Part shown: positions 1 to 39,532 of the stretch, in pieces | Position numbering within the stretch: position 1 is the first letter of the stretch | How the letters are laid out: each line of letters opens with the position of its first letter | Source of the DNA: a virus | Strand: one strand, 5' to 3' | IMG/VR virus record: IMGVR_UViG_3300009420_000029 | Location: 1 to 39,532 of that record | DNA: 39,532 nucleotides | Translations under genes and position numbers: made by a program | The notes under the pieces: generated by a model | Database searches by the model: none | Told to the model about the DNA's origin: nothing | What the model saw: only the letters and a program-made list of their open reading frames with translations

Positions 1-1
1 C

Positions 2-1393
2 GACTGGAAGAACACGGGCGACAATTCATACGACGGAGAGAAACTTAAACTCCTCGTCCACGACGAATCAGGCAAATGGGAGAGGCCGGACAACATCCTC
101 AACAACTGGCGTGTTACGAAGACGTGCCTCAGGCTCGGAGCAAGAATAGTTGGTAAATGCATGATGGGTTCAACCTCTAATGCAATTAAAAAAGGTGGCG
201 GGAATTTTAAAAAACTATATTATGATTCAGACGTCAACAAGCGAAACCGCAATGGGCAGACTGCTAGTGGATTATATTCTTTGTTCATACCTATGGAATG
301 GAACTACGAAGGATTCATTGATAAATATGGACTTCCTGTCTTCGATAATCCTGAAAAGCCAATTGAAGGAATCGACGGGGAACTTATCTATTCTGGAGTT
401 ATCGAGCATTGGGAGAATGAAGCAGATGGACTTAGAGATAACAACGACGGATTAAATGAATACTACAGACAGTTCCCAAGAACAGAGAAACATGCTTTTA
501 GAGATGAAATAGCAAAGTCTTTATTTAATCTTAATAAGATATATGAGCAAACTGATTTCAACGAAGACTTAAACAAAGAGGGTTATGTAACTACCGGTTC
601 GTTTAATTGGAAGAATGGAGTTAAAGATTCTGAAGTACAATTCTCTCCAAATAAAAATGGTAGATTTAGACTATCTTGGATACCTCCAGTAGGTATGCAA
701 AATAATATTATTGTTAAAAATGGAATAAAATACCCTGGCAATAAAGACATGGGTGCTTTTGGTTGTGATAGTTATGACATTAGCGGTACTACCGATGGTA
801 GTGGTTCAAATGGGGCACTACACGGGTTGACAGCATATAGTATGCTTGCTGAGGTCCCCTCGAGTCAATTCTTTTTAGAATATGTCGCAAGACCACAAAC
901 TGCAGAAATATTTTTTGAAGACGTGCTTATGGCTATGATATTTTATGGTATGCCAATATTAGCAGAAAACAACAAACCAAGATTATTATATCATATTAAA
1001 AGAAGAGGTTACCGAGGATATTCCATGAATAGACCTGACAAATCTCAAAACAAATTATCAGTAACTGAAAAAGAATTAGGTGGTATACCTAACTCTTCAG
1101 AGGATATAAAACAAGCACACGCTGCAGCAATAGAAAGCTACATAGAAGATCATGTAGGCTTAAAGGCTGATGGTAACTATGGCAAAATGTATTTTCAAAG
1201 AACACTTGAGGATTGGGCTGGGTTTGATATAAACAATAGAACAAAGTTTGATGCATCTATAAGTTCAGGTTTAGCTATAATGGCTTGCCAAAGACACTTG
1301 TATGCATCTAAGTCTAAACGAGAAGTTAAGAAGATTGATTTTGGCTTTTCAAAATATAGTAATAACGGAACAAATAGTAAAATACTAAAATAA
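2..1393 (+). CDS. terL: Terminase large subunit, C-terminal part (partial at left edge)
   Basis: The reading frame is open from the first bases of the window, so the gene begins upstream; the first in-frame ATG at 161 is internal. The visible 463 residues hold the end of the ATPase domain (KCMMGSTSNA, like the coupling motif of phage terminases) and the RNase H-like nuclease domain. Candidate acidic metal ligands sit in FGCDSYDISG, in ILAENN and near the end in KFDASISS. TerL drives ATP-dependent packaging of DNA into the procapsid through the portal and cuts concatemers. The portal gene starts one base after its stop, which supports the call. The Walker A and B motifs must lie outside the window. 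The first ~140 bases are about 54% GC, clearly above the rest of the gene. Family assignment is confident; the exact clade is not. Confidence 0.9.
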   Translation, partial: DWKNTGDNSYDGEKLKLLVHDESGKWERPDNILNNWRVTKTCLRLGARIVGKCMMGSTSNAIKKGGGNFKKLYYDSDVNKRNRNGQTASGLYSLFIPMEWNYEGFIDKYGLPVFDNPEKPIEGIDGELIYSGVIEHWENEADGLRDNNDGLNEYYRQFPRTEKHAFRDEIAKSLFNLNKIYEQTDFNEDLNKEGYVTTGSFNWKNGVKDSEVQFSPNKNGRFRLSWIPPVGMQNNIIVKNGIKYPGNKDMGAFGCDSYDISGTTDGSGSNGALHGLTAYSMLAEVPSSQFFLEYVARPQTAEIFFEDVLMAMIFYGMPILAENNKPRLLYHIKRRGYRGYSMNRPDKSQNKLSVTEKELGGIPNSSEDIKQAHAAAIESYIEDHVGLKADGNYGKMYFQRTLEDWAGFDINNRTKFDASISSGLAIMACQRHLYASKSKREVKKIDFGFSKYSNNGTNSKILK

Positions 1394-1394
1394 C

Positions 1395-3785
1395 ATGGCA
1401 GAAGCTAAAGTATCTACCCAATTCCCCAGCCAGACTGTGAAGGACTCTATAAAAAAGAGTAAAGAATACGGACTGGAAGTGGCGAGAGGTATACAAAACG
1501 AATGGTTCAAGAGAAACTCTGGATCTGGTCGTTTTGTACAGAACCAGAAGGAATTCCACAAATTAAGGCTTTATGCTAGAGGTGAGCAATCAATTCAAAA
1601 ATACAAAGACGAATTTTCAGTTAATGGAGACTTGTCTTATTTGAACTTAGATTGGAAGCCTGTGCCTATTATACCTAAATTTGTTGATATTGTAGTTAAC
1701 GGTATGCAAGATAGACTTTTTACTATAAAAGCTTTTGCTCAAGATCCTACATCTATAGAAGAAAGAACAAAATTTGTTGAAGGTATACAAGAAGATATAT
1801 CTGCGAAAGCATATATAGATCAAGTTAAATCAGAACTAAATATTGATATACGTAACAACACATCTAAAGAAACTCCTAAAACTACAGAGGAGTTAGAGTT
1901 GTACATGCAAATAGGATATAAGCAGAGCATTGAAATAGCACAGGAGCAAGCTATAGATAATGTGTTTAAACGTAATAAATATCAAGAAACTAAAAAACGC
2001 TTAGACTACGATCAAACTGTATTAGGTATATCCTGTGCAAAGCATGGTTTTAACAATACTGATGGAATTGCTATTGAGTATGTTGACCCAGCTAATTTGA
2101 TATATTCTTACACAGATGATCCTAACTTTGAAGATGTTTATTACTTTGGAGAAATTAAGCAAATAAAAGCGAATGAGCTAAAGAAAAAGTTTCCTGGGTT
2201 ATCAGAACAGGAGTTTGAAGATGCTGTAACAAAATCTGGTGATTATAATGCTTTAGATTACACGGTTGACAATAGCTCTGAAAAAGATTCTAATACCCTA
2301 TCTGTTATGTACTTCAATTGGAAGTCATGGGAAAATAGTGTTTACAAAATAAAAGAAACCTCAACCGGCGCAAGCAAGGCTATTAAGAAAGATGATACTT
2401 TCGACCCGCCTAAGGATCAAAGAAATAGATTCGAAAAAGTTGCTCAAGCTAGAGAAGTAATATATGAAGGTGTTATGGTGTTAGGTAGCGGACAGCTACT
2501 TAAGTGGGAAAAAGCGTCTAATATGGTTAGACCAGATTCAAATGTTAATAAGGTAATGATGGATTATGTTGTTAGTGCACCTAGATTATATAAAGGTCGT
2601 ATTGAAAGCTTAGTCAGCAGAATGGTTACTTATGCAGATTTAATTCAGTTAACCCATTTAAAATTACAACAAGTAATACAAAGAATGACCCCATCAGGTG
2701 TCTACCTTGACGCAGATGGTTTATCTGAAATAGATTTAGGAAATGGTACTAACTATAGTCCTCAAGAAGCATTAAATTTATACTTCCAAACAGGTTCTAT
2801 TATTGGTAGGTCAATGACTGTGGATGGCGAGATGAATAGTGGTAAAGTACCTATACAAGAATTACCAGGTGGTGGAGGACAACAATCACAGATGCTTATT
2901 CAAGCTTATAACTACTATCTTAACATGATTCGTGATGTTACTGGGTTAAATGAAGCTCGAGATGGATCTGATCCAGACCCATACGCTTTAGTTGGGGTTC
3001 AAAAATTAGCTGCTGCCAATTCAAACACTGCAACAAGACATATATTACAAAGTTCTTTATTTATAACAGCTACAATAGCTGAAGCAATATCTATAAGAAT
3101 AAAAGATGTTTTAGAATATCATCCACAAAGGGATTTAATGATCGCTAGTATTGGTAGGTTTAGTGTTGGAGCGTTGAAGGAAATTCAGAACCTACATATA
3201 CACGATTTTGGAATTTTCTTAGAACTAGATCCTGATGAAGATGAAAAGCAATTAGTGGAAAATAATATCCAAGTAGCTTTATCAAAAGATCAGATATTCT
3301 TAGAAGATGCAATTGACATTAGACAAATAAAAAATATAAAATTAGCTAATCAGCTTTTAAAATACAGAAGAAATAAAAAGCAAGTTTCAGATCAAGAAAG
3401 AGCCCAAGCTAATATAGCTGCTCAGTCAGAAGCTAATGGTAAAGCAGCTCAAGCTGCGGAGATGGCAAAAGCTCAAGGGGAACAAATTAAAACCCAATCT
3501 AAAATGCAACTTAATGAGGCGCAATCTAACTTTGATATTAAAAAGATGGAAGTTGAAGCCCAAACTAAGAAAGAGCTTATGCAATATGAGTTTGACTTAA
3601 ATGTTAAACTTAAGAAAATGGAATTGGACGCTAAGAAAGATTTAGCTAGAATGAATAACGAACAAATTACAGAAACAGACATAACTAAACAAGTTACAAA
3701 CCCAACTCCAAAAAAATCTTTTGAGTCTAAGGGTAATGACGTTTTAAGTGGTGGATTTGATACAAGTATATTTAATCCAAGATAA
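1395..3785 (+). CDS. Portal protein
   Basis: This 796-residue protein is predicted to form the dodecameric portal through which DNA enters and leaves the capsid. It lies directly after terL and before the scaffold-like and capsid genes, the usual portal position. The segment LDWKPVPIIPKFVDIVVNGM near residues 85-105 is typical of large portals from Bacteroidetes podoviruses and crAss-like phages. The length of about 800 residues also fits that group and is well above a typical lambda-type portal. The last ~130 residues (from about 660) are rich in Lys, Glu, Gln and Ala with heptad-like spacing and probably form the coiled-coil barrel or crown. It starts one base after the terL stop, so the two genes are likely co-translated. 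The call rests on family recall and gene order. Confidence 0.85.
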   Translation: MAEAKVSTQFPSQTVKDSIKKSKEYGLEVARGIQNEWFKRNSGSGRFVQNQKEFHKLRLYARGEQSIQKYKDEFSVNGDLSYLNLDWKPVPIIPKFVDIVVNGMQDRLFTIKAFAQDPTSIEERTKFVEGIQEDISAKAYIDQVKSELNIDIRNNTSKETPKTTEELELYMQIGYKQSIEIAQEQAIDNVFKRNKYQETKKRLDYDQTVLGISCAKHGFNNTDGIAIEYVDPANLIYSYTDDPNFEDVYYFGEIKQIKANELKKKFPGLSEQEFEDAVTKSGDYNALDYTVDNSSEKDSNTLSVMYFNWKSWENSVYKIKETSTGASKAIKKDDTFDPPKDQRNRFEKVAQAREVIYEGVMVLGSGQLLKWEKASNMVRPDSNVNKVMMDYVVSAPRLYKGRIESLVSRMVTYADLIQLTHLKLQQVIQRMTPSGVYLDADGLSEIDLGNGTNYSPQEALNLYFQTGSIIGRSMTVDGEMNSGKVPIQELPGGGGQQSQMLIQAYNYYLNMIRDVTGLNEARDGSDPDPYALVGVQKLAAANSNTATRHILQSSLFITATIAEAISIRIKDVLEYHPQRDLMIASIGRFSVGALKEIQNLHIHDFGIFLELDPDEDEKQLVENNIQVALSKDQIFLEDAIDIRQIKNIKLANQLLKYRRNKKQVSDQERAQANIAAQSEANGKAAQAAEMAKAQGEQIKTQSKMQLNEAQSNFDIKKMEVEAQTKKELMQYEFDLNVKLKKMELDAKKDLARMNNEQITETDITKQVTNPTPKKSFESKGNDVLSGGFDTSIFNPR

Positions 3786-3816
3786 ATTATTATTAACTAT
3801 TATATATTATTAAATT

Positions 3817-4974
3817 ATGAGTGAATGGAAAATTAAAGGTGTTGTAGAAGATACAGAACAAAAATCTTCACAACAAGAGGAACAAGCAGTATTAGATCAA
3901 GCGGTTGAAAAAGGAACAATAACACCTGAGTCAGCCGGACAGGAAGAGGAAATTCCTAAAATAAATCTAAACGAACCTGTACCAGAAGCAGAGCCTCAAC
4001 AAGAAAGTGCTGTAGAAGAGGTAATAGAAGAAAAACCTACTGTTGAAACTGATGAATTTGTTTCAGATTCTCCTTTAGAATTAATTACAGAGGAAATAGA
4101 GTCTGAAGAACTCGAAGCTGTTACTGAAACGGTACAAGAAGAGCAATTACCTCAAGTGACTTTACCTGAAAACGTAGATAAACTAGTAAAGTTTATGGAA
4201 GAAACAGGGGGGTCTGTTGAAGACTACGTTAACCTTAATAAAGATGTTGATTCCATGAAGGAAGGAGACATGCTAAGGGAGTACTATAAACAATCAAAAC
4301 CTTGGGACACTACAGAAATAGAAGAATATCTTGAAGATAACTTTGCTATTGATGAAGACGTTGACGAACCAAGAGAAGTACGCGCTAAGAAAAGAGCGTT
4401 TAAAGAAGAATTATTTAATGCAAAGCGGTTTCTAGAAAACAATAAACAGAAATATTATGCCGACCTCAAGTTGAGAAAGCAACAAGATATTCCAGTTGAG
4501 TACAAAGAAGCTACAGAGTATTACAATAACTATAAAAGTGAAATAGAACAAACTGAGCAAGCTGCCAAAACATTCTTAAAAAAGACAGATGAAGTTTTTA
4601 ATTCTAATTTTAAAGGTTTTGATTTCCAAGTTGGGGACAATAAATACCGATTAAAAGTTAGTAATCAAGAAACAACCAAGACAGAGCAATCTGATCTTAA
4701 CAATTTTCTAAAACCTTTTTTAAATGATAATGGAGAAATGCAAGACGCTACTGGTTACCATAAAGCTTTATTCACTGCTAGAAATGCAGATAAGCTTGCT
4801 GAACATTTTTATGAGCAAGGCCGTGCCGATGCTCTACGCAATTCCGCTAAGGAAGCTAAAAATATCAATATGGACCCACGCCAACAAGGTGTGGTGAAGA
4901 CTAGTGCAGGTCAAAAATTTAAGGTTGTATCGGGTGATTCTAGTTCTAAATTAAAAATGAAACTTAGGAAATAA
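3817..4974 (+). CDS. Probable capsid scaffolding/assembly protein
   Basis: The 385-residue product lies between portal and major capsid genes, where tailed phages keep their scaffold. The first ~120 residues are extremely acidic and rich in Glu, Gln, Pro and Val, and look disordered. The middle (about 130-260) is charged and predicted helical. The C-terminus is basic, ending KLKMKLRK, which is common in scaffolds that contact the capsid protein. No protease motif was seen. By family knowledge such proteins guide procapsid assembly and then leave the shell. Assignment depends on position and composition rather than a recognised domain. Confidence 0.7.
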   Translation: MSEWKIKGVVEDTEQKSSQQEEQAVLDQAVEKGTITPESAGQEEEIPKINLNEPVPEAEPQQESAVEEVIEEKPTVETDEFVSDSPLELITEEIESEELEAVTETVQEEQLPQVTLPENVDKLVKFMEETGGSVEDYVNLNKDVDSMKEGDMLREYYKQSKPWDTTEIEEYLEDNFAIDEDVDEPREVRAKKRAFKEELFNAKRFLENNKQKYYADLKLRKQQDIPVEYKEATEYYNNYKSEIEQTEQAAKTFLKKTDEVFNSNFKGFDFQVGDNKYRLKVSNQETTKTEQSDLNNFLKPFLNDNGEMQDATGYHKALFTARNADKLAEHFYEQGRADALRNSAKEAKNINMDPRQQGVVKTSAGQKFKVVSGDSSSKLKMKLRK

Positions 4975-5003
4975 GTTTTAAAACAAATTAAAAAAATACA
5001 ACT

Positions 5004-6446
5004 ATGGCTTTAACAGGCGGAATTCAAAATTTAATGCCTTCGGCAACGAAAGGATCATTATTCCAAAACAACTACATTACAGACTTTGATTTTACAAAGC
5101 AATTTTTACCAGACGTATACGAAAAAGAAGCTGAGATTTACGGGAACCGTTCTATCTCTTCTTTCTTACGTATGGTGTCTGCTGAAATGCCATCTACTTC
5201 TGACGAAATTCGTTGGGTAGAACAAGGGCGTTTACACACACGTTATGACAACGTTACAATTTCAACTAATGAATTTACAGTAACATTTAGCCCTAACCCT
5301 GATGGAGGCGCTCATGCAGCTTCACTTGCTCCAAACCTTAGAGTTGGACAAACTATTATGGTTCAAGGATTAACTTCTGGAGGTGCTCACACAGGACCTG
5401 TTGCAAAAGGGGTTGTTACAAGCGCAGGTGTTGCTGCTGCAGGTGATACAGGAAAATTTGATGCTGTATGTTATAGCGCTGCTAACTGGGCTGCTGTTAC
5501 TGGAGCTGCATCTTATGCTAAAGCAACTGTTTTAGTTTACGGTTCTGAATTTGCAAAAGGATCAGCTGGTATGGCTGGATCTGTTGATGCAGATTACTCT
5601 TCTTACACTAACAAACCTATCATCTTAAAAGACAACTACGCTATCAGCGGTTCTGACACAGCTCAAATCGGATGGATTGAAGTTGAAGGTGATGGTGGTA
5701 AATCAGGATACTTATGGTACTTAAAGTCTGAGCACGAAACTCGTCAAAGATTTGAAGATTACCTAGAGATGTCTATGGTTGAATCTGTTAAAAAAGCGGC
5801 TGCTTCTACTTTAGGTGCTGGCTATTCTGGATCTGAAGGTTTCTTCGCTGCTCTTGAAGCACGTGGGAATGTTTACACTGATCTTGCTACTGACCTTAAG
5901 GGTGGTGGAACTCCAACATTAGCTGGATTCGACGTTGTTCTTAAGCAATTAGACAAGAATGGTGCAATTGAAGAAAACATGATCTACTCTAACAGAGATC
6001 TTTCTTTAGCAATTGATGATTCTTTAGCTGCTCAAAATTCTTACGGAGCTGGTGGTACTTCTTATGGGGTATTCAACAATGAAGAAGATATGGCAATCAA
6101 CTTAGGCTTCACAGGTTTCCGTAGAGGATCTTACGATTTCTACAAAACTGACTGGAAATACCTAAACGATCATGCTACAAGAGGTGGTTTCGGAGATGTT
6201 GAAGGAGCTATAATTCCTGCAGGAACGTCTACAGTATATGATCAAGACCTTGGTAAAAACATCAAGCGTCCATTCTTACACGTACGTTACCGTTCTTCTG
6301 AGACTGATGATAGAAAACTAAAAACTTGGTTAACTGGATCTGTTGGTGGTGCTTACACTTCTGACGTTGACGAAATGCGAGTTAACTTTTTATCTGAAAG
6401 AGCTCTTATTACACAAGGAGCAAACAACTTCTTCTTATTGAAGTAG
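5004..6446 (+). CDS. Major capsid protein
   Basis: A 480-residue protein predicted to build the icosahedral shell (HK97 fold by family inference). The N-terminal region contains FLPDVYEKEAEIYGNRSISS and SDEIRWVEQGRLH, patterns seen in capsid proteins of Bacteroidetes podoviruses. The middle (about 90-230) is Gly/Ala-rich and may be an inserted surface domain. The C-terminal part has SERALITQGANNFFLLK, a typical capsid ending. The gene uses more C-ending and otherwise regular codons than its neighbours, as expected for the most abundant virion protein. It is followed at once by a strong hairpin, so its transcript level may differ from that of downstream genes. Confidence 0.85.
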   Translation: MALTGGIQNLMPSATKGSLFQNNYITDFDFTKQFLPDVYEKEAEIYGNRSISSFLRMVSAEMPSTSDEIRWVEQGRLHTRYDNVTISTNEFTVTFSPNPDGGAHAASLAPNLRVGQTIMVQGLTSGGAHTGPVAKGVVTSAGVAAAGDTGKFDAVCYSAANWAAVTGAASYAKATVLVYGSEFAKGSAGMAGSVDADYSSYTNKPIILKDNYAISGSDTAQIGWIEVEGDGGKSGYLWYLKSEHETRQRFEDYLEMSMVESVKKAAASTLGAGYSGSEGFFAALEARGNVYTDLATDLKGGGTPTLAGFDVVLKQLDKNGAIEENMIYSNRDLSLAIDDSLAAQNSYGAGGTSYGVFNNEEDMAINLGFTGFRRGSYDFYKTDWKYLNDHATRGGFGDVEGAIIPAGTSTVYDQDLGKNIKRPFLHVRYRSSETDDRKLKTWLTGSVGGAYTSDVDEMRVNFLSERALITQGANNFFLLK

Positions 6447-6461
6447 TAGATTAATTAATAT

Positions 6462-6490
6462 AGCCTCCGCTTTGGCGGGGGTTATTTTAT
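6462..6490 (+). terminator. Hairpin terminator after the capsid gene
   Basis: A 9-bp stem (6462-6470 pairing with 6475-6483, including two G-T wobbles) closes on a TTTG tetraloop and is followed by a short T-rich run (ATTTTAT). It sits 15 bases after the capsid stop. Because the next gene is co-directional, this is probably a partial terminator that raises capsid transcript relative to tail genes. Confidence 0.65.
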
Positions 6491-6506
6491 CTTATTAAAT
6501 TATATT

Positions 6507-7232
6507 ATGAAAAACTGGGAAATTAAAGATAGATCTTATATCTTAAGAAATGGTGCATCACCATTAACACATAAAATTAGAAGTGCAAATATATTGTACT
6601 TTAATGAAAAGACTGGCGTAAACAGAGAAATTAGATACGCTAAAAATCAAAAATCATTATTTGTAGATGAACAAGATTCATTTGCACAGCTTGAGCATGT
6701 TATATTCCAAGACGGGACTTTATTTGTTCCAAGAAATAATCCTCTATTACAGCAATTACTATCTTTATACCATCCGGGTAGAGTAGATGTTTTTGAAGAA
6801 GTAGATCAAATGCAAGAAGCTGTAGACGATATTGATGTTATAGAATTAGAATTAGAAGCATTGAAATTGGTACAAGATTTAGATATTGAGCACTTAGAGG
6901 CTATACTAAGAACTGAATTAGGGTCTGAAGTTACTAAAATGTCTTCCAAAGAAATAAAAAGAGATTGTTATCTATTTGCTAGAAACAACCCTGCACTATT
7001 CCTTGAACTAGCTAATGATGAAGATATAAAACTTCGTAACTTAGCTAATAGAGCTGTAGAGGCAAATATTGTTTCTTTAACTGATGATAATACAACATTC
7101 AAATGGGCATCAAGTGGTAAAAAGTTATTAACTGTACCATTTGAAGAACATCCTTATGGGGCATTCGCTAGATTCTTAAAAACAGATGACGGGGTGACCA
7201 TTATGAAAGCAATTACTAAAAAGCTTTCGTAA
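6507..7232 (+). CDS. Putative virion-associated protein, function unknown
   Basis: The 241-residue product is not recognised with confidence. It starts MKNWEIKDRSYILRNG and has a mixed alpha/beta N-terminal half (about 1-95) followed by an acidic helical segment (about 97-150) rich in Glu, Leu and Asp. It has no signal peptide, membrane segment or catalytic motif that I can see. Its place between the capsid protein and the two connector-like proteins suggests a head or neck component such as a decoration, plug or completion protein. It lies between two hairpins (6462-6490 and 7242-7269), so its expression may be set separately from its neighbours. Confidence 0.5.
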   Translation: MKNWEIKDRSYILRNGASPLTHKIRSANILYFNEKTGVNREIRYAKNQKSLFVDEQDSFAQLEHVIFQDGTLFVPRNNPLLQQLLSLYHPGRVDVFEEVDQMQEAVDDIDVIELELEALKLVQDLDIEHLEAILRTELGSEVTKMSSKEIKRDCYLFARNNPALFLELANDEDIKLRNLANRAVEANIVSLTDDNTTFKWASSGKKLLTVPFEEHPYGAFARFLKTDDGVTIMKAITKKLS

Positions 7233-7241
7233 AAAACACTA

Positions 7242-7269
7242 GGTTATGGTTATTCGTTTAACCATAACC
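7242..7269 (+). terminator. Perfect 11-bp hairpin without a T tract
   Basis: GGTTATGGTTA (7242-7252) pairs exactly with TAACCATAACC (7259-7269) around a TTCGTT loop, 9 bases after a stop codon and 22 bases before the next start. No run of T follows the stem, so it may be an RNA processing or stability element, a weak terminator, or a palindromic protein-binding site rather than a standard terminator. Confidence 0.5.
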
Positions 7270-7291
7270 AACTAATAAATAAACGATATAA

Positions 7292-8542
7292 ATGGTAAGT
7301 ATAGACAATGTTTACAAAACAGTATTAACAATACTAAACAAAGAAAAACGCGGGTATGTAACACCTAGAGAGTTTAACGACTATGCTAGACAAGCCCAGC
7401 TTGAAATATTTGAATCCTATTTTTCTGGAGTTAATAGATCTTTGTCTAACAACTCAGATTACTCTGATACTAAGAGAAATGTTGAAGAAAAGATTTCTTT
7501 TTTAGAAAATGAGGCAACTATAGCAACAGGCTCTTTTACTAACGCCTCAGGGGTAACAACAAGCGACTATTTTGCATATCCTAGTGATTTTTACCGTTTA
7601 AGTGTAGTTTCTGCAATAGAACTCGCAGATGATGCAGTAGCAGCAATCCCAGCTCAAACCGCTGTGAATCCAACCCCAGCTTTTGAGTTTCAAGGTTTTA
7701 CGGCATCCTCCAGTTACTGGGATGGTACTACGGCGGCTGGTGGAGATCTATCAACAAGCACTATTGATCTTAGTTCAGATCCTTTTGGTAATGGAGCTGG
7801 TTTAATAGCAGGTTTTTCGGTAGGTTCAGTTGGTAGCACAGCTTTTAGAACTAAATATCCATTACTCCCCACGCAAGCCACCGGTAATGATGTAACAACT
7901 TTTGGATCAAATGTTCAAACTTTTGTTTTTGAATGGAGCAACGGGGCTACTATAACTTTTACACAAACAGGTGTAATAAATATTAACCAAAGTGTTGGAA
8001 TTGATAGTTTTAGGCTTTATCTTGGGAAAACTACTGCTCCGAGTGTTGGTGGTGGAACTTATTTTGGAACTGAACTGCAGTACGTTTCTGGCTCAGGAAC
8101 AATAACAGCTGGAGATAACTTAATAATTGTAGACTCTATACCGGCTATACCGGCTACAACTAGTGGGCACCAATTTATTGAAGAAATATCAAATAAAAAA
8201 TTCTTATTTGTAAATAAATCTCCTTTTACAAAACCTTCGATAACAAGCCCGGTATACCTAACGCATGAAAATGGATTAGTAATCAAACCAACAGGTATAC
8301 CTAATGTAAGTGTTAGTTACGTTAGAAAACCATCTGAGCCTCAATGGGTAGGTGGTACTGCTAATGGACAGATTATAGTAAATACTTCTGGTGTTGGATT
8401 TAAAAACTTTGAGTTACATCCTTCAGAAGAAACTGAATTAGTAGCTAAAATACTTACTTTTGCTGGAGTTACATTAAGAGCGCCTGACTTAGTACAAGCT
8501 ACGGCACAGAAAGAATCACAAATAATACAATCTGAACAATAA
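7292..8542 (+). CDS. Head-tail connector (ring)-like protein with an inserted domain
   Basis: The N-terminal ~60 residues (NKEKRGYVTPREFNDYARQA) resemble connector or ring proteins of Bacteroidetes podoviruses. The C-terminal part (about 292-416) carries EEISNKKFLFVN and VSYVRKPSEPQWVG, which belong to the same family pattern by recall. Between them, about residues 118-288, is a Ser/Thr/Gly-rich beta segment bounded on both sides by an AIPA motif; it looks like an insertion. The protein would sit below the portal and start the tail. Its stop overlaps the next start as TAATG, which suggests stoichiometric coupling of the two connector proteins. Confidence 0.65.
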   Translation: MVSIDNVYKTVLTILNKEKRGYVTPREFNDYARQAQLEIFESYFSGVNRSLSNNSDYSDTKRNVEEKISFLENEATIATGSFTNASGVTTSDYFAYPSDFYRLSVVSAIELADDAVAAIPAQTAVNPTPAFEFQGFTASSSYWDGTTAAGGDLSTSTIDLSSDPFGNGAGLIAGFSVGSVGSTAFRTKYPLLPTQATGNDVTTFGSNVQTFVFEWSNGATITFTQTGVININQSVGIDSFRLYLGKTTAPSVGGGTYFGTELQYVSGSGTITAGDNLIIVDSIPAIPATTSGHQFIEEISNKKFLFVNKSPFTKPSITSPVYLTHENGLVIKPTGIPNVSVSYVRKPSEPQWVGGTANGQIIVNTSGVGFKNFELHPSEETELVAKILTFAGVTLRAPDLVQATAQKESQIIQSEQ

Positions 8543-9483
8543 TGGCAGAATTAAAAACAAAATATAGCGAACAAAACTATTACGCGAAGTTTGAAAACGA
8601 CGCAGCTAATATACCCACAGATTTTAAAGGTTTGGGGTATTACAGCCGTACAAGTGTAGCTGACATAGTAAACTCTTTTATTATCGCTTATATAGGTGAA
8701 GATAAAGCGTTAACCAAAGTTCCTAAATTTGAAATTGAATTTTGGGCACAAAGGGGGTTACAAGAGTTTAGTTATGATACACTACATTCAGAAAAAGCTA
8801 TTGAAATTGAATTAGGTGATGCGGGTCAAGTTGCGTTACCTCAGGACTATGTAAATTGTTCTAAGATAACCGTGACAACTGCAGATGGGGTACAAAAGCT
8901 TTTACTTCCATATACTAAAACAGGTAACCCAACAGCACCTTCACAAGACTCAGCTGGGGATTTTATTTATGATAGTGCTGGTAAAGCTAATTTAGCAGAT
9001 AGTTCTGTAACTATAGCTAGGTATCAAGCGGCTAGAGCTGACAGCATAAACGCATCAGATTATTACAATAGTAATTACAACGAAGAAAATTTTACTTACT
9101 ATAATAATAGATTTGGACTTAATCCAGCTGATAGCAGTACTGTAGGAACATATTTTATAGATACAGTTAGTGGGGTTATTTTCTTTGATAGCTCTGTTAA
9201 AGGCGTTACAGACAGTGTGGTTACACTTCACTATATATCTGATGGTTTAGCAGCTAGTGACGACTTAAACCTCATATACGTGCCTAAACTAGCCGAGGAT
9301 GCTATGTACGCATATATACTTTATAATTTAGCAAAAGTAAGACCTTCAGTGGGGCAAATGATTTCTTTATACAAAAAAGAAGCAAGTGCTAAGCTAAGAA
9401 ATACTAAGATTAGACTTAGTAATTACAAGTCAGAAGAAATGGCTCAAGTGCTAAGAGGAAAATCTAAATGGATTAAGCACTAA
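8542..9483 (+). CDS. Head-tail connector/tail tubular-like protein
   Basis: The 313-residue product contains EFWAQRGLQEFSYDTLH (about 66-82) followed by a beta segment, VALPQDYVNCSKI. This arrangement is typical of P22 gp4-like and crAss-like ring proteins that extend the portal. The C-terminal helices (about 255-313) are basic and end GKSKWIKH. The middle (about 130-220) is rich in Ser, Asp, Ala and Tyr and may be a surface loop. It is translationally coupled to the preceding connector gene. No enzymatic motif is apparent. The structural role is well supported by order, the precise ring assignment less so. Confidence 0.7.
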   Translation: MAELKTKYSEQNYYAKFENDAANIPTDFKGLGYYSRTSVADIVNSFIIAYIGEDKALTKVPKFEIEFWAQRGLQEFSYDTLHSEKAIEIELGDAGQVALPQDYVNCSKITVTTADGVQKLLLPYTKTGNPTAPSQDSAGDFIYDSAGKANLADSSVTIARYQAARADSINASDYYNSNYNEENFTYYNNRFGLNPADSSTVGTYFIDTVSGVIFFDSSVKGVTDSVVTLHYISDGLAASDDLNLIYVPKLAEDAMYAYILYNLAKVRPSVGQMISLYKKEASAKLRNTKIRLSNYKSEEMAQVLRGKSKWIKH

Positions 9484-9488
9484 AAAAA

Positions 9489-9524
9489 TATACTTTTTAT
9501 GAGTTTTATGCAATATATATTATA
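9489..9524 (+). promoter_or_regulatory. Candidate phage promoter (copy 1 of a shared 36-bp motif)
   Basis: The 92-base gap before the 9576 gene contains TATACTTTTT, five variable bases, TTTTATG, one variable base and AATATATATTATA. The same elements occur with identical spacing on the minus strand at 37376-37411 (30 of 36 bases identical). The end of the motif is 51 bases before the start codon. It differs from the usual Bacteroidetes TTTG / TAnnTTTG promoter, so it may be read by the phage sigma factor. Confidence 0.6.
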
Positions 9525-9575
9525 TAAAAATAACATATATTCAGCAATATCTCATTTTAATCACAAATAACTCAA

Positions 9576-12047
9576 ATGGCAGAAAGTAAAAGAACAGGGA
9601 TCAAGGGATCTATGAATAAAGATCTTGACGATAGACTAGTACCCGAAGGGTTTTTTAGAGACGCTTTAAATGTAAGTGTTGGACACTCGGAGGGCTCTGA
9701 CGTAGGGGCTATTGAAAATGTGAGAGGTAATGCGGTTCCAATTGCTCAAACTAGTATAACAGGTACAGTAATAGGATCTACAGTTGATGACGAAACAGGT
9801 AATATATACTGGTTTGTTGTTTCTGCAAATCAAGATGCAATATACGAATATAATGCTACCACAAATGCAGTCTCTACTGTATTGATAGATAGCAGAGCCT
9901 TCACGGGGGATGGCGACGACGGAGGCGATGGTGGCGGTGGCGGTGGTGTTGAAACATGGACTGTAACTGGAACAATAAATGGTACAGAAGTAGCACAACC
10001 TACTGTAGGCGGATACGAACAATACTCAATTGATATAAGCACTGTTGCAACATCTACAAGCAGCACAGGAAGTATAAGAAGTGTTAATACTTTTTTATAC
10101 GAAGAAATAGATAGTGCTGGTGCTGGTGGTGCTGCATTAGCCTCTCAGCCAACAGGTTTTGGGTCATCATCTAGTTCTTCAGTTATCTCTACTCCTAACT
10201 CTAACAGACCAGCTAGTGCAGCTAATAGATATTTCAGAGTAACATTGACAGATAGTGGAATACCTGCATCTACAGCAATTTTATATGTTACCGTTGCAAT
10301 TTCTGCACAAACAGTTGCTCTTGACGTGTCATTTTCATTACCATCAAGCTTCACTAGTGGAGACACTATAACATTAAACTCAACACCAATTGGAGGAGTT
10401 CCAGGCTATACTTATGCTTGGAGTGGACCTAATGGGTTTTCATCAACCTCTCAGAACACTTCGGTATCAAATGCGAGTTCTGCTAACGCAGGAACATATA
10501 CAATATCAGTAACTGATTCAAACTCAAATAGTACATCCCAATCCAGAACTAACTCAATGACATCTTTTGGTTACCCTTCAGTTACAACAGTAATTGTTAG
10601 TCAATCTGGTAACCAAGGAGAATTAACAATGAACGGTTTCGTAAATAACGGAGGCGCTAACGGTGGAGTTGTTACAGCCAGAGGATTCTATTATTTAAAA
10701 AATATAACAGGTACAACTTACGCTGCATCAACAGTTATTGCAAATGGAACTAAGAATACACAACCAAGCGGTACCGGAAACGGGGCATATTCTATATTAC
10801 AGTCAGGCTTAGATGCAGGCTCTACATATGATTGTGTTGCTTGGGCTAGTAATGGCTCTTTAGAGGACCAAGATGTGGTTAAATCGAATACTACACAACC
10901 CGCAGGTACTCAAACTATTGTTGCAAACCCAACATCTTTAGGTGATAAACCTGCTGCAAGCGCAAGTTATCAAGTTGATTTAACATTAACAAATCTACCT
11001 AATTCACTTATTACTCCAACTATAACTTATGTAACAGGGGGTAGTGGATGGATTGCAAGTGTAACAAGAAGGTCAGGAACTGATACATATGACATTACAT
11101 TTGGTACTATGACTGCTCCAACCGCAACATCTCCTACGTTTAGGGTTGCACAAGTTAGGTTCACTAACCCAACAACGGGTATAAACACGGATGTATCATG
11201 TTCACAAACATTAGGAGCAGCTATATCTATAACCGCTACTAATGGCCTAACTAGCTTTAATAAATTAGGTGGCTTTAACGGGTTTCCGGTAACAGTTGCG
11301 TTTGATCCCGCTGGTACAGTTCAAGGCCAGTGGAGATTCAAAGATTCACTACCTAATTGGATACACCTTGGATCTTCTGCTACTGGTGTTCACACACACA
11401 ATGCATCTTATTTAGGAGATTTTAACGCACAATCATTCTTTTTTGATTATAACAATTCAGGTGGAGCTAGAAACCATACATTTGATGTAAGAATAATGGA
11501 TGAATATGAAGATGATTTAACTGCTCCTGGAGTTGCGGTTAGAGATACTATAACTATAAGCCAAGATTTGAGCGTGCCAACTACCATGTACGAATATAAT
11601 GGTGTGGCTAATACAAAAACTGGCATTACCACTGTTAAAAGTAATGGTAGTTTCCATACAGCTTCTTTTTCTGGTGGACAAGGAGGTAATACAAACGATA
11701 ATGTTCTTAGAATAACAGTTACACCGTTAGCCCCTAATCAAGCAGAAATAGCTACTGTTAAGTATTACATTACTCAATCAACAGGAGGTTACAACACTTC
11801 TGCATTTCCTAATGCTTGGGATCCTTGGTTTAATGTAAACGGTTCTATGGTTAGTGGAGTTGGTTCTGCCAACGCTATAACGTTAGGTACTACTGGGGGC
11901 GTGTATAATTTAGCTATAACATCTAGAGGTGCTAGTCCGTTTTCAAATGGAAGTTATGCACAGATTATAAGATCTATAACTGTTATTGCTACCACAGACG
12001 GAGGAACAACTTCCTCTAAGACGTTTTCACTCGGACAAACATTCTAA
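9576..12047 (+). CDS. Tail-associated protein with Ig/BACON-like domain array
   Basis: The first ~110 residues (GSMNKDLDDRLVPEGFFRDA, then a beta-rich stretch with NIYWFVVS and IYEYNATTN) look like the N-terminus of podoviral tail-hub or stabilisation proteins. A Gly/Asp linker (about 113-126) follows. The rest is a chain of Ser/Thr/Gly-rich beta domains: an Ig/PKD-like domain (about 250-330, GYTYAWSGPNGF and NAGTYTISVTDS), a fibronectin-like domain (about 333-440, GLDAGSTYDCVAW), then two or three BACON-like domains that each end in a short strand before a Gln. No cysteine-rich or enzymatic motif is seen. These domains commonly bind glycans, so a role in host-surface contact is plausible. 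The following gene looks like the missing remainder of the same ancestral tail protein. Confidence 0.6.
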   Translation: MAESKRTGIKGSMNKDLDDRLVPEGFFRDALNVSVGHSEGSDVGAIENVRGNAVPIAQTSITGTVIGSTVDDETGNIYWFVVSANQDAIYEYNATTNAVSTVLIDSRAFTGDGDDGGDGGGGGGVETWTVTGTINGTEVAQPTVGGYEQYSIDISTVATSTSSTGSIRSVNTFLYEEIDSAGAGGAALASQPTGFGSSSSSSVISTPNSNRPASAANRYFRVTLTDSGIPASTAILYVTVAISAQTVALDVSFSLPSSFTSGDTITLNSTPIGGVPGYTYAWSGPNGFSSTSQNTSVSNASSANAGTYTISVTDSNSNSTSQSRTNSMTSFGYPSVTTVIVSQSGNQGELTMNGFVNNGGANGGVVTARGFYYLKNITGTTYAASTVIANGTKNTQPSGTGNGAYSILQSGLDAGSTYDCVAWASNGSLEDQDVVKSNTTQPAGTQTIVANPTSLGDKPAASASYQVDLTLTNLPNSLITPTITYVTGGSGWIASVTRRSGTDTYDITFGTMTAPTATSPTFRVAQVRFTNPTTGINTDVSCSQTLGAAISITATNGLTSFNKLGGFNGFPVTVAFDPAGTVQGQWRFKDSLPNWIHLGSSATGVHTHNASYLGDFNAQSFFFDYNNSGGARNHTFDVRIMDEYEDDLTAPGVAVRDTITISQDLSVPTTMYEYNGVANTKTGITTVKSNGSFHTASFSGGQGGNTNDNVLRITVTPLAPNQAEIATVKYYITQSTGGYNTSAFPNAWDPWFNVNGSMVSGVGSANAITLGTTGGVYNLAITSRGASPFSNGSYAQIIRSITVIATTDGGTTSSKTFSLGQTF

Positions 12048-12064
12048 GAAATAAATAAATAAAT

Positions 12065-15000
12065 ATGGCAAGCGAAACACTAAATTTAAACGTTTCCAAT
12101 CTTATAACAGGAGTTAACATCATTGATGGGATGCTTCTGTTTACAGATAACCGTAATGAACCTAGGAAAATAAATATTGCTAGGTTTAGAGACGAGGGTG
12201 TCCACACTTCCGGCACCACACAAATATACGGTAGAGATTTTGAAACTTTAGATATATCTTTAATTAAAAAGCATCCATCTACAGCAGCAACTTTTGCAAT
12301 AGCTTCTACAGACCTTGAAGACTCTGTTTTTAAAAACGTATTTCCAAGGTTTTCTTATAGATGGAAATACAATGATAATGAGTATTCTCCTTTTGCCCCT
12401 TTTACAGAGGTTATATATCAAGGAAAAGCTTTAGATTTAAAAGAAGTTTTTGAGACGGGTGAAATTGCAGCTGTTCAAAACGTTGTAGATTCAGTTACAA
12501 TAACTGTACCCACAACTCAGAAAGATGTTATTGAGATTGATTTGCTATACACAGAATCAATATCTTCAACAGTATATATTGCCGAGACTAAAAAGTTATT
12601 AGCAAGTGACATTACAGCGGGTACTGTTAGTTTTACAGTTAACACAAGAAACTTTTTCAAAGCTGTATCAGGAAGTCAATTAACACGTATATTTGACAAA
12701 GTCCCTAGAAAAGCTAAAGCTCAAGATTTAACTGGTAATAGAGTAATTTACGGCAATTACTTAGAAAACTATGACAATACAACGGTTGATGGTAGTGTAT
12801 CTTATGTAAGTGGAGCTACTGTTGCGTCTAAAATGGGCGTTCGTTCAAATTCAAAATATACAGTTGGAGTTGCTTTTTCAGACCAAGCAGGAAGACTAGG
12901 TGATTTAATAGACTTAGGCGGTGTAGAAACACCATTCTCACCTACGGGTCCTTTAAGTCTAACATGTCAGCTTTCTGGAACTGTGCCCTCATGGGCTACC
13001 AACTATAGATACTATATAAAAGATACTACAGGCCAAAGACATAATATAAAGTCATACGCGGCTTTTGATGAAGAAGTTGGTGGTACAACATCCTCAGAAG
13101 TGTGGATAGCAGTACAATCCGAAGATGTAAATAAAGTACAAGAAGGCGATTTTATATATCATAAAGCTCAACATAGAACAGACTCTTTTGTAGGTATTCC
13201 AGGACAAGCAAATGCTAGTTACGGAGATACAGTACCAACAGCTGGACTAGGAGCAATACAGCCTTACAACAAGCGCAAAGTTATTGAAATAAAAGCCGAA
13301 GCGCCTGATTCAGTTAAATATGGATTGGTAAATAGAAACAGATTAGCAATAAAACAAACTTGGACTACTCATACTTTTCGGTCACTAGATATTACTAACG
13401 GCGATTATGTTACAGGCCATACACCTACTATAAGTGATGACTACATAGCTATTGAGGATGTGGAAGTAGCAACTGCTATAACAGAAGAATTAGAAAATAG
13501 TAAAATTGTATATATAAGCTTAGGCACTAATACCTCTCATAAGACTAGAATCACATCTGTATCAGCAGTAGATATTGGGGGAGTTGCCACTAGCGGTTCG
13601 TTAATACAATTAGCAAATAAACTAAGCGCAGATGCAGTTAGTGGTATAAACTCTACTTCAGTTATAAAAATATATTCAGGAGAATTAAGTAATGAACAAT
13701 TAAGAGTTTTAGATGGTAAGTTTTTTATAAAAACCACTAGATATAACATTGGATTTGTTGCGGGCTCTGGAAGTGTAATTACAACCGACCCAAATACAGC
13801 TGTATCTTTTCCTCATTTAATAGACGACACAGCATTTACAAATGCGGGAACATCAATGGATTTGTTTACAGTAGAAGCAAATGCTGATTCTAACTTAGAT
13901 TTATTCTGGGAAGCTTCAAACGCTTTTGCAGTTTCTGCAACAGACGCTTTAGATTTTGGACAATTAAATGTTATAGATTGGAGCAATTGTATTTCATTTG
14001 CGCGTAACGGAACGAGTAGGCCTATTTTAGATATTGAAATGAGTTATGATAGGTATAATAGTATACCTGTTGGAAAAGGGGTTCGAGTTACAACTCCTAC
14101 AGAAAATGAGGGGGTTGCAAGATATCAGTCAAATCTTATATTTTCTGGTATAATGAATCCTGGTACTTCTTTAAATAAATTAAATCAATTTATTGAAGCC
14201 GATGGTATTACTAAGGATATAAATCCAAAATATGGATCTATACAAAAAATATATTCATCTGATAATTTAACAGTTTTTTGTGAAGATAGAATTGTTAAAG
14301 TATTAGCAAATAAAGACGCACTATATAATGCCGACGAAAGCGCAAACTTAATAGCCACATCAAATGTTTTAGGACAAGTGGTTGCTTATAAAGGGTTATA
14401 TGGTATTGCTAAAAATCCAGAATCTTTTGCAGCCTATGGTAATGATCAATTCTTTTCAGACAGGATACGTGGTGCGGTTTTAAAGCTAACTCCTGCTAAT
14501 GGGCAAATTATTGAAATAAGTAAATCTGGTATGCGTGATTTCTTTAGAGATAGGCTACCATCCGCTACAAATATTTTAGGATCGTTTGATATACATTCTA
14601 ACAAGTACATGCTAACACTTAAAGGCTATAATGCTACTTTAGGGGATATAGATGTAATTAACACTATAGATACAGAACTAGATCAACCTTCAGCAAATAT
14701 GACCCTAGGCTACTATGCTAATGGTCAAACACAAGGTTGGACTAGTAGGTATTCTTTTATACCGGATAGTGGTGTGAGTGTTGATGGTAAGTATTATACT
14801 TTTAAAGACGGTAAAATATGGAGGCATCATGCTTCTGCGGCATCTCATAATAATTTTTATGATATTCAGTACAATTCACAAGTTGAGTTTATATTTAATG
14901 ACAATCCAACACTGAGTAATGAATGGACTGCATTGAATTATGAAGGAACTGAAGGTTGGGAAGTAGTGCATGTTAAAGCGGATCAGGAAAATAATATAAC

Positions 15001-15265
15001 ACTAAATGCTAAAATATTAGACAATAAGTGGTTTGTTAAAGAAGGTAAATACTTTGCTCCTATAACAGGAGAGGAAAATGTATATACTTTAGTGTTTGCA
15101 GGTGTTCCTAATTCAGAAGGAGAGTATCCTACTCAAGATTCTGGCGTTACAAGACCCGTAGCAGGTGTTAAGGGCTTCTTTAACAAGGTTAAAATGAAGA
15201 ATGATAATACAACTAGGGAAGAGCTGTTTGCTGTCAGTGCGGAGTATTATGTTAGTGATAGATAA
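12065..15265 (+). CDS. Large tail hub/stabilisation (muzzle-like) protein
   Basis: The 1066-residue product begins with VSNLITGVNIIDGMLLFTDN followed by EPRKINIARF. By recall this is a hallmark of large stabilisation or muzzle proteins in crAss-like and related Bacteroidetes phages. Most of the chain is beta-rich with repeated short strands, consistent with a beta-propeller or tail-needle-holding fold. In relatives the motif is, to my recollection, preceded in the same chain by the domain now found at the start of the 9576 gene. Here the two parts are separate genes 17 bases apart and in different frames. The protein would form the distal end of the short tail. No catalytic motif was recognised. 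Confidence 0.65.
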   Translation: MASETLNLNVSNLITGVNIIDGMLLFTDNRNEPRKINIARFRDEGVHTSGTTQIYGRDFETLDISLIKKHPSTAATFAIASTDLEDSVFKNVFPRFSYRWKYNDNEYSPFAPFTEVIYQGKALDLKEVFETGEIAAVQNVVDSVTITVPTTQKDVIEIDLLYTESISSTVYIAETKKLLASDITAGTVSFTVNTRNFFKAVSGSQLTRIFDKVPRKAKAQDLTGNRVIYGNYLENYDNTTVDGSVSYVSGATVASKMGVRSNSKYTVGVAFSDQAGRLGDLIDLGGVETPFSPTGPLSLTCQLSGTVPSWATNYRYYIKDTTGQRHNIKSYAAFDEEVGGTTSSEVWIAVQSEDVNKVQEGDFIYHKAQHRTDSFVGIPGQANASYGDTVPTAGLGAIQPYNKRKVIEIKAEAPDSVKYGLVNRNRLAIKQTWTTHTFRSLDITNGDYVTGHTPTISDDYIAIEDVEVATAITEELENSKIVYISLGTNTSHKTRITSVSAVDIGGVATSGSLIQLANKLSADAVSGINSTSVIKIYSGELSNEQLRVLDGKFFIKTTRYNIGFVAGSGSVITTDPNTAVSFPHLIDDTAFTNAGTSMDLFTVEANADSNLDLFWEASNAFAVSATDALDFGQLNVIDWSNCISFARNGTSRPILDIEMSYDRYNSIPVGKGVRVTTPTENEGVARYQSNLIFSGIMNPGTSLNKLNQFIEADGITKDINPKYGSIQKIYSSDNLTVFCEDRIVKVLANKDALYNADESANLIATSNVLGQVVAYKGLYGIAKNPESFAAYGNDQFFSDRIRGAVLKLTPANGQIIEISKSGMRDFFRDRLPSATNILGSFDIHSNKYMLTLKGYNATLGDIDVINTIDTELDQPSANMTLGYYANGQTQGWTSRYSFIPDSGVSVDGKYYTFKDGKIWRHHASAASHNNFYDIQYNSQVEFIFNDNPTLSNEWTALNYEGTEGWEVVHVKADQENNITLNAKILDNKWFVKEGKYFAPITGEENVYTLVFAGVPNSEGEYPTQDSGVTRPVAGVKGFFNKVKMKNDNTTREELFAVSAEYYVSDR

Positions 15266-15285
15266 TAAAAATTAAATTAAATTAA

Positions 15286-15690
15286 ATGCAATTACAAGTA
15301 AGAAAATTAATAGAATCTGATTGGAGCTTTCTACCTTCTTGGTGGGAAGCTTATGATCAAGTTATACCACAAAGAGACTTTTTACCAGATAATGGTTTAG
15401 GGGGCTTTATGGTGTGTAAGGAACTAGACCCAATAGCGGCTATGTTTCTTTACACAACAAATTCAAAAACTGCAATTCCAGCTATTGTTATATCGGATAG
15501 ATATTACAAAGATAATGATAGAAGTGATGCATTACAGTTATTGGTGGACTTTACGACAAATTTTGCAAAAGATATGGGGTATAAGTTTTCATTTGCTTGG
15601 GCAAAACCAGGCATATTATTAGAAAAATATAAACAAACAGGATACGTGGTGGATAAAACACCAAGTTTCGAATTAATAATACAATATTAG
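15286..15690 (+). CDS. GNAT-like acetyltransferase-fold protein in the virion operon
   Basis: The 134-residue protein has the size and strand/helix pattern of a single GNAT domain: an N-terminal strand and helix (LQVRKLIESDWSFLPSWW), central strands (GGFMVCKELDPIAAMFLY), a helix with YYKDNDRSDALQLLVDFTT, and a C-terminal strand, LEKYKQTGYVVDKTP. The classical acetyl-CoA motif (Q/R-x-x-G-x-G/A) is not clear; the ISDRYYKDNDRSDA region stands in that place. It may acetylate a virion or host target, or be a structural relict of the fold. Small GNAT-like genes are known in the late operons of marine phages. It sits 20 bases after the tail gene and one base before the next gene. Confidence 0.55.
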   Translation: MQLQVRKLIESDWSFLPSWWEAYDQVIPQRDFLPDNGLGGFMVCKELDPIAAMFLYTTNSKTAIPAIVISDRYYKDNDRSDALQLLVDFTTNFAKDMGYKFSFAWAKPGILLEKYKQTGYVVDKTPSFELIIQY

Positions 15691-15691
15691 T

Positions 15692-16504
15692 ATGGGAACA
15701 ATAATGGCGGCAGCTGGAATTGCAAAAAGTGGTTTTGAATTAGCAGGTGCCTTAAAAAACAAAGGAGCGGTTAATCGAGAGCTGGAAACATCTAAAGCAA
15801 AGTTTCAAAACTCTAGAAATAGATACGAAAACTTTACATTTACAAACCCTTGGGAACAACTTGAAAATACCGCGGAAGATTTAACTGTTAATACACAGGC
15901 GGCAGAATTTCAAGCAATGAATGCTGACCAAGCACTAGCTGCATCATTAGAAACAATGAGAGAGACTGGTGGAGGAGCTTCAAGTGCACAAGCAATTGCT
16001 AATGCGGCATTGATGTCTCAACAGGGTATATCATCATCACTTGCACAGCAAGAACAATCTAACTCGATGTTGCGCGCCGAGCAGGCAGCAGCAAACCAAA
16101 AATTGGTAGCACAAGGTGACGAAGATATGCAAACAGCAAGATTAGAACAAAATCAAGGAGTACTCAATATGAATGCCGCAAGAATGGAAGCAGCTAATGC
16201 AGCTAAATCCGCTAACCAATCACAAATTGCTGGTTCTATGACAAGTCTAGCTTCTGGACTTGGAGGGCTTGCGGGTGGTTCTGGATTACTAGGTAAAGCA
16301 AAAGGTTTACTTGGTGGTAAAGCACAGGGTTTACTTGGAAAACTAAGTGACCCGACTAAAGGACTTATAAGCAATGTGCAAAGTGGGTTTAATGGTGGAA
16401 ATTTTTCCGGGATGATTGGAAACGGAATGACTGGGGTCAATTCCAAATTTAATCTACCAGGAGGGGATTTCGGAAAAATACCTTATACAACATTCGGAGG
16501 TTAA
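15692..16504 (+). CDS. Putative internal virion protein (T7 gp14-like)
   Basis: The 270-residue product opens with a hydrophobic Ala-rich helix, then NPWEQLENTAEDLTVNTQAA (about 52-71). That pattern recurs in internal virion proteins upstream of giant ejection proteins in marine podoviruses. A long Ala/Gln/Met-rich helical section follows (about 75-185), then a Gly/Leu-rich tail (about 188-270) that could insert into membranes. Proteins of this type are ejected with the DNA and help form a channel across the host envelope. The order small Ala/Gln-rich protein, mid-size protein, giant protein matches T7 gp14-gp15-gp16 logic. Sequence similarity is by composition and motif only. Confidence 0.6.
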   Translation: MGTIMAAAGIAKSGFELAGALKNKGAVNRELETSKAKFQNSRNRYENFTFTNPWEQLENTAEDLTVNTQAAEFQAMNADQALAASLETMRETGGGASSAQAIANAALMSQQGISSSLAQQEQSNSMLRAEQAAANQKLVAQGDEDMQTARLEQNQGVLNMNAARMEAANAAKSANQSQIAGSMTSLASGLGGLAGGSGLLGKAKGLLGGKAQGLLGKLSDPTKGLISNVQSGFNGGNFSGMIGNGMTGVNSKFNLPGGDFGKIPYTTFGG

Positions 16505-16531
16505 TCTTAATAAAATAACAAAGCATATAAT

Positions 16532-19021
16532 ATGAGTAATTCACCACTATACGCTAGGCAAATGGCCAAGCAATTTGTTGACAATGTATCTGTTGCAGAA
16601 GCAGGTAAAGAACAAGGTTTCGAAGGCAACGCTATAGCTTCCATTGGAGGGGTTTTAGAAGAATTTTTAAAAGCAGCTAAAAAAGGTAAAGAAAAAAGAG
16701 ATAAGGAAGTAGGTGAACCATTTGAGATTCGTCCATTGCCAGAAATAGAGCAAGAACAAATAAAAGAAGACGGACAAGTGAATCTTGACGCAAAAGGGGT
16801 AGTGCTGAATGAAGTAAAGATAAGTGCCAACTCTTTAACCCCCAACATACCAGAAATTATTGCTCAAAGCCCAGGGAGTAATTTAGATGAATTTAAAGCG
16901 AGTTATGAGCTTCTAGATCCCAAAGAGAAAGCGGCGTATGAGGAAAAAGGTGGTTATAGCAGATACGAATGGGATCAAACAGAAGGTAGAACCCCAGGTG
17001 ATAATGCTGAAAATGAAGCTGCTAGGGCTTGGGCAAATAGGAATCAACTACCAAAGGGTTTGTATCTTGAAGAAAGAGATGGTAAAGCTTTTCGGGAAAG
17101 TGAAGAATATCAAGAATATAAAAAAGCAGGTATCCTTTCACAAAGAGACGGCGGAAAAAAAAGTACTAAAGAATGGAATAAGGATTGGAACAAGGTTGAA
17201 GTAGGGGAAGGTGCTAACACTCTTATTTACCCTGGTAATGTTGATAGTTTTGGAAATAAGTTAGATAAAGATGGAAAACCTATTCCGCAAGCAGACGGTA
17301 CTTTTTATGGGGTGGGTAACTATGGCCCGGATTCACCAAACTATAACCTAAACCCAGATTCAGACGACTTCATTAAATCCCCCGTTGATAGATTATCATC
17401 GTCTCCATTTGAAAGACGCAGAAGAGGTCAATTTCAAAGCAACAGACGAAATGGAAGTGCTTATAGTCAATCACAAAATGTTGGTAACCAGAATGAAGTT
17501 TTTCAAGGAAGAGACGGAAGTCAATATGAAGAGGGGAGAACGTTTGTAGAAAAAGAACAATACGAAAGAACACCATCATACTGGCAAGGTACCGCTGTAG
17601 CTGCTGTAGATGAAGCTATAAACATTGGTCGTGAAACAAGAAATTATGATGCTCAGGTTTTAGCAGATAGACAGGATTATGCTAGCGATAAATACAAAGG
17701 CGCAGAAGAAGAAGCAAAAGCAATGAGCTTGATGGACCCTTCTATACGGGAGTTGACGGCATTAGACAAAGCTGATTTTGCAGCTATAGTTAATAATAAA
17801 GATTTAACCCCAGCAGAAAGAGAAGCACAATTAGCTGATATTACAGGTAGAATGGGATCTCTCAAAAGGGCAGGTAAAGAAATTACCGATGCTGGTGTGT
17901 ATATAGACTCTTTAGTAGATGAAAAAGGCAACCCTACAGCTGCATGGGATATGACTAACCCCGAGTTAACGGATGTTTACAATGCTATTAAAAATCCTGA
18001 AAAAGCCCCCAACTTAGGTTTTACTAGAGACCCAGAAACAGGCGTGCTCATGTTAAAAGGAATAACTAATGCTGGGACAGGAATATCTTATAGAGCTGAT
18101 AACTTAAAAGAATTATTTGCTAAAGTACCAACAAAAAGAAGTTTGTATGGAGAAGTAGATGGAATTATAGACTCTCTTCCGTTGGCGGAATTATACAACA
18201 CAAAGGTTGTTAATGGTATTGAGGTGAAGGAAGGACTGTCAGATGAAGAAATTGCGGCTAAAGTAGAATTTTCTGTAGACGCAATAATAAATAGTGAGAA
18301 TTTTATGGGGTTAGCTGGAGATCACCCAGCTTTTAAAGGTGTGGGCGGATATAGAAAGTTTACTGCTCAGGAAAAAGCTTTTAAAGAAGGGCAAGAAGGC
18401 GTTATGGATCCAAGAAAAATGATTAAAGCTGATATGATCCGTATGATTCAAGAAGCAACCGTTACTGACAGGGGATTAGTTAGCGAAAGAGTAACAGGAC
18501 TTGCAAGCCAACAGGAAATAACACGCCGGAATTTGAAATTGGCTCAAAGCAAAGCTGGAAGTAAAGGTGGAAGTGGTAAAGGTGGAAGTGGTAAAGGTAA
18601 AAATACATATTCTAAAAATGTACCTGATAACCTTCAAAAAAGTGGAGCTTTTCGTGAAATAGAAGATTTTTTAGATGACCCAAATATTTACCTAAGAAGC
18701 CGAATGAATACCGGTCAATATAAAATTGAGGGTGACACTTTAACTATAGGAACTGAAGAAGATGGACAAGAAAAATTTGATCTAAATAGAAAAGAAGATT
18801 TAGCTAGATTTATTAGATCTTATGGGGCTAGAGCTACAGGTGCAGGTAAAGACAAATTTGATAGAGAGATTATGACTTCTATTAATTTTATAAGACAAAA
18901 TCGTATTGAAGGAGAAGTAGAAGCGGGGCAAGTTTTATCTACTGCTGATAAAAGAGCTTACGCGGAAAGCCTTGATCTTGGGGTTTTAGCAGGGGTTTTA
19001 CAAACGTACGGAAAACAGTAA
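16532..19021 (+). CDS. Putative internal virion/ejection protein, function unknown
   Basis: The 829-residue protein has no domain that I recognise. It is hydrophilic, rich in Lys, Glu, Asp and Gly, and mostly predicted helical. The stretch from about 60 to 330 is low-complexity and probably flexible; residues 350-660 look like ordered helices. A Gly/Ser/Lys linker (about 676-692) comes from a perfect tandem DNA repeat and separates a ~140-residue C-terminal domain. Its position between the gp14-like gene and the giant protein gene, with short gaps of 27 and 16 bases, suggests a third component of the ejection set, comparable in place to T7 gp15. This is inference from order, not homology. Confidence 0.5.
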   Translation: MSNSPLYARQMAKQFVDNVSVAEAGKEQGFEGNAIASIGGVLEEFLKAAKKGKEKRDKEVGEPFEIRPLPEIEQEQIKEDGQVNLDAKGVVLNEVKISANSLTPNIPEIIAQSPGSNLDEFKASYELLDPKEKAAYEEKGGYSRYEWDQTEGRTPGDNAENEAARAWANRNQLPKGLYLEERDGKAFRESEEYQEYKKAGILSQRDGGKKSTKEWNKDWNKVEVGEGANTLIYPGNVDSFGNKLDKDGKPIPQADGTFYGVGNYGPDSPNYNLNPDSDDFIKSPVDRLSSSPFERRRRGQFQSNRRNGSAYSQSQNVGNQNEVFQGRDGSQYEEGRTFVEKEQYERTPSYWQGTAVAAVDEAINIGRETRNYDAQVLADRQDYASDKYKGAEEEAKAMSLMDPSIRELTALDKADFAAIVNNKDLTPAEREAQLADITGRMGSLKRAGKEITDAGVYIDSLVDEKGNPTAAWDMTNPELTDVYNAIKNPEKAPNLGFTRDPETGVLMLKGITNAGTGISYRADNLKELFAKVPTKRSLYGEVDGIIDSLPLAELYNTKVVNGIEVKEGLSDEEIAAKVEFSVDAIINSENFMGLAGDHPAFKGVGGYRKFTAQEKAFKEGQEGVMDPRKMIKADMIRMIQEATVTDRGLVSERVTGLASQQEITRRNLKLAQSKAGSKGGSGKGGSGKGKNTYSKNVPDNLQKSGAFREIEDFLDDPNIYLRSRMNTGQYKIEGDTLTIGTEEDGQEKFDLNRKEDLARFIRSYGARATGAGKDKFDREIMTSINFIRQNRIEGEVEAGQVLSTADKRAYAESLDLGVLAGVLQTYGKQ
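18566..18595 (+). repeat. Two perfect 15-bp tandem repeats
   Basis: The unit GGTGGAAGTGGTAAA occurs twice in tandem, with a partial copy before and after. It encodes a Gly-Gly-Ser-Gly-Lys linker inside the 829-residue protein and could change length by slippage. Confidence 0.8.
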
Positions 19022-19037
19022 CAATAATTAAATAAAT

Positions 19038-22000
19038 ATGAACGAAGAATTACAAGGAATCATAGATAGAATGCGTGCTGCAAATGAACCGGAGGACGTT
19101 ATAAATGCGTTTATAGAAGAATACAATTTAGCTTTCGGTGAGCAACAAAACGTTGTTGAAGAATCTGTTCCTAATGAAGAGCCAGTTAGCGGAGAACCAG
19201 TTGGTCCAAAATCTGCTTCTTTCACTTTCGAAGAAGGTGAATTGGAAGGGTTTGAACAAAGAATGCGCGAAGGCGGGGAGTCTGATGCTTTCATTAACAA
19301 GTTCAAAATGGACTATAGCCTCGTAAACCCAAATGCGGGAAAGTCAACAACCACAGGGATGGACGCGACTGTGGATGCAAACGAAGTGTCCGGTACGGAA
19401 TTTCCATCGGTAGATGGTTCTTTGGTGGAATTAGAAGTACCTAATAACCTAAAACCAATACCTGATAGTGAAAACACCGAGAGCGGGGAACTTGGCTTCT
19501 GGGATAAGATAGATATGCTAGCTGACGGACCAGGTTATAATGTAGCGGGAGGTATAGCAGCTACAAAGATTATGGCAAAAACCGTTAGACAATTTGGTAA
19601 TATGTTTGACGCTGCTAAAATCGAAGTTAAAAGATCTGGTGGTACTGGTGAAACAAATGACTTTATGGATTTAACAGGGAAGTCTTTTAATATAACAGAC
19701 CCTGGTAATATAGCAACAATAGATGCCTGGCAGGCTGAAATAGAAATGCAAGCTAACTTAGGACAAGCTGAAGGCTCTGAAAAGTTTTTTAAACATCAAG
19801 AAAAACTCCAAGAGAATGGTGAAACAGAAGGGAAAGCATTCTTTAAATCCATGATGAAACACCCTGGCTTGTTACCCGAAGTTATTGTAGGATCATTGGC
19901 AGGTATGGGTGCCGCCATGTTCGAAGAACCGTTAAAAGTAATAGGGTCTACTATTGGAGGAGGGTTGGCTAATGCAGGAATAGCAGCTGCTTACGGCGCG
20001 GCGGCTGGTGGAGCCCCGGCAGTTCCCGCGGCAATAGCAGGTTTTGTTAGAGGTGCAGGAATGGGCTTTAGAGCATCCACTATGTACCAAATGGAAAAAA
20101 CAATGACCTTTAATGAAATATTTTTAGAGACTATGGAGGAAAGAAACTTAGATCCTCAGGTTGATGAAGATATATTTAATATTTTATCAGATCCAGAAGC
20201 TATTCAACAAATGAAAAACAAAGCAGCGGCGGGTGGTTTAGCTTTATCTGCTATAGAAACAATGTTTGGTAGAGTGGGAGGTCTAGTTGGTAAAAATGTA
20301 AACAAGGCTGTAAGACAAAGTAGAGTTTTAGGCGCAGTAGGGGAGACTACATTAGAGGGTGCTGGTGGTGTATTAGGTGAATATGGAAAAGGAAAAGCAA
20401 CGGGTCGAGATGCTACTTTTACAGATATGGCACTTGAGGGAGTATCCGTAGCCCCAATGGGAGGCGCTAACGTCGTGAAAAACGTCTTTGGTTCACTTGC
20501 TGAATATAAGATTAATGGAAAAACACTAGAAAGTAAGAAAGATATAGTTGATTTAATTGAAAATGGTACAGATGCCGAAATTTTAGATGCTAACATTGAA
20601 GTTGAAAACGACTCGGATCTAACAAAATTATTAGATAAAAGAGTAAAAACCGCTAAAAAAGCTAACAAAAAAACTTACCTATACAACGGCCAAAAATTTG
20701 ATTCACCTGAAGAAATTAATAATTTCTTAGATACAGCAACAGATGACCAAATTATGGGGGTTGATATTTCTATAATAAATGATAATGAATTAAGTGAAAA
20801 ATATTCAAGTATAATTAATAGAATTATAAAAAGTAAAAAAAGTCAAAAACCTCCAAAGAAAAAACCAAAAAGTAAAGTTAAGCCTAGCTCTGTTCAAACT
20901 AAAGTAGAGCCTCGTATTATAACCGAAGAAAAAATAAAAATAGATACTCAAATAGTTAGACTTGAATTAGACCTTCAAAAGGCTATTGATGAAGGTGGAG
21001 AAACAGCGGGAGTTGCTATAAAGAAAAATATTGAAAACTTAGTTGAAAAGAAAAAAAATATAGAAGACTATATCTCTCTTCAGGTTGATGAGCTCAGCGA
21101 AACGGAAGCTCGTGGATTAGTAGACTTAGATAATGAAGTTGCTTTATACCAATCTATAATAGATGATCCTAGTTCTACACCTGGAGCTATGGCAGCAGCT
21201 AAAAATCAAATAGCTAAAGCTAAAGAAGCACAGGTTGAGGCATTTGAGAATCCAGATTCAAAAGACCTGTCCAGTGTTGAACCTAAAAAACAAAAGAATA
21301 TTGAGCTTTCTAGAAAGACTCAAGAAGCTTATGAGAAAGGTGATACTGATGGCATCATAGAAGCTCAAGGTGGTATGATTTCTTCTATAGCAACATCTTT
21401 ATGGTCTAGAATACCAGCTGACAAGCAGGTAGGTACTTATGACGGCTTTAAAGCAGCATTAATATCAGCTAAAGGTGGCTTATTGGATCTTATTGGAACC
21501 TACAGACCAGAAACGGGAGTACCATTAGCCGCTTGGATTGGCAATGGACAAACTGGATTAAAAGTTAGAGCTAACCGTATAGTAAAAGAATTAACTAAAC
21601 AGGATATAGAAGTTAGTACGGATTCAACGGAAGCATTAAACTCTTTTTCTAGTAATGAAATAGATATTGATAACATCAACCTAGGTCCTAAATATAACTC
21701 ACAAAGATTAGGTTTAGGTGTTAATTTATTAAATGATTCAGCCAAGAGTGTTGAGCTAGGCCAAGTTGCAATTGAACAAGCATTAGCAGATGCGGATGCT
21801 AAAGCAGACGCTAAAGGTAAACCATTATCTCAAAAACAAAGACAAACTGTTTCTGAAAAAGCTTTTGATAAATTATTTAAAGATCAATATGCCCAAAAAG
21901 TTAAAGACAAAATGGGTAAAAAATTGAATTTAAAGAATTACATTAAAAATAATGTATCTACTTTAAAAAGAATTGTTCTTTCTAATACTAATTTTGCAAA

Positions 22001-25000
22001 AGGTAAAGGCTTAACAAAAGATTGGAATAAATACCCACCTTCAGATCAAGAATTTCAAAATTTTTATGAAGGAACTGATACTGATAATTCCCAAACTATT
22101 AGTGATAGAAAAGCAGCGTTAGCGGAAGCTGTGTCAAAGCAAATAGCTAAAGATGCTAAAGATAATTATTTTGAAGGTAAAGAAGCTGATCGTAATAAGT
22201 TTAGCATTGAGAATGACATCTCTTTTTCAACAGATAAAAAAATAGTAGAAGATGTTTCAGAATTTATACAAGGTATAAAAAATATAGCTCGTGCTGAAGT
22301 AGAAAACGCTGAGGCTTTAAATGATTATGAAGACGTAGCTAATTTTAATAAATTTATTGAAAAATTTAAAGGCTTTATAAAGCATGATAATACTAACAAG
22401 CTAGACAGAAATAACCCGGACGACGTTAAAAAAATACAGGAAGAATTATTAAAAGCGGCAGAAGATGGTAAAATACACCCATTACTGCTTATTATATCTA
22501 AATTTGGAAATTTTGGGAGAGCTGAAGTTAAAGGTTATGTAGAAAATGGGGTTTTTATTAAAAAACCTTCAAAAGTGTCAATAGATGACACTAAAAACTA
22601 TGAAACTTATTACGAACTATCAGGGCCTGTAGAGGGTTCTGTTGGCAATTACCTTAAAAGACCTGAATCTACACAAGAAGCAAAAATTATAGCTGAGAAA
22701 TTTAAAGATTCATTTTTACCTGGAAGAGGCGGTATTTTTTACGGTGTTAAAGATCCTAAATACGTTAATTTATTAAAAATAGCCACGGAAAATTATAACG
22801 GTATAGATATACCTGGGTTTAAAATAACAGATAAAGAAGGCTCAAAAAGACTTAGCTTTGGCACTAAATCAAATAATATTTTCAAAAAAAATGGTATTGA
22901 AATAGATCCAAAAGCATTTGAAGAGGTTACTGAAAAATTTAAAGAAACGGCAAAAAACAACCAGTTACTAGTTAAAGAACTTACTAAAGCTGTAAGTGCT
23001 CTAATTAAAGGTGGTGGGAATCCTTATACATTTGGATCTCTTTTACATAATTCTTACAGAGCAACCTCTGGGGCTATTAAAGCTTCTTTTGAATTTAAAG
23101 TCTACGAAGGAGGGGTTTTAGAATATGGTACTGGTACTAAATTTGGTAAATTTAATGCTAAAGGTGGAGTGCAAAATATTTTCAGAGAAGAACATAGTCC
23201 TCCTGTTAAAGTATTTGGTAGTGAACTTCTTAAAGCAGCATTAACCATAGACTCACCGTCGGGTATAGATGCACGAGTAAACGACATGTACAAGGACGCT
23301 TTTCAAAGCATAATATCCTTAAAGTCTGACCAGGCTATTAATGATACAGGCTACGGAGCTGCAATAGCAAAAGGTGGCAGAGTCGGTGAAAATTCTGGTA
23401 TTATTAGATTAGCGGAAGCTGGAGTTAGTTTAAAAAAATTATTTTATTCAAACGGTAAAAATGTACACAACTTTTTTGCAGAACAAATGGATATATCAAT
23501 GCAGGTTGAAAATGATAACGTTGCGTCCAACGAGAAGATAATCGATCATTTAAGTAACAAAGTCGAACGAGACTTACAGGGAGCTTTGCAAGTTGAAGAA
23601 AGTAATAACTCAAATCCAGAATTAAATGTTTCTGAAAAAATAGAAGCCTTTATAGACGTAATAAAAAGCGCATATAAAGGGTCTTTTGAAATTGTTAATA
23701 CTAAAGAAGACGCGGTTGCCTACTTAGTATCAAAAGGTATGGATCCTAAAAAAGCCCAGGAAACCGTTGACCGTGCAAAAGGATTTTACATTTCACGGAC
23801 TGATGGGCTTATGTATGTAAATCCAGAATTGGGTGGACTTGACACGCTGTTGCATGAAACAACCCATGCATGGACTAGAATGATTTCAGAAGTTGATCCT
23901 GAATTGTTTGATGCTATATATGAAAAATTAAAAGGCCATCCTTTATACGCTGAGGCAGTTGCAAGAATGGGCAATGATGATTATAAAAACATTGAACCTG
24001 GTTCTTTTAAGTATAAAGATGAAATTTTAGCCTACATATTAGGTGAAGAAGGTGGATCTATGTACGACCTATTTCCTGGTGATATAAAAGCAAAAAACTT
24101 AATTGATAAATTTTTCCAATATGTAGCAGAAGCTTTAGGCTTTGACCCTTCAACAAAAGATTTTGCGAGCCTATCTATTGAGCAAGTTGTTAAACTAGCT
24201 ATAAAAGATATTTCGGAAGGAAACCCAGCTTCAAACTTTAATAAACTCAAAAACAAAGCAGAAGGCAAAAGTTGGTTTGCAAAATCGGAAGATCAAATTA
24301 GTCCAAGTTCTAAAGCTGCAAAAAGTAGTACAGTGAGAGCTTTTAACGCTTTAAAATTAGCTTATAGAGAAAGTGGTGATTTGGTTGATGCTATAATTAA
24401 AAGTTATGATTCTGTAAAAAATGAAATGACTTTACAGGAGTGGGCTAAGATTGTTGCTAAAAACACTAAAGAACCTGTACCTGGTAAATCTAACGATTTA
24501 TTAATAGGTAAAAGTAAAATTAAAAAAGCCGAAAAGATTTCAGAGGCAAGTGTAGACAAAAACAAAGAAAGCGAGTTAAGTGAAAGTGAAGGTAAAAAAA
24601 TGGCTGATAAATTAAGAGCTATTATATATGGTAAAACAGGTAAACCCTCAAAATGGTTTATCCCACCTAATGCTGAAGATTTTAAAGGTTTGCTATACAC
24701 ATTCCTACCAGGAGGCAAAGCTGGAGTCGCAGCTAAAAAGTGGTTAACAGATACTTTATTAAAGCCTTATTCAAATGCTATTGCTGCACTTGATAGTGAA
24801 GTTTTAAACAAATCAAACGCTTGGAAAACGCTTTCTAAAGGTTTTGATTTTAATATAAAAATTGCAGGCACACCTTATACTTTAGGTGATGCAATTAAAA
24901 TATATAATGGTTTAAAAAACGGTCAAGATCCTAATATAGCTAAAAAGAAACACTTAGATGCTCTTATACACGCTGTAGAAAGCGATAGTAAGATTTTAAA

Positions 25001-26831
25001 TTTTGCTAATGAGGTTAACAAATCGTTTCCTATCGATATTACTAGCGGATGGCAAAACAGAAGCTTTGCAAAAGAAATATTCGATTCTATTAATGATGGA
25101 TCTAGAAAAAGACACTTAGCTTCTTTTAGCGCTAATGTTGATGCAATGTTTACAGACGCTACATTAGATCTTATAGCAGATAAATATGGTGTTAAATATA
25201 AGCAAGCTTTAGTTGGTACGCTGGCTAGAATGAAGTCAGGAAGGAACAGAGTGGGGACAGATGCTAGTGCTAATTCTTATATGAATTGGATTAACCGCGC
25301 CGTTGGAACTACTATGTTTTTAAATACACGTTCTGCGTTTCTACAAACTTTATCATCATTAAACTTTATAAACAAGCCAGGTAATAACTTATTCCAAGCA
25401 ATGAGAGCTTTTGCTAATCAAGCACAATGGAAGGCAGATTATAAAGTTTTATGGAATAGTGATTATTTAGCTAATAGAAGAGATGGTGCTAAATTTGATG
25501 TATTAGCTGACGAAATGGCTCAAGGTGATGTTAAAGGTATTGAAAAGCTTCTTAAGGCTGGATTTTTGCCAACAAGATATGCAGATAGTTTTGCTATTGC
25601 TATGGGAGGGGCAGCTTTTTATAGAAACAGAGTTAACATGCTTATTAAAGATGGAATGAGTAAAGCTGACGCTGAAGCTCAAGCAATGGTAGATTGGAGA
25701 GAAGCTGCTGAAGAATCTCAGCAATCTGCTGATCCTTCTAAAATATCTGAAATACAATCATCATCTATAGGTAAATTGATATATGCTTTTGCAAATACAC
25801 CATTTCAATATGCTAGATTAACCAAAAGAAAATTGCAAGATTTAACTTCTGGTAGATCAGCTGCTGAAGGTAACGTTCAAAAAGACATTCAATCTTTATT
25901 GTATTACTCTATATTACAATCCGTAATGTTTAATGCTTTACAAAATGGACTAGTAGCTTTAACAATGTCAGATGATCCTAAGGATGATGAATTGAAAGAC
26001 GAAAAGTATACACAAATATTAGAGCGTACTTTAACATCTTACGCAAAATCTATTGGGAATCCTGGTGCTGTGGCAGCAACCTTATACGCTATGTTAAAAG
26101 AAGGGTATATGCAACAGACAGGTGAGCGTAGGAAAGACGCTAATGTTTTTGCATTAACTGCTACTTCGATTTCACCACCATTGAACTCTAAGCTCAAAGA
26201 TTTATCTGCAGCTTACAGAGCATATAATAAAATTGATGAAAAAGATTTACTAACCCCATCTTTAGATAGTGATGCTTTAACAATGGCAGGAGAAGTATCT
26301 TCTTTTGTTGGAGTTCCTTTAGATAGAGTCGTTAAAAAAACAAGACATTTAGCGGCTATAACTAACGAAGAAGTTGAACTATGGCAAAAAGTATGGATGC
26401 TAGCTGGTTGGAGTGAATGGGAATTAGGTGTTGGAAGAGATTCTAAAAAGAAAAATAAACCCAAGAAGTCTAAAAAAAGAAAAGGATTAAAAAGCAATAG
26501 ATTGACTTCCCCTAATCGTAGGTTAGAAGACGGGGTTGATGGAGTTGCAAACAAAGATGGCACTATAGAACTAGCACCAGGCTTAGATCCTGTAGAAAAG
26601 GAAATCACCATAGCTCACGAGCAACAGCACGTACAAGACATGGATGCTGGTATATTAGACTATGACAATGATTTTGTATATTGGAAGAATAAAAAATACC
26701 GTAGAAAAAACGGTAAAATAATCTATAACGGCAGATCTGTTATAGAGGGAAGCAAAAGTTTACCTTGGGAGAAAAAAGCATATGATGCTGAACCTTCCAA
26801 GAGTGCGGTAAAACGAAAGTTATACGAATAA
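19038..26831 (+). CDS. Giant polyvalent internal virion protein with two zincin motifs and a sigma-like segment
   Basis: At 2597 residues this is the largest product and the last of the virion operon, the place of ejected core proteins such as T7 gp16. Visible parts: two short helical repeats (about 5-33 and 69-96); a Gly/Ala hydrophobic region that may enter membranes (about 278-350); two tandem ~50-residue repeats (about 489-594); a segment resembling sigma-70 region 2 (about 780-860); a zincin motif HETTH at 1606-1610; a conserved helical region (TMFLNTRSAFLQTLSSLNFI) like those of large polyvalent phage proteins; and a second zincin motif HEQQH at 2527-2531 followed by LPWEKKAY, where the Glu could be a third ligand. 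A likely role is delivery into the host with the genome and action on host or capsid proteins. No transglycosylase motif was seen. Confidence 0.7.
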   Translation: MNEELQGIIDRMRAANEPEDVINAFIEEYNLAFGEQQNVVEESVPNEEPVSGEPVGPKSASFTFEEGELEGFEQRMREGGESDAFINKFKMDYSLVNPNAGKSTTTGMDATVDANEVSGTEFPSVDGSLVELEVPNNLKPIPDSENTESGELGFWDKIDMLADGPGYNVAGGIAATKIMAKTVRQFGNMFDAAKIEVKRSGGTGETNDFMDLTGKSFNITDPGNIATIDAWQAEIEMQANLGQAEGSEKFFKHQEKLQENGETEGKAFFKSMMKHPGLLPEVIVGSLAGMGAAMFEEPLKVIGSTIGGGLANAGIAAAYGAAAGGAPAVPAAIAGFVRGAGMGFRASTMYQMEKTMTFNEIFLETMEERNLDPQVDEDIFNILSDPEAIQQMKNKAAAGGLALSAIETMFGRVGGLVGKNVNKAVRQSRVLGAVGETTLEGAGGVLGEYGKGKATGRDATFTDMALEGVSVAPMGGANVVKNVFGSLAEYKINGKTLESKKDIVDLIENGTDAEILDANIEVENDSDLTKLLDKRVKTAKKANKKTYLYNGQKFDSPEEINNFLDTATDDQIMGVDISIINDNELSEKYSSIINRIIKSKKSQKPPKKKPKSKVKPSSVQTKVEPRIITEEKIKIDTQIVRLELDLQKAIDEGGETAGVAIKKNIENLVEKKKNIEDYISLQVDELSETEARGLVDLDNEVALYQSIIDDPSSTPGAMAAAKNQIAKAKEAQVEAFENPDSKDLSSVEPKKQKNIELSRKTQEAYEKGDTDGIIEAQGGMISSIATSLWSRIPADKQVGTYDGFKAALISAKGGLLDLIGTYRPETGVPLAAWIGNGQTGLKVRANRIVKELTKQDIEVSTDSTEALNSFSSNEIDIDNINLGPKYNSQRLGLGVNLLNDSAKSVELGQVAIEQALADADAKADAKGKPLSQKQRQTVSEKAFDKLFKDQYAQKVKDKMGKKLNLKNYIKNNVSTLKRIVLSNTNFAKGKGLTKDWNKYPPSDQEFQNFYEGTDTDNSQTISDRKAALAEAVSKQIAKDAKDNYFEGKEADRNKFSIENDISFSTDKKIVEDVSEFIQGIKNIARAEVENAEALNDYEDVANFNKFIEKFKGFIKHDNTNKLDRNNPDDVKKIQEELLKAAEDGKIHPLLLIISKFGNFGRAEVKGYVENGVFIKKPSKVSIDDTKNYETYYELSGPVEGSVGNYLKRPESTQEAKIIAEKFKDSFLPGRGGIFYGVKDPKYVNLLKIATENYNGIDIPGFKITDKEGSKRLSFGTKSNNIFKKNGIEIDPKAFEEVTEKFKETAKNNQLLVKELTKAVSALIKGGGNPYTFGSLLHNSYRATSGAIKASFEFKVYEGGVLEYGTGTKFGKFNAKGGVQNIFREEHSPPVKVFGSELLKAALTIDSPSGIDARVNDMYKDAFQSIISLKSDQAINDTGYGAAIAKGGRVGENSGIIRLAEAGVSLKKLFYSNGKNVHNFFAEQMDISMQVENDNVASNEKIIDHLSNKVERDLQGALQVEESNNSNPELNVSEKIEAFIDVIKSAYKGSFEIVNTKEDAVAYLVSKGMDPKKAQETVDRAKGFYISRTDGLMYVNPELGGLDTLLHETTHAWTRMISEVDPELFDAIYEKLKGHPLYAEAVARMGNDDYKNIEPGSFKYKDEILAYILGEEGGSMYDLFPGDIKAKNLIDKFFQYVAEALGFDPSTKDFASLSIEQVVKLAIKDISEGNPASNFNKLKNKAEGKSWFAKSEDQISPSSKAAKSSTVRAFNALKLAYRESGDLVDAIIKSYDSVKNEMTLQEWAKIVAKNTKEPVPGKSNDLLIGKSKIKKAEKISEASVDKNKESELSESEGKKMADKLRAIIYGKTGKPSKWFIPPNAEDFKGLLYTFLPGGKAGVAAKKWLTDTLLKPYSNAIAALDSEVLNKSNAWKTLSKGFDFNIKIAGTPYTLGDAIKIYNGLKNGQDPNIAKKKHLDALIHAVESDSKILNFANEVNKSFPIDITSGWQNRSFAKEIFDSINDGSRKRHLASFSANVDAMFTDATLDLIADKYGVKYKQALVGTLARMKSGRNRVGTDASANSYMNWINRAVGTTMFLNTRSAFLQTLSSLNFINKPGNNLFQAMRAFANQAQWKADYKVLWNSDYLANRRDGAKFDVLADEMAQGDVKGIEKLLKAGFLPTRYADSFAIAMGGAAFYRNRVNMLIKDGMSKADAEAQAMVDWREAAEESQQSADPSKISEIQSSSIGKLIYAFANTPFQYARLTKRKLQDLTSGRSAAEGNVQKDIQSLLYYSILQSVMFNALQNGLVALTMSDDPKDDELKDEKYTQILERTLTSYAKSIGNPGAVAATLYAMLKEGYMQQTGERRKDANVFALTATSISPPLNSKLKDLSAAYRAYNKIDEKDLLTPSLDSDALTMAGEVSSFVGVPLDRVVKKTRHLAAITNEEVELWQKVWMLAGWSEWELGVGRDSKKKNKPKKSKKRKGLKSNRLTSPNRRLEDGVDGVANKDGTIELAPGLDPVEKEITIAHEQQHVQDMDAGILDYDNDFVYWKNKKYRRKNGKIIYNGRSVIEGSKSLPWEKKAYDAEPSKSAVKRKLYE

Positions 26832-26866
26832 AAAAAGGGGACCCCGTAATTGGAGTCCCCTTTTTT
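26831..26866. terminator. Bidirectional terminator between converging operons
   Basis: AAAAAAGGGGAC (26831-26842) pairs with GTCCCCTTTTTT (26855-26866), giving a 12-bp stem with A and T tracts on the two sides, so it can stop transcription from both directions. It lies exactly between the last plus-strand gene and the last minus-strand gene. Confidence 0.92.
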
Positions 26867-26870
26867 ATTT

Positions 26871-27077
26871 TTATTTCATCAGCATCCAACATACTATTGT
26901 TGCGATTGCAGGCCCTACAAAGCCCCATACTTTTAAGAACTTTATAACATTGTTCTCTTCTGTTGTGTAAATGTGATCATCAGTGTTCAAGTTGAATGCT
27001 TGTAGCTGTTCTTGAACTTGATCTTCTAATTCCTTGATGCGTAATTTTGCATCTGCAAATGTAAACTTTTTAGCCAT
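26871..27077 (-). CDS. Small membrane protein, possible holin-like or spanin-like
   Basis: The 68-residue product has an N-terminal charged coiled coil (about 8-30, AKLRIKELEDQVQEQLQAF) and one C-terminal hydrophobic segment (about 48-66, LKVWGFVGPAIATIVCW). This layout, cytoplasmic or exposed coiled coil plus a single membrane anchor, occurs in small phage lysis proteins, but also in other membrane-anchored phage proteins. It is the final gene of the minus-strand operon, 21 bases downstream of the ribonucleotide reductase large-subunit stop. No endolysin is nearby to confirm a lysis role, so the function is a guess while the membrane segment is directly visible. Confidence 0.6.
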   Translation of the reverse strand: MAKKFTFADAKLRIKELEDQVQEQLQAFNLNTDDHIYTTEENNVIKFLKVWGFVGPAIATIVCWMLMK

Positions 27078-27098
27078 AATAATATTTAATTGATTAAT

Positions 27099-28850
27099 TT
27101 ATCCGTCGCAGCTTAAACAATCTGGATCCATTGCAGCTGCCGCAATATCACCTCTTAATACGGATTCGGTACGTGTATAATATAGTGTTTTAACACCACG
27201 CTTCCATGCTTCCATATGAACAGCATTCATCCATTTAGGAGTAGCTTCAGAAGGAAAAGCCAAATTTAAACTAACAGATTGATCTATATAGTCCTGTCTA
27301 ATTCCTGCCTGCTTTACTAATTCTAATTGATTAATTTCTTTAAATGTTTTAAATACATTCTTTACTTTTTCGTAATCTTCCGCATGCTCTTGGGTAAGTC
27401 TTCCTGAGTGATCGTAAAACCATCCATCGAGTTCTTTAATGTCTTGAATGGATCCACCATCTGACATAATCTTTTCCCAAGTTTCTTTATTGTCAATTCC
27501 AATTTTTCTTAATACTTTTTTAAGTTCTTTATTCTTTCTAATAAACGTACCTTTAGCGGACTGTTCTGTGAACACGTTAGCAGCCCAAGGTTCAATACCT
27601 GGTGAAACGTTACCAGATAGTTTAGAGTTCGATACGGTTGGCGCTACAGCTCTTAAATGAGTGTTTCGCATGCCAGTACCCACACACCATAGAGGTTCAC
27701 CATATACTTCAGCTAATTTTCTTGATGCACGCTCAGTTTCAATCTTTATTTTTGAAAATATTTCCCTTGTTTTGAATTGGGCCATTAATCCTTCGAAGGC
27801 TATTCCGTTCTTTTGAAGTAAGCTGTGCCACCCCAAAACTCCTAACCCGAGTGCCCGTCCCTTGACAGCTGATCTTACAGAATTCTCGAATCCCCTTAGT
27901 CCCTTCGCTCTCTGAACAAACTCTTCCAGGACACCGTCCAGGAACCAAATCGCATCGTACACCAGGTTTGTATCCTTCCATTCGTCGTATTTTTCTAAGT
28001 TTAAAGAAGATAAACAGCAAACAAAACTATGACTTTCATCAGTATGTAATGTAATTTCGCTGCATATATTAGTCATATGAACTTTTAATCCATTCGCTTT
28101 GTAAGCCTCTGGGTTAGCTTTGTTCGTGTTGCCTTTAAAAAGGATATATGGTTCACCAGTGGCTTTGCGCTTTTGGATAAGTTTACTCCACTTTTGGCGT
28201 GCTTCTTGATCTCCTGTCTCAAGTTTTCGCATAAACTTATCGCCAATGACAGCACACTGATGTAAGTTAAGAGATTGCCTGTTGACGTCTCCTTTAGGTT
28301 CCCTAATTTCAATCCAATCGAGGAAGTCAGGGTGTTCAATATTAATATTAACTGATGCAGCTCCTCTTCTAACGGCACCTTGGTTGGTCGCGAGTATAGT
28401 TGAGTCGTAGATTTTGCAAAAAGGGACAACTCCGTCTGAAGTTCCATTACCTGTAATTCTGGCTCCTGCGGGTCTAATCATATTAATACCTACTCCTACA
28501 CCGCCGCCATGTTTAGCTAGGAGCATCATTTCTAAATTCTTTGTTCCAATATCGGCTATTGAATCTGCCACGTCGATACCAAAGCAGCTAATCGGTAACC
28601 CCCTATCAGTGCCGGTATTAGAAAGAACAGGACTAGCAAGGCAAAGCCATCCTTTCCAAATGTAGTCGAAGAATACATCTTCTAACTCTGGTTTGTATAG
28701 TCGTTTTGAGACAGCTCTGCTAACTCGCCTGTAAGCATCTTTAGGTGTTTCTTCGTCAACGAGATAGCTACCTCCAATTGTTTTCTTGTAGACTTCGGTA
28801 TCACCCCATTCCGGGTAGTCAATTCCTTTTTTCCATTCATTATTCCACAT
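27099..28850 (-). CDS. nrdA: Ribonucleotide reductase class I, large (catalytic) subunit
   Basis: This protein makes deoxyribonucleotides for phage DNA synthesis. Starting at MWNNEWKKG it has 583 residues; that ATG overlaps the upstream stop as TAATG, so I prefer it to an ATG 69 bases earlier. Redox Cys89 lies in SNTGTDRGLPISCFG. The thiyl-radical Cys and catalytic Asn and Glu are in MTNICSEITL, with the partner Cys in FVCCLSSLNLE. The C-terminus DPDCLSCDG supplies the mobile Cys pair. A GGGVGVGINMIRP segment matches the family. There is no N-terminal ATP-cone, so dATP inhibition through that domain is unlikely. The small subunit gene lies upstream with one membrane-protein gene between. Confidence 0.93.
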   Translation of the reverse strand: MWNNEWKKGIDYPEWGDTEVYKKTIGGSYLVDEETPKDAYRRVSRAVSKRLYKPELEDVFFDYIWKGWLCLASPVLSNTGTDRGLPISCFGIDVADSIADIGTKNLEMMLLAKHGGGVGVGINMIRPAGARITGNGTSDGVVPFCKIYDSTILATNQGAVRRGAASVNINIEHPDFLDWIEIREPKGDVNRQSLNLHQCAVIGDKFMRKLETGDQEARQKWSKLIQKRKATGEPYILFKGNTNKANPEAYKANGLKVHMTNICSEITLHTDESHSFVCCLSSLNLEKYDEWKDTNLVYDAIWFLDGVLEEFVQRAKGLRGFENSVRSAVKGRALGLGVLGWHSLLQKNGIAFEGLMAQFKTREIFSKIKIETERASRKLAEVYGEPLWCVGTGMRNTHLRAVAPTVSNSKLSGNVSPGIEPWAANVFTEQSAKGTFIRKNKELKKVLRKIGIDNKETWEKIMSDGGSIQDIKELDGWFYDHSGRLTQEHAEDYEKVKNVFKTFKEINQLELVKQAGIRQDYIDQSVSLNLAFPSEATPKWMNAVHMEAWKRGVKTLYYTRTESVLRGDIAAAAMDPDCLSCDG

Positions 28851-29116
28851 TATGTATTTGTTATTAAATAAATTATATATCCTACTATTACATTTACATT
28901 TATAGCAACTAAATTCCATTGCTTAGCAACGATCACTTGTGGTGTGCAAAGTATGCCTCCAATTATGTAGCTTATAGCCCCTATATTACCGTAATTCAAT
29001 ATATAAGGCCCTATCATTATGAAAGCTGTTCCCATATATCCTAAGCGACCGGACAATCGTTCGTTAACCGTTAGTCTTCTGTCTTTAACTAAGTCTTTAA
29101 GTTTAAAGTTCTTCAT
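28850..29116 (-). CDS. Small multispanning membrane protein between the RNR genes
   Basis: An 88-residue protein with a basic N-terminus (MKNFKLKDLVKDRRLTVNER) and about three hydrophobic segments (roughly 27-45, 46-62 and 67-86). A Pro-Gln pair followed by KQWNLV in the second half recalls PQ-loop or semiSWEET-like small transporters, but the match is too short to name it. The start chosen is the ATG that overlaps the nrdB stop as TGATG; an ATG 9 bases earlier is possible. Its stop overlaps the nrdA start as TAATG, so it is translated in line with both reductase subunits. A role in nucleotide or precursor uptake is conceivable but unproven. Confidence 0.65.
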   Translation of the reverse strand: MKNFKLKDLVKDRRLTVNERLSGRLGYMGTAFIMIGPYILNYGNIGAISYIIGGILCTPQVIVAKQWNLVAINVNVIVGYIIYLITNT

Positions 29117-30087
29117 CAATCCCACATATCTTCAAAATCTTCGCCTTCACCTGCTTTCGAGTAATCAGTAGGACGAACAGCAAAAAAATCAGTATGAGTG
29201 ACTCCACCCGTGAGGTGATAAAACCAGTCGAGGTTGTCTGATCCTGATTTGTCATATGCAAAGTACTGCCCGAGGTCGAAGTAACCGAGTTCTGTAAGTT
29301 TTTCATTTAATCTTTTTCTAATAAATTGTTTTAAATCATAAGCTTTAATTCCCTCTATATCACCCATCTCAAACATCTTATCAATATATGTTTCCTCAGC
29401 TACCAACATAGTTGTTGCTGCTGTTACAACGTCTTCTCTACATTCAGATAAAAGTGTTTCATCTTCTGCACACATGTGTCTAAATAATTTACAACCCATT
29501 TTACTATGCAGTGACTCATCTCTTACAGACCATTTCATCTGTTGGCCAATGCCTTTAAGCAGGTTACGAAGCTGAAAACTATATAACACAGCAAAAGCGG
29601 AATAGAGAGATACGCCTTCTGCAAATGCAGAAAAAATAGCGATAGACTTGCCAATCCCACGAGGATTAGTACCAGTGTAACTAACAAGGTTATCGAAGCG
29701 CTGCGCCGTGGCGGGCTCGTGTAAGAATGCTTCATAATCTTCTAAGCCTAATGTTTCATTTAGATAGCTGTAAGCAACAGCGTGTATTGTTTCTTGAGAA
29801 CCAAACATCATTGCCATTTGCTGTATTTCATGCTTAGGAAACCAGCCTACAACTTTCTGTGTCCAATAATCAGATACAGCACATTCTGTTTGAGCGAAAC
29901 CTAAAAGTATATTACCTACTAGATTTTTTTCTTCTTTAGTTAATTTTTCATTCCAGTCTTTAAGATCGCCAGACATTGGTATTTCAGTATGTAACCAAAA
30001 AGCTTGTGCCTGTTTTAGCCAACCCTCCGTGTAGTACTCTGGATACTCAAAGGGTTTGTAGGCTATTCTTTCATCAAATAATCCCAT
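29116..30087 (-). CDS. nrdB: Ribonucleotide reductase class I, small (radical) subunit
   Basis: The 323-residue protein houses the dimetal cofactor that starts the radical reaction in NrdA. Likely metal ligands are Glu68, Glu99, His102, Glu157, Glu191 and His194 (in QTEC, GSQETIH, AEGVS and RDESLH). A Tyr at 106 matches the radical Tyr of NrdB/NrdF. The first ligand is Glu where most class Ia and Ib proteins have Asp. The C-terminus is acidic and ends DFEDMWD, suitable for docking to the large subunit. The start ATG overlaps the preceding stop as TAATG. Glu at the first site may hint at an unusual metal or radical subclass, as in some Bacteroidetes and chlamydial enzymes; this is inference. 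Confidence 0.93.
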   Translation of the reverse strand: MGLFDERIAYKPFEYPEYYTEGWLKQAQAFWLHTEIPMSGDLKDWNEKLTKEEKNLVGNILLGFAQTECAVSDYWTQKVVGWFPKHEIQQMAMMFGSQETIHAVAYSYLNETLGLEDYEAFLHEPATAQRFDNLVSYTGTNPRGIGKSIAIFSAFAEGVSLYSAFAVLYSFQLRNLLKGIGQQMKWSVRDESLHSKMGCKLFRHMCAEDETLLSECREDVVTAATTMLVAEETYIDKMFEMGDIEGIKAYDLKQFIRKRLNEKLTELGYFDLGQYFAYDKSGSDNLDWFYHLTGGVTHTDFFAVRPTDYSKAGEGEDFEDMWD

Positions 30088-30290
30088 TAATTTTTTATTT
30101 CTTCTGGTTCTTCTTTCACCTTACTTTTCATTGTCTCCAGGGCTTGGTCGTAATCGGGGAGCTCTTTGACCAGTGTCATGGTACCAATCGCTAGATCTCT
30201 CAGATTTTGTAATTCTGTAATCATCTGTTGAACCACGTTGCCCAACGTTTCTACCCTGCTTTCTAGTTGTTTTCTTGTTGCTGTGCTCAT
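30087..30290 (-). CDS. Small coiled-coil protein, unknown
   Basis: A 67-residue hydrophilic protein predicted to be one or two helices (STATRKQLESRVETLGNVV and on to residue 50), ending in an acidic, Lys/Glu-rich tail. No domain or membrane segment is recognised. The gene starts at an ATGA overlap with the preceding micro-gene and ends at a TAATG overlap with nrdB, so it is embedded in the coupled operon. That placement, rather than its sequence, supports it being real. Confidence 0.6.
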   Translation of the reverse strand: MSTATRKQLESRVETLGNVVQQMITELQNLRDLAIGTMTLVKELPDYDQALETMKSKVKEEPEEIKN

Positions 30291-30433
30291 TCATTTATTT
30301 TTTTGCTTAATATTAAAGGACTTTCATCTACATTTGATTTTACTTCAAAATGTGTATTAAATTCATTTATAATTAAAGGTTTGTCTTTATACATTCTAGT
30401 ATAGTTAGATCTTATATATTCCTCTGCTTTCAT
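30287..30433 (-). CDS. Small protein of 48 residues, unknown
   Basis: Reads MKAEEYIRSNYTRMYKD and continues with a mixed charged/hydrophobic pattern to SKKINE. Its stop overlaps the next start as ATGA and its start lies three bases after the upstream stop. No domain is recognised. The tight packing and absence of any alternative gene in this stretch support translation. Confidence 0.5.
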   Translation of the reverse strand: MKAEEYIRSNYTRMYKDKPLIINEFNTHFEVKSNVDESPLILSKKINE

Positions 30434-30436
30434 ATC

Positions 30437-30574
30437 TTAATCTTCAATAGTTAAACATATTTCTATACAAAAGGGTAGATACAATACATGCTCTTTAAAT
30501 TTTTCTTCTATATAGGTTCTAACACCAAATAATATACCCGGATATAATCCTATACTAATTTCCCAGTTTCGCAT
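30437..30574 (-). CDS. Small protein of 45 residues, unknown
   Basis: Reads MRNWEISIGLYPGILFGVRT then a charged turn and a C-terminal strand (YLPFCIEICLTIED). The pattern of a hydrophobic beta hairpin plus a short helix looks like a folded mini-domain, and I believe similar short proteins occur in other marine phages, without a known function. It is flanked by other micro-genes in the same operon. Confidence 0.55.
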   Translation of the reverse strand: MRNWEISIGLYPGILFGVRTYIEEKFKEHVLYLPFCIEICLTIED

Positions 30575-30659
30575 CGTTTTGTTCTTTTAAATAATAATTT
30601 AACATCTTCATATGGTGAGCCACCATTTCTTTATAGTAACTACCAAGTGTAAAATCCAT
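30555..30659 (-). CDS. Micro-protein of 34 residues, tentative
   Basis: Reads MDFTLGSYYKEMVAHHMKML and continues as a Tyr/Lys-rich helix. It overlaps its neighbours by 20 bases on each side, which fits the dense packing here but is not proof. No function can be suggested. Confidence 0.4.
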   Translation of the reverse strand: MDFTLGSYYKEMVAHHMKMLNYYLKEQNDAKLGN

Positions 30660-30867
30660 GTTGTCTTCCAATTCTTTCAATTTCTTCTGAGTTAATTTTG
30701 TTATTATGCTTGGTATACTTCCTAACATCTTTATCTAATTTACGGCGTTTGTAGTGTAAAGAGGATTCTTTTTTCTTTTTTCTTTCATTATCTGAATCAT
30801 CATATCTACGTCCTTTTGATTTTGCGGCTTGTAAAGCGTTCGCGAGTCTTCCATGTTTATCATCCAT
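30640..30867 (-). CDS. Basic protein of 75 residues overlapping the nuclease gene
   Basis: The product is strongly basic (RKKKKESSLHYKRRKLDK in the middle) with a C-terminus IERIGRQHGFYTW that is unlikely to arise by chance translation. Its first 44 codons lie within the 3' end of the endonuclease gene in another frame (133 bases). It could be a true overlapping gene, or the real start may be a later non-ATG codon. Basic composition suggests nucleic-acid binding, but no domain is recognised. Confidence 0.42.
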   Translation of the reverse strand: MDDKHGRLANALQAAKSKGRRYDDSDNERKKKKESSLHYKRRKLDKDVRKYTKHNNKINSEEIERIGRQHGFYTW

Positions 30868-31211
30868 TGCTTAAATAGTTTCCATCTTAAAGGGAAGGAT
30901 TCATTTGCTCTCCCCTTGCATTCTATTATGTAATCTTTTCCTGTGAAGTCAGGTGTATACTTAATTCCCAATATTTTTTTCTCCCCTCGGTTAGTAAAAT
31001 CACCTTTCCCGTTGGCTTGTTTTTCATAAGCTTTATTTGTAAAACTAAATCCTTCGACCAACTGGAAAACTTCACCTTCATAATATTCAAATAGTTTTTC
31101 TTTTTTAAGAGCTATATATGTATACTTTTCTAATCCAGATGCAAAATTAATCCCATCAAAGGTTGTTTTCTTAGCTACAACTGGACCTCTTTTTTTGCTT
31201 CTTCGCTTCAT
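30735..31211 (-). CDS. PD-(D/E)XK nuclease, T7 endonuclease I-like resolvase
   Basis: The 158-residue protein has the order of catalytic motifs typical of small phage PD-(D/E)XK enzymes: a Glu in FASGLEKYTY (about 24-33), YTPDF (about 85-89) and IIECKGR (about 95-101), followed by WKLFKQWM. Such enzymes cut branched DNA and Holliday junctions before packaging, and can degrade host DNA. A DUF1064-type nuclease is an equivalent description. The basic N-terminus (MKRRSKKRG) fits DNA binding. It starts two bases after the stop of the MazG-like gene. Its last third overlaps a basic reading frame described separately. Confidence 0.78.
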   Translation of the reverse strand: MKRRSKKRGPVVAKKTTFDGINFASGLEKYTYIALKKEKLFEYYEGEVFQLVEGFSFTNKAYEKQANGKGDFTNRGEKKILGIKYTPDFTGKDYIIECKGRANESFPLRWKLFKQWMINMEDSRTLYKPQNQKDVDMMIQIMKEKRKKNPLYTTNAVN

Positions 31212-31213
31212 AA

Positions 31214-31558
31214 TTACATTTTATCATAAGTTACTTTAATATCACCTGGATAGATAGAAGTGGTTGTTGTACCAAATCCATCAGGTGGCCCAGGATCACT
31301 AACGTTACTGAATGTAGATTCTTCTTCAAGATAGTCTTTAAGTATCTTGTCAGCTAATACATCAGTAGTTTCATGCTTAAGCTTTTCAATATAATTACAA
31401 GCATCTAACAATTCCTCTTGTATATGATTAAGCCATTTGTGTAATGAAGGAGTATCATCGTGTAAAGTTACACCATATTTTTTATAACCTACATTGCTAC
31501 GCTCATCAAGTTTTTTGATTACTTGTTGTACTATTTGGTCTTGAGTAGTTATTTTCAT
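31214..31558 (-). CDS. MazG-like all-alpha nucleotide pyrophosphohydrolase family protein
   Basis: The 114-residue protein contains RSNVGYKKYGVTLHDDTPSL followed by HKWLNHIQEELLDACNYIEKL. This pattern belongs to a short phage family related to MazG or dUTPase-type all-alpha NTP pyrophosphatases; the EExxD cluster would bind Mg. The C-terminal ~35 residues are Gly/Pro/Thr-rich and probably flexible. Its start overlaps the stop of the GIY-YIG/MazG gene as TAATG, so two pyrophosphatase-type proteins are made from adjacent coupled genes. Likely substrates are non-canonical or host nucleotides. The family fit is moderate, the exact substrate unknown. Confidence 0.6.
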   Translation of the reverse strand: MKITTQDQIVQQVIKKLDERSNVGYKKYGVTLHDDTPSLHKWLNHIQEELLDACNYIEKLKHETTDVLADKILKDYLEEESTFSNVSDPGPPDGFGTTTTSIYPGDIKVTYDKM

Positions 31559-32355
31559 TAATTGTTTTTTACAAATGTTCCATTAATCATTTTACCTTTT
31601 CTGTTGATTATAACGTCGTACGCGGACTCAATACAATCTTCTATATGTAAACCTTCTACAGCTGCTAGGTTGGTTAAAACAACTACCATATCGCCTATAG
31701 CATCAATAATTTCAGGTCTATCGTTTTTAAGCAATGCTTGAGCTAATTCGCCAGCTTCTTCTTGAAGTTTAATATACTGAGTCTTGCTATCTCCTTTATC
31801 ATATATACCACGATCAGTAGCCCATTCTCTAATTAGTGGAAATATAAACTGTCCACCTGTTTTAGTCATTTCCTTTGTTTCTTGGAAAGGCATAGCTTGT
31901 GATAGTACTTTATTATAGACATAGCAGGTACCAGGACCAAACTGGCTACTATGTACATTAGATATAATCCACTCAATTTTAGCCTCATTGTCCAAGGCAT
32001 ACGTTCCGTACCCATTTTTTATTTTTATATTGTTTAAAAACCTTGCGTTGATTTCATCTTTGGAAATCTTAAACGTTGTTGTTGCTTCAGATGATGTGCA
32101 CTTTGTCATTTTGTTTGATTTTTTAAATAAATCTTTATATAATTGTCTATCAACTTTATAACCAAGATCTTCTTGTAGTGTCTTCTCTGCTTGTGAAGCT
32201 TCTACAATATCATTAGTCTCAAACAGTATTTCGTACTCACCTTCTTTATATCCCTGTGTTTCAATAACGCGCTTCTGTATATTAGTAGTGCATCCTATTT
32301 TAACACCTGGTATATGGTAAATTTTATACTTACCTGTTGGTATTTTTATATTCAT
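31558..32355 (-). CDS. Fusion of GIY-YIG (T5orf172-like) domain and MazG pyrophosphohydrolase
   Basis: The 265-residue chain has two recognisable ends. Residues about 7-75 read YKIYHIPGVKIGCTTNIQKR, then a Glu-containing helix (IVEASQAEKTLQ). This resembles the T5orf172/MUG113 branch of GIY-YIG nucleases, with KIG in place of YIG and the catalytic-type Arg and Glu kept. Residues about 185-265 are MazG-like: LQEEAGELAQALL then PEIIDAIGDMVVVL, matching EExxE and ExxD. The middle (about 85-180) is unassigned. MazG enzymes hydrolyse NTPs and can lower ppGpp in phage infection; GIY-YIG domains cut DNA. The fusion is unusual and lies beside thymidylate synthase and another MazG-like gene. Confidence 0.75.
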   Translation of the reverse strand: MNIKIPTGKYKIYHIPGVKIGCTTNIQKRVIETQGYKEGEYEILFETNDIVEASQAEKTLQEDLGYKVDRQLYKDLFKKSNKMTKCTSSEATTTFKISKDEINARFLNNIKIKNGYGTYALDNEAKIEWIISNVHSSQFGPGTCYVYNKVLSQAMPFQETKEMTKTGGQFIFPLIREWATDRGIYDKGDSKTQYIKLQEEAGELAQALLKNDRPEIIDAIGDMVVVLTNLAAVEGLHIEDCIESAYDVIINRKGKMINGTFVKNN

Positions 32356-32432
32356 TGTTTATTCTTTTAATTATTTTCTTGCTTTGTTCATTTAGAAACT
32401 TAGCCATAAAATTGCTTTTTGAGAACCATGAC

Positions 32433-33260
32433 TCATACTCCGACGTTGAGTTCTGCTTTGATTGCTGGGTGCGGGTCATATCCTGAAATATTTATCATTG
32501 ATTTTTTTGGTATACTTACATCTTTTTTGTCGATAATATTAAGTCCCCAATCGACGCTAACAAAAGGAAGTCTTCGAAAACTACGATCCAACTGTTGTTT
32601 AGCTTGATCGATATGATTATTGTAAAGATGACAGTCACCAAGGGAAACAAGTAATTCGCCCGGGGTATATCCAGCTCCCTTTGCAAGCATAAGTAATAAT
32701 AACCCATACATAGCAAAATCATAAGGCAGGCCGAGAAAAACATCAGCTGATCGCTGCTGCCACATAAGATCCATTTTTCCATCGTTTATATAAATTTGAA
32801 ATCCGTAATGACAAGGAGGTAAGGCCATCTCGTGTATAGCACCTGCATTCCATGCATTAACCATTAGCCTTCTAGATGAAGGATTAGATTTTATCTCACG
32901 GATTAGTTGCTTTAATTGATCAACACCGTTAAAGTTGCGCCATTGAGATCCATATACTGGACCTAATGTGCCGTCTGTTCTACCAGATCTTTCATAATCA
33001 GCATTCCAATACTTAACACCGTTATCGTTTAAGTATTTAATATCTGTTTTACCGTGCAATATCCATAATAATTCAGTTACAGCGTTGTCCCAGAATATTT
33101 TTTTTGTGGTGAGCAAAGGAAATCCTGCTGACATATCATGTCGTAGTATTCGTCCAAAGACTGATTTTGTCCCAATACCTGTTCGATCCTCTTTCTGTTT
33201 TCCACCGTAGACCAGTGATGATAATAATCCCCTATACTCATCCTGAATGTTTCTTGTCAT
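32433..33260 (-). CDS. thyA: Thymidylate synthase
   Basis: A full-length 275-residue ThyA that converts dUMP to dTMP with methylenetetrahydrofolate. The nucleophile Cys150 is in ALPPCHYGFQ, the phosphate-binding Arg pair in SSRRLMVNAWN, and the folate/dUMP-binding RSADVFLGLPYDFAMYG follows. The N-terminal DRTGIGTKSVFG and C-terminal YDPHPAIKAELNVGV are also typical. It begins inside the last 23 bases of the preceding unknown gene. Together with the reductase genes it feeds the dNTP pool of an AT-rich genome. No sign of an intron or truncation. Confidence 0.96.
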   Translation of the reverse strand: MTRNIQDEYRGLLSSLVYGGKQKEDRTGIGTKSVFGRILRHDMSAGFPLLTTKKIFWDNAVTELLWILHGKTDIKYLNDNGVKYWNADYERSGRTDGTLGPVYGSQWRNFNGVDQLKQLIREIKSNPSSRRLMVNAWNAGAIHEMALPPCHYGFQIYINDGKMDLMWQQRSADVFLGLPYDFAMYGLLLLMLAKGAGYTPGELLVSLGDCHLYNNHIDQAKQQLDRSFRRLPFVSVDWGLNIIDKKDVSIPKKSMINISGYDPHPAIKAELNVGV

Positions 33261-33525
33261 AATAATATTTCATTGTTTTAAATGTTTCTTGCCAAATATT
33301 ATCTGTTATATATACAGTTGGCGTTTTATAAACTTTTCTAAAGTTAGGCATAAACGATACTGCTATTCTCCATTCCTGTGGATACATACCTTTAGAGGTT
33401 GGTTCTGGAGATATTATTATATCATTATCTATACAAAACTTTTGCCACTTTAATTCGTCAGCGTTAGCTACAAATCCAGTGTTTAATCCTATATAACCTT
33501 TAGGTGGCTTTGACTTCCAGGCCAT
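33238..33525 (-). CDS. Hypothetical protein of 95 residues
   Basis: The chosen start (MAWKSKPPKGYIGLNTGFV) overlaps the primase-helicase stop as TAATG, the pattern used throughout the operon; an upstream ATG would add three residues. The product is a soluble alpha/beta protein with two likely central strands (EWRIAVSF, TPTVYITDN) and a C-terminal helix (WQETFKTMKYYYDKK). It is not recognised. Position between helicase-primase and thymidylate synthase suggests a DNA-metabolism accessory role only by association. Confidence 0.6.
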   Translation of the reverse strand: MAWKSKPPKGYIGLNTGFVANADELKWQKFCIDNDIIISPEPTSKGMYPQEWRIAVSFMPNFRKVYKTPTVYITDNIWQETFKTMKYYYDKKHSG

Positions 33526-35228
33526 TATTCCCAAGGTAGATTATGATCCGACGGATCTGTTACTGGCATATAGTCGCCCGATACATGGTTCCATTTAAAG
33601 TGCGCCTCGGCTTGATTCTCTCCTAAGTTTTGAAACTTAACTTTAAGAACTTTAACTTTCACAGTATTGTTACCATAATTTCTATGTACTAGTAATCCAT
33701 GATAACTAGCATCATACCATTCTCCACCACCTTTAATAGAATACATTGTTGGTTCGTCCATAGTCCCATCATCTTTCTTGTACATTTTAGTAGGGTGTGC
33801 AACAACAATAACTAGCACGTCATATTTTTTAGCGAATGTTTCTATTTGTGCCAAATATTCCATAGTAGCATCAGGTATAGACATTGCTGCTGTACCTTTT
33901 AATTTAACTTTATTAAATGGGTCTATAACTAAACATTTAATTCCTTTACGCTTAACTAATTCAGCACCTTTTTTAAGCACTGCTTCAAGATCATAGCGCT
34001 CAGACTCTATAAAGTAAAAGTTATCATTTACTACATTCCAGCAATCTTTCCATTTATCACTACCTAAGTCTTCTTGCTTAGGCATCCAGCCGCCAATTTT
34101 TCTTATTAGCTTATGGGTATGTAAAAATGTTGGTTTGTTTTCCGGTGAAGCAAAAGCTGTTTTCCAACCATATTTCATTTGGTATCCAACTGCCATTCTA
34201 TCAACAAAGTCAGACTTACCACTACTAGGCACTCCTGTGACAGTAATAAACTGTCCGGTGTAAGTACTAAATATGCTGTCAAAGTTATCAAGACCGACTT
34301 GAAAACCCGGCTTAAAGCCTTCGTGTATGAATTCTTCCAGTTCATCATTTATGTCATTTACGGTTACTACATTTTCAAGAGGTACGGCTTTTGCATTATG
34401 TATAGCATCCAAAAGAGCGTTACGCCCGTCAGCCATAAGAACACCATTAGCATCCTTATGAATATTGAAATCTGCCATCCAGCATACTTCCGCCCCAAAC
34501 CTACGTATAAGTTCTTGTTGTAGGTTTTGACCAGCTTCATCACTGTCTGTAGCGAGTATGATTTTTGATTTATCTTCAAAATATTCGATACAGTTATCAA
34601 GGTAATCAAGGTTGAGCCTATTAAGAGTAGCTCCGTTTGGTACTGATACAACGTTTTTAATTCCAACTTCATAAAGAGATAAGGCATCCATCTCTCCTTC
34701 AACAATAACACACCAGTCGTGACCAATGATATTATTGATATTATAAAATACTTTTTCTGCGCCTTTAACAAGTTTGAAATTCTTTCTGCCATCTCTATAT
34801 TTAGTATTAATTAATTGTTCATTAATAAAATAATTAAATTGTATGGTATTAACTTCTTTAGAAACTTGAGGCATCCACTCAGAACCCTCACTGACTTTCA
34901 TATCAGCAAGGGTCTTTTGTGAAATACCACGTTCTTCAAACCATTTAACAGCGCCGGTACTTAAGCTAGTATTATTTTTCCACTCGGGTAAAACATACTC
35001 TTTATCAGCACCACCTTTACGTTTAAACGTGTGTAGCTGAAAGACTTCATCACAATTCATACAGGTGCCGAGACCACGTTCCCAATCATACATAGCGCAT
35101 TTAGCTTTGCGATTTTCAGGTTTTCTATCAACTGAACACTTAGGACATATGCCCTCTTTCTTTCCAGCTTCAAGATCGTGTTGATTGAACGTGTCAATCA
35201 CAAATCCATTGATCTCATCTGTTATCAT
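33525..35228 (-). CDS. Bifunctional primase-helicase (T7 gp4/Twinkle type)
   Basis: The 567-residue protein should prime and unwind DNA at the replication fork. The zinc-binding domain has Cys pairs at 28/31 and about 56/59. The TOPRIM primase domain shows VIVEGEMDALSLYEVG (about 173-188) and ILATDSDEAGQN (about 221-232). The RecA-like helicase domain shows Walker A TGVPSSGKSD (about 331-340) and Walker B IKCLVIDPFNK, with KVKVLKVKFQNLGE near the C-terminus. Both activities appear intact. A phage with this type of enzyme usually pairs it with a family A DNA polymerase, which was not found in the window and may lie past the right edge. Confidence 0.92.
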   Translation of the reverse strand: MITDEINGFVIDTFNQHDLEAGKKEGICPKCSVDRKPENRKAKCAMYDWERGLGTCMNCDEVFQLHTFKRKGGADKEYVLPEWKNNTSLSTGAVKWFEERGISQKTLADMKVSEGSEWMPQVSKEVNTIQFNYFINEQLINTKYRDGRKNFKLVKGAEKVFYNINNIIGHDWCVIVEGEMDALSLYEVGIKNVVSVPNGATLNRLNLDYLDNCIEYFEDKSKIILATDSDEAGQNLQQELIRRFGAEVCWMADFNIHKDANGVLMADGRNALLDAIHNAKAVPLENVVTVNDINDELEEFIHEGFKPGFQVGLDNFDSIFSTYTGQFITVTGVPSSGKSDFVDRMAVGYQMKYGWKTAFASPENKPTFLHTHKLIRKIGGWMPKQEDLGSDKWKDCWNVVNDNFYFIESERYDLEAVLKKGAELVKRKGIKCLVIDPFNKVKLKGTAAMSIPDATMEYLAQIETFAKKYDVLVIVVAHPTKMYKKDDGTMDEPTMYSIKGGGEWYDASYHGLLVHRNYGNNTVKVKVLKVKFQNLGENQAEAHFKWNHVSGDYMPVTDPSDHNLPWE

Positions 35229-35252
35229 ATATCTTCTGTTTAAAGAGTTGTG

Positions 35253-35321
35253 TTAGTCTTCTATCAGTGTAACATTTCCGTTTTTATCTACGACTCTTGT
35301 TACATATTGTCCACTATCCAT
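35253..35321 (-). CDS. Micro-protein of 22 residues, tentative
   Basis: Reads MDSGQYVTRVVDKNGNVTLI and ends ED. It looks like a short beta hairpin. Its start overlaps the SSB-like stop as TAATG, the operon's usual signal, and it ends 24 bases before the primase-helicase start. It may serve to keep ribosomes moving to the next gene. Too short for any functional claim. Confidence 0.4.
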   Translation of the reverse strand: MDSGQYVTRVVDKNGNVTLIED

Positions 35322-35635
35322 TAAAATGGTAGATCTGGTTCAGAAGCAGACTGAGGGGCGTTTTGTTGTTGCTGAGGTTCACCATCTCTAGGAGCAGGTG
35401 CTACATTAGATCCGTTAGACCATACAACTTTTACATTACCTAAAAATGATTTAGGTGCCTTAGCGTCTCGCTCTTCTTTAGTTTGTTCAGTTTGTATATA
35501 ACCTGAATCTCCAAACTGTCCTAGCTCGTCATTTAGAACTATTGTAATAGGGTAGTATTTACCTTTTTTACCTTCATAAATCTTTGATTTATCTACTTTA
35601 GTTAAATCGATGTTAGCTGATATAATACTTGCCAT
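35321..35635 (-). CDS. Single-stranded DNA-binding-like protein
   Basis: The 104-residue product has an OB-fold-like beta N-terminal part (about 1-75: KIYEGKKGKYYPITIVLND, GYIQTEQTKEERD, FLGNVKVVW). A Gln/Pro/Ser-rich linker follows, and the acidic tail ends SEPDLPF, comparable to the DDDIPF-type tip that SSBs use to recruit partners. It sits next to recombination and primase genes, as SSBs often do. It would coat ssDNA during replication and annealing. Both ends of the gene use TAATG overlaps. I recall similar short SSB-like proteins in marine phages. Confidence 0.75.
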   Translation of the reverse strand: MASIISANIDLTKVDKSKIYEGKKGKYYPITIVLNDELGQFGDSGYIQTEQTKEERDAKAPKSFLGNVKVVWSNGSNVAPAPRDGEPQQQQNAPQSASEPDLPF

Positions 35636-35802
35636 TAGTAAGTTGTTAGGTTGTTAAACATTGTACGCATTTGTTTCTTCGTAGCTCCAGTAGATCTACG
35701 TAAATTATCTACAGCTTTAACGTGTGATTGATTGCTGTAAAAATTGTTCATACTTGTGGTTACTCCTGTAACGTCACAAGTTCTTTTTCTTGTTCTTGCC
35801 AT
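35635..35802 (-). CDS. Small basic protein of 55 residues, unknown
   Basis: Reads MARTRKRTCDVTGVTTSMNN and continues with a basic helical C-terminal half (VKAVDNLRRSTGATKKQMR). It is strongly positively charged, so nucleic-acid binding is plausible, but no domain is recognised. Its stop overlaps the SSB-like start as TAATG, and it starts 21 bases after the exonuclease stop. The coupling supports a real gene that may act with the SSB-like protein. Confidence 0.6.
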   Translation of the reverse strand: MARTRKRTCDVTGVTTSMNNFYSNQSHVKAVDNLRRSTGATKKQMRTMFNNLTTY

Positions 35803-35822
35803 AAAATTAAATTAGATTAGTA

Positions 35823-36554
35823 TTAAAGTGTTTTCGAAATATAATGTTGGCTAAAATCGCCATCGCCATTAACAAAGTAGTCTTCATAGACTTGTACTGC
35901 ACTTGATACTTTATTCATACCCGATTGAATAAACTTATCACTGCAATCAAACAAACCTAACTGATGAGTCTTCTTGTCAATAACTATAAAAACTAAATCG
36001 TAACCAAACATTTTTGAATAAATATATGCTTGACTATCGTAATTAAAACGATAAGCGGAATTAGTAAATTTATTAATGTCACCTGTTGTTTTTAAATCTA
36101 TAACCAGTTGGTGAGTATGGTTAACGATATCAGCCTTACCTTTCCACGTCATGCCCTCAAGTTCTACTAAGCCAGGTACTTCATACTCAACGTTACCTTC
36201 TTGTATAAGATCTTGAAACAATTCATTCTCTAATACAATTTCTCGCATTAACTGTATATCGTCCGCTTCTTTTTCTAAAAGACAGATGTCGCTACCTGCA
36301 ATTTCTTTGTAAACTTTTGTGTTACGTGTTGATGCCTTAACTATCTTGTACTTGTCAAGCTTATGAGGCTCGAGGATGCATGTGTGAAAGTAACCTCCAA
36401 TAATCATAGGTGTTGTAGGAGGCGACTGCTTCTTGAAATCAAGAGGATTATTTAACAACGCCATGATGTCACTGTTACTTAAATAGGTTTTACCGAATTC
36501 TCCATAATAATGATCATCATCACGTAGCTTATCTAATATCTCTTGTTTATCCAT
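35823..36554 (-). CDS. PD-(D/E)XK exonuclease (RecE/Cas4-like) of the recombination pair
   Basis: The 243-residue protein shows the motif series of phage recombination exonucleases: a His in IGGYFHTCILEP (about 52-63), WKGKADIV with the first Asp, LVIDLKTTG with the Asp-x-Lys pair, and YDSQAYIYS with the Gln and Tyr of motif IV. Such enzymes chew one strand of a duplex end to leave ssDNA. The adjacent ERF annealing protein completes the pair: the two genes overlap by 8 bases. The early PLDFKKQSPPTTPMIIGGY also resembles this family. Function is well supported; polarity and partners are not known. Confidence 0.82.
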   Translation of the reverse strand: MDKQEILDKLRDDDHYYGEFGKTYLSNSDIMALLNNPLDFKKQSPPTTPMIIGGYFHTCILEPHKLDKYKIVKASTRNTKVYKEIAGSDICLLEKEADDIQLMREIVLENELFQDLIQEGNVEYEVPGLVELEGMTWKGKADIVNHTHQLVIDLKTTGDINKFTNSAYRFNYDSQAYIYSKMFGYDLVFIVIDKKTHQLGLFDCSDKFIQSGMNKVSSAVQVYEDYFVNGDGDFSQHYISKTL

Positions 36555-37116
36555 TCTTTAATTTATTTAATATATCAGCACTCATTAAGTATGTTTGCTG
36601 TAATGTTTCTATTTTACCACCATTAGCTAAAAACTTTTTAGCTTTGTCAATGTTAGCATCAGTAATTTCTGGTTTTGTTTTTGCAAAAGCATTATTGCTT
36701 CCTGCTATTGTTTTATTGATAGCACCTTTACCGTGACTATTAGTAGCATCCGCATCTGCAGTGTCATCAATTAATAGTAAATTTCCCAAAGCATATTTCT
36801 TGCCGTAAGAAGAAGCACTACCGAATTTCTGTGCCATTTGCATACCCTTTTGATCAAAATCAACTCCTACTATTGCGGCAGCAACTTCGTGCTCTCCACT
36901 CTCAGTACATACAATAGCAGCGGACGATTGCAGAACTCCATCTCCTAGCCATGTTTCGTTGACAGTGAAGTAAACATTGTACTCAATGTTATAAGGTTTC
37001 AATGCTTCCAGTATATCTTCCGCAGAACGAAAATTATACTTACCAAAGTTATTAAAACGAGACTTCTTCGCTTTAAACTTTGATTGGATTAAACTTAATT
37101 TTTCTTTTATATTCAT
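36547..37116 (-). CDS. erf: ERF-family single-strand annealing recombinase
   Basis: The 189-residue product belongs to the ERF superfamily by FNNFGKYNFRSAEDILEAL near the N-terminus and QKFGSASSYGKKYALGNLLL then IDDTADADA (about 100-130). ERF proteins anneal complementary single strands and promote phage recombination and genome circularisation. I chose the ATG that overlaps the upstream stop as ATGA, giving MNIKEKLSL; an ATG 21 bases earlier would add seven residues. The C-terminal ~45 residues form a separate helical piece typical of partner-binding tails in this family. It is paired with the exonuclease just downstream. Confidence 0.88.
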   Translation of the reverse strand: MNIKEKLSLIQSKFKAKKSRFNNFGKYNFRSAEDILEALKPYNIEYNVYFTVNETWLGDGVLQSSAAIVCTESGEHEVAAAIVGVDFDQKGMQMAQKFGSASSYGKKYALGNLLLIDDTADADATNSHGKGAINKTIAGSNNAFAKTKPEITDANIDKAKKFLANGGKIETLQQTYLMSADILNKLKNG

Positions 37117-37364
37117 ATGGTATTTAATTTGTGCCAATCCTTATTGGCGAGTTTAATTGTTCTTGTACCGTAAGACTTTGTTTTAGTATTATAGTACGAA
37201 TTGTGATAGTCTTCTTCAACCTTTATGTTTAAGGTTTTAATGTCCGAAGGACTATCTTTAGGTTCAATGTTATAGTAACCTAAGCTCTCAGTTGTGTTGG
37301 TTGCATCGCCTCTATCTATAGAGTCATCTTCGATGTCGTAGTCTACATTTGTATGTGTATTCAT
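37113..37364 (-). CDS. Acidic hypothetical protein of 83 residues
   Basis: The product is hydrophilic, with an acidic, Asn/Thr-rich N-terminal half (VDYDIEDDSIDRGDATNTTE) and a more basic C-terminal half (TKSYGTRTIKLANKDWHKLN). No domain is recognised. It is the first gene after a promoter-like motif that ends 12 bases before its start codon, so its message would have a very short leader. It is translationally coupled to the ERF gene by an ATGA overlap. Being the first product of the recombination block, it could be regulatory or an inhibitor of a host function, but nothing in the sequence proves this. Confidence 0.6.
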   Translation of the reverse strand: MNTHTNVDYDIEDDSIDRGDATNTTESLGYYNIEPKDSPSDIKTLNIKVEEDYHNSYYNTKTKSYGTRTIKLANKDWHKLNTI

Positions 37365-37375
37365 AAGTATTTAGT

Positions 37376-37411
37376 TATAATATATATTACATAAAAAAAG
37401 GAAAAAGTATA
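37376..37411 (-). promoter_or_regulatory. Candidate phage promoter (copy 2 of the shared 36-bp motif)
   Basis: Read on the minus strand this is TATACTTTTT, five variable bases, TTTTATG, one variable base, AATATATATTATA, the same as at 9489-9524 on the plus strand. It fills the only clear gap in this part of the operon, directly after the sigma-factor stop, and ends 12 bases before the next start codon. It would start transcription of the recombination and replication genes. Confidence 0.6.
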
Positions 37412-38143
37412 CTAATTCTCCAAGTATTTTTCAATTATTTCTTTAACATGTGGTTGTGCCATTTTTTTCAAAGCTATTGCTTTAATTTTTTTAACCCATA
37501 TATCAGATCTATGAAAGCGTTCAGCTATTTTACTAACAGATGCACGTTTATCATAAGGCTCATCTATACCAAAATAAGCACATAAAACTTGCTTCTCTTG
37601 GTTCTTTAATTCATTGTCCATAACTTGATGCAAGAAATCGTTTAGTAGTTCTTGATCGTAGCTATAAGGTTCATCGGCAACGTCTAAATAATACTGATTA
37701 AAAAATGATGAAAATGTTTGTGTTAAAAAAATATCTGTTTGATAGTTATTATCGTATTTACCGCCGTGTGCGTCCCCGTGTGGGCTTGTAGTGTAATAAG
37801 CCTCAGGAATCCTAATAGTGTCTCTATCACGAGCTATGGCTCTTCTAATTCCGTTCTTGATGTTCAATTTTAAATAGTTTGTAATTATACCGGGTTTTTC
37901 TTCTTCTGTTCTAGAATTTATAAGTTCCCAATCTAACTTATTCCATGCTTTATAAAAAGACACATAACCTTCCTGAATTAAATCAGTAAGGTCAAGTACC
38001 CCTATCCTCGGATAAGATCTTTCAAATATGTTTGCTAATGACTTAGGCCACTCTATATAAGGTGCCTTTATCGCATCAATTCTTTCATATATATTAAGAC
38101 TTCTCAAATGCTGTTTGTATGTTGAATGGCTGTACCACTTCAT
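37412..38143 (-). CDS. Phage-encoded sigma-70-family RNA polymerase sigma factor
   Basis: The 243-residue protein has a region 2-like core at about 48-110 (VLDLTDLIQEGYVSFYKAWN, then YLKLNIKNGIRRAIARDRDT, the helix that contacts polymerase and the -10 element). A region 4 helix-turn-helix follows at about 180-235 (KNQEKQVLCAYFGIDEPYDK, then ASVSKIAERFHRSDIWVKKI). The linker between them is Tyr/Asp-rich and lacks a clear region 3. It should direct host RNA polymerase to phage promoters. The nearby 36-bp motif and its copy before the tail genes are candidate targets. It starts at an ATGA overlap with the gene before it. Confidence 0.85.
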   Translation of the reverse strand: MKWYSHSTYKQHLRSLNIYERIDAIKAPYIEWPKSLANIFERSYPRIGVLDLTDLIQEGYVSFYKAWNKLDWELINSRTEEEKPGIITNYLKLNIKNGIRRAIARDRDTIRIPEAYYTTSPHGDAHGGKYDNNYQTDIFLTQTFSSFFNQYYLDVADEPYSYDQELLNDFLHQVMDNELKNQEKQVLCAYFGIDEPYDKRASVSKIAERFHRSDIWVKKIKAIALKKMAQPHVKEIIEKYLEN

Positions 38144-38352
38144 ATATCTAATATTTTTAATCTTCTACTGTATTTTTTAATAAGCTTTGCCTTTTCTTTT
38201 AAAAGCTTAATAGGTATTCTGTTCTTTTGTGTACCGATTAATACTTCATCAATAACTTCAGATCTTAATTCCATTATTCTACGAAAAAGATAAGACTTAT
38301 GATCTCGTTTTCGAGTGCAATAAAGTTTTTGGTTTCCTATTTTTATTATCAT
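38140..38352 (-). CDS. Small basic protein of 70 residues, unknown
   Basis: The product is very basic, with KLYCTRKRDHKSYLFRRIME near the start and KLLKEKAKLIKKYSRRLKIL at the end, mostly helical by appearance. No known domain is recognised, though the charge suggests binding to nucleic acid or to acidic partners such as RNA polymerase. Its stop overlaps the sigma-factor start (ATGA), so the two are co-translated and may act together. Confidence 0.55.
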   Translation of the reverse strand: MIIKIGNQKLYCTRKRDHKSYLFRRIMELRSEVIDEVLIGTQKNRIPIKLLKEKAKLIKKYSRRLKILDI

Positions 38353-38428
38353 TTTTTCTAAATTTTTTAATAGTATTACTTACTTTTTCATTACTTGATA
38401 TAGTATGGTTGTATATTTTATAGCTCAT
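38297..38428 (-). CDS. Micro-protein of 43 residues, weak candidate
   Basis: Reads MSYKIYNHTISSNEKVSNTI and continues as a Lys/Asn/Arg-rich tail. Its ATG lies within the last codons of the preceding small gene, and its 3' end overlaps the 70-residue gene by 56 bases in another frame. It fills the only free space between them, but composition alone does not separate it from chance. Confidence 0.25.
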   Translation of the reverse strand: MSYKIYNHTISSNEKVSNTIKKFRKNDNKNRKPKTLLHSKTRS

Positions 38429-38570
38429 TAGATTGTTTTAAAATGTGATTAATAACTTGTTTATGGTCACCCGTTAAAGATACTATATCGCCTTGAGTAC
38501 CAGTGTACTGCAATGTGTATAGCATCTTAGGTTGGGTGGATTCTGTATAGTTGTATTTATTTCCTGCCAT
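38418..38570 (-). CDS. Small protein of 50 residues, unknown
   Basis: Reads MAGNKYNYTESTQPKMLYTL, then a strand-turn pattern (QYTGTQGDIVSLTGDHKQV) and a short C-terminal helix. It looks like a compact mini-domain. It starts at a TAATG overlap with a 21-codon frame upstream, which supports expression. No function is recognised. Confidence 0.55.
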   Translation of the reverse strand: MAGNKYNYTESTQPKMLYTLQYTGTQGDIVSLTGDHKQVINHILKQSNEL

Positions 38571-38635
38571 TATTTATAGTGGTAATCTAATATTTTATGG
38601 CCAGCGTCATCGCTTAGTTCGTTGTTTAGTATCAT
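38570..38635 (-). CDS. Micro-protein of 21 residues, tentative
   Basis: Reads MILNNELSDDAGHKILDYHYK. It begins at an ATGA overlap with the Nudix stop and ends at a TAATG overlap with the next small gene, so ribosomes could pass through all three. It may act mainly as a coupling peptide. Confidence 0.4.
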   Translation of the reverse strand: MILNNELSDDAGHKILDYHYK

Positions 38636-39072
38636 TTGGAAAATAAGTTTTCGCATAATTCTTGTTGGCTTTTAGTTATTTTGTTAGATGCTTCAGTTTT
38701 ATCCATGAAGTAAGCATCGTCTACTTCATCAAGTTGCAAGTTAGAAAGCGGAATATATTCTTTTTCCAAACCAATTTGATTTAAACTATCAATCATAACT
38801 TTGTGACAATAAACAATTTTATTGTATTTATGAGTGTTAACTTTAAACGTAAAGAATTCAGATGTATCAATTAATTCTTGTGGGATAGTTATACCAAATT
38901 CTTCTTGAGTTTCTCGCATTGCAGCTTGTAGTATTGATTCTCCTTTGTCTATTAAACCTTTTGGTATTCCATACCCTTCGTTTAGCTTTCTACCTCGTTG
39001 ATGTCCTAGCAATAGCTTATTATTATATATTATTGCAAGGCCTGCGGATTCTAATTGTTCTTTGTTTTTCAT
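38632..39072 (-). CDS. Nudix hydrolase
   Basis: The 146-residue protein has a perfect Nudix box at residues 39-61 (G-x5-E-x7-REUxEExGU: GLIDKGES, then MRETQEEFGI), within the usual N-terminal position of a single-domain enzyme. Nudix enzymes cleave nucleoside diphosphates linked to another group; phage members act on damaged dNTPs, ADP-ribose, NAD or RNA caps. The segment YGIPKGLIDKGE and the C-terminal LQLDEVDDAYFMD fit the family. It starts at an ATGA overlap with the small zinc-finger gene. The substrate cannot be read from the sequence. Confidence 0.9.
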   Translation of the reverse strand: MKNKEQLESAGLAIIYNNKLLLGHQRGRKLNEGYGIPKGLIDKGESILQAAMRETQEEFGITIPQELIDTSEFFTFKVNTHKYNKIVYCHKVMIDSLNQIGLEKEYIPLSNLQLDEVDDAYFMDKTEASNKITKSQQELCENLFSK

Positions 39073-39170
39073 TTCTTTTCTTTATTACATCTAGCACAGA
39101 ATGAAAGGTAGCCAGCGTTTAGTGCTCCACACCCACAATTCCATGCACTATCTACTAGTGAATTATTCAT
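39069..39170 (-). CDS. 33-residue RanBP2-like zinc finger protein
   Basis: The product contains W-N-C-G-C-G-A-L-N, six residues, then C-A-R-C. This is the RanBP2-type finger (W-x-C-x(2-4)-C-x3-N-x6-C-x2-C) with one residue instead of two to four in the first Cys pair. The finger makes up almost the entire protein, with a KEKK tail. It overlaps the Nudix start as ATGA and begins one base after the preceding zinc-ribbon gene. RanBP2-like fingers bind RNA or protein partners. It is below the size normally annotated. Confidence 0.6.
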   Translation of the reverse strand: MNNSLVDSAWNCGCGALNAGYLSFCARCNKEKK

Positions 39171-39171
39171 A

Positions 39172-39327
39172 TTATTTAGTTAAATCATATAAATCCCAAT
39201 GATCAAGATCTGGATACTCCTCATCGGCTTTATCATAACACACTTGACATATTTGGAAAGTGTAGTTGCACATATCATCTATATCTTTAGTGATTTTGCA
39301 GGCTTTACATAACATTTTATTATTCAT
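39172..39327 (-). CDS. 51-residue zinc-ribbon protein
   Basis: Two Cys pairs (MLCKACK near residue 8 and ICQVCY near 29) suggest one treble-clef or zinc-ribbon site, followed by an acidic tail (ADEEYPDLDHWDLYD). The start at 39327 lies within the end of the upstream ligase-like gene (8-base overlap); an earlier ATG in the same frame at 39366 would run deep into that gene and is less likely. Function unknown; small phage zinc proteins often bind host polymerase or nucleases. Confidence 0.6.
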   Translation of the reverse strand: MNNKMLCKACKITKDIDDMCNYTFQICQVCYDKADEEYPDLDHWDLYDLTK

Positions 39328-39532
39328 AACTACGCATTGCTTTAGCTCGAGGAAAACGATATGCACCGGATGGTGTACGTTCGAAGAACTCGAATGTTAA
39401 TGGTTGACCGACATAACTTTCGCGAGCAGACCAGATTAATTGTCGCTGAGGTATAGTTAGTGTAGGCCAAGGTACTTCGACTACTCGATTGTCTGAATCA
39501 ACACCGAGGAACTTACCAAGACCGCTTTTGAA
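39320..39532 (-). CDS. Probable ATP-dependent DNA ligase, C-terminal OB fold (partial at right edge)
   Basis: The frame is open to the right window end, so only the last 70 residues are seen. GKFLGVDSDNRVVEV, then QLIWSARESYVGQPLTFEFF and GAYRFPRAKAMRSYE line up with the OB-fold end of T7-type ligases, where a Glu-Thr-x-x-Gly-x-x-R-x-P pattern precedes the final basic residues. The enzyme would seal nicks in phage DNA and fits the replication genes downstream. GC content (about 45%) is higher than in the following genes. The nucleotidyltransferase domain with the catalytic Lys must lie outside, so the call is provisional. Confidence 0.6.
   Translation of the reverse strand, partial: FKSGLGKFLGVDSDNRVVEVPWPTLTIPQRQLIWSARESYVGQPLTFEFFERTPSGAYRFPRAKAMRSYE

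Follow-up and report, generated by a model that had tools for sequence, protein, structure and literature searches.

One of the closest described counterparts to the locus discussed here is found in phage T4. In T4, a dCTPase depletes dCTP, hydroxymethyl-dCMP is made, and cytosine-containing host DNA is cut, with endonuclease II acting first (PMC6071114). Endonuclease II (EndoII) is a GIY-YIG enzyme, to go by the title of Lagerback et al. 2009 as cited in PMC11404850. The T4 set of EndoII (denA), gp56, and gp42 thus brings together a GIY-YIG nuclease, a dNTP pyrophosphatase, and an Asp-type thymidylate-synthase homologue. A second point of reference is MazZ of cyanophage S-2L (acting with PurZ and DatZ), which is specific for (d)GTP, feeds a base-replacement enzyme, and carries two C-terminal strands; N-terminal fusions have been reported for MazZ-1 (PMC8342488). 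Third, ICP1 Gp88 (Odn) is an origin-directed nuclease whose T5orf172 domain has atypical motifs, keeps the Arg and Glu, and is fused to a RepA-like DNA-binding domain, the target being a satellite (PMC8263062). Finally, MetaGPA contigs with modified cytosine share Asp177 homologues of thymidylate synthase and co-occurring PRA-PH (PF01503) genes, and such co-occurrences with thymidylate synthase are often specific to modified contigs; the main text of that paper mentions neither MazG nor GIY-YIG, nor does it single out a fusion of the two (PMC8670742).

Earlier work had already described both domains, the signature residue Asp177, and MazG-like proteins with N-terminal fusions. For a fusion of MazG with a GIY-YIG/T5orf172 domain, on the other hand, we found no description in the open-licence literature as far as it was accessible, and an earlier one may exist elsewhere; a 2006 survey of GIY-YIG proteins makes no mention of MazG or T5orf172 (PMC1564403). 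Such a fusion is encoded in the viral record IMGVR_UViG_3300009420_000029, of which the 39,532 nucleotides analysed are called the window below. Together with the gene directly upstream it may be likened, by role, to the T4 set. The T4 activities reside in separate proteins, whereas here two of them would share one chain, and no T4-type dNMP kinase was found: among kinases that would phosphorylate the product, DNMK was present in 0 of 16 contigs and thymidylate kinase in 0 of 46. With S-2L MazZ, the locus shares the MazG fold, the two C-terminal strands, and probably a base-replacement enzyme encoded next door; MazZ serves 2-aminoadenine, whereas here the neighbour is of the cytosine type and a GIY-YIG domain is fused on. 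In contrast to Gp88, the partner domain is MazG and the gene belongs to a core phage operon. Standalone phage MazG proteins (Cellulophaga phage phi10:1 gp030, phage Phi NF-1) have the same MazG domain without GIY-YIG. The fusion probably, and in our view with good confidence, has a role in a cytosine-modification pathway.

A three-domain chain

The original prediction, made from the sequence alone, described a single chain that joins a T5orf172-like GIY-YIG domain to a MazG pyrophosphohydrolase. This was borne out. The open reading frame occupies exactly the predicted position and is encoded by the minus strand, the opposite strand being riddled with stops; both parts score above their Pfam cut-offs, and the motifs that had been named (KIY, KIGCTTN, an Arg and a Glu, EExxE, and ExxD) are present, with key residues invariant in an alignment of 81 sequences. 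The domain pair is well supported. The chain and its parts are as follows.

31558..32355, minus strand: fusion gene, 265 aa, GIY-YIG (T5orf172) plus middle domain plus MazG/PRA-PH
32122..32355, minus strand: GIY-YIG domain, residues 1-78, from the T5orf172 profile, invariant motif residues, and predicted fold
31882..32103, minus strand: middle domain, residues 85-158, with conserved columns and a confident model
31561..31860, minus strand: MazG/PRA-PH pyrophosphohydrolase domain, residues 166-265, from Pfam, PHROGs, and fold

At residues 18-68, the first domain scores 22.7 bits against Pfam T5orf172 (PF10544), for which the cut-off is 20; the same family is hit at E <= 0.1 by 18 of 30 relatives. 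The motifs of the domain are Y10-K-I-Y13, K19-I-G21-C-T23-T-N, R29, and E57. The Tyr of the YIG motif is replaced by Lys19 (KIG), and the core is short, with six residues from Y13 to K19. In the predicted model of residues 1-158, the N-terminus is arranged as strand-strand-helix-strand-helix. Foldseek alone gave no significant match for this model; re-alignment of the Foldseek candidates placed I-TevI on top for residues 8-72 (Z 5.3, 64 residues, rmsd 3.1), followed by three UvrC GIY-YIG structures (Z about 4) and, lower, Slx1 and an UPF0213 protein. The proposed check of the N-terminal fold thus came out in favour of a likeness to the I-TevI and UvrC domains. The Z values of the modelled fold are modest, and we assign the GIY-YIG fold because the sequence profile, the motifs, and the fold agree.

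For the third domain, Pfam places two families on residues 183-253, MazG (PF03819) with 28.2 bits (cut-off 22) and PRA-PH (PF01503) with 30.1 bits (cut-off 21.3). The MazG motifs are E199-E200-A-G-E203 (EExxE, 199-203), E215-I-I-D218 (ExxD, 215-218), and D222; E215 is kept in 79 of the 81 sequences and is Asp in the other two. The best fold matches of this part are 1vmg (Z 10.2) and S-2L MazZ (7ody, Z 10.1), and the model ends in a C-terminal strand pair (254-257 and 260-263). Between the two enzymatic parts lies a domain with the conserved motifs TTTF, N133, S137, and YNK, in which T92, T94, F95, N133, S137, Y147, and N148 are invariant columns. No PHROG or PDB family and no significant Foldseek match was found for it, and a PHROG search with residues 1-158 returned scattered weak matches only.

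A search of the viral collection returned 287 relatives, and the best 80 of these span from residue 10 or before to residue 261 or beyond at 46-99% identity. The suggested search for the domain pair across phage genomes therefore yielded the full-length fusion in at least 80 other viral contigs, which excludes a sequencing error. Across the alignment of 81 sequences, Y10, Y13, G17, K19, G21, T23, R29, E57, E199, E200, E203, D218, and D222 are invariant. In nucleotide comparisons among close relatives, dN/dS is about 0.01-0.06 for MazG and 0.05-0.17 for the two domains before it; with such low values in all domains, the whole chain is maintained by purifying selection. A viral-structure library contains a full-length relative, A0A516MJS7, which is 60% identical across 257 columns. 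For the full chain, AlphaFold2 gives a mean pLDDT of 85 and a pTM of 0.45, so the individual domains are confidently predicted, but their mutual arrangement is not.

The possibility that the two parts are really separate genes, joined here by a frame error, is ruled out by the full-length relatives and by the lineage survey described below. No intact relative has the parts split; at one locus (L190), the reading frames of the fusion and of the gene next to it are both broken. In another contig (G067), the two matched pieces lie within one open frame, which makes this an insertion rather than a split.

Searched with four different queries, 50,697 cultured-phage records contained no match to residues 1-158; the full-length query matches 1,512 such records, via the MazG part. 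Among contigs of metagenome-assembled genomes that carry the fusion, the labels read Saprospiraceae, Flavobacteriaceae, or Bacteroidetes, apart from one each of Aliivibrio, Halieaceae, and Verrucomicrobiales, and the closest cultured primase/helicase is that of Cellulophaga phage phi10:1 (43%). The host is likely a member of the Bacteroidota.

The thymidylate-synthase-family neighbour

Directly upstream of the fusion lies a gene that automatic annotation names thymidylate synthase.

32433..33260, minus strand: thymidylate-synthase-family gene, predicted dCMP (hydroxy)methylase, 275 aa, Cys150 and Asp181
32718..32720, minus strand: codon of Asp181, the predicted cytosine-specificity residue (alignment 'glpydf' vs 'gvpfni')

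It matches PF00303 with 296 bits and has the PPCH motif with the catalytic Cys. Asp181 stands where solved thymidylate synthases have Asn (the Asn177 position). This position, Asn177 in Escherichia coli and Asp179 in T4, decides between dUMP and dCMP (PMC8670742, PMC6400193), and earlier wet-lab work found that Asp177 marks contigs with modified cytosine (PMC8670742). Asp occupies it in every readable neighbour of the fusion, 83 of 83 (the window being counted twice). As an unbiased check, a query leaving out the Asn177 site was used, which fetched 35 enzymes beside the fusion and 26 loci without it. Asp was found in 35 of 35 with the fusion, and the 26 without it comprised 21 Asn, 3 Asp, and 2 unreadable sites, counts that are not independent events since many of the contigs are related. 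Taken together, the sequence strongly indicates a cytosine-specific dCMP (hydroxy)methylase, and the link of the fusion to cytosine is well supported. For the enzyme of the window, the sequence is compatible with either a methylated or a hydroxymethylated product.

The Asp enzymes linked to the fusion fall into three divergent clades. The tree favours separate clades, with ordinary Asn enzymes between them, but the data are also compatible with a single origin of the Asp enzymes (AU p = 0.18). For one clade, the best solved relatives are CMP 5-hydroxymethylase (MilA) and T4 dCMP hydroxymethylase (gp42), and in a cultured relative of this clade, Enterococcus phage VFW, the gene adjoins a beta-glucosyltransferase gene. 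In Bacteroides phage BF503P2 and Enterococcus phage VFW, profile searches around the dCMP hydroxymethylase gene yielded no relative of MazG or of GIY-YIG. The three Asp-type homologues without the fusion (L143, L144, and L145) may belong to cytosine-modifying phages of another layout.

A replication and nucleotide operon

In about 80 contigs, the usual order of the operon is a sigma-like gene, an Erf annealing protein, an exonuclease, a small gene, a primase/helicase, another small gene, the thymidylate-synthase-family gene, the fusion, a small gene that we call p2, a DUF1064 gene, and a ribonucleotide reductase. In the window, the operon is opened by a sigma-70-like protein (37412-38143) that has divergent homologues in many relatives. 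Its other members discussed here are the following.

33525..35228, minus strand: primase/helicase, with Toprim and DnaB-like matches; same operon
31214..31558, minus strand: p2, small conserved gene directly downstream of the fusion (RSxxGxxKYGxTL...QEELxDA)
30735..31211, minus strand: DUF1064 gene, possibly Holliday-junction resolvase-like (PF06356 29.5 bits, phrog_190)
29116..30087, minus strand: ribonucleotide reductase small chain (PF00268, 189.6 bits); same operon

The original prediction took p2 for a second MazG-like gene, and this reading found no support. p2 has no Pfam family, its hhalign probability against the MazG domain of the fusion is 1.4%, and its PDB profile matches look like chance helical ones. 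It does match several PHROGs, all without assigned function.

In 84 of 84 loci, the fusion comes next after the thymidylate-synthase-family gene and is read from the same strand; at most of them, the two genes overlap or lie no more than 20 nt apart. To sample the lineage blind to the fusion, the primase/helicase was used as the query, which gave 80 loci. Both genes are present in 75 of these, the exceptions being three contig-end cuts, the frame-broken L190, and L221; among the long contigs of the lineage, 45 of 46 have the fusion. L221 (G073) is the sole intact contig without it, and there the MazG part is missing too. The whole contig of 62 kb encodes neither a thymidylate synthase of the upstream-gene family nor the fusion, and in the variant region (6828-11594) a ThyX is inserted between the two ribonucleotide reductase genes. 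As judged from gene content, the Asp-type enzyme and the fusion appear to travel together, their joint loss being a single case. ThyX can be set aside as a general partner, since it occurs in only 2 of 49 contigs. A dCMP deaminase (PF00383) was found in 0 of 46 contigs. One of the contigs of the set (G012, the contig of L071) has a ThyX split over two frames (13435-14041) alongside the Asp-type enzyme and the fusion.

The same operon invites a different explanation, in which the GIY-YIG domain is a structure-specific nuclease of recombination or replication that works with Erf, the exonuclease, and DUF1064, while MazG does house-cleaning and the cytosine link reflects operon membership only. 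The presence of Erf, exonuclease, primase/helicase, and DUF1064 genes in the operon speaks for it, as does the recombination role proposed for T5orf172 proteins (PMC7824862). However, L221 retains the exonuclease, p2, DUF1064, and the reductase and has lost the Asp-type enzyme along with the fusion. Moreover, these two genes are directly adjacent, and the pair also occurs in other phage backbones without this primase/helicase (L031, L048). We regard this explanation as rather unlikely, although it is the strongest of the alternatives.

Possible activities of the fusion

Returning to cytosine replacement, we see roughly even chances that the fusion serves that pathway with two activities, dCTP hydrolysis and the cutting of unmodified DNA. 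The MazG domain would convert dCTP to dCMP and pyrophosphate, keeping ordinary cytosine out of new phage DNA, and the dCMP would feed the neighbouring dCMP (hydroxy)methylase. The GIY-YIG domain would cut DNA that still has unmodified cytosine, most likely that of the host, and the nucleotides would be recycled. In this way, the fusion and its neighbour would supply three activities of T4 from two genes. The original prediction had already proposed a coupling of DNA cutting to the nucleotide pool, and this part fits the base-modification neighbourhood. It had also named modified host DNA as a possible target, and here the direction is probably reversed: the modification would lie on the phage DNA, with unmodified host DNA and dCTP probably being the targets.

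The confidence differs among the parts of this mechanism. We lean towards dCTP as the substrate of the MazG domain, an assignment drawn from the neighbour only. It is held at moderate strength because MazZ uses (d)GTP, because no product kinase was found, and because the plain MazG gene of phage Phi NF-1 adjoins an ordinary Asn-type thymidylate synthase. This last case indicates that dCTP cannot be read off simply from a MazG gene next to a thymidylate synthase. We infer that the GIY-YIG domain cuts DNA; that it is aimed at unmodified host DNA is plausible, and we put it forward with some reserve. Still more tentatively, the fusion could act as a single-chain enforcer, in which the same enzyme destroys dCTP and cuts plain-cytosine DNA and the middle domain possibly senses DNA or a nucleotide.

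With its short core and a Lys in place of the second Tyr, the GIY-YIG domain may not cut at all. It could instead bind DNA or a partner and tether a MazG dCTPase close to the modifying enzyme or to the replication fork, and the modest fold match agrees with this as well. On the other hand, Gp88 of ICP1 also has an atypical motif and yet keeps the catalytic Arg and Glu (PMC8263062). Y10, Y13, R29, and E57 are all invariant, and a merely structural domain need not keep them, which makes a non-cutting role quite improbable. MazG proteins are generally associated with stress nucleotides, and the original prediction accordingly offered an action on ppGpp or another alarm nucleotide that alters host physiology; beyond this general association nothing points there, and for a gene that belongs to the core of an operon of replication and dNTP genes and is tied to a cytosine-type enzyme, we consider it highly improbable. 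Least probable of all is that a remnant of a homing endonuclease has been inserted into a MazG gene: GIY-YIG domains are mobile and common in homing enzymes (PMC1564403), and T5orf172 domains resemble putative homing enzymes of phage ICP1 (PMC8263062), but in place of sporadic occurrence and empty sites we find the same operon position through nearly the whole lineage (see the counts of loci and of long contigs above) and purifying selection, and no MazG-only form was found in the lineage.

Should cytosine replacement by this enzyme pair prove true, a large marine phage group, probably living on Bacteroidota, replaces cytosine with a compact T4-like toolkit, and this would affect how these phages escape host defences. 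The fusion would then also serve as a genome marker of modified-cytosine phages in metagenomes. It further allows a direct test of whether a nuclease and a dNTP hydrolase that share one chain are coupled in their activity.

Around the pair there are thin hints of base tailoring. T4 beta-glucosyltransferase matches below the cut-off occur in 2 of 49 contigs (L031 and L033), a few genes upstream of the pair, and a carbamoyltransferase occurs in 1 of 46 contigs (G054). The carbamoyltransferase family is paired with Asp-type thymidylate-synthase homologues in cytosine-modified contigs (PMC8670742). In L031 (974-3728) and L033, the region upstream of the pair may form a base-modification island: the beta-glucosyltransferase-like gene (below the cut-off), a PLP-dependent enzyme, and a 300-aa protein lie there, and the Asp-type enzyme and the fusion come after them. 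Elsewhere in the window, an ORF of 2597 aa (19038-26831) closes the structural module.

Follow-up and report, generated by a model that had tools for sequence, protein, structure and literature searches.

Background

Two podoviruses, phiEco32 and 7-11, provide the closest described systems to the one reported here. In each of them a phage sigma factor (gp36 and SaPh711_gp47, respectively) directs the host RNA polymerase, according to the passages of PMC8948821 and PMC4331800 drawn on here. The same passages describe a late arm and an early/middle arm that diverge, host-type early promoters upstream with phage promoters serving the middle and late genes, and the retention of promoter positions, not promoter sequences, between these related phages with unrelated sigmas. 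Experiments showed that the two sigmas recognise different promoters at comparable places in their genomes (PMC8948821, in the text drawn on here), and for 7-11 the promoters mapped in this way are unlike the motif that an earlier genome-based prediction had given (PMC4331800, likewise in part). The portion of PMC8948821 used here also states that a gp79-like inhibitor of host transcription is absent from 7-11, and its discussion predicts hybrids, or further pairs of sigma gene and promoter, in related phages. In addition, the relevant part of PMC6487183 mentions a sigma factor, without detail, in marine viral genomic islands. A preliminary description of the DNA studied here held that phage sigma factors outside the T4 and SPO1 groups are little studied, which overlooks these podoviral sigmas with their experimentally mapped promoters (PMC8948821, as far as its cited sections go); a podoviral sigma is therefore not new in itself, because phiEco32 and 7-11 use a similar strategy.

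The DNA analysed is a record of 39,532 bases from an uncultured marine virus of bacteria, and we refer to this whole stretch as the window. As in phiEco32 and 7-11 (PMC8948821 and PMC4331800, in part), a phage sigma is predicted to direct the host polymerase, the late and the early/middle arms diverge, the early-type and phage-type promoters are arranged in the same manner (here as layout only), and related phages with unrelated sigmas keep the positions of their promoters and not the sequences. It differs in that phiEco32 gp36 belongs to PHROG 1740 (1.9e-45) whereas the window sigma belongs to PHROG 351, in that the promoters tAATGTAtA and GTAAtg-(16)-aCTA, as given in those sources, are unlike the motifs L and L2 described below, and in that the host here is presumably a member of Bacteroidota. 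Among open-licence papers on sigma factors of Bacteroidota phages, podoviruses, Cellulophaga, Flavobacterium and crAss phages, and on marine late promoters, we found no description of this phage family.

Results and discussion

Gene arms of the phage and relatives of the sigma gene

Since the window has no end repeats, it is probably a fragment, and related contigs reach up to 68 kb, so that the small phage of the preliminary description is not borne out by a 39.5-kb piece of this kind. Gene order and gene families define a late arm (161-26831, + strand) that includes the terminase, the portal, the structural genes and a 2597-aa protein and is predicted to be the late transcription unit. Reading leftward from the right end, the other arm carries Nudix, g70, sigma, g83, Erf, exonuclease, primase/helicase, ThyA, MazG, Holliday junction resolvase and RNR, and the genes from g83 to RNR (27099-37364, - strand) form a predicted middle transcription unit. 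The sigma gene occupies exactly 37412-38143 (- strand), begins with ATG and encodes 243 aa; as had been described, it stands upstream of the recombination genes, with Erf and the exonuclease following in the same direction.

Close relatives of the sigma are present in thirteen IMG/VR contigs with 59-94% identity, and we call this group type A. Twelve of the contigs were obtained nearly whole, and each of the 12 has its sigma gene flanked by the same genes, apart from g70, which is absent in four. In a named phage collection that contains phiEco32, the window sigma has no match at 1e-3 (tblastn), and the family profile does not find a sigma in Maribacter phage Panino, ctfjg026 or elemoA_1-5B, which are portal relatives. 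Compared with the relative G001, 52 of 73 base differences in the sigma gene fall on codon position 3, and the gene is, as judged against this relative, under apparent purifying selection.

The sigma protein

The assignment as a sigma-70-type protein, made previously from the letters alone, is upheld by profile and structure comparison, and both region 2 and region 4 are detected. The sole strong PHROG match is to family 351, 'RNA polymerase sigma factor', at 1.9e-12. Pfam Sigma70_r4 scores 22.8 bits (6.5e-5), just missing its gathering cut-off of 24.1, and Sigma70_r2 scores 16.5 bits (0.0074), below its cut-off of 24; at E<=0.1, r4 is found in all 14 members of the sigma family and r2 in 9 of the 14, and neither region 1.1 nor region 3 matches the window sigma at E<=1. 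In a PDB search with a profile of eight relatives, SigA is the best match (3.8e-9), and residues 26-114 align to it, as do residues 163-241, which reach the SigA C-terminus. With 21 sequences in the profile SigA is at 2.4e-9, and the PDB sequences at E<=1e-3 (47 of 47) are all named RpoD, SigA, SigA1, SigB, HrdB or principal sigma. From the SigA profile alignment and the fold, region 2 up to the start of region 3.0 is placed at residues 26-113 (37805-38068, - strand), ending with the TIRIP stretch that marks the opening of region 3.0; region 4 with its helix-turn-helix is placed in the same manner at residues 164-241 (37421-37654, - strand).

The structure model built from 21 sequences has a pLDDT of 65.7 (an earlier one from 14 sequences was poorer, at 61), and in ten-residue blocks its region 2 is mostly at 70-86 and its region 4 mostly at 81-91, with residues 109-163 between the domains under 50. 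The region 2 helices and the region 4 helix-turn-helix, on whose presence the earlier assignment had been made to depend, are both in the predicted structure. The top rows of VIA-align for the model are E. coli sigma70 and SigA with Z about 10-11, and, with regard to the ECF sigma factors, the N-terminal domain of SigE is also in the fold list, at Z 10.1 and tied with other entries. Domain 2 (residues 26-108) fits with an rmsd of 1.7 A over 69 residues and region 4 (model residues 166-239) fits SigmaA with 1.4 A over 71 residues; over the whole chain the rmsd exceeds 20 A, because the model does not fix the arrangement of the domains. By these comparisons the window sigma is RpoD-like in sequence and probably closest to the housekeeping SigA/RpoD, the group 1/2 sigma-70 proteins that give both the best sequence and the best fold matches and with which its region 4 is collinear to the C-terminus. 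It is nevertheless not a primary (group 1) sigma, and differs from SigA/RpoD in having only 243 aa, in lacking the Pfam regions 1.1 and 3, in the low-confidence linker 109-163 and in its own predicted promoter type.

Motif L behind the sigma gene and at other units

Two copies of a bipartite motif seen in upstream regions of the window were generalised to motif L, RTATAC-N12-TTATGYAATATATATTATA, with 25 scored positions, whose parts are a GTATAC box, a 12-base spacer and a TTATGYAATATA box. Copy 1, GTATAC-N12-TTATGTAATATATATTATA at 37376-37412 (- strand), is an exact match and shares its first base with the end of the sigma stop codon; it is the predicted promoter of g83, Erf, the exonuclease and the genes behind, and the ATG of g83 (37113-37364, - strand), the first gene after it, is 11 bases past the motif. 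Copy 2, ATATAC-N12-TTATGCAATATATATTATA at 9488-9524 (+ strand), is the predicted late promoter upstream of the structural gene g8 (9576-12047). The preliminary description was thus right in pointing to a promoter-like motif beside the sigma gene, and missed its recurrence at g8 and at the head of the late arm as well as its change with the type of sigma.

Within the window, the 19-base 3' block of L gives three matches at <=3 mismatches, one being an overlapping reverse-strand echo, compared with a mean of 0.37 in 100 shuffles, none of which reaches 3. Over the 673,571 bases of the window and 12 relatives, the full motif gives 21 matches at <=3 of 25 mismatches, ten of them exact, and ten dinucleotide shuffles of the same bases give 0 at <=4 mismatches; an exact search with an over-tight version of the motif returned no match. 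Each of the 14 type-A contigs checked has L behind its sigma gene (13 contigs and the short contig L012). At this site the invariant columns concentrate in the two boxes, with 4 of 6 in the hexamer and 15 of 19 in the block (19 of 25 together), against 2 of 12 in the spacer and 1 of 25 in the following bases (3 of 37 together).

A search of 2.9 million viral contigs (viral_contigs) with the exact 3' block returns 34 matches, and 27 of them have TATAC at exactly 12 nt. All 27 belong to this phage family, and they are located after sigma (4), before g8 (11) or at the late head (12). The other seven have no TATAC within 40 bases upstream, and two of these are from sigma type C described below (G029 and a contig of identical sequence). 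Upstream of g8 the motif is carried by the window, by G003 and G006 and, from the motif search, by 9 more contigs, whereas 9 of the 12 type-A relatives lack it there. L heads the late arm in all five type-A contigs whose control region is seen; in G012 the initial 1,040 bases contain no L, and this contig may begin after the late head. Three related cultured or complete records that have no sigma show neither L nor motif E at <=5 mismatches, one of them being covered to 50 of 60 kb.

Motif E upstream of the sigma gene

The window ends before a second motif region, which is seen upstream of sigma in the relatives. There, motif E, ATACGTTACAAA-N12-GTGATAATATAA, is repeated in tandem along the stretch from the late-arm head to the sigma gene and is oriented toward sigma; G001 has seven such copies and G002 has nine. 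At the late-arm head, E and L are arranged back to back. At <=3 mismatches, 35 matches are found in 12 type-A contigs and 19 in seven contigs of type B (see below), so that the motif is common to both types, and shuffles give 0 at <=4 mismatches. The motif often runs on to TATAAnTG; among 47 sites, 38 have the T and 35 the G of the last two positions. The -7 box of flavobacterial sigmaA is TAnnTTTG (PMC9723704, in the part drawn on), and the TATAAnTG ending has a partial likeness to it in the shared TA and TG; L and L2 differ from such promoters in having no TTTG box. Early-type promoters before sigma together with phage-type promoters at the middle and late units are found, as layout only, in G001, G002, G004, G005 and G006. 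As a separate observation, two type-B contigs have an E motif also downstream of sigma, between sigma and Erf (G042 near 56904 and G052 near 43519).

Sigma types B and C and the joint change of the motif

With the sigma profile, a divergent sigma was found in 6 of 19 contigs that E or the 3' block had picked out, and in 4 of 10 that L2 had picked out. Among these ten divergent sigmas, eight are of type B (one partial, G053) and two of type C (G029 and G057), and L175 provides a ninth type B. The type-B sigma lacks the IRRAI...TIRIP stretch of type A. Compared with the window, the type-A contigs G007-G012 have 59-65% identity in sigma and 71-75% in the primase/helicase, and seven type-B contigs have 24-31% in sigma and 75-79% in the primase/helicase; the low identity of the type-B sigma is, on these sequence comparisons, not explained by overall genome divergence.

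Behind the type-B sigma there is a different motif, L2, GGTCCC-N12-TTGCACTATAWTATT, whose layout is like that of L (hexamer, N12 and box, with 18 bases to the TATAAT-like hexamer). It is present in 9 of 9 (G037, G041, G042, G044, G045, G052, G053, G055 and L175), with 4 mismatches in G042 and 3 in G052, and again at the late head in all three type-B contigs where the place is seen (G037, G052 and G055). L2 is also at the late head of G047, G049 and G056, in which no sigma is found; the contigs G049 and G056 stop soon after the late head and G047 starts inside Erf. Overall, the seven type-B contigs contain nine L2 matches at <=3 mismatches, compared with 0 in ten shuffles, and no L at the same threshold; conversely, type A has no L2 at <=3 mismatches, and its two 4-mismatch matches (G004 and G005) are at other places. 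The change behind sigma could be mere linkage because the motif adjoins the sigma gene. The late head is the only compared site distant from that gene, and there L is found in 5 of 5 type-A against 0 of 3 type-B contigs (Fisher 0.018, phylogeny ignored). The motif thus changes jointly with the sigma between types A and B.

The two type-C genomes have a -10-like block, GTAATATATATAATA, behind sigma, which is like L without GTATAC, and no -35 element is definable from two genomes. In G057, whose type-C sigma is 28% identical to that of the window, the late arm is nonetheless headed by L2, and the late head of G029 has neither L nor L2; a second sigma was found in neither genome. Sigma type and late-head promoter therefore do not match in every genome, G057 being the one that breaks the pattern. 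L175 (NZHE01000007.1) combines a type-B sigma and L2 with a primase/helicase that is closest to type A (95.5%, vs 91.5% to type B).

We put at roughly even chances the view that in this uncultured marine podovirus family the sigma gene and its adjacent promoter form a swappable cassette, which would be passed between phages whose genomes are otherwise alike, with the distant late promoters rebuilt to match, and that at least three types of sigma exist, each with a promoter code of its own. If so, the mosaic L175 and the mismatched late head of G057 would be snapshots of such exchanges. Since the pairs of sigma and promoter stand on a nearly constant genome background, their joint change can be tested directly with a handful of proteins and short DNA templates. 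If the host is right, such separate pairs from phages of Bacteroidota would also be useful as expression tools.

Proposed transcription programme

From the above we propose a transcription programme for phages known only from metagenomes. The phage sigma probably attaches to the core RNA polymerase of the host and guides it to the bipartite L promoters of the phage. In the order that we infer, the host holoenzyme would first read the tandem early promoters E upstream of the sigma gene, and the sigma made from these transcripts would switch the polymerase from E to L. The L copy directly behind sigma would then serve the middle genes for recombination, replication and nucleotide metabolism, and the copies at the late-arm head and before g8 would serve the late genes. 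Because the L-type motif changes with the sigma type and E stays constant, the sigma most likely redirects the polymerase from E to L; that it engages the core enzyme of the host, that the promoters are active, that L is read by the window sigma itself and that the units are switched on in this order are, in our judgement, likewise the most likely reading of the sequences.

It is improbable that the sigma reads E, with L being left to the host polymerase and another phage activator. E is indeed also bipartite and of sigma type, its TTACAA and TAATAT being separated by 17 bases, and it outnumbers L; neither motif contains a match to TAnnTTTG, the flavobacterial -7 box (PMC9723704, in part). However, E is unchanged between types A and B though their sigmas share so little, its location upstream of the sigma gene would make the sigma necessary before it is made, it is L that changes with the sigma type, and the frequent TATAAnTG extension gives E the TA and TG of the host box. 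The directional character of L, its fixed two-box spacing and its location on the 5' side of transcription units, as well as the replacement motif of the same layout at the same places in type B, make it quite improbable that L is instead an operator, a processing site or a replication element kept for another DNA-binding protein, as might be suggested by its few copies and by the palindromic TAATATATATTA and GTATAC.

The redirection of the polymerase by an active sigma may be weighed in the same way against a degenerate or repurposed one, such as an anti-host factor that titrates core polymerase and has no promoter recognition of its own. The Pfam scores under the gathering cut-offs and the low predicted confidence of residues 109-163 agree with that reading, which is nonetheless highly improbable given the strongly predicted region 4 helix-turn-helix aligned to SigA through the C-terminus, the conserved position and selection, and the joint change with L/L2. 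The gene g70 (38140-38352, - strand) encodes a 70-aa basic protein, and its stop overlaps the sigma start by 4 bases, as g70 overlaps it in 8 of the 12 relatives too; the preliminary description took a coupling to this protein to suggest a two-part transcription switch. Homologues of g70 in several type-B contigs, besides those in the window and eight type-A relatives, would fit an obligate switch of sigma and g70, yet none is found in G008, G009, G010, G012, G042 or G029, the first four having a different 33-aa basic ORF in its place, and g70 itself has no phage family match and only a weak, chance-like Pfam match. The suggestion is thus not borne out and an obligate switch seems a slim prospect; because g70 is missing in four type-A relatives, it is a passenger or helper at most.

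A phage RNA polymerase in place of a sigma switch was also considered and rejected. No polymerase is among the families listed for 35 ORFs of G005 and 26 ORFs of G001 outside the window-like part, where the ORFs were chosen by length (43 and 34) and overlapping or wrong-strand ones were dropped by hand, so that small or odd genes could be missed, and where the families listed for G005 are 25 of 28 PHROG. The 2597-aa protein is likewise without a polymerase family.

Host and origin

The host is likely a member of Bacteroidota, on the basis of the portal, whose relatives occur in phages of flavobacteria (87 records, each below 60% identity), and of the scarcity of Shine-Dalgarno-like sequences (1 of 29 genes, as a raw count). 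An origin of the window from a host genome was rejected, as peptide patterns find no relative in genome_contigs. The single E-motif match in genome_contigs is L175, which derives from this phage family and is filed in a MAG under the label Rickettsiales; the match being a phage fragment, no host can be read from that label. The presence of such a mosaic under a Rickettsiales MAG is in itself a question of MAG binning.

Other features of the gene content

In the late arm, a GC-rich hairpin followed by T's lies behind the putative major capsid gene (6447-6506, + strand) and is terminator-like by eye. The structural protein at 12065-15265 (+ strand) matches the Crassvirus muzzle C-terminal domain PF25729 at 1.2e-7, above the cut-off, which provides a link to crAss-like tails. 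The 2597-aa protein at the end of the arm (19038-26831, + strand) has no convincing Pfam family and a weak PHROG match of unknown function. In the other arm, the MazG-type protein (31558-32355, - strand) has an N-terminal GIY-YIG-like stretch (T5orf172 1.4e-4, MUG113 0.0088), and the contig end cuts off a C-terminal piece of an ATP-dependent DNA ligase (39323-39532, - strand), the full gene of which is located upstream of sigma in G001. In addition, G005 (L040, L041) and G001 (L027, L029) encode chaperonins of GroEL/GroES type and an M15 peptidase in that portion of the genome which the window lacks.
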